Under the pieces are notes generated by a model, which was not told the DNA's origin, ran no database searches, and worked only from the letters and a program-made list of their open reading frames with translations. Shown in pieces: positions 1 through 64,000 of a DNA stretch of 64,000 nt; the first letter of the stretch is position 1; each line of letters starts with the position of its first letter. This DNA is from Liolophura sinensis (Eukaryota > Mollusca > Polyplacophora > Chitonida > Chitonidae), in assembly GCF_032854445.1 (NCBI RefSeq), contig NC_088300.1, positions 36,065,608 to 36,129,607 on the forward strand, read 5' to 3'. Both the position numbers and the translations under genes were made by a program.

Positions 1-13
1 GCTGGCTGCTGGC

Positions 14-361
14 ATGAAGGGTCGCTGTTGCTGGCTTACTTCACTTCAGCCTGTAGATGCACAGGGAGACGGAGAGACAGGGGCGAGACCATGTGCTCTC
101 CGTGATGGACAAGAAACGGCCCAAATGACACTGTCATCTCGTCCCATGGCCTCCAAACCCTCAGAACAGCGGCCGCTGACGGCACTGACCTGTTCATCGT
201 GTGAATATACGGTGGGGCAGGCACAGGGAACGAAGCGTACTATCTGTCCGAACTGTGGTAACTTCTATGATCGTCAGACCGCGGTTAGTCTGCGGATGCA
301 TCATACCAACCGTACCCGAGTCAACGGCAACAGACTCCGAAATTCCGACGGCTCAGCTAGT
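14..361 (+). CDS. HECTD2: HECTD2 exon 1: zinc-ribbon-like amino terminus
   Basis: Open frame ending in phase 0 at a strong donor (AGT|gtaagt). It carries cysteines 60, 63, 78 and 81 (CSSC...CPNC), spaced CX2C-X14-CX2C, followed by a basic stretch ([11 protein letters not shown]). The first ~40 residues read like translated leader, so M125 or M146 may be the true start. The sequence ttacttcacttcag ending at 50 could instead be an acceptor, which would make this an internal exon. The frame stays open past the donor to 442, but that part is intron. Confidence 0.7.
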
Positions 362-3300
362 GTAAGTCATAAAGAGATATGTTTCATGGTGTACCATTTT
401 GCCGAAGTGTTTCTCTTTTTTGGAGAATCTCTGGAGAGATAGCTGAATGGCAATGTAAATGATATCATTTTCCCTGTGGCAGTTGAAATAAGTAGGCATA
501 TATGTCCGGCCGTCATTCAGCCTGTCTGTCTGTAAGTCTGTAAGTTTGCATGACAGAAGGTGTGTTAGTTTAGCGTCCACTGACCGTGTGCCTGTCTGTA
601 AAAGAAAACTGAGAAGAAAAAAAGAAAAAAAAAATGAAGTAAGACTGAAGTATATCCAATAACACTTAGCAGAGATGAAAGTTAAATACATGTATATGAA
701 TTTACCAGAGAGACAACAGTTCACAAGATTAGGTCGTTTTACCTGCTGTGTGAAATATTATTACACGGGAAGTTAAGATCTTAAGATCACAAAATGATCA
801 CAAAAAGTCTCCCATTTCTTCAGTTGTAATGACTAGCCCTTTACAGTAATACCCTTGCTGTTTTTTTATACAGTAATTCTGAATTGACTAGTCAGTTGGT
901 AACAAGATCACACAGTGTTATATTAAAACTGTTATATGTGAATGGAAGAAATGTGAATCGCTTTCACCATTTTCATGAGCTATCTTGACTCTTAACATTG
1001 TTCATTTCTCTACAGTGATTCTCATATCAAAAATAGAAAGAAACAATTGTGCCTGGCCCAATGTTAAATAGGTTTATGCTGTTATAAAAATGAATTTTAT
1101 GCCACATACTTTTTCCATTTGCAGCTGTAGCTGGATATTCATTTATTACAAAGGCATTCTCTATACCTGTGACCTATATGCTTTGTTAGCTAAGGAACTC
1201 AATTTGGTGGATCGTTGTGGATGATTTGATTACATATGATGGTTAACTTTTTCTAGAATGAGATACTCTCTGTGGTTTGAGGTTTGTTGCAATACATGTG
1301 CTTCTTATATGGATCACATCAAATTGCTACTTTTTACTCAAGTGGAGTGGAGCTTGATAGATATATACATATATTCCTTACCAATTTATACATCACCATG
1401 TGTGTATATGTTAAATAGGAATTAATATTTTTGTGTGACATCCAGAAATTTAGGAAAGGGTTTAGAAGCAATTAATTAACTAAGGTTGACCATCAGGTTA
1501 TAATTGTATTTTATGCTCTTAAGCAGTGATCTAATGAAGTAACTAATTAACTATATATTAATGTGCTTACATATAAGGAAACATGTAAAAAATGTACAGT
1601 ATTGTGTTTATTTATTTATTGATTTGATTTTTGTTGTATGCCGTACTCAAGAATATTCCACTTACATGACAGCGGCCAGCATTATGGTGGGAGGAAACCG
1701 GGCAGAGCCCGGGGGAAACCCACAACCATCCGCAGGTTGCTGACAGATCTTCCCACGCTGGAGAGGAAGCCAGCATTGGTGAGAGGCTTTTGGGTCATTA
1801 CGCTAGCACGCTGAACAACTGAGCCACAGAGGTCCCCAACAGTATTATGAGCAAAGTTATAAAGTAAAAGTGGAATTTTAAGTATTTACAGTAATTACGT
1901 CCAGCCTATGGATTTTCGAAAACAACAAGCTGTTACCTTAATAGTTATAAATTACAAAAATATCACTCACACTTTGCTTTGCCGAGTAGGTCACAGGATC
2001 TGATCAGCATGGCGCAATGACCCAGGAGCCTCCCATCAATGCAGTCACTGTGAGTTCAAGTCCAGCTCATGCAGGCTTCCTCTTCGGCCATAAGTGGGAA
2101 GGTCTGTCAACAACCTGCGGATGGCTTTGGGTTTCCCCTGGGCTCTACGCGGTGTGCTCCCACCATCATGCTGGTTGCCGTTGTAAGTGAAATATTCTTG
2201 AGTACGGCATAAAATACCAATCAAATAAATAATCAAATGTAACATGGAGCAATCCCTTAAGAAGAGCTCAAGTACAGCTTTCAGGGGCATGTCACAGCTA
2301 TTGGGGAAATTACTGTGTCTGTCTGTCATTTGAGTTGATCAAATTGTTAGCCCTGTGGCTCAAATGCAACCTGACGTTAACTCTTTGAGATGTTGCTACA
2401 GTTGTCCTTGTTTCAGGATGGTTTAACTTGATACTGAAAGCGTTTCGTGTTTCATTTCATGCTATGTGTATATACAACGGGGATCTTCTAAAACTCCTTT
2501 CAGCTTGTAACAAGACAGTCCAAAGCTATGAACTTTTCAGTTCTTTCCTTTATTACATCACAGTTATCAGTAGATGTGTGTTCATAAAACAAATATGAAG
2601 CACACACACAGTGTGATGTCATAGAACAAACCGATGTTCTACTGTTATTTGCGTAGCTCGTCCTTGATTCTCCCAAGTGAGTCTTTTGGAATGAAAGAAA
2701 CCAATCCATGCCCACATGAAACCACCACTATTCTTTTCAAGTACGTACCTTAAAAAGAAACTTGATTTAAAGCTGCAGCCCAGGCAGCGCAGGCTGGATT
2801 TGAACACGTAACTTCGTTTGACAAAGAGCCTCTTGGCTGTGAAAAGAGTGAAACTTTAATGTGCCAGCAAAGGCACATGATTGTAGACTGTCGGAGGTGT
2901 AAGTAACATTTTATTTCGATAATAGTGTTAATATACATCCATGCGAATAAAAAAATTCATATTATTTTGGATATAATACAGAATTCATCATACCGTGTAT
3001 ATCTTTACAACAAAATGGATTAAACCATGGATATCTATATATGTAACAAAATCAGTTTAATTAGGGATCCATATATCAACATTCACATGTGATTCATACC
3101 AAAATATGCATCGCCTTATAATTTCATAATTCATTCTTGGTGTCTCTTTAATGCACATGTTTCCTTTCACCATGACGAAGCGAAATCTTATGTTCTTGTA
3201 CTCATTTTGTTGGCAGAATAACAAAAATGTACACTTATGAAATTATGAAAGTAAATCAAAACCATGCACGTTGGTGGCAATTCACAGAGAAGCATCAGTA

Positions 3301-6300
3301 TGTTAAATAATGCAAATATTGTGTGTGTGAAAGGCTTTTTTTATGTTCCTTGTGACAGTTTGAAATTTCACAAGTTATTTCTTTTTGCTTTGCCATCTGG
3401 ATAAGGAATTGGAGATAGTCCATGTATTCAACAGTGTAAGTGCGGATTCTGTAGACACAATTGGGTAGAGAGAATTCTGTACAGACAGTTCAGCATAAAC
3501 TATGAAAGACATACATGACAAAAAACACATCCATAGTGTATTTGTCTGGTCATATGCTTGTTTGACTGATAAATATGGAAGGCAGGTTGACATAGAAGTA
3601 TTGATCATAACATAGGCTTTGTCTTCCCTTTGCATGCTTTTACATGGGAGACCCCAGACCATCTTAAACATGTACAGATCGGTTAGCTATAGCATTATGC
3701 GGGTGTGGCTTTGTGTGCACAAACACGTACAACTGCTGTTGGTTCTAATCAGAAGATGAAAAATGTATGAACCTGGTTTCCTGGTTTCATTTTATCCCTC
3801 TTTGACATGTACTGGTTGGTTGGTTCTTTGTGTGGGGAACCAGGCATGTGCATTATGTCATGTTGCCAGTGAGTAACTTTGAGAACACAGTATTGGGCTC
3901 ATCAGCCAACTCAAAAGGCTGGATCCCAATAACGATTTCATCTCGATAATATTGGATTCTCCTTGGCCTTTACTTGAATTGAACTCAAAATTCAAGTGGA
4001 CCAATGCTGAGTATATTACGTGTGGAATGTTACTTGAAATTTACCTCTGAAGGATGAATTTGATGACAATTGAGTGTACAATGAGATTCACTATGTAAAG
4101 TTAAAAATTGTGGAATGTGGCTTGAATTCAGTTCAGATGGATGAAGGCAGAGTGTAGTCATTGTTAGACTACTTGAATTGAGAACACTTTTAACTGCACC
4201 AATCATGCCAGTGCTAAATGTAGATGTATTAAGTGTGGTACTTAACTTGGATTCATCGCTAAATGTTAAGTTGGATCAATGCTGGGGATATTACTTTGTA
4301 GACTTGATCTGAATTCAGCTCTAAGTTCTCTGTTTGACCATAGCTGAACATATTAATTGTGAGGCTATATCCATGAGCACCTCTGGATGTCGTGGTGACA
4401 GTCCCATGTGTGACAGGAAGCAGTTTGTCACTTCCATTATACGTAGGAATCCTGGAACTAAGCTGAAGTGAAAAAGCAGTTGGCTTTCTATATTATCTAG
4501 CATGGCAGTGTATGAAATAACATCGTGTGAAATTAAAAAATAAATATAGATTAAAAAAAGGTGGCAGGGGAATCACCTTGTAGGTCTTTAAAGCCATAGC
4601 TAGGAGCTGAGCTGCCATTAAATGATAATCACTACATGATGATGGATTGCTAGAATGATGAAGATTTTGACGACCTGAAAGACGAGTATAGTGTTGTATA
4701 TAGCAGGATCCTCTGTCTGTGAGACTTAATAGTTATGTTAAACTTAACTCCAGGGAGCCTTGAAAAGACTTTGCTGGGGATGAAAACCACATTTTCATCA
4801 GGAAATACAGCCTTGGTAATGTGAAAGTGCATGCAGCCTCGTATTTGATAATATGTAAGGTATAAGTATGGAGGTGTTAGAGTTGGTCACACTTGGGCTG
4901 TCAAGCGTGTGATCTGCGTGCTGGTTAACATGACTGTCATCTACATCTTTATCAGATGACATGTGCTTTCCTGACTGTGCCCTGGGGGCCATCCTCTTAA
5001 CTCTGTTATCATATCAGAATGGTAGTCGTAGCAGTCCATGTATCCACCACCCTGGTTCTCAATGCTCTACTGATATTAGAAAAGGTGGTGTTGAAGTTGG
5101 TTTGTAAGATAGATATAGGGTGACAGTGTAGTGGAAAATTGTAACGGTCACCAACACAGGTGCCCGGTTAATATTAATCTTACCTCTATTTGCCTCCAAA
5201 AATACATTTTTCAGGCAAATTTTTAGGGCATGTACAGCAGTTATTCTATTTTTTATAACTTTATGTCAGTGATTTAATTTAGAAAATGTTAAAAAAAAAC
5301 TTTGATCCTTCACTTGTTTGTAAGAGCTCAAAATACAAATGATAACCTCAATTTGAGCCCAGGTCATTACAAAGTTGACTTTGTATTTTGTAAATATACA
5401 TAATTTCTGAGGTATAAATAAGTCTGTGTGGCATTTTATCCACGTCCATGTTGTTTTTAAATGGTATGACTGAAATACATCTGACACTTTTAAATCATAT
5501 TGGATGAGCTCAGTTTTTGTTAAGGTCAGGGCGTCTGTGGCCGGGAGGGTTAGCACACCAGTAGGGCGCAATGACCCAGGAGCCTCTCACCAATGCGGTC
5601 GCTGTGAGCTCAAGTCCAGCTCATGCTGGCTTCCTCTCCGGTCGTACGCGGGAAGGTCTGCCAGCAACCTGCGGATGGCCGTGACCTCCCCCGGCTCTGC
5701 CTGGTTTCCTCCCATTGTAACACTGGCTGCTGTCGTATGAGTGAAATATTCTTGAGTACGGCGTAAAGCACCAATCAAATAAATAAATAAATAGTTAATA
5801 AATAAGTGAATTTGTTGAGTTCATCTCTCTGAAAATATCGGACATTTTTACGTGTATATTAAATACATACGGTAGTGTAGTGAAAGTACATTTGTATTAT
5901 AATGATGGTAAATTTGCATCATTATAACGGTAGTTGTGTGGCATGATGACGGTGCATGTGTACACGTCTTGATGTCACAACTGGACAGGTACCATGATGA
6001 CGTTACATCTGTAACATGAGGACTATAAACCTGTAGCATGATGATGGCCCATCAGCTATATGATGACATGGTGTAACCACTTCACTTCAGGCACAAACAC
6101 AATACCTTTTTCAGAAAATTTTTTTCAGAATTATTTATTCATTTATTTGATTGGTGCTTTTTGCCCTACTCGAGAATATTTCACTTATACGATGGTGACC
6201 AGCATTATGGTGGAAAGAAACCGAGCAGAGCCCAAGGAAAACCCCACAACTATCCGCAGGTTGCTTTTCAGAGTTAAGACCTCCAGGTGTCTAAATGACC

Positions 6301-9300
6301 TTTATATTTTCAGCCTCCTAGGGAAGTAGCAAAATCTTGCAGAATTAACCCAACAGGTATGTTTAGTAAGGTTTGGGGTTTCCTTCATAATCACAAGGCA
6401 CATTGTAGCCATATAAGTGAAATGATCTCGAAATCAAGAAATAACTAAATAGTCATTTCTCTATTTCAGGATAAAGAAAAATCTGGTGGTCGACTCCAAA
6501 CAATTGCAAACTTCTTTCAAAATCTTACACCAAATCGAAAGACTCGCAACAACAAGGATTCTGGGAGTAGAAGCTTAAATGCAACACCTGGCTCGGAAGG
6601 ACGCACTGAGTTACCTCCCATTTCGTCAGATGTCAAACATCAGCTGACGGTTCACAATGGCCGCTCGCCCAGTGCTTCTCCATCCAGAGGTCATGTGTCA
6701 GCACTGTCTCCTCAGACTAATGTTGTCGCAGGTGGAAAGTCCCCATTGACCTCAAACAGAGGCAAGGTCATCTACCCAATCAGGACCAAGACGACTGGAC
6801 AGTTAGAGTAAGTCTGGCATTATCTTCCAGTTAAAATACATATGTTAATGAAAGAAAACTGGAAAATGAAATGAGGTTCATCAGCTGAAAACTGTGTGTA
6901 AAAATACTTTTTATAGATAGATTTTTTAATGTAGTAAAATGCATTCAAATGTGGTAATTCAGCGATGAACTTTTTGAGCCATATAACCGTTGTGTTTGTA
7001 ATCGAAGGTCACAGCAACTTTTTCCAACTCTAGAAATAGCCTTAGATACAACCCGTGATAGTTGCTATCAGTTTTGTTCGTGATACCATGTGGTGCGAAA
7101 CTGGGACCAGCTAAAATCTGTATGTACCTCTGCATTTTACTCTGTCCTGTAAACTTCGCATGTCTGCCAGATGTCTAAGTAATAGAGCTATAAATTGTTT
7201 AAATTTACCCTATATTGCTATTACATGTACTTATTTTTAGTTGATATTTGCTGTTACAGACAGGACATAAAGATGGCCAAAGAGAAAGATGACTGGACTC
7301 CTGTTCAAGAATTCTATGCAACAACATTTGACTCCTTTTTGGAGCTGAATGCCCTATTTAAGGTGAGAAGGTCAACTTGACATAGAATTTTAGTCAAATG
7401 TACATTAGGCATTATTATTATGTTAATTGTTAGGAAGGTTGCTCTTTCCCATTTTGTTGTAAATAATTGTATCTTTTGATGCAGGTAATCACTGTATGTA
7501 GGATGAAAATGGATGCAAATACGTTGTATTAAACATGTGTTATAAAAAAAAAATACACAAAAGCAAAAAAAAAAAAAAACTGCAGAAGAAATAAAGGAAT
7601 GGCATGACAGTCTATTTCTCTGACACATGTATGCTATTGTGATTTTAGTTTATCTTTGTTAGAGCTGAATACTGAAATAGGCGGGACTGTTTTATATACA
7701 TTTCATCTAATTGGAGTGCCCTATCATGTACAAGAAGTGTCTGGGCATAAAAAATAAAAAAACAGTTTTTTCTTGAGATTTCTAAAATCTTTGAACAAGG
7801 ACATACCGCTTTGTCTAGGCTTGGTTACGCTCAGTCAGCATTGTTTTTCTTTGTGAGACCATTGATTCGTCCCATGGTTTTTACGTGACCAAAGCATCAC
7901 ATGTGTTTCACGTGTTCTGATGATTATTATGTGGTGTGCCAGAGATTGGTGCTCTGTGCATTGTGGATGTGCATACATATTCACCTGTAAAATCGAGGTT
8001 TGTGGACATGGTTGCAGGAGTGACATAACAGGTAAGAGATCATCTACAGTCGCTCTGTATTTGTCTCTTCCCTGTTGGTTCAGTGCTCAACAAAGCCCTG
8101 TCACCTTGGTGATGTGTGTTGACAGGAAATATAGTGTGGAGTGGAAAGTACAAGCGAGAAAGACCGCTTTCTAGACCCCATCAATAAGTCCCACACAAAG
8201 ATGGTCAGATTGGCTTGGGCAGGCTTCCCAGCAGAGATTCTCGGGGCCACATTCAGAATTTAACAGCTGTATTGATTAGCAGAAGAGGTGTTGTACTGAG
8301 CAACAAACTGCAAAACAGCAACGGGATATCAGTTTTTATTATGATTGGGTGTTACATGTATGTCTTATGCTGAGCTAAAACATTTCTTCTGCTCTCTGTT
8401 TTCTTTTGTCCTATGTTACCTGTAAAGGTGTACTTAGACTTTATCGGCCGCATTAAAACTACTACTTAAGATCTAGGACAGCCAGCTTCAGTATGCTGCA
8501 TTTTACCTAATGTTTGGCATGTAAAAATGCACTGTAAAACAGACATAAAAGCCTTTAAAATGAAACTTTTAATACCAACATTCTTTTAAGCTTTTCTGAT
8601 AAGAAATTAATCAAACTTAACAAAAAAGTATAAACAGCATTATAAAGTGAATGAATCAGTCAGAATGGGTCACTTGGAAAGAAGGTGAAATACAGTGTGC
8701 CATTTTATAATGTGACAGTTGTATTTACATCCATTAAGAGTTGCTCACCAATGCTTATAAAGCTGCGATTAATACTCTTTTCAACCAGCAGGCGTCAAGC
8801 CACTATGTGCCAGACTATGAAATTTGCCACTTTTACATTAAATGATTGAAACTTAAAACATTGCTGCAGTGGTCGGTTAGGCGATTGTTTTCTTGCCTGG
8901 ACTGATACCAAGACAAACATCAGCAGACAACTAATTTTAACTCGCGTTATATCGGCTCACATGTTGCCCAAGGTGTGAGTAGGAATTTAGTGTCTCACTA
9001 ACATGTTCGCTGTACCTGCGTATGTGTTGTTGGTTTGCTGCACAAACTAATACAGTTTGGCTTATGTAAAAAATTAAGTTGTGTAAAAGGCCATTACAGT
9101 GTTCCATGTAGCTTGGGAAATCACCTGAGTGATTTTTACCTTGCATCTTGACGCAGACTGACCACTTGAAGCCTACACCGTTCCTTCACTGATGAGATTG
9201 ACCAGTTGAAACTGACAACTTTCTATACTGTCCATAGTTATATGGTGAGAACCATCATCCAGTCGTGTTCGCGCTATTCAACTTTTCTGATCAGATTTCC

Positions 9301-12300
9301 CTACAGCCCCTGACCCTGTTTGGTGGACTTTCCCTCGAGCATTCTGACCACGAGAGCTGCTCAGCTGGTCAAAATGCTTTCATGGAATATGTTAGGAACA
9401 GGGCTATGGCTTAATTTTAAGAGGTTATCTAGGAGATAGGTAAATACTTCTTGGGATTAAGTACTTGTTGTCTAAGTGGCAGTGTAGTGTGATTGGAGTG
9501 TTGTGTTATGCCTGGTATCTTTAGCATGGTGTTTCAGTGAGGTAGCATTATGTATGCATTGAGACTGGCTTTCTACAAGGAGACATCATAACATTGTGAT
9601 ATCACCCAATTAAAGCTGAAAGCTACATTATACCTCATGCATACAAATTGTAATAATTTTGTTTAACCCACTTTTTGCTTTTGTTTTCTTAGCGAGATCC
9701 CAACAAAGAGTTCCGATCCACAGAAGACTGTGGATTGAAGCAAGACCTTGTGGATTCTGTGCTGGACCATCTGCTGGATGTGGTAAGTCTGTAGTTCTCC
9801 CTAAAGTTTATAATTAAGTGAACAATAGCGGGACTGAGTGCTTAGCTAAAAGCTTCAGGCAGCCTTCAAGACACATGGAGGTAACAAGCTTTCAGACAGA
9901 TGTGTGAAATAGACCTTTAGACAGAAGTATGTAGCATGCATTCAGGCAAATGTTTGAAATAGGGCAGTTAGACCAAAATGTGCAACCGGCCTCCAGACAA
10001 AAGTATGCAACAGGCCCTTGAGATAGAAGTGTGCAACAGGCCTTCAGACAGAAGTGTACAACAGGCCTTTAGACAGAAGTGTACAACAGGCCTCCAGGCA
10101 GAAGTGTGTAACAGGCCTAAATTTCCATCTACATTTACGTAAGCGTAAATGATCAAATGAAGTTAGATAGAAGTGTACAACAGGCCTTCAGACAGAAGTG
10201 TACAAAAGGCCTCCAGACAGAAGTGTACCACAGGCCTTCAGACAGAAGTGTGTAACAGGCCTACATGTCCATCTACATTTAAATTTAAAAGTGTCAATGA
10301 TCTAATGAAGTCAATATAAAGACAAACATGACTTGGTTTCATCCACCCGTAAACCTGAAATTAATAACAGTGGCCATTCCATTGTTACCAGTTTACCTTG
10401 TTGGAACATTGTGAAAGAGTCGGGGAGTGGGGGGAGGTGGAGGGAATGTGCATAGATTTTATCATAACTTTGGTCAATCCAAGGAAATACCTTTTCTTGT
10501 TGTTTTGCCTTGGACAAGGAATTTGCACATTTACCCACTCCCACTGTTTGTGGGGCCATGGTGACAATTGACAATTGACCACGATCACGTGTCTGTGTTC
10601 GTTTAAAACCACTTAATTGTCTTCTGCCAGCACGGTGCCCACATTATTACAGAAGCACGCCATACATGGGGGAAATGGGCTAGTGACTTGTTAAACATTG
10701 GTGGCTGACCTCGGGCACCAAAAATGAGTAATCAATCATTTAATTAAAAAATGTTTAGTATAACATTGAGCAACAATCAAAAAAAAATGTTTTGTTCTTT
10801 CCAGACAGTGTACATGTATATGTTAACAATGAGAGCCACATAGTACTGATGTACTGTCTGCTGTTTGCTCTCACTTCTGGAATCTGTCTTTGTGTAGCGG
10901 TCTCTAGAGACCTTTGTACTCCATCTGAGTGTTTGGTAGTACATCATTTTATAATCTGTTTTAGTGGTCATGCAGTTCAGCAACATATGCGATAAATGAC
11001 CTAAAATTGCACCTCCAAAAAGTGCATATTTATATGAAAATAAATGCCATAAAATATGACTTTTGATTCTGAAACCTACACTGTTCCTTTGGTATAATCC
11101 TGCATTCCAGACAAACCTGAAAACGTCTTCGTAGGATCAGTAGAACCTTCAGAATGGGGCAACTCAGCCATGGGCAAAATTTTAGGGCGTTTACTGTAGT
11201 ATGATAAAGGTAGAAATGTTTGTGTTTGGTTCATACAGTTTGAGCTAGAGTTAATTGTTCTACCATATCCGTATTAATCCTCTGTTCATAATTGATATTG
11301 ATCGTCTGCATTGATGTTTGTATTACTGTATTTCGACATAAAAGTTCGTTCCCAAGACCCAGTTATTTATATACGAGCCAAAAAAAAACTTTGTAAATCG
11401 GTTTTTCATGAATGACGTCTTCTTATGGCACTATAACCCAGACAAGGTCTTTTGCGAAAAATGTTACGAGAAATATGGCTGACAGAGTTTGGTGAATGTG
11501 GCCCAGGTTAATATAGACTGTTGATCTCAGGAGGGGTATGTTGAGGTACATATATAGGAAGTTTGGAAGGTAGAATTCTATCCTACTGGAAAACTGTAAA
11601 TTTCAGCACTGAAAGTAATATTTTTATTTCCATTATTTGCCAGTAAATGGTGATTATTTGCACTTTATGGTGGTAAGTGTTTAGGTTAAGTATGGTATGG
11701 TCAGTCTTAGCAGGTGTGGTATGGACCCATTATTGATTCCCGCTGTTGGGAGCTCAGGCAACCTCTTGCTAGACTTTGTTCTCACCATGGATTGCCATTT
11801 TGCTAGTCCCTAGTGTGGTACTTCGATAAGTTTCATATTGATTAGATATTGACACACATGGGTCATTGGGCATACAGGTGAATGATGATGTAGATTGCTG
11901 ATCATATCACTTTGGCGGATACATGTATTTATTATTTATTGATAGTATTTGTTATGACATTGTTTACGATTCTTTTGTTTGTAGGTTTCTGGCAATAGTA
12001 ATCTTATGTTGCCTACTGCAATGGATTTTGATGCAGAATTTAGCCCTTTTGTTATTGTTATGTTGCGTACATACAATGTAGATGTATAGTGCAAAGGAGA
12101 AAAGGGTCTGTCAGCAACCTGCGGGATTCCACCGGGCTGTGCCCGGTTTCCTCCCACCATAATTCTGGCCGCTGTCGTATAAGTGAAATATTCTTTAGTA
12201 TGGTGTAAAACACCAATCAAATAAATCAATAAATAACAAAGGAGAAAAGAAATACAGAAAAAAAAACCACAAAAGCAAAAGCGGTCAGATTTGGCCTGTA

Positions 12301-15300
12301 TACATCACACAATTTTGTTTTGTATGGAATATAACTATTCATACTATCGATGGTGATACAGCTGCCATTATTCCTGGACAGTCCCAAGTGGAGAGGGGTC
12401 TAGTGGTTAAAAGTATTAGTCTTTCAGGAAATATGAGGGTAGGATAAAATGTAGCCTTGGACTAGCAATTTGTGGATTCCCGGGCTTTCACTCTTGGTGA
12501 TGGTAAAGGGTCGTTAAAGCTTGTGTGGCTGTTTTAATCATCTAGGCATCAGTGAAGACCACTTCCACCAGTATGATGTGTACATCTCTGCCCCAGTAAC
12601 AGTTGATCGGTCATTTTTTCCCCAAATAGATGGAGAAAATCTGTTAGTAATATACGGTAATGTGTTACTTGCCAAAGGTCATGCAGTGTTCTCTCTGGAA
12701 TCTGACCTTTGCACAAGTGAAATATTCTTAAGTTTGCTGTTAAACACCAATCAATTAATCAATCAGTCAGTCAGTCTTCTCAAACATAACTCCTGTCTGA
12801 TTTTCCTGCGTGAATTTTCCACATACAGTGGGGGAATTTGTTGTCTGTCATGCTGGATGTTCCTTGTGATGAAGAGCTCCCTGCAGAGACTAGACAATGA
12901 ACAAGGTGTTAAGTAGTGACTTGTCAGTTTTAACATGTCATTAGAGGTCAAGGAAATGTTGAAGATCACACAGATATACAGGTCTTGGCCCTGCCCCAAC
13001 AAACAGTGATAGGCTATAATACTGATTTCAGTTTCCATGACAGCATAAGTTATAGACTTACTAAAGGTCTCTCAGCAACCTGCGGATGGTCGTGGGTTTC
13101 CCCCGGGCTCTGCCTGGTTTCCACCCACTATAATGCTGGCCGCCGTCATATAAGTGAAATATTCTTGAGCACGGCATAAAACACCAATCAAATAAATAAA
13201 TAAATAAATAAATATCGACTTACTGTAATTCTGCAACCTTTCAACATGTTAAACAAGGTGTCTGTTTAATCTTGTTCTTAATGTACGTGTATTATTCTGT
13301 ATTTACTGATAAAATTATACTTCTTGTGTAGTTTGGTAGTTTTGTCCCCAAAGCTAAATTTAAAGTATGCATAAATTGCACTGAAAGCTGCTTTTTTCTA
13401 TGCGAAAAGGTTGAGGGTATACATACATGTATGTCGAAATGACGGTTTTTATATGAGGAACAGCGGTCCGGGAGTGCTTATTGCACATATATTGGGTTTA
13501 ATCATTGTTTGTTACATACGGGGCCTCTGTGGCTCAGTTGGTTAGCGAGCTAGCGCAGCGTAATGACCCAGGAGTCTCTCACCAATGCGGTCGCTGTGAA
13601 TTCAAGTCCAGCTCATGCTGGCTTCCTCTCCGGCTGTACGTGGGAAGGTCTGTCAGCAACCTGCGCATGGTCGTGGGTTTCCCCCGGGCTCTGCCCGGTT
13701 TCCACCCACCACAATGCTGGCCACCATCGTATAAGTGAAATGTTCTTGAGTACGGCGTAAAACACCAATCAAATAAATAAATAAATAAATAAGTTTGTTA
13801 CATACAGTTAGGTAATATCCATGCTAGTGCATGTGATGAACTATAGAATTAATGCAGTTGATGCTGGTTTTATGGTCACGTAATGAGGTTTACAACTGAT
13901 GCATCAACATGGTGAAAACATTTGTCAGCCTGATCGTAATCGAAAAAACAGGCAATGATGGAGATAAATCAGTAGGATTATTCTTACTCTAATCCAGTTC
14001 TGACGGATAAAATATTTATATGATTATCACAGTTTACCAAATTCCTTTTATGAGTTTTGCAAGGGTAATTACTACTATAGTGATTCATTGTCAAGAAAGG
14101 CGCAAAACAATATAACACTTTTTATGTTCCATTTCCAGTATATTTTCAACAACAAAATATTTAATAAAATACTACACCCCATTTGTGACTATGATTATAC
14201 TTCACAAGTTCCTGTATACATAGTTTGTGATATTCTTTTTCAAGGTTGGATTGTCTTTACTAATTTAAGTTCTCAGTTATTTAGGTTACTTCTGTGTATT
14301 AAATATGCACGCATATTTTTAATAATTCCAGAGACATTTCCACTCGATTCATCAGAACAGTCACCAGATTTTATTGTCTGGTTTTTAATTAGATTTTATT
14401 AACATAATGTCTGTGTGTGTTTGTTTTCAGCCTCAAGAGATTCAGAAGGTTGTTCTCAAATGTATCATAAACAGTATGCTAAAGGACAAACGGTAAGTTT
14501 TGTAATCATGTTTATCTGGTGGTGTAACCATGTTTATCTGGTAGTGTAATCATGTTTATCTGGTGGTGTAATTGTGTTTATCTGGTGGTGTAATCATGAT
14601 TATCTGGTAGTGTAATCGTGTTTATCTGGTGGTGTAATCATGTTTATCTGGTGGTGTAATCATGTTTATCTGGTAGTGTAATCAAGTTTATCTGGCACTG
14701 TAATCATGTTTATCTGGTGGTGTAATCATGATTATCTGGTAGTGTAATCATGTTTATCTGGTAGTGTAATCATGTTTATCTGGTAGTGTAATCGTGTTTA
14801 TCTGGTGGTGTAATCATGTTTATCTGGTGGTGTAATCATGTTTATCTGGTAGTGTAATCATGTTATCTGGTGGTGTAATCATGTTTATCTGGTAGTGTAA
14901 TCATGTTTATCTGGTAGTGTAATCATGTTATCTGGTGGTGTAATCATGTTTATCTGGTAGTGTAATCATGTTATCTGGTGGTGTAATCATGTTTATCTGG
15001 TAGTGTAATCATGTTTATCTGGTGGTGTAATCATGTTTATCTGGTAGTGTAATCATGTTATCTGGTGGTGTAATCATGTTTATCTGGTAGTGTAATCATG
15101 TTTATCTGGTAGTGTAATCATGTTATCTGGTGGTGTAATCATGTTTATCTGGTGGTGTAATCATGTTTATCTGGTGGTGTAATCATGTTTATCTGGTAGT
15201 GTAATCATGTTATCTGGTGGTGTAATCATGTTTATCTGGTAGTGTAATCATGTTTATCTGGTAGTGTAATCATGTTATCTGGTGGTGTAATCATGTTTAT

Positions 15301-18300
15301 CTGGTAGTGTAATCATGTTATCTGGTGGTGTAATCATGTTTATCTGGTAGTGTAATCATGTTTATCTGGTGGTGTAATCATGTTTATCTGGTGGTGTAAT
15401 CATGTTTACCTGGTGCTGTAACCATGTTTATCTGGTAGTGTACTAAAAAAATTGGTGCATACCACAGGTAATCGCTAACAAATGCGCTACATGCCTGATG
15501 TAGCCAGCCTCAAACTTAGCTCCTGCTAGCTTGACTGAAGCTCATGTTGTGTGAATTTGTGTGTTATCAATTTACATGTTATAATTTTACATGTTACGAT
15601 TTTACATGTTATCATTTCATGGTCTATGACAATACAAAGCTTTGGAGTGCTAGGACGCTGTCGCAAATTAATGAATTTTTACATGGATGGGTATATACGG
15701 TGTTTAATATTATTCAATATCACAGAATTTTATTACCTGAAATAATTATTTATAGGAATTTGCAAGGTAGGTTACGTAATTACTGTCATGTTTGTGGGTA
15801 ATTTTCATTTTTGTATATGCCTGCTCATGTTAAAATGCAGTGATGTACCCCACCACAAAATCACATCATATACCAGCCAGAATAGCACAGTTGATAGAGC
15901 GTCCGCTTCTGGGTCAATCCTGGGTCGGATAACACCTTTGACCTTAAAAGAGGAAGTTGTAACTTCCTAGCTTGGCATTGAGCATGAAGGGGATAGTGAA
16001 ACGACTGAGTGACTCGTATCAGTATAATGGTTCGGGCGGGGCGGCTTACTCGGCTTTGGTAAGTCGTCTCAGTGAAGCAGCACCAGATAAAAGAGCGGTG
16101 GAAATCTGTCCAGCAACAAGAAGGCACATTACACGCACCGTAAGGACTCCTTCGTCGTTATATGACTGAAAAAGTACAACGTTAAACCCCACACACTCAC
16201 TCTATCACATCACGTCACACAGAGATGTGTTAACGTCATAACTGGGCTCAACCCGCCCCCCCCCCCCCCCCCACCCACTCCCCCCATATCGTTCTGTAAT
16301 GAAAGGACTCAGGGATCCAGTATATAGGGCCACAGTATAGAGGGCTACAGTCTGTCTTACAAGTCATGATTTTGACATTGAGCGAAGTTTTATCTATGCA
16401 AAATGTGTTTTGTCAAATGCTTTTTTATTGTTAGTTGACTATAAACGCATGAGATTTTTTATTACCTAAGGATTCAAGCATTTTAGCCCCGTCCTATGAG
16501 TCATATCCCGCGAAACTAGCCTCTTATCAGGTAATCATATGCCTGAGCCAATCTGCAGAACTTGGTCCATGTTGAACATTTCCACGAGCTGGTTCCGAGT
16601 AAGGTAGTCTCATCCAGTTTTTCCTTTTTAAATAAAAAAAAGCTACTGGTATTCAGTTCATCCATGTCTTCTTGCAGCAGAAGTAATTCCTGAAACTTAG
16701 ATGCCTCAGATTCAAAATGGTGGACTGTAGTCGACTGTCAGCCCGTGACTGTGTTATAGCTAACTGAAAGGATTAGTGTCCAGATTTAGATACTTGTCCT
16801 AAGCATAAAGATTAGTAGTTTCCAGGAGGGCTTCTGAGAAACATAATTATGACTTGAAATCCACCCAAAACAATGGATTTGCTACAATAATCAATCTCCA
16901 GCCGGCCGCCAGGTAAAGCTCAGCAGGTTATGTCATAGATGGATAACCCAAGTCTAAGTGGCCTCTATAACCTGGGAATTCATACCAAAGCGATGTCATT
17001 TTCGAGATGGATTCTAGCTACACAGAAGCAAATATACTGCCGTCGGCACATTTGCCTGTACACCAACAGTTAACACATCCTGGTCAGGATATTAAGTGCT
17101 TGTCTTTCAATGGTTTGGACACTTGATCTGTGGTTTCTGTCCAAACCTTGAGATAGGAATTTTTGGATTTCCACACTTTCAATGTTGATTTTGCCTTTAA
17201 ATCGACCTAACTTGCATTGAAGACTACTTGTCTTCCATCCGTATAGTGCGCATATTTGCACCTAACCAGTGAAAAGGTTTCTGAGTAACTTGCCAAAGGT
17301 CAGTGTTTTACCCTGGATACTGAGGTTTCCTTCACCCCTAAAACTGACTGCCATCTTATATGGGGTAAAATCTGGAGTCATTTAACAACAATTAAATAAA
17401 TAAACAAATTTTCACCAACATGTACTTTTTACAATGTGGTTTTTCCTCACACAACTGATACCTTGCTTCAGAAATAAAACTAAAAGATATGTAGATATTA
17501 CTGGTGGTAAACATGGTAGATGTAGAAAACTCTAGTGATGTTTACCACCATGTTTATCCTTCAGCCAACTTAGGACAGAGCTTTATCTTTTTGTTGTTTA
17601 TTATGAACGTCCATCATATGTTGACCAAAATATCTTGAGAACGATTTTATGTATGTATTTATGTAGGAAATTGGGTGAAAATTGTTTACCATGTCTTGAG
17701 CAAGAAGTTTGTCAAAAATAATCATGGGCAGTAAAGAATTCTTACTTCTTTGATACAGTACACATGCTTATATAAATGGAATGGCATAATTAAATAATGT
17801 ATAAATTTTGTTAAGCTTGATGAAATACATAGTGATATACATTTTTATGAGCTCTTTGTGCCAGAGCTGATGAGATTTGCTTAGCAGGTTTTTTTTCTTT
17901 ATGTTTAGCAATGCAACAATAAGAAGTTTTAAAGTGGATTTGGTTGTTAATTTACGAAAGGTGATATGACGAACCTATAATATTTTATTAAAGGTGAAAA
18001 ATATTACAAAACCTGAACGAATAATTTATCAGTCTAGAACCATCACTATTCATGCAGCTACCATATGTAATATGATAATAATATGATGAAGAGTACCAGT
18101 ATAAAATACATACATACATAGACACATACAGGTCGTGTGCTGCTGTATGATGTTAGCAGGCAGTTTCGATTGTTCATTAAATTTACCAAAGGTGACATGT
18201 ATACATGATATGGCAAGCCTAATGACTTTTTTGTTATGAAGTGGCAAAATATTGTAAAAGATTTAAACAGCAATTTACTAGCAGTATAAAACAAGTAAAC

Positions 18301-21300
18301 CTGCAGTATGGGTTTTCCCCTGGGCTTTGCCTGGTTTCCTCGCACAGTAATGCTGGCGGCCGTCATATCAGTGAAATATTCTTGTACACTGTAAAACACC
18401 AGTCAGAGAAATGAATAATACTAGCACCTTTCGCTCAGCTCATATACGTTATGGTAAAGGCTACAGATGGAAATAGATACACACAGGTCTTGTGCTGTAT
18501 GTGTATGATAGTAACAGCTGAGGCCAATCTCAGGTGGTGTAAAATGTTCCTGTTTGTTGAGTGTACGACTACATATATATATATATATATATACACATAG
18601 TTTGTTGAGCAGAATACACTGGTGACAGACACAAGCCCATGCCAGCAGCTCCATGAATTCTCAATTAGCTGTGTTGTTGTGTTAATTAGCTCAGGTAACC
18701 TGTTAATTAAGTGTGTTGAGGGAGCTGGTTTTCATGTCTACATATGTGGCAAGAGCTAGTATGTTCACATGCTCATGTTATTACCACCTGACCCATCCCT
18801 ATAAATAACTGGAAACATAACCCTGCTAATCCTACCGTTCCTTTGAAAATGACCCTTTTTTCTTTTATAGTTTTATTTTATTTTAGTCAAATTAAGACCC
18901 CACCCTGCCATAAAGTCATAAAAGGGAATGATAATATGAATTTTTCAGTGGTGATCCTGATAACAATCCCATCGCTATAGGGGAGTTTCCAGTTCGAACT
19001 CTTTTATCATTGAAGGTAGAAAAAATCCAACTGTATCATGTGACCTGTCAAAAATGTTAGGCATCTATTTTCTTCACATTCACGATAACATGGGCGTCTG
19101 GAAAAAGTGTCATAAAAAGTGATTTAGAAGGAAGGAATGATAGAGAAGATTGAGAGTCTGAATATTTGGCAACTTGAAAAGTTCCTAAAGGAAAGAGGTG
19201 TCATTTGTGTCTCTGGAGAAGGATGAGACAGGTGATTAGTAAATTAATGTCAACAAAGGTGGCCTAACATTTTTCACCATTCACATGACACAGTATAACT
19301 GTTTTTACCTTTGATGACAAAAGAATTCCAACTCGAAACTCCCCTACTCGAGGATGACCTTATGATTGCATGTAATAGAGCATTTAGTACCATGATAATT
19401 GATTGGGTTTACCTTACAGGTTAAAGATCGATTGGGCATGCCATGATTATGTTTGTATGTCATATCGCGATGGCATCAGTTGGCAAATAAATGTGATAGA
19501 GTTGTTAAATGAGTATATGTTTTTATGGGCTATCTCCGACTTGATGGAAGTCTGTTGAAATTTCACTTGTGTAAGTTAATTGGCACTAATATAACAGACC
19601 CAGGTGTCATGCAACTTGAGTTTTATTGCTTTTATGCCTAATAATGTTTCCTGTCTCAGCAGTAAATCAATGTAGAATCACCCATCAGGGTCATTCCTTG
19701 ATTAAGACGGCACTTAAAATCACTAGATAATGAGTCTGGTTTTATGTATTTTTTCTGCCAACACTTGCTAGTCTCCGCCAAATTACGCCATATAAGTCCA
19801 ACTGTTATAAGCTGTCAGAGTTTCGCCATTTATTTCTGACATGAATTTACAAAATTCGGGTTTTTTTTACCTGCAAACTATATCCACATCTACCCTTGCC
19901 TTTTTTTATCTAAAAGTTATGAGAGGAATACAACTAGCCAGACTTAAAAGATTTGGCTTCTATAGGGGCTGCAGTCAACTAAAATTTCAAGCATGACAGC
20001 TTAAAACAGATAGGAAATCCCTGTACACTAATGTTTACGTTGGTCCATATTACATTTTAAGATAAACAAAGGAAGTGTACATTGTAAGCTATAGCTTACC
20101 AGTAAGTTGGAAATTCCTTTGACAAAGATCAAATTCAGTGTCTGAAAACTCGGAATCTGAAGTCTTGCCAGAGATATTAGTGTCATAAATTGGAACTTTA
20201 GCGTCGTCCACTGTGGGTTCAGATTGACACAGCAGTACATTTGCTTCTGTGTAGTTAGAATCCTTGTCGAAAATGACACCATTTTGGTTGGAATTCCCAG
20301 GTTATTCAGGCCAGCTAGACTTAAGCTAGCAATCTATGACATCCCCTGCTGAGTCCTACCGGGAAGCTGACTGGAGGTTAGCCAGGGCAGTAATCTATTG
20401 TTTTGGTAGTCATTATTATGTTTCTCAGAAGCTTTGCCACTAATATACTGTTTTCAAACAGATTTTAATCATCATAATCGAACCAGTTGGTAAACCTGGA
20501 GACTAATCCTTTAACTTTACGGGCCACATGCAAGCAATTTTTCATACCCATTATGATTGCCCACATTAAGTCAAACGTCCCAAAAGCCCCAATTTAGGTG
20601 ACTAGTAAGAAGTTTAAAAATGTATTTATTGTCTCTTAATTATAAGATGTTGAGTATGTTTGATTATGCAGCTGGCATAATGTGGTATCCAAGTTATGAG
20701 GCTGTATTTGAACCTGCTCTATTGAAGTCAGGAAGCTTGTGTTGTACCTATCCATAAAATTCATGTCTTTGCTGGTGTTTTCATTTGATGTTTCTGGAAG
20801 AACCTACAAATAAGGAAAAATAATGTTTTTATACATACTGTTTTTTGACATAATTTTATGACATAATTCTCTAGCCTATGTCAAAGTAGCTTGAATCCTG
20901 TCCATTGCTTCCGTAACAATTTAAACAGGAAATATATGGCCCTAAGATTTTAAGATTTTTGCTTTTAAAGTTAATTGGCAATGAATGAAATATTTCAGAT
21001 GAAACTTCCTGGTTGATACTTATTTGTAAGAGCTCTTGTTTGTATTTTCTGCTTGCAGGCCACACACAAAAGATGACCTTAGAGCTTATCTAATTCTACT
21101 ACAGGTTGGTAATTATATATATATATATATATATATTTTGTAATTTTGTAATAATGTATTATCTTATGATGACAAAATGTTATAGTGCGTGTTAAATTTG
21201 AATTCAGAAAATATTACAGTGTGACGAGAAATTTGATATCTGTGACAGCATTGAGAGACATTTTTTTGCTAGGGTGAATGGACTAAAATGTTGCATGAAA

Positions 21301-24300
21301 AAATGCAGTTGTAGGGGCAAATAAATGTTATAAAACAATATGTCTGGTGATAAAACATAATTTCTTTTCAGTAGTATATATTCCTACCTTCCAAACAAAC
21401 TCAAAAGCCCTTTCTAAGATGAATAGAACTCTCAGAACCAGATAAAATGGGCAACTTAGTCATGACTGAAATTAACGGTCGTTTACCTGGCGGGATGAAT
21501 TTTGTATTTGTTCTCAATACCCTGTTCAAGTTTCGAGAAATATGCTTAGTATAAATGTTACAGCTCGATAATTGGTATAGACTGAACTAAGACATAACCC
21601 TGATGACACATATAGTATGATGTTACCTTTTCTCCACAGAACCCCCAGTTTAACAGCCTGTCCACCTATGTGATATTTGCCCATCTCCTCCGCCAGGTTG
21701 CTGCTCTCACAGATCATGATCATCATTACCTCGTTCACTGGCTTAGAAAGTTAGTGCAATTTTGTGACGTAATGAGAATTTTATTATTGTTATATAAGGT
21801 GCCGTACTGAAGAGTTGCTAGAATAATAGTAGGCTGTGTAGTTTTGCATGCGAGGAGTTGTTCAGACGTTCAGTTTAACTAAAGAAAACTGCAAAATAAA
21901 ATCTTTCTGATTTAGAAGAAAAAAGCCTGCCAGCAACTTGCAGATGGCTCTGAGATCAGTTAGCCATGTTCCCAGCTTAGCTTCCACATTAAAGGAGAAG
22001 AAAATTTAAATATCAATCAAATACCATTGAAAAGAGTATGTATTTCCTCGCAGTTGTATGCCATAAAAAAAAATTCTAATATGCACCTCAAGTTGATAAA
22101 TTATAAATAAAGTCAGCTCCAAAGTCCTCTGTGGGTGACTCCATTTTGCCTAAGAACTAGTCCTGAAGTCTTCTGTGTTAGGAGGAGATTTGCTGTCAGG
22201 AACTGCCGAAGTGCAGTTCGTACATTTCCTGTAGAATTGTTCTTCTTGGTTGCGAACAGTACAGTTTGTTTTCCACTTGACGATCAGGAAGCCGGAATGT
22301 TGGATGTAATGTTACATGAACAAGCATTCAGTTTTAACGACTCTCATTGGCTGAGAGGTAACACACCCCCAGCATAAATTACAGGGTGTTAAAGATGGAG
22401 GACGCAATGGACTTTTCTTCTTCTTCTCCTTTAACTGCTCTGAATGATTACATTCACTAAACTGTGACTCGGTCCTGTCATCTGTGCTGTCTCCAAAGTG
22501 CCAACACCACAAAAAGAGGTGTCTCATGATCTTTGAAGTAATTCTGAATTCATATCACCTCATTATTTGAGAATAATAAAGACCATAACATCGCAAATAA
22601 CACAAATGTAACCGACAAACCCACGCAGACAGCATCAGAACTTCGCAAGCCGCCGTTTTCAAATCAGGTGACTCGGTTGCTAGGGTGGAGTCGACTGCTC
22701 TTCCCAAAGTTAAAACCATCTTTTTTCACAATAGAATCAATTATATGTCATTTCTGTTCATTATTTACACATAAACTAATGTTAAGACTCGGGAACAATT
22801 TGTCAGTCGCCCTTCAGATGGTGTACAACTCACTGGTTACAATCATATCATTCCACGAGTGTATCTTTTTCCGGACGATGCCAAGTGCGGCCGGCTCGAA
22901 TTGAAAATGGCTGGTTATAGCGAAGTTTGACTTGCCGCCGATGTAACAGATACATTTGTGTTAATTGTGACGGTATGGTCATCCATATTATTCACAAATC
23001 ACTAGGTGATATGTAGTAAGAACTACTGAAGGATTACAGGAAACATGGTTTTATAGCGTACAGCTTTGACGTGTTGAGAACAGCACAAGCAGAAAGATTG
23101 AGTTCCAGGTTAGTAAATAGTACAGAGTACAGATCTCTGTTTCTGAAAGCTAGGCTGGGAAAAATGATACAGATGACCGCCATCATACAAGTGAAATATT
23201 CTTGAGTGTGGCGTAAAACACAAATGAAATAAATGAAAGAATAACCATCTTTTTCAAACAGAAGATTTTGTCCAGCAAAATTCGTTTTGTTTTATTATTG
23301 TTGTATGCATTTGTATGAATGTGTAAAATTGTAACATTTTCACTGAGATGTATCTCATTTCTTTTTTTTTTTTTCAGGTTACCTGTCAAGAAGTTTAAAG
23401 ATATTTTACAACGTCTGCATAATTTTATCGCGTGTCGTCTCTTTCCGCCAAAGCAGCAGGATTTACCTGCCCTTGCTAAGTGTACTTGGTGGATTCCGAG
23501 TGCAACCAAAGTCCTGGCCTTGATCAGTAAGAGTCTTTAAAAATAATAAGTGATAATAGGAAACAGAAGTCATTATAAATTAGAGGAATTAAGTAGGGCA
23601 GCTTTGTTATGACCTAAAATTTCTGAAAAGACAGGCCAAAAACAGCAGTAAAGGAAATACTGTAAATGCCCTAAAAAGTTTTCAGAAAAATTCATTTCTA
23701 GAGGCAAGTGCAGTTCATAAATTATTACTTTTAGTGATGAAACTTACATATTTTGTTTAGGATATCATTCAACTTTGGAAAAAATGGGGTCAAATCAACT
23801 TTTTAAGATCTGCTCTTGGAATTAGATAAAGTGAGTCAGTTTGTCGGACAAGGATGATATTTTAGGTCCTAAATTGTAGGTTAAAATGAAAGTAATATTG
23901 TATGCTATTTCACTATTGGATAAACCTAAGAGTTGGTACAAAATCTGTACGCAAAACACATAACATTGAAGTCAATCGATGTATTGATGTCACATGTGTT
24001 GTTCGGGGATGCCTGGTGGACATGAGTACCCAGTACCTGACATGATGATAGAACCAGCCAATGACACGATCACTTCTTTCAACATCTTTCCTACATGCTA
24101 ATGTAATAGTGAACATTGAATGTAATATAAATGTTTATTTTTTTTTTTTTTTTTTTTTTTTTGATTGGTGTTTTACGCCGTACTCAAGAATATTTCACTT
24201 ATACGACGGCGGCCAGCATTATGGTGGGTGGAAACCGGGCACAGCCCGGGGGAAACCCATGACCATCCGCAGGTTGCTGCCAGACCTTTCCACATACGGC

Positions 24301-27300
24301 CGGAGAGGAAGCCAGCATGAGCTGGACTTGAGCTCACAGCGACCGCATTGGTGAGAGACTCCTGGGTCATTACGCTGCGCTAGCGCGCTAACCAACTGAG
24401 CCACAGAGGCCCCTATAAATGTTTAAGTCTGTTCTTGTATATGTAACCAAGTAGACTGAAGTACGTGTCTCTAGTGTGCATGGTGTACAGACCGTGATTC
24501 CCTTCAGACACGTATATTATATCCCTGACCTCATTCCAACTTAAAGTACATCTGATTTAAATTAGATATTTTCAAAGTGTTGGGGAAAGTTACTTGTCAA
24601 GTAAGTAAAAAAAAATAATAACATGTGCACGAACCATACTTCCTGAAACATTGTCTTCATGAAAGAACACCTCATGTTATTACATTAATTTGATTATCAT
24701 GGTGAAATATTAGCTTTTTTTCCCTTTGTTTGTGTGTTTAGTCAAGTCCCAGTGGTAGAGTAAAAATCTTCACGCAATAGACAAGACCTGAAGCATGACA
24801 GAAGTGTATACATGTACAGCACTCAGCTAGATAATGCACGGTTTCTTTCTTTGGCAGAAATTGAAATTCATCCCTACTGTGAACACCTTAAATTTAGCAG
24901 AATTTTTAATCAACTAGTAACTGTGCTGTAATAAGTTAGTGAAAAATCACAGGAAATTATATGTGGTTTACAATATTTATTTATTTATCTGATTGGTGTT
25001 TTAGGCCGTACTCAAGAATATTTCACTTATATGACGGCAACCAGCAATATGGTGGGCGGAAACCAGGCAGAGGCCGGGGGAAACCTATGACCATTTGCAG
25101 ATTGCTGTCAGACCTTCCCACTAACGGCTGGAGAGAAAGCCAGCATGAGCTGGACTTGAACTCACAGCAACTGCATTGTTGAGAGGCTCCTGGGTCATTA
25201 CGCTGCGCTAGCATGCTGACCAACTGAGCCACATTTCATGGAAGATCACTAATTGACCTGGTAGTGCAAACTGTAGTACATAAAGGGGATTACCCTAATC
25301 CTTCAACCTTTTCATCCATCTCTGACCAATATTTTGAAACATTCTGAGAGAAGTATGAGGTGTAGAGAAATAATCATATGAAACTTCCATCTTTAGTGAC
25401 ATGAATTAATCATTTTTGTTGTCATTTTCATAATAATTGTATGTATAAATTCAGCTGAAAACAGTGCTTTAGTGGTTGAAAAGGTTAAAGATTTACACTA
25501 GCTGCTGAAAAGTTATATACTGTAAATCACATAATTTCATGTGATTTAATTTTCACTAACTTGGTGCTGCAGGGCGATTAGTTAAATTAACTTGCATGAC
25601 ATTATTGGTGGTTTACTGTTTGTGTCAATTTCATTTTCTGCAAATGAAAAAACTGCATTGTTCGTAGTACTTGCGTGAAAGGTACAAGAGTCAAGAGACA
25701 AAAGAACGTGTCGGGCAGTTTTATTTGAACTTGAGTCAGTAACCTGACAATAATAATAATCCGACAATTAAAGGTGACAGGTTTCTGTAACTGTTATGTT
25801 TGTGTATTTTGATTTTGCCTGGCTGTACATTTGCATGTATATGTTGTGTGACAGATGCTGCTAACAACCTGGCCAGCCCGTTACTTTTGCCTTACCCTGA
25901 GCTATATAACAGTACCTTAGACCACCTGGACCTAATGGCAGAGTACTACGCCTGGCAGAACCAGAGCTCACATGCAGGGTATGTACTGGGTATCCAAGAT
26001 CAGAAAGAAACTGTCTCATGGGGACAGCCTCATCGTGACAAGCCAAACAGATGGATTCAGTGCAATTGATTGATTACATACTGATGGACATGTAAAATCT
26101 TTTACAAGACATCTACAAAAGGATCCCTAAAAAAGTATTAAACTGTATTTGAGTTTTAAGTATGAATGTGTATGGTTATCAAGTGCTGTTGAAATTGTTT
26201 TTTTCTGATTTTTCTTTCTGTTACAATTATTAAATGTTCAAACTGGCCCAATTTGGTTAAGTACAAGTCTTACCTCTGCTGTTCAGCTCAAGACCAGTGA
26301 TTACACAGTTCAAATCCAGCTCTTGCTGGACCTGCTCAAGTACCTGTCATAAACCAATGACTCACTCAAAGTACTATAGTTTCTCTACCCAGATCATCTT
26401 GTTTGCACTAATATTATAGTGAAAGTTTCTTGTACAGCATTAAACCCCAATCAAATCAATAAATCCAGTGTATATGTTGTGAGACAGGCATAAAAAGTAC
26501 TGGAGATCAAAAGCCTTTTATTGACTTGAGCAGTTACTTACTGTTTGAAGTTTCTTCTTGTGCCGGAAACACAACATGCAGACCACTTTGGAAGCAGTAC
26601 TCTATGTACCTAAGCTAGCTCTGTTTGGGAAGTACATGTAAGGTACAGCTATCGGCACATATATTCCTCTTGTTCATGTTTATAGCGAAGAAGACCAACA
26701 CTGCAAAACATTATTTGACATACTCTGATTCTTTTTCGATCTTTTAACAAGTTTGCAAAGTGTATTCAAACATATTCTGAAGGGGGTATTCTAAACTGAT
26801 AAAATTACACTGTTCTGAAGCTCTGAAAGTGACCAATCCAACCAATATAGTTTTGTCTCTATGATAAAAAAAATGTGAATAAAATGCACTGATAAGTGCT
26901 CTTTGTATATGCGTGAATATCCCTTACATGTGGCATTATTTGAGAAATTAAGATGAACTGGGTGTGCATGCTTGGATGCATTAAAAAGATTAAACATGTA
27001 GTCTTAATGGAGGTAATATTAGTTTGCATGGGCATCCTGTCTGTTGGCATGTATTAATGGCATGCAATCAGCATATATATGCACAATAAGGCAGTCAGCC
27101 ATTCAATTGTTCCGTCTGTTCTGTTGGATGTGCTACACTCGGGTACCTTTCCAAAAATTAATTTTCTTCTCACATATTTCAAGACATGCAGTGCGCTGTC
27201 AGTCAAGAGCTGTATTTGCCCAGCTGGTTCCTTCCACTTTTGCCCCTTGCAGAAAGGATGACTTAAACAATACACCGATTTATAACGTTGCAGTGAACCT

Positions 27301-30300
27301 TTTTGCACGTCTTTTTTATTTATGTATCACAGGAATTCCGTAGCATTAATGCTGAACTCTTTAATGTTCATCCGTTAATCAAGACATTCTTACTGGGCCA
27401 GAGTGGGCTGGAAAGCATTTGATATGGTTTTTTTTGGTGGAAGATATATGTAAGCAAGTGTAATTGTCATTTAATATGTTTTTTTTTTTCGGTGGAAGAG
27501 ATATGTAAGCAATTGTAATTGTCATTTAATATGTTTTTTTTTGGTGGAAGAGATATGTAAGCAAGTGTAATTGTCATTTAATATGTTTTTTTTTCAGTGG
27601 AAGAGATATGTAAGCAAGTGTAATTGTCATTTAATATGTTTTTTTTTCAGTGGAAGAGATATGTAAGCAAGTGTAATTGTCATTTAATATGTTTTTTTTT
27701 TTTGGTGGAAGAGATATGTAAGCAAGTGTAATTGTCATTTAATATGTTTTTTTTTTTCGGTGGAAGAGGTATGTAATCAAGTGTAATTGTTTTCTTTCCT
27801 GAAGGTTTTCGTTTTGCCAGTATCCTTTTATATTAAGTATAGCGGCCAAAAGGAATATCCTGCAAAGAGACTCAGAGCAGCAAATGATAATCATGGCAAG
27901 AGTAAGTCACTCATTCTCAGTCTACACATGTATATTCTGTGTATTTGTTTCTCACCACAAGGAAATGAATGTTTCGGTCTTAGACCCCGATTTATGTTTG
28001 TTCTGGTCTGTTACACTCCATTTGCAATACACTTTTTTGGATATGTTTACTTATGAATGAATATTTTAGCATGTAATTTTAACAGTAGCATGTAATTACA
28101 ACCACTTCCACAATGATGTGCACCTTAGATTCGAAACAAGCTTTTGTGAATTACCATTATGGTTTGTTTGCCATGTAATTCAAATAGAACTGACTATGTT
28201 CGAATGATTATATACATGAACCTATATTTGTTCCTGTGTATGAACATGAACCTGTCTGTTTACATCTAGACATAGTTGTCTCTGCAAGCATTTGTGATTG
28301 ACCATCCTCAAAATATTAAGATTTCTTACCTTTGTCTTCACAGCGTAGTTTAGTGGCCAAAGTCCAGCGTCGACAGTTACCTGACATAGGGATGCTATTC
28401 CTGAACCTCAACGTTCGACGCACCCACCTGGTGTCTGACTCCCTTAATGAGGTAAGGTAGAAGTCTTTATGCTGAAGAAAAGCTGATATCCTAGTCATCT
28501 GGATCATTCATTTGTGAAGAAGCATTAACAATTGTCTTGCAATGCTTCCTTCTGAAAGTCATATCTTGGACTCTTGGATATTTTACCTAAAGACTTTTAA
28601 TGTGAATGACCTATTATTTCATTCATGATTAAGTTGCTCATTTTCCCAGATTCTGGGAGGTCTATTGATTTTAGAAAGGTGCTTTGAGAGGTGTCTGGAA
28701 GGTAGGGTGATATTCTACTGGGAAAATGTAAATCTTAGTGTAACCGGGGTGGGCTACATTAGACACCGTGGGTACCTTAATTAAAAGTCAGTTTCTCCGT
28801 TTGAACGGCTGTATTCAAGGAAAATTGTGGCAGAAAGAAAATAGTGCCTTGACGCTGTAATATCACTGTAACATAAAAACACAAATGTCAGCTCTTATTT
28901 TTGTACGGAATATTTACGATGTATCATGTTTTTACTGTGTATAAAAATCTTACAGTGTGATAAGTCTTACAGTGTATCGGAATATTACAGTGTAACGTAG
29001 CACCCACAGGGAGAACATCACAGCATCACCGCAGCCTTGACAACATACAACGTCTGAATCTGTCAGATACACTACTCCTTAATCTTAAATGTGTGAACTG
29101 AGCAACAGCAATAACGCGACGTTCATGACTTCATTTTCTGCAGCAAAAGAGACCACTATGGCGTATGAAAATGTGAACACTAATATATGTACACCTTAAC
29201 AGCTGGACAAACTCATCAGATATTATTATCCAACAACAGTGCCATACTGGCAGTCTAAGGAAATTAGACAAATTTACACAAACACATAAACAGTTCCTCA
29301 CCCTGGTTATGGAGGTCATTGTTCACAGGCACACTTAGATATTCTTTTAGCCCAAGTTTGCCAAACGTACACTTTGTCTTGAGAAGGAACCCTACAGTGA
29401 TTTTCAGCAACTTTGATCTTTTTCTTGAAGGTCATTAGGTTCATTTAGGTTAAATTTTATGAAAGGCTTGCAAAGATGATACCTCCAGAGTGGTTAATGT
29501 GAAATTCACCAAACTTACACCACACATACACTATGTCTTGAGGAAGAAACCTTTTGTTTTTCAGTGACCTTGACCTTTTTCTTCAAGGTCATTGGGGTTA
29601 TTTAAGCTCAATTTTATTAAAGGCTTGGCCAGGAGCCTCTCACCAATGTGGTCGCTGTGAGTTCAAGTCCGGCTCATGCTGGCTTCCTCTCTGGCCGTAA
29701 GTGGGAAGGTCTGACAGCAACCTGCGGATGGTCGTGGGTTTTCCCCGGGCTGTGCCCGGTTTCCATCCACCATAATGCTGGCCGCCGTCGTATAAGTGAA
29801 ATATTCTTAAGTATGGCGTAAAACACCAATCAAATAAATAAATAAATAAATTAAAGGCTGGGAAACATGCTATGTCTAGAAAGGTTTAGCCCAATTAATC
29901 TCACCAAACTTCCACCACGCTTACACCTTGGTATGAGAAAGAACCCTATTGATTTTCATTGACCTTGACCTTTTTCTTCAAGATCATAGGTGTAATTTAA
30001 GTTAAATTGTGTGTAAGGGGCTGTAAGGACAATCCGAAATAAACAAAAAAGTTGTTATGCTAAAAAGGTATTCTCCTGCTTCATGTGTCATAACTTTCTA
30101 ATTGCCTCTTGAATAGCATCTGCACATATTACAGCATATTACAAACCTCCATTAAGTTGAAACTATTCATTACATTGTATATGCGCTCAAGGCTGAGGAG
30201 TTTTAAGTGCATTCCACGGTATTTTTTTTTTCGTTATGCTTGTATTTATTTATGTATTGATTGGTGTTTGACAACTTACTGAAAAGTATTTCACTTATAC

Positions 30301-33300
30301 AACTGCTGCCAGCAATATGGTGGGAAGAAACCTGACAGAGCCCGGGGGAAACTCACAACCATCCGCAGCTTGCTGACAGATCTTCCACTGTCAGCAAAGA
30401 CTTACCTTGCAGCCTAACAGCTGTGAACGATATGCTTTTACATAGCTAAAGTATGATATATTATTTATAAGCTGGTCAACCTTTCACCTTTCTTGCAGAT
30501 TGCCAGAAAGCAACATGACCTGAAGAAAAAGCTGAAGGTGACATTTGCCGGGGAACCTGGGTTGGACATGGGAGGTCTAACCAAAGAGTGGTTCCTGCTT
30601 CTAGTCAGGCAGATTTTTCAGCCAGAATACGGTTAGTTATTATTCTTCTTATTTTCTGTTAAATGTTTTTTTTTGGTTACCTTGTTCATCAATTTTCATA
30701 CCAAACGTTCAGTGGGAAAGAGGCAATCTCCAACTCACATGGGTTGTGCTTTGTCCATGTGTGTAGGGAGTTTTAGCTAAGTGGTGAGGCAGGGGGAGAG
30801 TCACTACTGGACCATCTCCCACTACCCGCTGTGAAATTATTGAAACATTTGTTAACAAGAGTACAGCCTATTGGTGCAATTCAAATTGGCCACATTCGTG
30901 ACCTTAAACAGCTACAAAATTCAGTTAAAGTAGGATCAAAATGAGATCAATGTCAGTATGACATGCTGCGAGTTTCATATTAGTTAAAGACTTCAGGTTT
31001 TTTGCATTAAATTATAAAAAAACAAAGAAATGGCAAATAGCACAGCTCAAAGTTATGTCTGGGGCTAGACTCGTCACAATATGTATGTTTCTCTTCCAAA
31101 CTACATGACACTCTTTGGTGAACAGTGTGTTTTATTTGAAATATTTTTTGATATGACCCTGAAGTACATGTTTCCTTCTGTATGTTATTTTGTGTTTGAA
31201 GGCCTTAAGAGGAACTGTCTGGTTGTAAATTGACTGGACTACTGTCAGTAAATTAAGATATTATTATGTATATAAAAAATTGTGAATTTTTTTACAGATT
31301 TAAATTTAAGATTAAAAAATTTTACTGACCAGATGAATCAGTAAACCCTTAGACGGAGAGAGCTGCTCCTTGCAGCTCAGTATCGTACTTTTAAATTTAG
31401 GTATCATTTCATGGAAACAAATTTAATTAGACGAAAGTATAAAAAGTATACTTTTTTATCAGAGATCAGCAGTTGATGAAATTATAATTAGCTAAAGCCT
31501 CTCATCAGTGTTTCTTTGTTTCAGGTATGTTTGTATATGACAAGAAGGCAGGGGTCTACTGGTTTAGTACAGCTGCCTGTGAGAACTGTCAGGAATTCAA
31601 CCTCGTTGGTGTTGTATCCTTTATCTGCAACAGTTTGTGTTATGGATTTACCAACAATCATTTCCTTCAAATTGTTACATTTATTTGAGTGACAAAAAGA
31701 TGGGGGCATTTAATACATAACCTCATTTGTTTTAAGACATTTTAACAAAGAGTGCTTGAGACAATTATCAAAGAACAATGTGAGGTGCTTTGCTAGAACA
31801 AATCACATTGTGTAATTTTTAGTTCTGCAACTTTTTGTGAATGTTAAAATGCTTTTGATGTAGATATTTTTAGGGCACAGGTCGGTCTTAAATTTGTGGA
31901 TTCATTCTTGCTTTTTATCTTTATAAATAGACAGTATTAATTTATTCGTCTTAATCAAGATATGTGTATTGTATTCGAAGGTCCTCTTTCTTACCTTCTG
32001 GAACACCTTCGTCAGATGTCAGATGCCATTGGAGGTGTTTCTTAATATTTCCTTATTGATCATATAATAAAACATTTGTGTAATTGTAACTATGTAGTCA
32101 TTGAATAAGTGGGTATACAGCATAGGGTTATAACTCTTTTCTGCAAAGGCACAGTTTTCAAATTAGCATAGAAAATTGATAAATACACTTCTTGATGAAT
32201 TCCTCCATGATAAACTAGTATTCTCCTTGTCTTTCATCTGATCCCATTGAATCATACATTTGTACTCTTTTTGTACTATTTTTGTACTCTTGTGATGGTT
32301 TATGACTTAACTGGGGTGGAAAGGTCTGACAGCAACCTGCGGATTGTTGTGGGTTTCCCCCGGGCGCTGCCCGGTTTCCTCCCACTATAATGGTGGCCGC
32401 TATCGTTTAAGTGAAATACTCTTTGAGTGCGGCATAAAACACCAATCAAATAAAGAAATAAATAAACTTAACTGGGTATCAGTTGATGGGATTGGCAGTG
32501 TATAACAGTATCATACTGGATATCCGGTTCCCTCAGTGCTGCTACAAGAAACTGCTCAGTCCTGCTGTGGTGCCATACAACAACCCCCGTGCAACCGTAG
32601 GAGTGGTCTCCCTTGCGTTGGAGGATCTCAAAGGCGTTCAGCCTGTAAGTGCCTGACCAATGAAATTTGAACATAAGTCTACCATGAGCAGTGTAAACGA
32701 ATGCTGGAAATTTTTCTAATTTTATCAAATGAGCGTTTTTACAAAGAATCAAAATTGGTCTACTTTTGGGCGATTTAAGACTATATATCCTCAAAGTCAT
32801 GAAATTATACAAAACGGGTGGTACAGTTTTTCTGGTACCTGGCATAAATTATCGTTTTTTTTTTTTTTACAGAATGTTCTATCAGCAAATAATGGTAAAT
32901 CCACTGAAAAAGATTTTGTAAATGACAAAAAGCCATTATCAAGTTTTAATTTCTTTCTGGTTTTTTTTTTTATGATGTTTGTTTTATTGCCCTCAAGTGA
33001 GGGTTCAAATTACTTTTGACTTTATTTAATAATTAAAGTGGATGTAGCTCAAAATACAATGTTCTCTCTTCTTGGTCAGTTCTTGGATCATTTTCAAGTT
33101 TGTAACTAGAAGTTTTGTTATTTTCACTATAGGATGTGGCGCATGGTTTACAAGAGCTTCTGGATTATGAGGGAAATGTTGAGGATGACTTTTGCTTGAC
33201 ATTTCAGGTATGTAGTGGGGGGTAGTTCAGGACATGCTGTGTATCTGCGCATGCGAGAACGTTTACCCCGGTATCAGTAATCTTGTTGATATGCCAAATA

Positions 33301-36300
33301 AACAAAATTGTTGAAAGACTAGGATGCCAACAATGTGACTTCTCAGTTTATTTGGAGTATCTGTACTTTCACAAATTTATCCCTGACTTTGCCTCTTCAG
33401 ACCTTTACAAATAGTACATAAGACATTGAGGAAGTGCACTGTATATATGCCAGATGTATCAGTTGTTCGGGGTAGGAGAATAGACGTGATTGCACAAATT
33501 GTACTTTCCCATGAAGACTATTATCACAACCACAGTAACTGATTGTACTGCCTGATAATGATTGTAATCTCTGGTAATGATTGTAATGTAATTGTAGTGA
33601 ACCCTGTCTTCCTCTATTCGTGAGGCCTTCCAAGTAGTTAGCACGCCAGCGTGGCGCAATTAGCCAGGAGCCTCTCACCAATGTGGTTGCTGTGAGTTCA
33701 AGTTCAGCTCATGCTGGCTTCCTCCATACATGGGGAGGTCTGGCAGCAACCTGCAGATGGTTGTGAGTTTTCCCCATGCTTTGCTCGGTTTCCTCCCACC
33801 ATAATGCTGGCCGCCGTCCTATAAGTGAAATATTCTCAAGTACTGCGTTAAACATCAATCAAATAAATAAATAAATCCTCTAGTTTCTTCTGGCGCATAT
33901 AATTATCTGCTGATGCAATGATTTCACAAGGAAAACCACAAATGTGATCATTTAACTTTCCATGAATGAATTTTTATATTTCAGATCTCTTTCAGTGAAT
34001 TGGGCCAGACAAAAACTCATAACCTTAAAACAGACGGAGACAAAATCCCTGTCACCAACAAGAATCGCAAAGGTCATTTTGATAATGTACCATTAAAATT
34101 CATTGTCATCTTTGTAGAAAAATACATGTTGGAAAACAGACTGTTTTTCTTAAATTTTAAAGGGGTCTGTTAATTTAAGTTATAGACCAGTATTTACAGT
34201 GAAAAAGAAATGAGGTTTCAATGAAGAATTCGATTTCTTCATAGCTCAGGAGGGTGAACACTTCTGCTGTAAATTCAGATACCAAGAAGGTGCCAAAGGG
34301 CAGAGTTTCTATGTGGCCTGACTCCATTCATTAAAGGGAAGAACTCTTGAGTACGGCTTTAAACACCAGTCAAATAAATAAATGAATAACTTTTGACATT
34401 ACCCTGTTTGCAGATTATGTACAGCGGTATGTGGACTATGTGCTGAACAAAGCCATCTTCCAACAGTTTCAGGCCTTTTACCATGGGTTTCACAGTGTGT
34501 GCGCATCTAATGCTCTCATTGTAAGTCAAAAACTATTTCTTTTGCCTGTGAGTTGGCGTGGCCTAATCACAGGAAAATGTTTGCGACTTACAGCTCAAAA
34601 GTGCTAAAACAATGGAGTTATGAGAAGTGTGAAGAAGCTTCCTCATTTGTATCCCAGTTCCTCATTACTAGAGTACCCTGATTCCTCAACCTTCTTGCAC
34701 ATAAAAGAGCAACTTTTTGAGTGCTATTGATAGAAATTTTATAATTTGTTTTTGGGGACAAAACTGCATTGGTTGGATTGGTCAATTTTAGGCCTTCACA
34801 GAAAATATGATTTTTTCAGTCTGCACAGAGAAATGCTCTCAGAGTTTTCTTCAATAAACGCCTTGGAAAAATGCGAAAAGGTTGAAGAAGAGTTTCTTGA
34901 GATCAAGTTGATGGCAAGGAACTATGGAAAAGAGACTTGTGGCTAGGTCTGACCATAGTGAGATTGGTAGTGTGCATGTTACAACTGTATGTTAACTTCA
35001 GAGTACATGTAATGCTCTGATCAGTTGTGTTACACCATTTGGATGTGTTCAGAAGTCATCAGCTATGGCTGAATTTTTCTAATTTGAACAATACTCCTGA
35101 CTACGCATACTTTAAAGTAATTTTATGAAAACTGTCAATAAAATATTATTGATTATCTGTGTAGCTTTATGAAAGCACTTTTCAGTATGAGACTTGAATT
35201 CCAGAAAACCAGTTTCCTATCTCCACTAAATGAAACTACTGGGTGGTAAAATTCCTAAGAGGATTTTCTCTTGATGGAAGTGCACATTACTTGCACATGA
35301 TGTCGGCACCTTGAGTATCAACAAGAGACAGCTTATGCTGGCTTCCTCTGTGGCCATACATGGGAAGATCTGTCAGCAACCTGTGGATGGTTGTTGGTTT
35401 CCCCCAGGCTGTGCCTGGTTTCCTCCCATCATAATGCTGGCCACCGTCATATCCGTGAAATGTTCTTGAGTATAGCGTAAAACACCTATCAAATAAATAA
35501 ATAAATAAATAAATAAATAAGAGAATCAACTGCCAGATTGTAATGATGAGAATTACAGCGTTTCTTGTTTCACAAACTCTTATGTGCCTGTTGTAGATGT
35601 TACGGCCTGAGGAAGTGGAAACACTGGTGTGTGGTAACCCTAACCTGGACATGGCTGAGCTGAAAAAGGTGACCGTGTATGACGGGTTCCACACTCAGGA
35701 TCAGGCAGTTAGGTGGGTGTTCACTGATAACTTCATGTCGCAGGTTCTTATGTGAATGTGTGAATTTACCAGCAAATGAATGGGAGGCTCAAGGGAAGAG
35801 TTCACACAAAAGGGTCCAGATCGCAGCAGAACACACATACACCAATAATTGTGACGTGCTAAAGGGAAGAATACGAGAGTTCATGGCTGTGGTCCACTCG
35901 GGGACTCTCAATCTCGGGGTTTTCTCAATCCACCCACAGAAGTGATCACTTTCATACAAGTGTGAAATGTTGTTGATTTCCTTGTTGAACATCAGTCATT
36001 CAGCCAGTCATTTCATCAGTCCATAACATACAAAATGTGATAGAAAAAAACAACAAAAAGATTATGGTAGGACTTCAGGCCATAACTGAAAGTATAAGAG
36101 ACTTTTAACAGTAACTCATGTATTTTAAAGTCCATAGTAAAGTCCTAAAGGTGAAATATTCTTGAATATGGCGTAAAACTCCAGTTAAATAAATAAACAT
36201 TAAATAAATTTCAAGAGTACATATATGGGCACTCTTCATGGTCAGATTTCGTATCTATAGAGATATATTACTCACAACTTGTTCTCTATAGTTTTTTGCC

Positions 36301-37741
36301 TGAGCTGCTGTTTCTTATTGTGGTGTTACTGTAGCGGGCATATGCCACTAGCTAACTTGTCAAATTTGTCTGGATACACAGTTTTCGAGTGACGTCCCAG
36401 TGCAAAATAACGTCACCACTTTATGGCACAGTATGGCTACTTGCTTATCTTTTAGTATGTCAGTTATCATGTTGAGATGAAAGTGTAGGCAGGATGTCAT
36501 TATTTTTGCAGTATTGGGAACCCATACTCACACAAGAACATAATTCAGAAGATCAGTCCAATGCTTTTTTTATTTGTTTTCTATAATCGGTATACCACCC
36601 CATGTTAAAACTAACAGCTTGGCCCTACCGTGCCGTACAGTGATGACATCAAGTTATAAAGGGACATCACTCTGTTGTTGTAATGTCGTATTTCTCGAAA
36701 CCTGGGTGTTGCTCTCCTTTCAATCCAATTCAAAGAATATGATATGATGTGTGTATAGTTGTTTGATGGGCATTGCTAACTTTCTTTGATCATGTGACAG
36801 ATATTTCTGGGAGTTGGTGCTCAGCTGGTCCAAAAGTCTTCAGAAGAGGTTGTTGTTGTTCACCACTGGCAGTGACCGAATTCCTATTGGAGGAATGTCA
36901 GAGATGTCCTTCAAGATTACCAAGGTGGAGGACACTAGTCTGTAAGTTGTTTTATGCTCCTAAAGTCCTAATTGATATTGGCACCCAAACTTCGACTTTT
37001 TCACGTATATAATGGCGACTTTCAGAGCAATTTGTGTGCGTTTTGTGATTTGATTTTGGAGACAAAAGTACTTCAGTTAATTAGGTTGCTCAATTACAGG
37101 GCTTCATAAAAAGTGTAACTTCATCAGTGTATGCATAATTATGCCCGCAGAATATGAATAAACATCTCGCCAACATGTGAAAAGGTTGAAAGAATTACAG
37201 TAGTACATCTTAGACACTTAACGAGTGAGGCCCCTTCTGATATCACTTAACACTAATTAGTTTTCCAGTTAAAGGGAAAACTTATAGTCTCTATAACTGT
37301 GATGGGAGATTTCACATGTCTATGTAATTTTGAGGTCTGACAGCCATTTGTGTTTCCTTCTCAACCAATTATTTATGTAACATGATCTGTTATTTCACAT
37401 GTCTCCTGTCTGTACATTTTATGTTGCTGTGTGGCGTATGCTGCAAGTTGTGCATGGGTTTTAGATGTGGAATACCATTTTCACATTTTAAATTGCAGAA
37501 TAATTCCAGTCAACATTAGTGAGAGCCTGAAGAGCTGAATTTAAGTTTTTGTTAATTTAAATGTTGCAGCAATAAATCATGAAAACCATTTGTTATGTGT
37601 GTTTGTTTTGTTTTTATCAGACTACCGATGGCCCACACCTGTTTTAATCAACTGGTCTTACCTGCTTACAAAAATCGCAAGATTCTGAAACAGAAGCTCA
37701 TCCTGGCCATTCAAAATGCCGAAGGATTTGGCCTTGAGTAG
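14..37741 (+). CDS. HECTD2: HECTD2-type HECT E3 ubiquitin-protein ligase (20 exons seen)
   Basis: HECT ligases accept ubiquitin from an E2 on a catalytic cysteine and pass it to a substrate lysine. Twenty exons join with consistent phases into 868 codons from M14 (2607 nt with stop). Order: zinc-ribbon-like segment (residues 60-81), Ser/Asn-rich linker, a HECTD2-specific region ([59 protein letters not shown]), then the HECT domain from about residue 495 to the end, with [10 protein letters not shown] and catalytic C836 in AHTCFNQL, 32 residues before the C-terminal EGFGLE. Human HECTD2 is about 776 residues by recall; the extra length is amino-terminal. The start is unsure: the frame is open to the window edge, M125 and M146 (cccATGG) are alternatives, and a possible acceptor ends at 50. 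Identity rests on recalled similarity along the whole length, so the family is firm; the amino terminus is less so. Confidence 0.9.
1607..1838 (-). mobile_element. SINE-A, reverse, near full length with TSD
   Basis: Has the full order in reverse: (TTTA)n tail, gccgtactcaagaatatt, ggccagcattatggtggg and the head near ctgagccacagagg. Imperfect 11-bp target duplication: acagtattgtg (1596-1606) and acagtattatg (1839-1849). Confidence 0.85.
1983..2237 (+). mobile_element. SINE-A, diverged head
   Basis: Retains the box B-like gagttcaagtccagctcatg, the body (caacctgcggatgg) and the tail caccaatcaaataaat motif in the form accaatcaaataaataa. The head is worn. Confidence 0.8.
2500..2715 (-). repeat. 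Dispersed repeat E, copy 1 (reverse)
   Basis: In reverse it reads gaacacacatctactgataa, then ctgtgatgtaataaaggaaa and aagttcatagctttgg, similar to 35830-35915. The conceptual peptide [20 protein letters not shown] is similar to the one from the other copy. I do not recognise a protein family. Confidence 0.6.
5526..5796 (+). mobile_element. SINE-A, near full length
   Basis: Head altered (gggcgtctgtggccgggagg instead of ggcctctgtggctcagttgg); box B, body and (AAAT)n tail intact. Confidence 0.82.
6131..6265 (-). mobile_element. SINE-A, 3' half, reverse
   Basis: Contains only the tail and the conserved 3' region (ctcgagaatatttcac ... gcagagcccaaggaaaa ... atccgcaggttgct). The tRNA-like head is missing. 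Confidence 0.78.
6470..6807 (+). CDS. HECTD2: HECTD2 exon 2: low-complexity linker
   Basis: Acceptor ctatttcag, donor TTAGA|gtaagt; enters in phase 0 and leaves in phase 2. Encodes a Ser/Asn/Pro-rich linker beginning [18 protein letters not shown], possibly disordered. The IANFFQN patch resembles a short segment near the amino terminus of vertebrate HECTD2. Confidence 0.85.
7260..7362 (+). CDS. HECTD2: HECTD2 exon 3
   Basis: Acceptor gttacag, donor AAG|gtgaga. Encodes [17 protein letters not shown], one of the best conserved HECTD2 blocks upstream of the HECT domain. The first base completes the split Glu codon from exon 2. Confidence 0.9.
7363..9692 (+). other. HECTD2 intron 3: nothing recognised
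   Basis: AT-rich intron with poly(A) tracts near 7543-7580. I see no SINE, RNA gene or credible nested exon. Confidence 0.5.
9693..9782 (+). CDS. HECTD2: HECTD2 exon 4
   Basis: Acceptor ttttcttag, donor GTG|gtaagt; exactly 30 codons, phase 0 at both ends. Encodes a helical segment ending [12 protein letters not shown]. Confidence 0.87.
9890..10320 (+). repeat. 24-bp tandem repeat with a duplicated larger block
   Basis: Units of about 24 bp (agacagaagtgtacaacagg, then cctt) recur roughly twelve times. They are broken by a longer segment, ccatctacattta...atgatc(a/t)aatgaagt, that occurs twice (about 10126-10165 and 10270-10313). A larger block containing several units was therefore duplicated as a whole. 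Confidence 0.85.
11085..11200 (+). repeat. Dispersed repeat D, copy 1
   Basis: Shares ttccagacaaacctgaaa...tagaaccttcagaat...gggcaactcagccat with copies at 21375, 28622 (reverse) and 55632. A short reverse fragment lies at 11555-11605. Confidence 0.6.
12104..12236 (+). mobile_element. SINE-A, 3' half
   Basis: Begins abruptly at ggtctgtcagcaacctgcgg and ends in caccaatcaaataaatcaat; 5' truncated. Confidence 0.8.
12710..12770 (+). mobile_element. SINE 3' tail fragment
   Basis: Only the last segment (aagtgaaatattcttaag ... taaacaccaatcaattaatc). Upstream sequence from about 12400 does not match SINE-A and may be a worn SINE-C. Confidence 0.55.
13061..13215 (+). mobile_element. SINE-A, 3' half
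   Basis: Starts at aaaggtctctcagcaacctg and ends in an (AAAT)n tail; 5' truncated at almost the same point as the 12104 and 32316 copies. Confidence 0.82.
13221..13427. mobile_element. MITE-like element M, copy 1
   Basis: Short inverted ends: attctgcaacctttcaac at the left, gcgaaaaggttgaggg at the right. Non-coding interior, including (reverse) ggggacaaaacta shared with the 34672 copy. Confidence 0.55.
13520..13792 (+). mobile_element. SINE-A, full length with exact 13-bp TSD (reference copy)
   Basis: Box A-like tggctcagttgg at 13530-13541 and box B-like gaattcaagtcc at 13598-13609 point to a tRNA-derived Pol III promoter. A 3' body and an (AAAT)n tail follow. Exact target duplication gtttgttacatac at 13507-13519 and 13793-13805 indicates a recent insertion by LINE-type target-primed reverse transcription. 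Confidence 0.92.
14431..14492 (+). CDS. HECTD2: HECTD2 exon 5
   Basis: Acceptor ttgttttcag, donor CG|gtaagt; leaves in phase 2. Encodes [20 protein letters not shown], matching the HECTD2 block before the KDDLRAY segment. A 22-bp minisatellite starts about nine bases into the following intron. Confidence 0.9.
14501..15443 (+). repeat. 21/22-bp minisatellite (~43 copies) beside the exon 5 donor
   Basis: Unit tgtaatcatgtttatctggtgg (22 bp) with a 21-bp variant lacking one T. A ggtggtg/ggtagtg polymorphism alternates along the array in repeating blocks. It begins about nine bases after the exon 5 donor and occupies about 0.94 kb of intron 5. There are no unique spacers, so it is not a CRISPR array. 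Confidence 0.95.
15869..16203 (+). mobile_element. SINE-B (tRNA-derived), full length with TSD
   Basis: The head resembles a tRNA: box A-like cacagttgatagagcg near 15886, box B-like ggtcaatcctggg near 15913. The 3' end reads cgttaaaccccacacactcactc. Flanked by a 9-bp target-site duplication, atcacatca, at 15860-15868 and 16204-16212. A second copy lies at 47839-48153. Confidence 0.85.
16256..16272 (+). repeat. Poly(C) run of 17
   Basis: Seventeen uninterrupted C, followed by more C-rich sequence, within HECTD2 intron 5. The other strand is a G-run able to form quadruplexes. Confidence 0.9.
16280..18290 (+). other. HECTD2 intron 5 middle part
   Basis: AT-rich. A diverged SINE-C-like tail is seen at about 17270-17405 (ttccttcacccctaaaactg ... 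ttaaataaataaa). I recognise nothing else. Confidence 0.45.
18297..18404 (+). mobile_element. SINE-A, 3' fragment
   Basis: Contains gggttttcccctgggctttg and gtgaaatattcttgtacac; head and most of the tail are missing. Confidence 0.7.
18572..18594 (+). repeat. (TA)n microsatellite
   Basis: A run of about eleven TA dinucleotides in HECTD2 intron 5; a similar run lies at 21115-21136 in intron 6. Confidence 0.9.
18660..21055 (+). other. HECTD2 intron 5, 3' part: nothing recognised
   Basis: Unique-looking AT-rich intron leading to micro-exon 6. No transposon ends, RNA gene or further exon could be supported. Confidence 0.45.
21059..21104 (+). CDS. HECTD2: HECTD2 exon 6
   Basis: A 46-base micro-exon between gcttgcag and CAG|gttggt. 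Encodes [15 protein letters not shown], which aligns with the vertebrate [13 protein letters not shown] block. Its size makes it invisible to a length-filtered ORF search. Confidence 0.9.
21375..21490 (+). repeat. Dispersed repeat D, copy 2
   Basis: Contains ctaccttccaaacaaactc, atgaatagaactctcagaa and atgggcaacttagtcatg, shared with the other D copies. Confidence 0.65.
21640..21749 (+). CDS. HECTD2: HECTD2 exon 7
   Basis: Acceptor tctccacag, donor AGAAA|gttagt; leaves in phase 2. Encodes [19 protein letters not shown] and [11 protein letters not shown], both typical of HECTD2. Confidence 0.92.
22130..22960. promoter_or_regulatory. Relatively GC/CpG-rich island in intron 7, possible nested promoter
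   Basis: Compared with flanking intron, this stretch has more CpG (gccgccg, cggccggctcg, cttgccgccgatg), a CCAAT-type box in reverse (tctcattggctgag, near 22343) and ggttgctaggg near 22676. A short frame at 22395-22457 reads [20 protein letters not shown] and then stops. Function is inferred only from composition; it may be old transposon sequence. Confidence 0.25.
23172..23240 (+). mobile_element. SINE-A, 3' tail fragment
   Basis: gtgaaatattcttgagtgtg followed by gcgtaaaacacaaatgaaat; only the last ~70 bp remain. Confidence 0.65.
23378..23526 (+). CDS. HECTD2: HECTD2 exon 8
   Basis: The acceptor follows a long pyrimidine run (cttttttttttttttcag); donor ATCA|gtaaga. Encodes [20 protein letters not shown] and [14 protein letters not shown]. 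Confidence 0.92.
24138..24413 (-). mobile_element. SINE-A, full length, poly(A) tail, exact 12-bp TSD
   Basis: Complete reverse copy from head (ctgagccacagaggcccc) to a pure T-run of about 25 on the + strand. Exact duplication tataaatgttta at 24126-24137 and 24414-24425. The tail is poly(A), not the usual (AAAT)n. Confidence 0.92.
24976..25233 (-). mobile_element. SINE-A, full length, reverse
   Basis: Tail (ATTT)n at the left and head ctgaccaactgagccaca at the right; moderately diverged. No clear target duplication. Confidence 0.85.
25286..25498. mobile_element. MITE-like element M, copy 2
   Basis: Left end taatccttcaaccttttcat; right end gttgaaaaggttaaagattt. These are inverted over about 15 bp. 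No coding potential inside. Confidence 0.55.
25855..25978 (+). CDS. HECTD2: HECTD2 exon 9
   Basis: Acceptor gtgtgacag, donor GCAGG|gtatgt; needs two bases on entry and leaves in phase 2. Encodes [20 protein letters not shown], matching the vertebrate YNSTLDHIDLMEEYHTW block. Confidence 0.92.
26275..26466 (+). mobile_element. SINE-C (diverged, tRNA-related head)
   Basis: Box B-like cacagttcaaatccagctct near 26308, then tttctctaccc and a tail ending caatcaaatcaataaat. The head resembles that at 63826, so it is a family distinct from SINE-A that shares the tail. Confidence 0.5.
26790..26960 (-). mobile_element. MITE-like element M, copy 3
   Basis: In reverse it reads gagacaaaactatattggtt then ggattggtcactttcagagc, closely matching 34755-34800. 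Element ends are not clear here. Confidence 0.5.
27426..27800 (+). repeat. ~53-bp tandem array (7 copies) ending at the exon 10 acceptor
   Basis: Unit ggtggaagagatatgtaagc, then aagtgtaattgtcatttaat and atg with a run of 8-12 T. Copies start near 27436, 27491, 27544, 27597, 27650, 27705 and 27762. Two copies read ttttttttcag before tggaag. The last copy diverges into ttgttttctttcctgaag, the real exon 10 acceptor. Confidence 0.93.
27805..27901 (+). CDS. HECTD2: HECTD2 exon 10
   Basis: Acceptor ctttcctgaag, donor AGA|gtaagt. Encodes [20 protein letters not shown] and [12 protein letters not shown], close to the vertebrate [17 protein letters not shown] block. The acceptor is the end of a seven-copy tandem array. 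Confidence 0.92.
28344..28451 (+). CDS. HECTD2: HECTD2 exon 11
   Basis: Acceptor gtcttcacag, donor GAG|gtaagg; 36 codons, phase 0 at both ends. Encodes [20 protein letters not shown] and LVSDSLNE, the entry into the HECT domain. Confidence 0.93.
28622..28742 (-). repeat. Dispersed repeat D, copy 3 (reverse)
   Basis: Read in reverse complement it gives attttcccagtagaatatc, ctaccttccagacacc and cagaatctgggaaaatgagc, matching the copy at 55632 closely. Confidence 0.7.
29335..30030 (+). repeat. ~155-bp tandem repeat (3 units) split by a SINE
   Basis: Three diverged units start at about 29349, 29509 and 29908, sharing caccaaacttacaccac, a cttgaggaagaaacc-like segment and a ttgacctttttcttcaaggt-like segment. 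A SINE-A copy (29626-29850) interrupts the second unit and carries a target-site duplication drawn from it. Confidence 0.8.
29626..29850 (+). mobile_element. SINE-A, 5' truncated, with TSD
   Basis: Starts inside the head at ggccaggagcctctcacc and ends in (AAAT)n. Duplication ttaaaggct at 29617-29625 and 29851-29859. Nested in the ~155-bp tandem repeat. Confidence 0.88.
30240..30390 (-). mobile_element. SINE-A, 3' half, reverse
   Basis: Tail tgtatttatttatg at the left, then ggtgggaagaaacctgacag and accatccgcagcttgc; ends about 110 bp before exon 12. Confidence 0.78.
30499..30631 (+). CDS. HECTD2: HECTD2 exon 12: HECT N-lobe
   Basis: Acceptor ttcttgcag, donor TACG|gttagt. Encodes [16 protein letters not shown] followed by [14 protein letters not shown], the hallmark start of a HECT N-lobe. 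Confidence 0.95.
31525..31613 (+). CDS. HECTD2: HECTD2 exon 13: HECT N-lobe
   Basis: Acceptor tttgtttcag. Encodes [15 protein letters not shown] and ends FNLVGV. The donor GTT|gtatcc is a weak match to consensus, yet it is the site that keeps the conserved LVG(I/V)LMGLA sequence continuous into exon 14. Confidence 0.88.
32316..32465 (+). mobile_element. SINE-A, 5' truncated, at the exon 14 acceptor, exact 11-bp TSD
   Basis: Body from gtggaaaggtctgacagc to caaataaagaaataaataa. Exact duplication acttaactggg at 32305-32315 and 32466-32476. The right-hand duplicate is followed by tatcag and exon 14 at 32483. Confidence 0.92.
32483..32644 (+). CDS. HECTD2: HECTD2 exon 14: HECT N-lobe
   Basis: Exactly 54 codons, phase 0 at both ends, donor CCT|gtaagt. 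Encodes [20 protein letters not shown] and [11 protein letters not shown]. The acceptor gggtatcag has no pyrimidine tract next to it because a SINE ends 17 bp upstream. Confidence 0.93.
33133..33207 (+). CDS. HECTD2: HECTD2 exon 15: HECT N-lobe
   Basis: Acceptor ttcactatag, donor CAG|gtatgt; 25 codons. Encodes [20 protein letters not shown], matching the vertebrate LAHGLSELLSHEGNVEEDF block. Confidence 0.93.
33617..33875 (+). mobile_element. SINE-A, near full length
   Basis: Head worn (gaggccttccaagtagttag), box B-like gagttcaagttcagctcatg, (AAAT)n tail. Short duplication tcctcta at 33610-33616 and 33876-33882. Confidence 0.8.
33985..34072 (+). CDS. HECTD2: HECTD2 exon 16: HECT N-lobe
   Basis: Acceptor ttatatttcag, donor AAAG|gtcatt (weak at +3 to +5). 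Encodes [17 protein letters not shown], the Leu-Lys-x-x-Gly-Asp segment before the YV..Y helix of HECT domains. Confidence 0.9.
34334..34389 (+). mobile_element. SINE tail fragment just before exon 17
   Basis: gaagaactcttgagtacggc then accagtcaaataaataaatg. Upstream atgtggcctgactccattc fits SINE-C better than SINE-A. Ends about 24 bp before the exon 17 acceptor. Confidence 0.65.
34414..34520 (+). CDS. HECTD2: HECTD2 exon 17: HECT domain hinge region
   Basis: Acceptor ccctgtttgcag, donor ATT|gtaagt. Encodes [20 protein letters not shown] and [20 protein letters not shown] tail ends about 24 bp before the acceptor. Confidence 0.93.
34672..34892. mobile_element. MITE-like element M, copy 4
   Basis: Left end ccctgattcctcaaccttct, right end atgcgaaaaggttgaagaag. 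Interior ggggacaaaactgcattggt matches the 26790 copy in reverse. The partial frame across it is not a gene. Confidence 0.6.
35325..35521 (+). mobile_element. SINE-A, 5' truncated
   Basis: Starts at gagacagcttatgctggc and ends in a long (AAAT)n tail of about eight units, 75 bp before exon 18. Confidence 0.82.
35597..35712 (+). CDS. HECTD2: HECTD2 exon 18: HECT domain
   Basis: Acceptor gcctgttgtag, donor TTAG|gtgggt. Encodes [19 protein letters not shown], the conserved xPEExExLxCG block, then [14 protein letters not shown]. Confidence 0.93.
35800..35945 (+). repeat. Dispersed repeat E, copy 2
   Basis: gaacacacatacaccaataa, then ttgtgacgtgctaaagggaa and gagttcatggctgtgg match the reverse complement of 2500-2640. 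Both copies can be read as EHT-T-NCDV-K-R...FIA-like peptide in the same frame. Confidence 0.6.
36151..36212 (+). mobile_element. SINE tail fragment
   Basis: ggtgaaatattcttgaatat then ggcgtaaaactccagttaaa; only the last 60 bp. Confidence 0.6.
36801..36941 (+). CDS. HECTD2: HECTD2 exon 19: HECT C-lobe
   Basis: Acceptor atgtgacag, donor GTCT|gtaagt. Encodes [20 protein letters not shown] and [12 protein letters not shown], the F.TG(S/T).R.P.GG signature leading to the catalytic loop. Confidence 0.94.
36955..37203. mobile_element. MITE-like element M, copy 5
   Basis: Right end gtgaaaaggttgaaagaatt; interior ttggagacaaaagtacttca and tcaattacagggcttcat align with copies 3 and 4. The left end is worn. 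Confidence 0.5.
37621..37741 (+). CDS. HECTD2: HECTD2 exon 20: catalytic cysteine and C-terminus
   Basis: Acceptor gtttttatcag; ends at a TAG stop. The ubiquitin-accepting cysteine is codon TGT at 37640-37642 in [10 protein letters not shown]. The chain ends EGFGLE, as in vertebrate HECTD2, so the ligase looks catalytically complete. Confidence 0.95.
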
Positions 37742-40700
37742 GTCAGAGGTCATGGCCTTCATCTTTTGAATGATGTCACCTTCACCTTAAAGACAAAGGT
37801 CAAATAACAGTGCTGTCAAGAACTGTTTCCAAGAACAGCTGTTCTTGTAAGAAGTGGATTGTGGGTTTATTTGGCCAAAATATAATTTCAAACTCTGGAT
37901 CTCATATGACCTTTGGTTGTGTTACATCTGTCAACATATTTTTTGAACACTTACACATTTGTTTTTGTGATTGCCACAACTATTTTTTTTTAATGGAAGA
38001 CACATTCCATTTGCTTTATAACGAACTGTTTGACACATACATAATTGTCATCTTTTTTTATTGAATGTATGTAAGCCACACATGTGGAACTGTGAAAAGA
38101 TGTTAAAGTTGGTTTTACAATGCATTTTCCTTACTTATATTATTGTTTTCTCACGCACTAAACCTGCCATAATATTTGACTTGATAATATTTTCATGACA
38201 TATTAAGCATTCCCTTTATTGTCAACCTGACCAGCACATACTTCAGTTTGTCATTGTTTAGTGAAATTTCTACAATATGTGAGATATTTGTAGGCAAAAC
38301 ATGTATTCAGATTCTGATAATTGCTGTCGTAAATCATTCCAGGAAGTTTGTATTAAAATGAAAAAAGCAAACTTTGTATCTCATTCAAAAGCTTGATCGC
38401 TAATTTTTTTTTTTTGGACGAAACTGTCTTCACTCGTGTAATTTCTTGCCACTCATGATAAAAGAAGGTACTAGTTCATGTTTATTATTAATTTTTTAAT
38501 ATTATTTTCTTTGGTTTCAAACCATGACAGCAAATCAACTTTCAAATGGTCAAAACTGACAAGCAAAGTTTGTCCATCAGCCTTGGTATAAGAAGTGTTG
38601 TTTTTTTATCCCGGTTTTTCATTTAGCCTATGTTCATAGAATTTCAATATTCCTTAAGTGTTAAGATTCTAAAAAGAATCTTTACCGCCATTCTTGTATT
38701 AAAGGTATTGAATCTGCGGTTGGCTAAGTGGATTGTAATTATCAAGGGAACATACATGTGTAACCTTCATTGTTTGTGGAGAGGGCCCTGTTGCCACGTT
38801 GACAAAACATCAAAACAATTCAAAGAATTACCTGGCTGTTAGTAAACAAAGGTAAATTAAAAAATCACAATGTCCAGTGACTGACTTGATAATTGCACAG
38901 CTATTTAAAACGTTTCTGCATTGTTTTAAGTTTTTTAATGTTGAACCCTCCCCACCCCTGTCACTGTATATTACCTGTATGTTATTTATAAAAATCTATG
39001 TCCTTTGACTGCAATATTCTTTTCTCTTCATTTCGTAATTTTTATTATAAATCTCTTTACCTCACCTTTGACTTACAATTGTCCGTTAATATATGTACTT
39101 TATATATGTATATCTTTTCTCGGTACTTACGTGTACACGTAAGTGGAAAGCACATGTTTCTTTTTTACAAGACTGTTTTGTTAATGATATAAAGTTGGCG
39201 AGATGATCATGTTTTTTTGTTCTTTTTTTAGGTGTTATTTCAATTTTTTTTGTTAAAATCATTACTAAGAATCATTCCAAGTGCCAGGTGCAACTGTAAG
39301 AAATCTTTTATTCTTTTAATCATTGAGCCGCAAACTGTTTGATGAAAAATTTTGAAATCCTGTGTTTACATAACAATTATAAAACTGAATCACTGCTTGG
39401 TTAGAATCACATTTGTAAATTGTTGGCTTTTATTGTTGCATTTTCATTGCATTTCAGCCGATGATGCTTTGTGATTGATTTTAACGATACGTAATTTGCA
39501 TTGTTAAAATTTCGGTGCATCTGACAGCGATACAAACTGTTTGTATTGTGTGTTTCTAATTTTTGCAGTGAATCAGTGCTCAAGTTCAAAGCTCATCCAG
39601 ATGTATCTGTTATATAAAATTTCCATGATCTGTTATTTCCTTGTAGTTGAGGTGACTGTAAGTGACACAATATTGCATTAATGATATTTGAGTGTGCTGA
39701 TCAGAAATTGAGTATTCAGGGTTGTAGGCTGTGTGTGTGTGTGGTGGGTATTACATACATACCAGCACAACTAATACCCTCCACCCTCTTAGGTGAGGCA
39801 AGTATATCCCTCTAAGTGGGTTGAAAAAAGAAATGACCTGATGTTCTGATCAGAATTAGGTGTTCTGATTTGAAGGTTTACGAAAAAGAAAGTAAACCAC
39901 TGCAGAAGTAGGTTTTAAAAATTATGAGAACTTGTTTTTTTTTTAATTTTTATTTATATTCAACGCCCAGTATATCAGCAATCACAAATGTTGAATTAAA
40001 ATTAATTTGTAATCCTGTAACACATTACATTCCATCAACAGACACCTGAGAATTTGGTTATTTATTTATATGAAAAATCTCAATAAGATATAAGATTAAA
40101 ACCCCAAAATTTTGGTTTATGAAATGACATGGTGGTTCTGTTGACTTAGTCATTGAAAAAAAAATGGCAAAGCCTTAACATTAATGAACCTAAATGTAAT
40201 TCATCATCCTTAACAACCTGTCTCCAAACTAGGACTACACATTCCTTATTGCCATGTGACGAGAAAATGCTTAGTTTAAGGAAGGCGGCATGCATCCTCG
40301 TAACTCTGGTGTCACCAGTGGGTTACTTACTGCAAAACATTCACTAGTAGAGACCTAATCGACTTCATTAATCCACTTCTCTTGAAGTCTTATTTCCTTT
40401 CTCAAGTCATCTCAAATTGTGATCTGTGTTGAAGTCTTATTTCCTTTCTCAAGTCATCTCAAATTGTGATCTGTGTTGAAGTCTTATTTCCTTTCTCAAG
40501 TCATCTCAAATTGTGATCTGGTGTGTTTTTCACGCATGATATAATCTGGACTGACTGATAGAGAAGATAGCCATACCCTAGTATACTACCTTTTTGGAAT
40601 GCTAGCGGGAATAATTTAGGACCAACGTGTTTGCCTCCATATTTGGAGGGTGGCATCTATCCAAGCATGCATTTCTCTGGCCGGTTTCTAATAAACCCCG

Positions 40701-43620
40701 TTCAGGCACATGTACCGATCTGTGACCTAACAAATCAAGCCTTATTACTGTGATACTTTTATAACATTGTATATGTTGTAAATAGATAATATATTTATTC
40801 ACATACAGTTGGTGATATAAGGACTGCTTTAACTGAACTCTGTTAACTGTGGTTGTCACTGCTGTATCTGTCCACTGACTGAGGATATATATTTGATATA
40901 CACTGAATGTTTTATTATTGTTACCAGAGTATATGTATGATATAATTGTTGTATGTACTTATACTCAGTTCTGTTACACTACTACTTCGTTGTTGTTACG
41001 CATATATGGGACATCTGCTACATAAGCTATATACTTTTACACCTGAGGGTTTTGATTACATTGCATAAGCTCATTTACATAAATGTGTAATAATTTACAG
41101 CTGTAGTACAGACATGTTAATGCAAAGGCATCGGATGTTTATCGTTGTAAAGGGAGGTAAATCTTGAAAATTCAGAGTCCTGTCTGTGTCAGTGCACAAC
41201 ATTGGCAATTCTCATGGTAATATGATCACTCTTTAGCAGTCATTTACATAATTTTACATGTCTGTGCAACATGTCTCTGTATGTCTTTGCATGCAATTAT
41301 TAAATGACAATTTCCACTTTTAATTCATCATAGGTGAATATAATTCTGGAGTAATGGCTGGGGGGAAAGCACAACCATCTGATTCCCTGATGGCAGTGTA
41401 TTGGAGCCAGTTTGATGTACCCACTTAAATAGATGTTAGCTACACTTGGGCTTAAGCAATATGGATTTGAAGACCAGAGTCACATAATATCAGGCATGTG
41501 TAATATTATCATGTTTAAATTATGCAAATCCCTTTTGAGAATGAGTCAAATTGTTTAAAAGTTTACAGAGCTATGTCCATTTTTCAACACGGCATTGCCA
41601 GAAATGCTTCACATGACTTGGAAATTAGGACAATCATAACGCCAAATGTGATGTTCACCCAGGCAGCCATGATGGGCATTTCTTCAGGTCCCCAAAACTG
41701 AATTTAAGATTTCTGAAAAAAGGGCAATGAGCACTGTTTGTGGTAAATGCCTTGTGATAAACACTAAAGTGTTGTGGTACATGCACACTTAAGAATGGGA
41801 CATGTAACATCACCCAAAGAAACGATTCACATATACACTGGAGCATGGGGATAAGAATTTGTTCCACACATTTGAGTGCATACTGTTGTTTATTGTCTTC
41901 ACTCATTCCTTTAAAATCAGTTGAACATGACCCAAATTTTCACCTTGTAAACGTCAACATTGTGCTTTGGCTGATTCCACTTTTGTTGGTGCGTCCTTTT
42001 GTTCTTGTTTTAATAAAAAGCTGCTGCATTTCACACTGCTTTGCAGAATTTCTTTGGTGGCTTTTTTTTTCTTAGCAGTTAATGTTTTTCACTGGTCCAT
42101 TGAAGATGTCTACAATGTATTTAAAACATAGGTGCTTGTTTCATGAGGTTAATTCCTTGGTGCCCAGTACTATGGTACTGTAGGCATTATGCTGCCATGG
42201 TATATGTAGTAGCATGCAAGTAATGCTATGTGCGCTTTATGAAACTTGTCTCAGACTTATCCAGACTGTCAAGGTTTCCATGTTTGTACAACTGACTGCA
42301 TTCCATGAGTGGAAGCTCTTCCTCCTTACAAAAGTTGAATGAACGAATAGTAACTCCCATATATTTGTATAATAGTATCTTTATCTATAAATCCACATGA
42401 CACGAGGTTACAGACGTGATGAATTTGCCATCCTATTTGAAGGTGGTCTGTTTTGTCAGTTGAAACCTTTTAAAGTTGAAGATGGTACTGAGCATCAACC
42501 TTCAGCCTATATCAGGCCTCTTTCATCAGGCCCTAGCTGATACAGGCAACATCGGTTGATATTCTGGCTGATATCACTGTTACCAGGTAAAAAATAATCA
42601 TGCACACATAATCCATAATTATCACCTGAAAATAGCAGATACAGATACTGCAGTATTAATTATGTAATGTTTTTTAACACCGCAGTCTGAACTAAGTTTG
42701 AAAAGAATTTTTTTTAAGTACACTGATACAAAACTATCATTTCGTGTGACGTTTTTAGAACATGTCTGCCATGTTTAAATAAGTCCTGTGGTCATAGGTA
42801 CAAAACTCTCAGGAGTGATAGTTGATCAATCAGTTGTCCATTTATCAATTAATAAAATCACATCAAAATATCACTAAATTAATAAATTTCAGGAGTAAAC
42901 TATTTTATCACAAATAATCGACAACTCTTTCTTAACAAAAGGAAATGGTACCAAGAGACCTTGAAAAGCACTGTAGAGCCCAGAAATGTCCGGAGCAATT
43001 ACTAATGTATGTGTTGCCCATCACAATTAAAACAAACTTCTTGCAAAACTACATGAATTATACAGTATATCACTTCTGACAGAAGCGATCAGCAAACTCA
43101 AGAATAAGACTACTGACTGTCATGGAAGAACATGGCAAACAAGCCTGAATCAAATGGAATTTACATATCTCCACATGACATAGAATTTCCCTGCACACCC
43201 TAAACCAGCAGAGTCATGTTTGATATGATAACCAGATACTACAAGATAACACAAAACTTCTGCCTTAACACAAGAACACATATGTTCTATAATGCTCCAT
43301 TAAACCACTAAAAGGAAACAAACTGTTAACACATTTACATTGAAGTTTGAAGGTCAAAACAAACAGTTTGACTATATTAAACACTGAAACTATATTAGTT
43401 TCACTTTTGTCATGTCCAACAGTATTTACAAAATTAGTATTTCAGTAACAATACTGAAAACTTCCTTTCCGCTTGCCTTTACACAGAATAAATAGCCATG
43501 GTGTACTTCACCAAACGTTATACTTAATGGTGATTTGAACAAAAACCACGGGCAAGCTGCTAGGCATCTGTTGTGTACGTTGCATAAAAATTCAGTGTTC
43601 TGCTTGATGCATCTGAGTTT
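37742..43620. other. HECTD2 3' UTR and intergenic DNA
   Basis: HECTD2 ends at 37741 and ERI1 ends (coming from the right) at 44556. No exon is supported between them. ATTAAA at 38352 and 38697 could serve as HECTD2 polyadenylation signals; the first AATAAA I see is at 42012. A three-unit 47-bp repeat lies at 40382. The rest is AT-rich and unassigned. Confidence 0.5.
40382..40521 (+). repeat. 47-bp tandem repeat, 3 near-identical copies
   Basis: Unit ttgaagtcttatttcctttc, tcaagtcatctcaaattgtg, atctgtg, three times with almost no differences, so the duplication is recent. Confidence 0.95.
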
Positions 43621-43624
43621 ACAT

Positions 43625-44487
43625 TTCTGTATGATGCATTCTGATTCACCCTTCAGTATAATGCCTAGATTCACCATTCAGTTTGACGCATTCAGATTTA
43701 CACTTCAGTACGATTCATTCAGATTCACCCGCCTATACAAAGCATACAGATTCACCCTTGGGGTATGAAGCATACAGATTCACCCGTCAGAATGATGCAT
43801 TCAGATTCACCATTGAGTATGATCCATTCAGATTCACCATTCAGTAAGAAGCATACAGATTAACCCTTCAGGACGAAGCATACAGATTCACCTGTCAGCA
43901 TGATGCATTCAGGTTCACCCTTATGTATGAAGCATTCAGATTCACCATTCAGTATGAAGCATGGTTTCATCCTTCCGTGTGATGCACACAAATTCACCCT
44001 TCAGTATTAAGCGTCAAGATTCACCAGTCAGTATGATACATTCAGGTCCACCCTATTGTATAAAGCATTCAGTACGAAGCATAGACTCACCATTCAGTGA
44101 GATGCATTCAGGTTCACCCTACTGTATGAAGCATTCAGATTCAACCTTCAGTCTGAAGCATACAGATTCACCTGTCAGCATGAAGCATTCAGATTCACCA
44201 TTCAATATGCAAGATAGATTCACCATTCAGTGTAATGTACACAATTTCACCCTTCAGCATTTAGCATACAGATTCAAGGGTAAAATATGAAGGATTCCGA
44301 TTCACCCGTCAGTAATGAGTATGATGTATTCAGATTCACCATTCAGTATGAAGCATACGGATTCACCCTTCAGTGTGATGCACACCAATTCGCCCTTCAG
44401 TATTAAGCATTCAAATTCACCATTTCAGTATGAAGCATACAGATTCAACCTTCGGAAAGATGCATAAAGATTCACCCTTACGATGCA
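43625..44487 (+). repeat. 27-bp tandem array (~32 copies) at the ERI1 3' end
   Basis: Unit gaagcatacagattcaccct then tcagtat, with gatgcattcag variants. Because 27 is nine codons, stretches stay open and give a false frame with repeated HSDSPFS-like peptide. It ends about 70 bp from the ERI1 stop codon and may be in the ERI1 3' UTR. Confidence 0.92.
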
Positions 44488-44555
44488 TACATCTTCTGGA
44501 TGTGTCTCAAACATGACTGACACTGAACTTATATGCCTACCTACACGGGCATGCT

Positions 44556-45063
44556 CTAGGACTTTTGTAGCCTGTAATACTGCAACAAGTCTTCTACGTC
44601 CTCTTGATCAGAGTCATTGTGATCAGCCTGCGTAGTTATAGCAAGACAACTGAAGGCCGACACCACATCCACTGAGGCAGACTTCCGGGGCGACTTCTTC
44701 TTGGATTTATTTTCCTCGCATATATTACTGTGGGTCAATGTTGCTGTGGTGACGTCCGAGCTGTATGCCCTTAGTTCTCCAGGCGTCCAACATCTCAGTT
44801 CTTCATTAGGACGTATCACGCAGCCATCTTCCATCATACGTATGCAGATCTGGGCGATGTTACGAGCGTCATCTCGGCCACAGTGTAGATTTCCCTCAAA
44901 TGTCAGGCCCAGGTTCTCCAGCATGTTCGTTATCTTTGTTCGGCGACACTGGTAGAAGTTTGCGTAGGTCTTGCGCACGTTAACCCAGCGCCGTGCCCAC
45001 TGAGGGAAGGTAATGTCGCTGAGAGAACACTGCCCATTCAAGAAACGACTCATATCCCAGGGA
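44556..45063 (-). CDS. ERI1: ERI1 exon 6: motifs II and III, C-terminal tail
   Basis: Acceptor gttttgcag. Encodes PWDMSRFLNGQC (D220), RRWVNVRKTYANFY, MLENLGL and HCGRDDARNIAQICIRM (H277, D282), then a 90-residue tail to the stop. Tail function unknown. Confidence 0.95.
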
Positions 45064-48000
45064 CTGCAAAACACAGAACAGAACAGAAAATCGGTTCAAT
45101 TACATAAAACCAAAAATACACTTCGGCTGTAAAACTGAGAGCACACACAGCCATGACTGTGTTACACAGTACAAGAGAGAACATAAAATAAAACAGCCTG
45201 CACCAATTTATGAAAGGTGAAATACGTTTCCTGGAGCATGCACTACCACAACATACTGAACAGCTGAGAGAGGATGATGCGTACAAGGAACAATATACTC
45301 ACCCATCTGTGGCTACAGCAAAAGACCTCTCTGAACCTAGACACTGGGACTCCATCCATTTCTCCATGGATTTTAACACTAATGGGAACGAGTCAGCTGT
45401 GTCCACCTGACTCTGAAAAGAAAAAAAAAAAAAAAAAGAATGATAATATGTCAGTACATGGACGTGAGATTACTTACTTGGGAGGTTAGGGTGTGGTCTA
45501 CATCTTCAGTCACCTCTTCAATATACCCCAGATTCTGCTAATTAGCATAGAGTTTTGACAGGGAAAGAAGTTATCCACACACCTGACTAACCTCTTTTCA
45601 AATTTGGGATCTCCCGAACAGTATTTTTCCTTACCAACGGAAGGGGCTCATTTGGGGGCCTCCGATATGTGTGAAATGGGTTTAACACAAAACATAAAAA
45701 GTTGGTGATTCTTTCAAAACATATAGGTTTAAAACCAAAATCTTCTGTTTTGCTCATGTTACAGCAGATATTATGATGCAGTAATGTCTATTTTTGTCAC
45801 TGTGGTTATACCAGTCCATGACTGAATTAATTTAATTCACTAAACATAAACTAAGAGATCTACGTAACTGCTTGAGCTGCTATAGCTATAGTCCTTGGAG
45901 GTACAGGACTGTGTCCATGTTTCGTCAGTGTTTGTAAACATTTCACATGGGTTATAACCAGAGCCATTCTCACCAATTTAATTTTGCGAAATTAGGTGTG
46001 TTTTTAAGGTATAGTGTGGCGAAGAGAATTGGAGTAATGAGCAATTAATTTGAAATCTCCACTCCCAATGGAAACACAATGACACTGGTTATCAGCTCAA
46101 TAAGGTAATGAAAAATATGAATCAAGTAAAATGTGTCATCTGAAAAGCGCTAAACTTTTGGCTAAATTCAGTACTGGTGGTTCATTTAATTTTAGGTGAT
46201 TCACTACTTATACTTAAACCCTTGATTATCACATAAAAGTTAAAAACTGTGCTGTAGTAATGTAATTCTTCAAAATGTGAACGTCAAAATCGTACAGTGC
46301 AGGGCATTTTTCCAGACATCAGCAGACTGCTCTCAGAGGTGAAGCTGAATCCTACTCTGACTCACCTGTGTTATCCCAGTTAGATTATAGAGGTGAAGTC
46401 GAAGTACAGCCTACTATGACTCACCTGTGTTATTCCAGTCAGGTTATAGAGGTGAAGTTGACAAACAGCCTATTCTGACTCAAGTGTGTTATCACAATCT
46501 GGTTATAGAGGTGAAGTTGACGAACAGCCTACTCTGACTCACCTGTGTTATTCCAGTCAGGTTATAGAGGTGAAGTTGACGAACAGCCTACTCTGACTCA
46601 CCTGTGTTATTCCAGTTAGGTTACAGCAGAATTTACTCAGCTGGGGGTTCAACAATGGCCGACAATAACTGTGAAACTCATCTACCTGTATCAACAGCAA
46701 AGCAAAAACACACCTTTCATTATCAAACACAGCTATATGTATAAAAGCAGAGAACTGTTATACATCCACAAATGGACTAATCATAGACAAACGTTCGGAC
46801 TTTTTCAATAATTTCCCAGAAAATTAAATGTATATTTAGACAATAAATACAGGGTGCATGAGCTCTAGGAATGAAAAGCCTTCTACTGCAACAAGATGGA
46901 TCAAATGCTACATATGTACTTTTTTATAGTCTTTAGTATGATCAGGCAATATGGCTCCTGTTTGAATGCAGTTCTGTTCTTTTAAGATGTTAACGCGTTA
47001 ACTGCTGACTATAGCTTGTAGAGTCCACCCATTTTGCCATTCTAGATTTTTAAGCATATGTCAAGGTTTGTTTACGCAGCTATTTACCACCATATACTGA
47101 GTGTCTTCCTGTGATTCTCTCCGGGAATATCCTTTATGCAAAATAGGTTGTAGCTGCCAGTTTGATATAACTGGTATATTTGGTACCTGAATAACGAGTT
47201 TTGTTGTAGTGGTATTTGCGCAAAAGACGGTGTCTATGAATGCAGGCGAAGTCATGGAACTGTTAACAGAGACAGATAATATTGAGAGTGATGAATCAGA
47301 AATGGTACTGAGTCAGGATGATAGTGATTTTGAATCTGAAACTAGCAACGAACAGTCTAGTGACGACTTTGACACTGCTGAATCGTCCGATTCTGCTGCC
47401 TCGAGTGATGAAGCGGTGTGGTTTGAAGCATGTGACTGGCGTAGGATCTGTGGTGTTTGCACAAATGAACAGGGTGAGGCGAACTCCACTTTTCTTGTCA
47501 TCATTTTCTGACATAAGATAGTACGTCTCTTTCTTGCGAGAGAGCGGTTGTTTTCTTATCGGTGAATATGTGGAGTGATAATGACTAAAGAAATGTTGTA
47601 GCAAAGCCCATTCAATGAGGGCAAATAACTCTGTCTAATTTTTTGGTCAGCGGTCGGTGCGTTAAACCTCAATAACAATATAACAGTAGGACGCAGACAA
47701 CATAAAACATGTCCCGCAAGTTCATAATGTTACATGCAGCTCTCTTCCCTGCTGGTGCCCAAACTACATGTATTCACCACATAAACCACAATGAATGATA
47801 TAAATGACCTATCTATATTATGAGTCAATGTACAAAGAGTGAGTGAGTGAGTGCTTGGGGTTTAACGTCGTACTCAACAATTTTTCAGTTATATGACGAC
47901 GAAGGAATCCTTCGGGTGCATGTACGTGTAATGTGCCTCCTTGTTGCAGGACGGATTTCCACCGCTCTTTTATTTAGTACTGCTTCACTGAGACAACTTA

Positions 48001-51000
48001 CCGAAGGCAAGCTGCCCCGCCCCAGCCATTATACTGATAATGCTGAACGCCAAGCGAGGAAGTCACAACTTCCTCTTTTAAAGTCTTAGGTGTGACTCGA
48101 TCAAGGATTGATCCTGGATCTACCGGTCCCGAAGCGGATGCTCTACCAACTGTGTCAATGTACAAAGAAATGTAAAAGCTAGCTGATTTATTTGCTGAAC
48201 TTCTCACCTCATAATACAACATTCAGAGGTGGTTACAACTACTCGACAATTCTGATAACAGAGCTGCTACAAACTCACAATCTTGTTCTGTTGTACATCT
48301 ACCAGAATGGCAGGAAATTCTATGATTTCATGGTTGTAGTTTTCCACATCCTCTTCGCATGTTGCCTCGAAGTCTATGACCAGAAGATAATCATAAGGAG
48401 TCTTGCTACCCTCCGGGGGATGAACACGAGCCTTCATAAGCTTTTTACGCTTGTAATAATTCTTTATCCTTTTCTTCAGGATATCTTTCATGCCCCTGTA
48501 GGAAAATATATGATCAAAACACATATGAGTGAATGTTAAAATACAATTATGACTTCATAAAATGCTATCAGTTTCAAGGATTGATTCTTGTTTAATGCCA
48601 TGCTGAAAATTTTTTTCACTTATCTCCTGGAAATTACTGAACAACCACAATGTCCCAGGGCCAGACAGCCAAAAGCTAAGTCAGAGCCATAGTCGGTTGA
48701 CCCAGGAGCCTCTCACCAATGGGGTCGCTGTGAGTTCATGCTGGCTTCCTCTCCGGCCATAAGTGGGAAGGTCTGCCAGCAACCTGCGGATGGTTGTGGG
48801 TTTTCCCCCGGGCTGAGCCCGGTTTCCTCCCACCATAATGATGGCATAAGTGAAACATTCTTGAGTACGGCGTAGAACACCAATCAAATAAATAAATAAA
48901 TATACTATTAGAGTCATATGAGGCTGATACTGCTGTTTGAGATATAAACACATGAAATATATAACACTTTGAATGTTATGCTTGTAGTGTTTATTGTTAT
49001 CAAACATGTTGAAAATGTTGTTCACTACATCAGTGAACAGGTGAAACAATATTAACCCATCAGAAGAAAATGAAACGAGTTCACAGAAACTTAAATTCCC
49101 ATTATTACAGAAGCATACAAAAAATAAAACTTTAAAATTAAGCAACATCTACATGTATATTCCATATCAGGGCCATATCTAGAAAAACATTAAATTTTAA
49201 AAATTTAACTCCTAGTGAAGTTTTCTAAAAGCTCTTAAGTCTGACTTTGTGAATGAAAACATAACATTTTATTGGTAAACCATCATATTTTGTTTAATTT
49301 ACTTGTTTAGTTTGGGCAGCCACCAGTTTGGAGCCCAAATGTTTTCCAGAACCAAAGTGACTCCAAATATGGCCCCGCATGTGTAGTAGACCTACATGCT
49401 GTACAAACCTTGTGTCCAGCCGTAGCTCAGCGCATTTTGCCTGAAGCTGATCCTTGGTGAGTTTGTTAATTTCTCCATTGATTAAGGACAGTTTCTTATA
49501 TACTGGATCACTGTACTGGCCATCTCGCACAGCTTTAGGCTTCTGCTGATAATCAGTGATTGGAAAAAGTGAATACCATCTGATATCCATAATGAATACT
49601 GATATAGGGCACAACTGATTAATTTATGTATTTAATATTTGTGTGATGTTTCATGTCATACTCAAAAATACATGTATTTCACATATACAAAGGTGGCAAG
49701 CATTACAGTGGGAGAAAATCGGGCAGACCCCACTGGACATCACAAATGATTGAGGAACAGTAACAATAAAACACAAAAACAACCACACATGTACATGTTT
49801 ATAAACTGCATATTGATCTGAGCAATGTTTAAAGGGAATTTAATACTTCGGGTTGCTGTCATGTGGTACAGTGATATCACTTTATTGAAAAACCAGCTTT
49901 TCAAAATGAACATCTGAGAAGGGACTCCTTGACTAACAAAAGGACGAACCTAGTCTTAACAACTACCATGGTATACCCTATTATGCCTATACAGTATAGA
50001 ATATTTCACAAATGTACACCTGCATGGCAGTAGCCCCATTGATGAGTAAGGAAACAAGTAAATTCCTCGACCTCAGTCGCAGTGCATCTGAACATGCAAT
50101 CTTCACTGGTTTATCTATGGTATACGTTTAATTCAGATGGGTTTAACAGTTAACATCATAGTACTTTGTGTTTTGTGTTTTGCCTATTTATACGTATATA
50201 CATGTAGGTTAAAAGAATGAAACCACCACCCTTTCCCATGTAACTGCACTGCATCCTGACATAAGTCTGCAGCATAACAAGTGAGAACAAATTTGTTCAT
50301 GCAACTGTGCCAGCCTCAAAACCCCAAGAGGAGTATAAAGAATGCATTAGAGAGGCAACAAATAAGTGGCTGGAAACTACCTGACTAGCTACTGTGTGGA
50401 CATCCATCAAGGCAACAGATTGAGAAAACCTGAGCACAAGTGCTTGAATTGGCTCTGGAGCCATGTTCTTTGAGTCCCCAGGCCTAGTTGTAAAATGTAA
50501 GTCTCACATCTCGCAACATGAAGTGTTGGGAGAGTTACTGGGAGAAACTGCTACTAATGTGTCGGATCGAGGGTAAGCCACATGTACTGCATCTTCATAC
50601 GCGCGTTAAATCTTCCCTAGCCAAAATCTCTGCAAACCGAGTGGATCCAATAATGAACTAACCTCTTCTGAGCCTCGCCGAACCAAAAACAATCCATGAC
50701 AATAGCACAAATTCACAAAAAGATACATTTTCGACACTACATACTCGTTCTGATAGTCATGCATACAAGTGATGTGATCTACTCTAATCGCCAATCTGGC
50801 TGGTCCCCTCCCAGTGATGTCAAATGGTGCGAATCGTTCGTTCTCAAAAGTGATTAAAATGGTGGCAGATAGCTTATGGCCACAGTGGGTGTTGTGTCGA
50901 AAATGTATTTATTTTGTGAATTTGTGCGCACTATATGCACACAACAAAGAACCACGGTACCTTTCATACCTTCCCTGCAAAGAAAACGAGAAAGCCCCTC

Positions 51001-51276
51001 ATAAGATCTGAATTTATTTTTCTGTTCAAATTCTCGCTTAGACACTTTTCCAATCTACAAACAGTGACAAAGTGAGAACACCTAGTGTTTGTTCAAGCTG
51101 AACGCCCAGCAGAACCACCAAAAGACCAATTTTCGTCACATGTGGACCAGACAAATTCCCTGACAGCATCTTACCTGAAGTGAAGAAACTTCCGTTCTAT
51201 GCTCAGTTTGTTGGTTTTGTATGGAACTTAATGGAACCTTAACTTCTTTGTCCTGACAGAATTCAGACGAAGCCAT
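44556..51276 (-). CDS. ERI1: ERI1-type 3'-5' exoribonuclease (6 exons, complete)
   Basis: ERI1 enzymes are DEDDh RNases that trim histone mRNA stem-loops, the 3' end of 5.8S rRNA and small-RNA duplexes. Six exons join in phase to 1158 nt (385 residues; the human protein is 349). A SAP RNA-binding domain spans about residues 52-95 (LTKDQLQAKCAELRLDTRG, MKDILKKRIKNYYK). The exonuclease domain follows: D121 and E123 in IDFEATCEE, D220 in PWDM, H277 and D282 in HCGRDD; all five catalytic residues are present. VDEFHSYCRP and LTGITQ are family blocks. The C-terminal tail is longer than in human, with a basic patch (NKSKKKSPRK) and an acidic end. ATG 51276 is used because it opens the exon joining in phase to the SAP exon; upstream sequence is promoter-like. 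It diverges from gene 3 and converges on HECTD2. Confidence 0.94.
45303..45412 (-). CDS. ERI1: ERI1 exon 5
   Basis: Acceptor ttcttttcag, donor GATGG|gtgagt. Encodes SQVDTADSFPLVLKSMEKWM and FAVATDG, matching the vertebrate DQVDRADTFPQVL and LLTDG blocks. Confidence 0.93.
46335..46624 (-). repeat. 59-bp tandem array copying the ERI1 exon 4 donor
   Basis: Five units of exactly 59 bp. Each contains (ERI1 strand) the last exon 4 codons ctgactggaataacacag, the donor gtgagt and 35 bp of intron. Donor boundaries lie at 46602, 46543, 46484, 46425 and 46366. The third copy has lost its GT (cttgag); the others keep gtgagt. Confidence 0.93.
46602..46685 (-). CDS. ERI1: ERI1 exon 4
   Basis: Twenty-eight codons between gttgatacag and CAG|gtgagt: VDEFHSYCRPLLNPQLSK, then CCNLTGITQ. 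Too short for a length-filtered ORF search; found because it bridges exons 3 and 5 in phase. Its donor is the first of five tandem copies. Confidence 0.93.
46990..47665 (+). mobile_element. piggyBac-like remnant, TTAA-bounded, in ERI1 intron 3
   Basis: Left end TTAACGCGTTAACTGCTGAC (from 46990) and right end gtcagcggtcggtgcgTTAA (to 47665) are inverted repeats matching at about 15 of 20 positions. TTAA sits at both borders, the target site used by piggyBac transposases. Inside, on the + strand, a frame at 47209-47511 has the strongly acidic start common in such transposases (MNAGEVMELLTETDNIESDE ... SSDEAVWFEACDW) but stops before any catalytic core. Probably an internally deleted copy. Confidence 0.65.
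47209..47511 (+). pseudogene. Acidic transposase amino-terminal remnant (piggyBac-like)
   Basis: A 100-codon frame, or fewer from the ATG at 47239, rich in Asp, Glu and Ser, then WFEACDWRRICGVC and a stop. No DDE core follows. I infer a truncated transposase from its position inside TTAA-bounded inverted ends and its composition; no family match could be run. Confidence 0.45.
47839..48153 (-). mobile_element. SINE-B, full length, exact 15-bp TSD
   Basis: Reverse copy of the 15869 element: (GAGT)n at the left (3' end), cgttaaacc region in reverse, and box-like gattgatcctgg near 48104. Exact duplication gtcaatgtacaaaga at 47824-47838 and 48154-48168. The frame 47847-48089 is SINE sequence, not a gene. 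Confidence 0.92.
48279..48495 (-). CDS. ERI1: ERI1 exon 3: SAP end and exonuclease motif I
   Basis: Acceptor ttttcctacag, donor ATT|gtgagt. Encodes GMKDILKKRIKNYYK, then YDYLLVIDFEATCEE with D121 and E123, and HEIIEFPAILVDV. Confidence 0.95.
48692..48909 (+). mobile_element. SINE-A, 5' truncated
   Basis: Starts at gacccaggagcctctcacc, carries a deletion in the box B region and ends in (AAAT)n. Target duplication agagccata (48683-48691) and agagtcata (48910-48918), one mismatch. Lies in ERI1 intron 2. Confidence 0.85.
49409..49545 (-). CDS. ERI1: ERI1 exon 2: SAP domain start
   Basis: Encodes SDPVYKKLSLINGEINKLT and DQLQAKCAELRLDT; donor AG|gtttgt. The acceptor is a CAGCAG tandem, so splicing at the second CAG would drop one Gln (start 49542). 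Confidence 0.9.
49622..49740 (-). mobile_element. SINE-A, diverged 3' part, reverse
   Basis: tcatactcaaaaatacatgt, then tacagtgggagaaaatcggg; old and truncated, next to ERI1 exon 2. Confidence 0.55.
49741..51174 (-). other. ERI1 intron 1, distal part: nothing recognised
   Basis: No transposon ends, tandem array or extra exon could be supported in this part of the intron. Confidence 0.45.
51175..51276 (-). CDS. ERI1: ERI1 exon 1
   Basis: Thirty-four codons from MASSEFCQDKEVKVPLSSIQ; donor CAG|gtaaga in phase 0. Non-domain amino terminus. Confidence 0.85.
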
Positions 51277-51530
51277 CGCTCAACTTACAAATCATCAGCG
51301 CGCCATTCGCGGATTTTTTTAACCGAACCACTGCCCCTTACAGCAATAAAAAATGTGGCGTCTGGCTGGAGTTTCAGGTTTAAAAAAAATGGCCTAAGCA
51401 TCAAGGAATGTAGACGTGGTTCTGTTCTCTTCTTCTTCAAGTTTTAATAACTGTGAGCCACTGATAGTAATTGAAGCTTTTAAAATGAATTGAATATTAT
51501 CCAAATTATTTGCTCTAGGAGACAACCAAA
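51277..51530. promoter_or_regulatory. Probable bidirectional promoter of ERI1 and gene 3
   Basis: Only 254 bp separate the ERI1 start codon (- strand, 51276) from the gene 3 start codon (+ strand, 51531). The ERI1-proximal part has gcgcgccattcgcgg (51299-51313), which contains an E2F-like TGGCGCGC on the ERI1 strand. No TATA box is evident at a fixed distance from either start. Transcription start sites cannot be set from sequence. Confidence 0.55.
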
Positions 51531-51616
51531 ATGGCACCGTCTGATGGGAAAGTGATGCCGAGCAGCAATGTCTGGCTTTGTTACGCCGTCTGGAGTGCCT
51601 TTCTTTGTTCAAACTG
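51531..51616 (+). CDS. Gene 3 exon 1: start and signal peptide
   Basis: ATG in good context (accaaaATGG); MAPSDGKVMPSSNVWLCYAV, then WSAFLCSN. Donor TG|gtgatt leaves in phase 2, exactly what the exon at 55060 needs; joining yields W29 and the VLA cleavage site. Found by phase and signal-peptide logic; no other upstream exon fits as well. Confidence 0.65.
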
Positions 51617-54600
51617 GTGATTACTGACTCCTATTCCTAATCATTCTTTTGTTGCACTCATCTTTGTCTCATAGTGGCGCTTTGGTATTGCTTGGTCGTT
51701 CCTTTGGCAATCACATTCTCGATATATGTCAAACCGTGACTTAGCCGAGTGAGAGAACTGTCAAAACATAATGCGTGTTTTTTTGTTCTGTTTCTCTTTT
51801 TATGTTACTTGACGTTTTAAGCTGTTCTCACATATTTTACAAACTGCAGTCCAGGTTGTATTGTGAAACCAAGGGTTGCAAGCCTGCATGGGACGCTTTG
51901 ATTGAGCACTACCGTACGTTCACACTAATTTCAGACGCATTTTTCGAAAATGTACACCATGATGCCTTGCAGAAGATGTTGTCTTAAGTCGTACACTCTC
52001 AGTGGGGAGTAGGGGATTACCGGTAGTCGATCAATGACAGTACTTCACATCTCTGTCACACCTCAGTGAGCATCACCAGCTTGGCAAGACGGGGAGAGAC
52101 ACTGCCGGGTTTTGAAAAGACAAATCTTTTTGTGTGATTGGATGGCTGTTTTTCAATCATGCCAATGTCATTTAAAGCTCAGCACACATTGATAGATCTA
52201 TATAAACTACAAAAATGCAGAAAAACGGACGCTTCCGGAAATTTTTGCATGCAACACGTGGGTGCGTCACATTTGTAACGTGTTGATTAGCTGTCTTCAA
52301 CTGAACGTTGACCATTAGAATCTTTTATTGGATATACATGGCATTGTCAGAACATGTGGTCTTTGAAATTTGAAAGCTAATTATTTGTCATAACAACTAG
52401 TGACATTTACAGAAAGATTATCTGAAAAAATGAAGTTTATTTTAAACATCGCTGTGTAAACTGGCTGGCAGTAAAACACTATATGAGCGCACACTAGAAA
52501 TAATTCTGGAGAAACGACGACAACAGCGACCTGACTCGATATTAGCCTTTCTTAAAGAAAGTCAAAACTTGGCACAGTTTGACATATATACATAGCTACT
52601 TCTTTATTTTGCATTATTCCCGAGCCCATAATATTGGCCTTGATATGTGGTGTGACATACCTTGTTCATGTAGACCTACGTCAGAAACGGACACATGTTC
52701 CCAGGCTTACCAGGCTTGGAGAGTTGCGAATGTTTTATTGCCTACCGGCTGGTGTCAATACCCATTCAGTGTAGAATTTTGTGTTCTGTAATGTTTGCCC
52801 AAATATGAGGAAATCTTGGCTTGGAATCTAATTAAGAACACCAGCATTATTAGTTCATATCCATTCTTGGGACTCTTGATGTGGCCTCAGGTGTCTGGTG
52901 TTGGCTCCTGCTGATCAAGCCCTGTTTAAAAGCTTTTATTGTCACATTAAAAATAAAACCTGGTTCAAAAGATTTTTCACAGTAGATAATCGTTAGCTAT
53001 TTCATGTACTTGTAAGCCCACCAATGATTTGGGAAAGCTTTTTAAAAATATATTATCCGCAGGATACATACAAGCTGTGAATTTCGATAATATTTTAATC
53101 CTGCTTTTTGCTGTAAGTTAGTTATGTGGTAGTAAAGTGTAGAACTCAGTACCAGTAGCGGATGATGTGCATGGGGTCTTGATTTTTGTAATCCACACAC
53201 ACATTGAATATTTTGTCTCACTTACGTTCAACTGAGGAGTTTGTCATGATACTTCAGTTTAATTGAAGTCTGCGTGAACTGAGTGAAGTTTGGGAGGAAT
53301 GGGTGGTGAGGTACCTGTTAATGTATTTACTGAGGCCATTTGTAACTTTTGAGCAAACCTTTAGAGTGATTAGTAGATAAATACTCATGGGAATTTGACA
53401 ATTCTTCTTTTTAATTTAGACGTTTATTAGGACACTGAACAAATGATGTGTATGGTTTTGCATCTGCAAATGTCCTCTCAGAGTCTTGCATGTCCCAGAG
53501 CCTTGCATGCCAGATGAAATCTACATGGTTTGTACTTGGCGGGAACTGGGAAATCGGGCCTGTCATCTTCTCCGTTGGATCTAACCACTTAGACTGTGTT
53601 TTCTGAGTGAACATTGTTCATATATTTTCTGTGAAATTACCGATGCTATTCACAATAACATATTCCTCACAGCTTGATATTCTCTCAAGGTCATCTGGTA
53701 TGTATATCGGTGGATTTTGAATGCATTTGTTTGATAAAATTTAAAACGTTGTTTAGTTAATTTAAAATGACATCGTGAGTTGCCTTGTACAAGCTATTGG
53801 GAAAGGCTTGCTTTATAGGCAAGGGTAGGTCCATTCTCCAGTATGGCCATCTGGCACGGCGATGTCGCCTACTGTGAAACTTCTCTGATCTACCCGCTTA
53901 CTTTCAGTGTGTCCCAATTAGCAAGGGCCTGTAATTAGTGAGAGCGTACGGTAGTATTTATTTATTTATTTGATTGGTGTTTTATGCCGTACTCAAGAAT
54001 ATTTCACTTATATGACAGCGGCCAGCATTATAGTGGGTGGAAACTGGGCACAGCATGGGGGAAACCCATGACCATCCGCAGGTTGCTGGAAGACCTTCCC
54101 ACGTACAGCCGGAGAAGAAGCCAGCATGAGCTGGACTTGAACTCACAGCAACCGCATTGGTGAGAGACTCTTGGGTCATTATGCTGCGGTAGTGCGCTAA
54201 CCAGCTAAGCCACGGGGTATGGTAGTAGGCCTTATAACTGTGCAGTGAAGAGGGATGATTAGGATTCCCCTGTGCACACTAACACGTCTGCTCCTACTCC
54301 AGTCTGGTCTCTTGAAAAAACAAAAAACAAAAAGAAAAAAAAATAAATAAAAACAATTGCTGGCACTATGGAACATAACTAAGAGCTAAAATGGAAAGCT
54401 ACATGCTACTTATTTTACATATGGGTATCTAGAATCTTTAAGCAAGATGGAATATTTTGGTCCAGTTAGTGGTGCACCATAGCGATATGGTTGGAGTGCA
54501 ACACTAAACTTTATTACTCCATCTCAAGCTGTCGTTTCCTCCACGCACATGCTTGCCATTGCCTACAATCCGGTTCAAACATTTACGTTTATTGCGAGTT

Positions 54601-57600
54601 TGGTGACTAGGTGATTTGAAATATGGTTCATTACATGGAAATCACGTCACAACTCTCCAAACCCATCTTGGACAGGTCAACCCTTTCTTGGTTGCTTGGT
54701 CATTGAGCTTGTTTTCTAAGAGCTTCAGTCTATGAGAAGCAACTTTAGTCTAAATATTTAAGGGAATCAATTAAAGTTTGATCACTGATGTACATTTATC
54801 TCTTTTCTTTGAGGCAAGCAACCAGTTCCTGAACGATATGACCATGTACAGTGACTTTCCATACGGAGGTGACCCTCCAGGATAACCACATCTTCTTTTC
54901 AATAATAGTGTGTGCAAGCCTGTATGCCATTTGAGGAAAGTTAGTAACAGGCACACCAGTTTCCTTCCCATAAAACTGACAACATATCAATGAAAAATTC
55001 TTGAGTGTGATGTTATGTACGAACTAAATAAGCAAATCCTTTTGTTTTTTCTGTTGTAGGGTTTTAGCAGACATTTCCTGCATGGTTGGAAACATAGACT
55101 CGCGGGAGCTAATGAAGGAGTATTCCTGTAGCTACTATGCAAATAAAGCAGAGATTGAGCGAACACACGAAGAACATAGCAGCGCGCTACCTGGGCACTA
55201 CCACAATGTTCCCCACAATTCAAGCTCAAAAGAACATTCGACATTCATATCGCCGCCCAATATATCCGTGGCTCTTCTCCCAAAAGTAGAGATCACGCAT
55301 TGCTACGTCTTCAAATACCAGTTGGTGAAGATGCTGGAGCAGAAAGGCCATCCTCTGAGAGAGGTGTCAATCCATGCTAACTTCTCTTGTGATTATCAGA
55401 ACCTGTGTCAGAATCAACCTCTGGCCACAGGTATACAGGTAAATCATTCAGATTAGATTGCCAAGAAATTACACTGATGCAGACGTTAAGTAGTCTTGGT
55501 TGAGAGCATCTTTTCTTTCTGTCTAGGGGGAAATTCCTCTGTGAAGCAACTACTGTATTCAACCTAAAAATTCATTGTATTTTTTTTGCATTTTCAGAGG
55601 CGAATAAAGGTCAAGATATATTACTTCTTGTGCTGAAACATTTTCCCAGTAGGATATCATCCTACCTTGCAACCACCTTTGTTAGGTTAATAGAATTCTC
55701 AGAATCTGGCAAAAATGGCAACTTAGTCATCAGGTCGTAGCCAAAATTTGAGATCTAATACAGTAATTGTTAGGATGTTCTGTGGTAAAAATACTTTCCA
55801 CAAGAGAAAAGTCATTGTAGAGTAGTTTATGGTTTACCTTTTTAGCAAGTTTTTTGTTAAAAATGCAGGAAATTGTTTAGTTCAAGTCATATGCTAACTC
55901 CACCATTTTCAACGTGTCCAAATATCATGAATATGGTTTGCATCTCTTGGGGATTTCAAGAAGAAGAAAACATAAAAATGATGCCAAAATCAGATGAAAG
56001 GTTGTCAAAACTTATTTGCAAGTATGGTCTTTGATATTTTTTTTTGGTAGAAAAGGGTATCTGAAAATATGTTTTCTTTGGTGGGTATTTGGGTCCACTT
56101 TTTGATATTTATCATCATTACATAATGATGTTCTGTATAAGGATATGGTGCTTGTCCAGAGATAGAAATTAGAAGTAATGCCAGCAGGACAGTTGTCCTG
56201 TTAACCTCAAAAAGATACCTGACATTTTTGCAACAGAATTTCTCCGCACTGAACTGTTGGCCGATGTATGATTAAATACACTGTGCACTTAGTTTTGACA
56301 TGTAACTGTTTTAGTCACATGTTTACATTTTTAACACATTGTTTCCAATCTGCCTTGAAATATTGTCGCGTAGCTGATGTTGTTGTTGGATTAGCTTCAC
56401 AGCTTGGGTCGGTTAATGATCACATTGGTTGATTGCTTGGTAAACCCTAATTGTTGCTTTTTTATTTTTCGTTTTGCTGCCAATGACTAAATCATATTCC
56501 TAGAGTTGCACTCTTGTCCCCGTAAAATTTCATGTCATAATATGCGCCTTGTGCCTCTTTTCTCATTGAAAAGCAGTGAAGAGAACATTGTAATCTATTT
56601 TCGTAACAAGGCAAGTCTTGCACAGGAAGTCTGGTATATTTTATGGAAACATGATTTTCTGACAAGTGATTTTTTGAAGCAATTTGATGTTTTCTTACAA
56701 ATAAAAAGTGCTGCTATGAATCCACTTGAACGCCATTTTGGGAAACTAATCAAATCGCAAAATTTCATGTGTGTGCAAATTTTCATCGGCAAATATTCAA
56801 CCGGACACTTATCCATGCTGCACATAAATTTTGACGGAAAAGGCCATTTTTTAACTTCGAACCCTGATGTCTATTAAATTTATTTGAATGTGAACTTGTT
56901 GTTTATATACAAACATATGCTTTTATGCTGAATTATGATCATATTTATGAATATATATAAAAAAACATAAATATGATGAAAATCCAGGCTGAATACATTA
57001 AGTTAGCTGAAAAGACCAAATTCTAGTGCATGTATAGTTACAGCCTCATTTCAAAGATACAGAAAGACTATATATACTAAAAGTTGGTCCCAAATACCCA
57101 CCAAACAAAAATATTTTCAAATATCTTATTCTCAGTTAAGAAAAATCAAAAAAATATTGAAGACCACATTTACAACTAACTTTTTGCACTCTTTCACCTG
57201 AACTTTGTCATCTTTAATTTTTCTCCACCTTTAAGTTAGTTTATGCATTGAAGAACTAATTAAGAAAATGAAGATACATCTTTTTCTCTCTCTCTGGTCT
57301 AAATTTTTAATATTAGATTGATATTTGCCAATCCTGCAAAGTTTTTTCTTTTTTGTTTTGTTTTGCATTGTAAGATATTTATATTTTTTCTATTGCTGCA
57401 TATCTTTGGAAATTTTGTAAGCAGATGTTTACAAATGACTACATGTTTTCCAGATACGGTACAACGGCATTGATGGTGAACTGTTTTGCTGTAAGGAAGA
57501 TAACTGTAACAAAGAAGATGCTGTCAGAGATATTCCCCCGAGACAACAGCTCTGTTACAATGCCTCCAATGATGGCACCACTAAAAAGGGTAGGTTGATG

Positions 57601-60188
57601 CTTAATTACGTCAATGAATTTATTTATATAGTGCTATTGGTATTCTTTTGGTCTTGAACTTCATCTTCGTCATTACACTTTATTTGCTTTGGTCAAGTTT
57701 TGGTCATCATTAGGTAGCAATTAATCTCTCTATCTGTCCATCAAAAATCTTGAGAATGGATTTAGAAAAATCCAGGGAATTGTTTATCTCCTGATGAGAA
57801 GGAAGATGATTGAAAATGAATGTTTGAGGGATGATTTCACTTTACTTTTTAATATCTGCAAATAATTAGGTTATTGAATGAATATTGGCAGATTTGCATT
57901 TTTTGTGTCTTTGGAGTTGAGCGGCTTGAAAATAGATTAGACTGTAATCATTCAATAATATATTTATTCTATGACAAACATCAATCATTTCAACCAGGCA
58001 GCAAAATTTAGTCATCGAAAATGAAAATTTGACCCAAAAATTTAAGATGGTAAAACTCATAGTAATATTTTTATACATCTCCGCCAATAGAGGGAGCGTA
58101 TTTGTCCTTTTGTCCATCCGTCCGTATTTGTGTCTGGGCTATAGCTCCATTTTCGCAGCTGTCATGGTAACCAGATAGCCATTTTTTTTATATATACTAT
58201 ATAAATAGATATGATTTTGTGTCTGGGCTGTAACTCCAACTGTTTTCTGCATAGAGTTTTAATTTATGGTGGATACATACATACACAGATGCTGATGTGT
58301 CGCGACTCACACAGTTGTCATGATTACCGGATCACCAGTTTCCCTATATATACTATATTGATAGATACATGTATGATTTTGTGTCCGGGCTATAACTCCA
58401 GCTGTGTTCAACGTAGAGTTTTAATTTTTGGTGGATACATGCATACACAGATGCTGGTGTGTCGCGACTCACATTTGTTCATTTCCACAGTTGTCATGAT
58501 GACCGGATCACCAGTTTCCCTATATATACTATATTGATAGATACTTGTATGATTTTGTGTCCGGGCTATAACTCCAGCTGTGTTCAGCGTAGAGTTTTAA
58601 TTTTTGGTGGATACATACATACACAAATGATCGTGTGGTGCGACTCACATTTGTTCATTTCCGCATTTGTCATAATAACTGCATCAACAGTTTCCGTATA
58701 TGTGCTATATAGAGAGATGATTTTGAGTCCGGGCTATAACTCCAACTGTTTTCCATGTAGAGTTTTAATTTTTGGTGGATGCATACATAAACAGATGATG
58801 ATGTGTCAGGACTCATCGTTTTGTCATGGTAACAAGATAGCCATTTACCTGATATATACCATATAAATAGAAATGATTTCGTGTCCGGGCTACAGTTCAT
58901 ACTGTGTTCCCCATAAAGTTTTCATTTGTGGTGGACACGCTTGTCCACTCACGAGGTTGTCATGGTAACCACATACCATCCATCATCAACACCCATGAAA
59001 ATTCCCCTCAGGGGTTATGCTCACCACAACGCTGCTGGTATTCTTTTATACATGTCAAACAAATGCATTTGTTGGGGCATGTGTTGTGTTCACCCAAACT
59101 CTTGTTTATGAATGACGCAAGAGTGTACAGAGAGAAGAGACAAGTTGTCATTGAATGAGGTCATGATAACTTGTTGCAAATGCAGACAATGTGAGCGTTG
59201 CTAAGGGCGCTGTACAATTCAAAACACATACAGTAATTGCCACAACGCTAAAATATAAGCAAATGTGTAAAATGTATAATCAGTAATAAATATTGGTAGG
59301 AGCAGCGTACCTTAGTTAATTGTGGTCAGCATAAATGATCTTTAACCTACTATTCCTAGTTAAAATTCATGTATTTGGCATTTTGACTCCTTTCAACGTA
59401 ATTCATGTATCTCTGACACTATGCTGACAGATTAAAGGAGTCTGTATGCAGGGATGTAATGGCTTACCGTTCACAATGCCTGACTAGAATGAACGACATT
59501 GAATTTACTTTCTTAAGCTTAATTTTATACTTTAAGTTTTACGAATGTTGTCTCCAGAATTGTTGGCCATGATTTGATGTATATAAATCTAGGCTTTGTG
59601 AATGGAAAGACCTACTGCAATGACTTCAACAACTACATGGTGTTGCTTTGCGTAGCCTCATGTTTTTATTTCCCTTTACTAATGCTGTTTGGACATCTTG
59701 ATTTGCACCTGTACCTGCACGGGTGTGTTTCTCTTACCTAATTATTAGCTAGACTGTTCATATTTGATATACCCTTTCTTTCCGCTATTGTCATGGAATA
59801 ATTTTTGAAAGAATATGGCTGTATTTTGTTTCCAGATTTTAAACTACTGTATTTCCTTGTCTGTGAGTGTGACTGTGTTAGCAGGTCTAAGCTATCAGGT
59901 ACATGTATATGTGGGTGTGTTCTTTAATAATATTGCCCATAACTACAAAGGTTTTTTTTTGTAAACATCTAGCCTAGCACCTGTGTTTTTTTCTGGCCTA
60001 CCTTGTCTATAACATATCCCTGATCCGCAGCTGCCCTGGACTACTGCACCCAGCCTGACACCCGGTGTGCGCGAGCCCGCCGCACAGACCCAGGTAAAGA
60101 GGAGGAGCTGTACTTCTGTGATAACCTGCACCACTGTCAAAACCACAGCCTCACCATCAACGACACCGTAGCAGAAATGTGTAAAATG
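51531..60188 (+). CDS. Secreted/membrane cysteine-rich glycoprotein, three-finger (activin-receptor/Ly6-like) ectodomain, partial
   Basis: Four exons join in phase to 253 codons and continue past the window. The protein starts with a signal peptide (hydrophobic VWLCYAVWSAFLC, likely cleaved after VLA, residue 32, split across exons 1 and 2). It has about 18 cysteines after that point and six N-glycosylation sequons (NSS, NIS, NFS, NAS, NHS, NDT). FCCKEDNCN near residue 170 is the CC....CN box that closes three-finger domains of activin/BMP receptor ectodomains and Ly6/uPAR proteins. A second Cys-rich block, YCTQPDTRC...ELYFCDN, resembles the C.xP..VC...C pattern of type II TGF-beta receptors. 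No transmembrane or kinase segment is inside the window. A receptor serine/threonine kinase ectodomain is my first guess, a Ly6-type protein the alternative. Confidence 0.65.
51617..53950 (+). other. Gene 3 intron 1, first part: nothing recognised
   Basis: AT-rich. Short frames here (for example near 51775 and 52579) have no acceptor, donor and phase combination that fits the gene. Confidence 0.4.
53957..54216 (-). mobile_element. SINE-A, full length, reverse, with TSD
   Basis: Complete from the (TTTA)n tail to the head ccagctaagccacgggg. Duplication gtacggtagta (53946-53956) and gtatggtagta (54217-54227), one mismatch. Confidence 0.88.
54935..55038 (+). mobile_element. SINE-C tail just before gene 3 exon 2
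   Basis: gtttccttcccataaaactg, aaaaattcttgagtgtgatg and gaactaaataagcaaat: the SINE-C 3' region, ending about 22 bp before the exon 2 acceptor. Confidence 0.5.
55060..55438 (+). CDS. Gene 3 exon 2: Cys-rich ectodomain
   Basis: Acceptor ctgttgtag, donor ATACAG|gtaaat. Encodes DISCMVGNIDSRELMKEYSC, a polar His/Ser-rich linker, ITHCYVFKYQLVKMLEQ and NFSCDYQNLCQNQ. Open throughout 379 bases with three sequons. Confidence 0.8.
55632..55760 (+). repeat. Dispersed repeat D, copy 4
   Basis: acattttcccagtaggatat, atcctaccttgcaaccacct, agaattctcagaatctggca and atggcaacttagtcatc match copy 3 in reverse over about 100 bp. Confidence 0.7.
55960..57230 (+). mobile_element. Element with ~145-bp diverged inverted repeats in gene 3 intron 2
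   Basis: The left arm (about 55960-56105) and right arm (about 57085-57230) are inverted repeats, diverged but clear. For example, ggtgggtatttggg at 56080-56093 is the exact complement of 57089-57102, and tctttgatatttttttttgg pairs with the ...aaatattgaagacca side. The interior is about 1 kb with a 123-codon frame (56506-56877) that I cannot place. No target duplication found. Confidence 0.6.
57454..57589 (+). CDS. Gene 3 exon 3: CC....CN box
   Basis: Acceptor tgttttccag, donor AAAAAGG|gtaggt; enters in phase 0 and leaves in phase 1. Encodes IRYNGIDGELFCCKEDNCNK, then RQQLCYNASNDGTTK. Confidence 0.82.
58128..58990 (+). repeat. ~165-bp tandem repeat (about 5 units) in gene 3 intron 3
   Basis: tgtgtccgggctataactcc recurs near 58130, 58219, 58380, 58556, 58726 and 58881, each followed by agagttttaatttttggtgg, gcgactcaca and ttgtcatgatgaccgg. 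The first interval is short (89 bp). The frames across it are repeat, not gene. Confidence 0.9.
59160..60030 (+). other. Gene 3 intron 3, last part: nothing recognised
   Basis: Unique-looking AT-rich intron between the ~165-bp repeats and exon 4; no feature supported. Confidence 0.4.
60031..60188 (+). CDS. Gene 3 exon 4: second Cys-rich block
   Basis: Acceptor ctgatccgcag, donor AAAATG|gtagga; phase 1 in, phase 0 out. Encodes ALDYCTQPDTRCARARRTD, ELYFCDNLHHCQNHSL and TVAEMCKM. The next exon lies beyond the window or is too short to see. Confidence 0.8.
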
Positions 60189-60687
60189 GTAGGATGCTTT
60201 AGTCTTTTTCTTTAGCTTTATGTTTGTTGTTTTAGGTGTTTTTCTTGTGAATTTTCACTTACACAGTGGCTGTTAGGTTTATGGAGTGCAGAGAGTAAAT
60301 CACTTCTCTGAGGCAGAGTTCGCAAGAGCTGAGCCTGTCACATGATAGATCGGTGCCCAATCAGCTACATGAACAATCGTGATGCAGCAAGGGCATCCAT
60401 TAGTGTTTTTTTCGTGGGGAAAAAGGAAGGAAAAACATACCAAATAATAGTCCCATGTATTGCTTGACTGGGAAGTCTTTCTCTGCCCTTAGGCTATGGA
60501 AACCTTTAATTTCATTGATTCAGGTTTAGTCTGCTGTAAATTTTGAGCTCATGAGAAATAATTGTTATAAAATTAGGTCTGCTATAAAGCGGGTAAACTT
60601 GTATGTCCTCCAGCCAGCGGAAGTCAAGGCCATTGATCATCACAGATTGATTGATTAAGTGTACTTGATCAAATGTTTCTTTTATTT

Positions 60688-60702
60688 GGGGGGGGGGGGG
60701 GG
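60688..60702 (+). repeat. Poly(G) run of 15
   Basis: Fifteen G within otherwise AT-rich intron of gene 3; quadruplex-prone and liable to length error in assembly. Confidence 0.9.
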
Positions 60703-61309
60703 CATAATTAAGGATGTAACTAAGCAGTGAACAAACACAGTGCCTGTCTGTTGTGATGTCCAGCTCTGTTTACATGGACAATATAGATGTAATATTCCAA
60801 TATCACTTACATTGTCTTCATTGATTTGAGTTGATAGCAAGGAAATATGTTCAGTATATACTGATGAGAGAGATGGACAGGTCCCATCTGTCAGCGGTGA
60901 AGGATTTGAAGCATGATGGCTAAAAAGACACAATTTTGCACAATGGTAATCTCTGGGTTTTCATTCATTTATGTTTCTGTCGAAGGAGTCCACCACAACT
61001 ACTGTATGTCATATAACTGCAGGTACAATATGTATGGTTATCACCTTTTGGGAAGTTTGCATGATTTTCTTCTGCTCATAAAAAGTCTCACAGGGAAAAA
61101 AACCCATTTGATTTACCAAGAACTTACATTATAGCTAAACTGTATGGCTCTTCCATGACTTTCCAAGAACTTCCAATTTAATTTCCTTTATCTTGATTAT
61201 GATATGAGTTTATTTCAGATTGTAAACCTCTATTTATTCTATGATAAACATTTATCAATACAAGTGTAGGTTTAGTGAGATGTTGCTATACATGTAGCTT
61301 ACCGGAGTT

Positions 61310-61560
61310 AAGGCGCTTACTAGGCGCTTCTGTCAGTTTCTAGGACACACAAGGTGTGGGGTTCAAACCTGAACTTGGTCAGGGAATTTCTATATTGCCC
61401 TGGTCCCTGTTCATGGGACCAAAAGTAACAATAAATGGTTGGTGTTTTATCTCAGACACTCTTGTTTCCTCTACCCATAAAACTAACAGCCACTATTCAA
61501 AGAAGTTAAAAATTCATAACTATGACGTCAAACAACAATCAAATTAATTATAAATAAATT
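61310..61560 (+). mobile_element. SINE-C-like element, diverged
   Basis: Box B-like ggggttcaaacctgaacttg near 61358, then tttcctctacccataaaact and a tail aacaatcaaattaattataa. The order matches the 26275 copy. Confidence 0.45.
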
Positions 61561-62087
61561 AATTAATCTTTAAGGCTTTTTAGGGGATTTCTGAGGATTT
61601 CATTTACACCCTGTGCTCCTTGCAATAGATAACAGTTGCAGTTGAAATTGTGCATGGTTAGATGCATAGATCCCATCTGTGGCTATTCATTTGTCTGTTT
61701 TCCCGATGATACTTTTATGTGGTGTGAATTAAGAAATTATAGAACAGATGCTTAGAATAAACATTTTCAGCACATTGTGATTATGTTGCATTGAGTTGAT
61801 AAGTTTTTACAGTATATTGACCTATTTCACCCATATTTATTGTACGGCACTTCCTGTCTGTCTGTCCATCCGCCCATAAACTTGTTGACATTACTCCTAT
61901 ATCTACTGAACTACTTACCTCTACATAACTGTTTCACTTAGACTTCTTTCACTGGCATTTAGAAGTTGAGTTGGATAACATAATAAATATAGGGATCACA
62001 ACTTTTATTTATTGAGTGAGCGACATTTTTAACTAATACCGTTATCAAGCACAATGATGCTTAAACGTTCCTCACTGACTAAATAGA

Positions 62088-62335
62088 GGGGCCTTCGTGG
62101 CTCAGTTGGTTAGCGCGCTAGCACCAATGCGGTCGCTGTGAGTTCAAGTCCAGCTCATGCTGGCTTCCTCTCCGGCCGTGGGAAGGTCTGCCAGCAACCT
62201 GCGGATGGTCGTGGGTTTCCCCTGGGCTCTGCCCGGTTTCCACCCACCATAAAGCTGGCCGCTGTCGTATAAGTGAAATATTCTTGAGTACGGCGTAAAA
62301 TACCAATTGAGAAAAAAAAAAAAAAAAAAAAAAAA
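62088..62335 (+). mobile_element. SINE-A, short-head variant, poly(A) tail, exact 15-bp TSD
   Basis: Head ggccttcgtggctcagttgg, then a 26-bp gap relative to the 13520 copy between gcgctagc and accaatgcgg, box B, body and a tail of about 25 A. Exact duplication cactgactaaataga at 62073-62087 and 62336-62350. A young insertion. Confidence 0.92.
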
Positions 62336-62350
62336 CACTGACTAAATAGA

Positions 62351-63820
62351 AGTTGGGTTCCATATATTTGTTATACTTCACTTTATAAAATTTATAAAGT
62401 TATAAAATGTGTTAACTTTTTGTCATGATCACCAGAGTAGAAGCCTATAATAAATGAGTCGCATAACATTACAATTTAAAAGTTAAGTGAAAAAATTAAA
62501 AGTAACGACCGTTTTTGTGACACATTCATTTTTCTTGTCAACACTAGATCTGAAGAACTGTTTGTACAAAAGTACAAGGTTGAAATAGGATGATTTTGTG
62601 TATTTCGATCATCAACATAGTTGTCAAGTTATTGTCTGGTGCTTTTTTTTTTTCTCTTTTTACTCCTCTTTTATCGCTCTGAGGCATGACAGTTGAAATC
62701 AATTCATCACACTCTTCATGATACATGCATCTGTTGGCCTCATAGATTTCCAGTTTCAACTGGTAATTGGTCCAGTCACAAACTGTTTAATTAGTGATTA
62801 ATACCTGTCTGCCCTAAGGCAGGTTCCATTTCTGTAATTGTCAGGTGTACTTCAGAAATCTGTCGCCAGTTTGATTATCTCATTCTTTCAATAATGAACA
62901 CCCGAATGGTGACTCATAATGTTTGCCACCGTCACAACTTTTGTCTGGTATTGAATATTACCACATGATTTATTGAGCCATATCGTCTGGTGTGCACATG
63001 ATCTCTTCATAAATATTATGTTACATCCCTTACCTGCCCCTGAATTAGTTTCTGCCACAGCTGTAGTTTTGAATGCCAGGTATGAATGTTTTACACCTGT
63101 AGCATTGAGATTATTGGTGCAGTCAGTCAGCGTATAGTGCAACAGTCTCATCTAGTAATCATGTCCAGACATTATTCGGTTTAGTATGCAAGGTAGAAAG
63201 TATATTTAAAAACAATCTGTCCTGCATGGGGATCGCACAGTTGATCGATGTTCATGTCAGTTGGTTGAAACACGGAAAAACTAATTTTTGTGTGAGGACA
63301 TGCTGTACATTACATTGACTGAAGTTTTTACGTGGTGTAAGCTGTTTAAATGAACATTTAATATGAGTGGGTTTGTAAATGTTAAGATGAAATATTCCAG
63401 ATTTTATGAAAATAAAGGAAGTAATAAAGGAATAAAAGGAAGACGTGAAAAGTAGCAAAACTTGAGGCTTTATGAAAGACTACAGCATAAAGAGTAAAAC
63501 CCAATCAGTGATGACAAGTGGGACAGTTTGCAGATGGTTGCACATATTACCGTTCTCCTGTCAGCTTGCGTTAGTTAGGGTTTTATTTCAACTACAGTTT
63601 ACGCTGTTGTCATGAACATGCTCAGAATGTGCCCCTAGAGCTGTGGCTTAAGCTGAATTGGGCACAAAATGCAGTGATGATAGTTGCAAAGTATTGTTTA
63701 TTATTATTAATTTATTAATACTGGTGTAGAATTACTCAAAATACTCTGATGTCGTCACATTTATTCTACTCTCCACATACTCTTTTGACAGTGTACTTTG
63801 TGCTAATTGATCCACTTTAT
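62351..63820 (+). other. Gene 3 downstream intron: nothing recognised
   Basis: No further exon with matching phase and cysteine pattern, no repeat of note. Confidence 0.4.
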
Positions 63821-63825
63821 AGCCA

Positions 63826-64000
63826 ACTGCTGTGATCCTTGACCAGTGGTATCATAGGTTCAAATCCAGCTATTGCAAGTATGTCTGAGGCTTTCATAAA
63901 TAGTTTCTTTGTGAAACACATGCACATTGACTAGGCTTAATATGTTTGTGCTGACATGTCTGAGATTTGTTTGGTAAGCTGAGTGTCAAATCATTTGGTA
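63826..64000 (+). mobile_element. SINE-C head, cut by the window edge
   Basis: Box B-like ataggttcaaatccagctat near 63855, preceded by gaccagtggtatc; matches gaccagtgattacacagttc at 26290. The 3' part is beyond the window. Confidence 0.4.

What the first reader, a model, noticed from the sequence alone, without database searches (positions are those of the whole stretch)
46335..46624. Five tandem copies of the ERI1 exon 4 5' splice site
The 59-bp repeat unit contains the exon's last codons (LTGITQ), the donor gtgagt and intron sequence, repeated at exactly 59-bp steps; four of five donors are intact. Using any downstream donor shifts the frame (59 is not a multiple of 3), and reading through the first donor meets TGA within the unit, so alternative use would lead to decay. 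This could buffer donor loss or set the level of ERI1.
Basis: partly seen in the sequence, partly recalled or inferred. Interest (0 to 1): 0.72.

Follow-up and report, generated by a model that had tools for sequence, protein, structure and literature searches.

The report
Repeated splice site in ERI1 gene
A short stretch of DNA at the end of one exon of the ERI1 gene, including the signal that marks where splicing should begin, is repeated five times in a row; this is a real but known kind of repeat (called a "mirage" in lancelets) that splicing most likely ignores beyond the first copy.

Summary
In detail: on the minus strand of an animal ERI1 gene, a 59-bp unit made of the last 25 nt of an exon plus the first 34 nt of its intron stands five times head to tail (46337-46626). 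Four of five copies keep CAG|GTGAGT, among the best 7 of 7799 GT sites of the window for U1 pairing; copy 3 is dead. ERI1 reads through intact when the first donor is used. The other three intact donors all lead to the same early stop, so the idea that they buffer loss of the first is not supported. Regulation through decay is possible but untested; I found no significant sign of selection on the spare donors, with little power. This fits a described kind: minisatellites spanning exon-intron boundaries ("mirages") in lancelet genes, for which the authors suggest that regular splicing goes on. I judge it a minisatellite at a splice donor, with donor 1 doing the work. The boldest untested reading is that the AG|GT units act as dual splice sites, as reported for polyubiquitin, so that over-long exons can be trimmed by whole units; the acceptor scores are weak. 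No RNA, second haplotype or species name was available.

The parts
46602..46685 (-). ERI1 exon (84 nt, phase 0 at its end) that carries the array at its 3' end; encodes VDEFHSYCRPLLNPQLSKFCCNLTGITQ
46568..46626 (-). copy 1: true exon tail plus donor 1 (first intron base 46601)
46509..46567 (-). copy 2, donor 2 intact (first intron base 46542); holds the read-through stop TGA 46559-46557
46450..46508 (-). copy 3, donor dead (CAC|TTGAGT) and branch-point-like YTRAY motif lost
46391..46449 (-). copy 4, donor intact (first intron base 46424)
46337..46390 (-). copy 5, donor intact (first intron base 46365); 5-nt deletion
45303..45412 (-). next ERI1 exon; acceptor with long T tract, the best-scoring of the 77 AG sites from donor 1 to this exon

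Best explanation
A minisatellite that arose when a 59-bp segment straddling the end of an ERI1 exon was tandemly duplicated and then amplified by slippage or unequal exchange. Donor 1 is the working site. Copies 2-5 lie in the intron as near-identical decoy donors that are mostly not used, and are tolerated because any use leads to an early stop and decay of that transcript. Shown: the array, the intact coding frame through donor 1, and the stop for donors 2, 4 and 5. Inferred: the mutational route, donor 1 preference, and decay of misspliced RNA.
For: Array and copy relations. Copies 2-4 share G at unit position 10 where the end copies 1 and 5 share A, as if inner copies arose later from one variant. 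A full 366-aa frame with donor 1 that matches ERI1. The window is rich in minisatellites: 15 arrays of period 11 or more, this one included, cover 6.0%, and 7 longer than 130 bp cover 5.5%, so of 9 ERI1 exon ends assumed about 0.49 (0.45 without this array) would fall in a long array by chance, selection ignored. The closest published kind, mirages in lancelet genes, is suggested by its authors not to disturb regular splicing.
Against: The four intact donors have the same predicted pairing to U1 (-12.2 kcal/mol) and are among the best 7 of 7799 GT sites of the window, so exclusive use of donor 1 is not explained by donor strength. From recall, not from a call: tests with duplicated strong donors often favour the downstream one. 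Exon tails of copies 2, 4 and 5 still encode NLTGITQ, which may be youth rather than constraint. At unit position 16 copies 3 and 5 share G against A in the others, which conflicts with the simple order of growth. No RNA data.
Confidence: 0.75

Rival explanations
1. Decay-coupled control: a fraction of ERI1 transcripts uses donors 2, 4 or 5, stops at the shared TGA and is degraded, so copy number tunes ERI1 level.
For: Very strong spare donors; all three give the same early stop, 124-301 nt before the last junction.
Against: No significant conservation of spare donors between copies; copy 3 lost its donor; lancelet Adh and troponin C mirages are said not to generate aberrant mRNAs, and globin RT-PCR suggests regular splicing.
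Confidence: 0.14
2. Dual-site array: each AG|GT is used as acceptor as well as donor, so 59n-nt mini-introns trim an over-long exon back to the normal one, with no trace in the mRNA.
For: Each of the 4 intact copies is CAG|GTGAGT with a YTRAY motif beginning 18 nt before the junction; removal of 59, 118, 177 or 236 nt between intact sites restores the exon exactly. Such an array is reported for human UBC, whose authors suggest that a strong donor may help a weak acceptor in the same site.
Against: Acceptor scores are poor: -2.2 to -2.6, top 32-36% of 7301 AG sites, against top 0.05-1.3% for four of the five ERI1 acceptors scored (the fifth, an uncertain one, top 16%). Other AGGT sites of the window combine a fair donor with a much better acceptor (37661, 39793, 51174). 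The same paper finds that dual sites tend to have weaker donor scores than single-use sites, whereas these donors are near the best of the window. No clear pyrimidine tract; 59-nt introns may be too short. A YTRAY nearby is not rare by my own estimate (no call).
Confidence: 0.06
3. Assembly or sequencing artefact: one copy in the animal, five in the contig.
For: Tandem repeats are error-prone in assembly (general knowledge).
Against: No two of the five copies are identical, and copies 3-5 carry private changes.
Confidence: 0.03
4. Raw material for a new exon: a unit is spliced in as a 45-nt cassette from the AG at the end of GTGAGTCAGAGTAG to the next donor, in frame with the exon before (length and frame counted by eye).
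For: An intron-gain model in which a mirage repeat becomes an exon is drawn by others for lancelet globins.
Against: The needed acceptors score poorly (five sites, top 39-58% of AG sites); 15 open codons are unsurprising by chance (about even odds, my estimate).
Confidence: 0.02

Closest known systems
Mirages of lancelet genes (Adh3, globins BflGb6 and BflGb9, troponin C; similar repeats in PGBD5); PMC3087553 (passages and section 16 read) and PMC3902484 (passages read)
   Same: Minisatellite-like tandem repeat spanning an exon-intron boundary, units of 10 to 160 bp, many with AG/GT signals; BflGb9 and PGBD5 involve the donor side of an exon as here.
   Different: Another gene (ERI1) and an unnamed species; five copies of 59 bp with four identical strong donors; splicing and copy-number variation are unknown here.
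Dual-specific splice site arrays (human UBC, VCX3A); PMC10809524 (abstract, first part of the results, section 8 and discussion read; the UBC section itself not seen in full)
   Same: Tandem units each holding AGGT so that excision of whole units restores the message.
   Different: UBC units are wholly coding and a multiple of 3; here the unit is part exon, part intron, 59 nt, and acceptor use is not shown.
Intron gain by tandem duplication of AGGT segments (Rogers model; ATP2A1, fission yeast 24-bp units); PMC4974935 (passages read)
   Same: Tandem duplication of a segment with AGGT creates competing splice signals.
   Different: Here an existing boundary was multiplied; no new intron is shown.
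Internal tandem repeats at exon-intron boundaries in human segmental duplications; PMC2812944 (passages read)
   Same: Minisatellites at exon-intron boundaries.
   Different: Human paralogs with transcript evidence.

Membership tests
Mirage (exon-intron boundary minisatellite) | tandem repeat spans an exon-intron boundary | tested here: met
   25 exonic + 34 intronic nt per unit; the boundary is predicted from sequence, not from RNA
Mirage (exon-intron boundary minisatellite) | minisatellite unit length (10-160 bp in published cases) | tested here: met
   59 bp; range
Mirage (exon-intron boundary minisatellite) | many units keep splice signals | tested here: met
   4 of 5 units
Mirage (exon-intron boundary minisatellite) | gene reads intact when the regular site is used | tested here: met
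   366-aa frame, ERI1 match
Mirage (exon-intron boundary minisatellite) | inner copies homogenised, end copies excluded | tested here: inconclusive
   position 10 fits, position 16 does not, and inner copy 3 is divergent
Mirage (exon-intron boundary minisatellite) | length differs between haplotypes or cells | not testable with these tools
   one haplotype only; no genome held
Mirage (exon-intron boundary minisatellite) | regular splicing in mRNA | not testable with these tools
   no RNA data
Mirage (exon-intron boundary minisatellite) | cephalochordate host (published cases) | not tested
   species of the window not given and not inferred
Dual-specific splice site array | AGGT core in tandem units | tested here: met
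   4 of 5 units
Dual-specific splice site array | used both as donor and as acceptor | not testable with these tools
   no junction or lariat reads; acceptor score weak

The most novel reading that the evidence does not exclude
The array is a self-correcting splice device: because four of the five units are CAG|GTGAGT, any exon that overruns to a later donor can be re-spliced between units, removing 59n nt and restoring the exact ERI1 message, so that the array can grow or shrink without changing the protein.
Probability: 0.06. Interest if true: 0.6.

Novelty: new member of a known kind. Interest (0 to 1): 0.33.

Why it matters
Four identical strong donors, at steps of 59 or 118 nt, are a natural test of how the spliceosome picks one among equal sites, and a case in which a splice boundary is caught in repeat turnover. 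If the units prove to act as dual sites, it would show how repeats can expand across a splice site at no cost to the protein.

Tried and rejected
Buffering of donor loss: rejected, since no spare donor yields full-length ERI1. Selection on spare donors: five column tests, four not significant (p 0.16-1.0); the one below 0.05 (donor plus CTTCACCT, p = 0.037) was chosen after seeing the alignment and is not counted. Donor hiding by RNA structure: each unit's TTCACCT can pair with the donor core AGGTGA. Local folding pairs donor 1 with the TTCACCT of copy 2 and donor 2 with that of copy 1 (pair probabilities about 0.41-0.73) and donor 5 with that of copy 4 (0.48-0.87), donor 4 with none above 0.13. 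A 6-nt complement to the donor turns up in only 191 of 5000 random 50-nt stretches, so the match is mildly unusual, but I noticed it after the fact. Against it, the whole stretch 46332-46685 is less stable than its shuffles (z +1.65, 95 of 100 fold at least as well), the ERI1 donor at 45302 is more closed than three of the four array donors, and the pairing does not single out donor 1. Left open as a lead. Synonymous bias between copies: among copies 1, 2, 4 and 5 three of four variable tail positions are synonymous (classified by eye; 18 of 72 single changes would be), but with the divergent copy 3 it is three of eight; dropped. Relatives: the 18-mer has 0 matches in viral contigs; 9 stretches in genome contigs matched a peptide pattern of ERI1 and 0 of 9 was confirmed; these collections are of viruses and of bacteria and archaea. 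Papers: ten searches were answered. No title in these listings concerns repeats at a splice site of ERI1, but no search joined ERI1 with repeats or mirages, so I make no claim that it is not in print. PMC8724738 (passages) was looked at for competition between equal donors and gave nothing used here. The acceptor model uses recalled metazoan frequencies and is rough. In one search the list of arrays was typed from the 23 rows after dropping 3 rows of period 1 or 4 and merging overlapping rows to 15.

Full report
What is there. On the minus strand, five head-to-tail 59-bp units occupy 46337-46626. The first 25 nt of the unit are the end of a coding exon and the remaining 34 nt the start of its intron. 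Copies 1, 2, 4 and 5 read CAG|GTGAGT at the junction; copy 3 reads CAC|TTGAGT. The 9-mer CAGGTGAGT occurs 4 times in the whole window on both strands, all in the array. An 18-mer of the unit has 5 matches against 0.01 expected.

The gene. A coding model with exons 49590-49409, 48495-48279, 46685-46602, 45412-45303 and 45063-44556 gives a 366-aa open frame whose best solved relative is 4l8r, 3'-5' exoribonuclease 1 (E 3.3e-93, residues 25-300; that this is the human protein is recalled), with Pfam RNase_T and SAP domains. The start codon and first exon are uncertain, and the splice sites are read from sequence, not from RNA. The exon tail LTGITQ is the same as in the ERI1 chains aligned. The gene thus looks functional when donor 1 is used.

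What other donors would give. Donors 2, 4 and 5 lengthen the exon from 84 to 143, 261 and 320 nt. All three reach the same TGA (46559-46557) and give 175 aa; the last junction of the model lies 124, 242 or 301 nt beyond the stop, so decay is expected by the 50-nt rule (established knowledge). Donor 4 keeps the phase (177 nt), contrary to the finding's wording, but the stop precedes it. None of them can replace donor 1, so the array cannot buffer its loss at the level of protein.

Strength. The four intact donors have equal predicted U1 pairing, -12.2 kcal/mol; 7 of 7799 GT sites in the window reach that, 4 of them these. Strength therefore does not explain why donor 1 should be chosen. Context, such as exon definition and enhancers, would have to (inference). 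As acceptors the same sites are weak (top 32-36% of 7301 AG sites), though each intact copy has a YTRAY branch-point-like motif beginning at -18, which copy 3 lacks.

History. Copies 1 and 2 differ at 2 of 59 sites; against the consensus copy 3 has 8 differences, copy 4 has 4, copy 5 has 5 substitutions and a 5-nt deletion. Copies 1 and 5 share A at position 10 and copies 2-4 share G, which suggests later growth inside the array; position 16, where copies 3 and 5 share G, does not fit this simply. The sequence after copy 5 (CTGAG) and the start of copy 1 (CTGTA) share CTG (seen), compatible with slippage at a short repeat. Conservation tests give no support for selection on the spare donors, with little power.

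Background rate. The window holds 15 arrays of period 11 or more, this one included, covering 6.0% of it. Among them is a degenerate 27-bp array (about 31 copies, 66% matches) that begins about 77 bp after the ERI1 stop codon. With 9 exon ends assumed for ERI1, 0.45-0.49 would lie in a long array by chance, selection ignored. One such overlap is not surprising in itself.

What it is. [quoted passage not shown] PMC3087553 (section 16 read) reports them in globin genes BflGb6 and BflGb9 and cites Adh3. BflGb6 had 6 and 3 units in two haplotypes, and the authors' RT-PCR suggested no interference with regular splicing, although they note that the signals could serve as cryptic sites. PMC3902484 (passages read) reports 60-bp and 108-bp repeats at splice sites of PGBD5, with differing copy numbers between two versions of the genome sequence, states that Adh and troponin C mirages do not generate aberrant mRNAs, and infers the same for PGBD5, for which it had little transcript evidence. 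The ERI1 array meets the structural features; the features that need RNA or a second haplotype could not be tested, and I do not claim that the window is from a lancelet.

The bolder reading. PMC10809524 (outline with abstract, first part of the results, section 8 and discussion read; [quoted passage not shown] In the ERI1 array any excision between intact junctions (59, 118, 177 or 236 nt) restores the normal exon. This would leave no trace in mature mRNA and so is compatible with normal-looking transcripts. Against it: the weak acceptors, other AGGT sites of the window with better acceptors, and that paper's finding that dual sites tend to have weaker donors. For it: the same paper's suggestion that a strong donor may help a weak acceptor. 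I give it 0.06.

Verdict. Real, neat, and a new member of a known kind. Most likely a minisatellite that happens to carry a splice donor, with the first donor doing the work.

Noticed in passing
43625-44479: A degenerate 27-bp minisatellite (about 31 copies, 66% matches) begins about 77 bp after the ERI1 stop codon, so probably within the ERI1 3' UTR.
   Followed up: no
46568-46574 and the same place in each unit: TTCACCT, kept in all five units, holds a complement of the donor core AGGTGA and by eye resembles the U1 5' end; local folding pairs donors 1 and 2 with it crosswise.
   Followed up: partly
2048-2338, 11939-12304, 24052-24351, 35290-35694, 48684-49148, 53942-54278: Similar peptides (such as [30 protein letters not shown]; at 11939-12304 only in part) in open frames on both strands point to an interspersed repeat.
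   Followed up: no
58205-58863: An array of about three 176-bp units (58310-58815) overlaps plus-strand frames of 110 and 149 codons without a stop.
   Followed up: no
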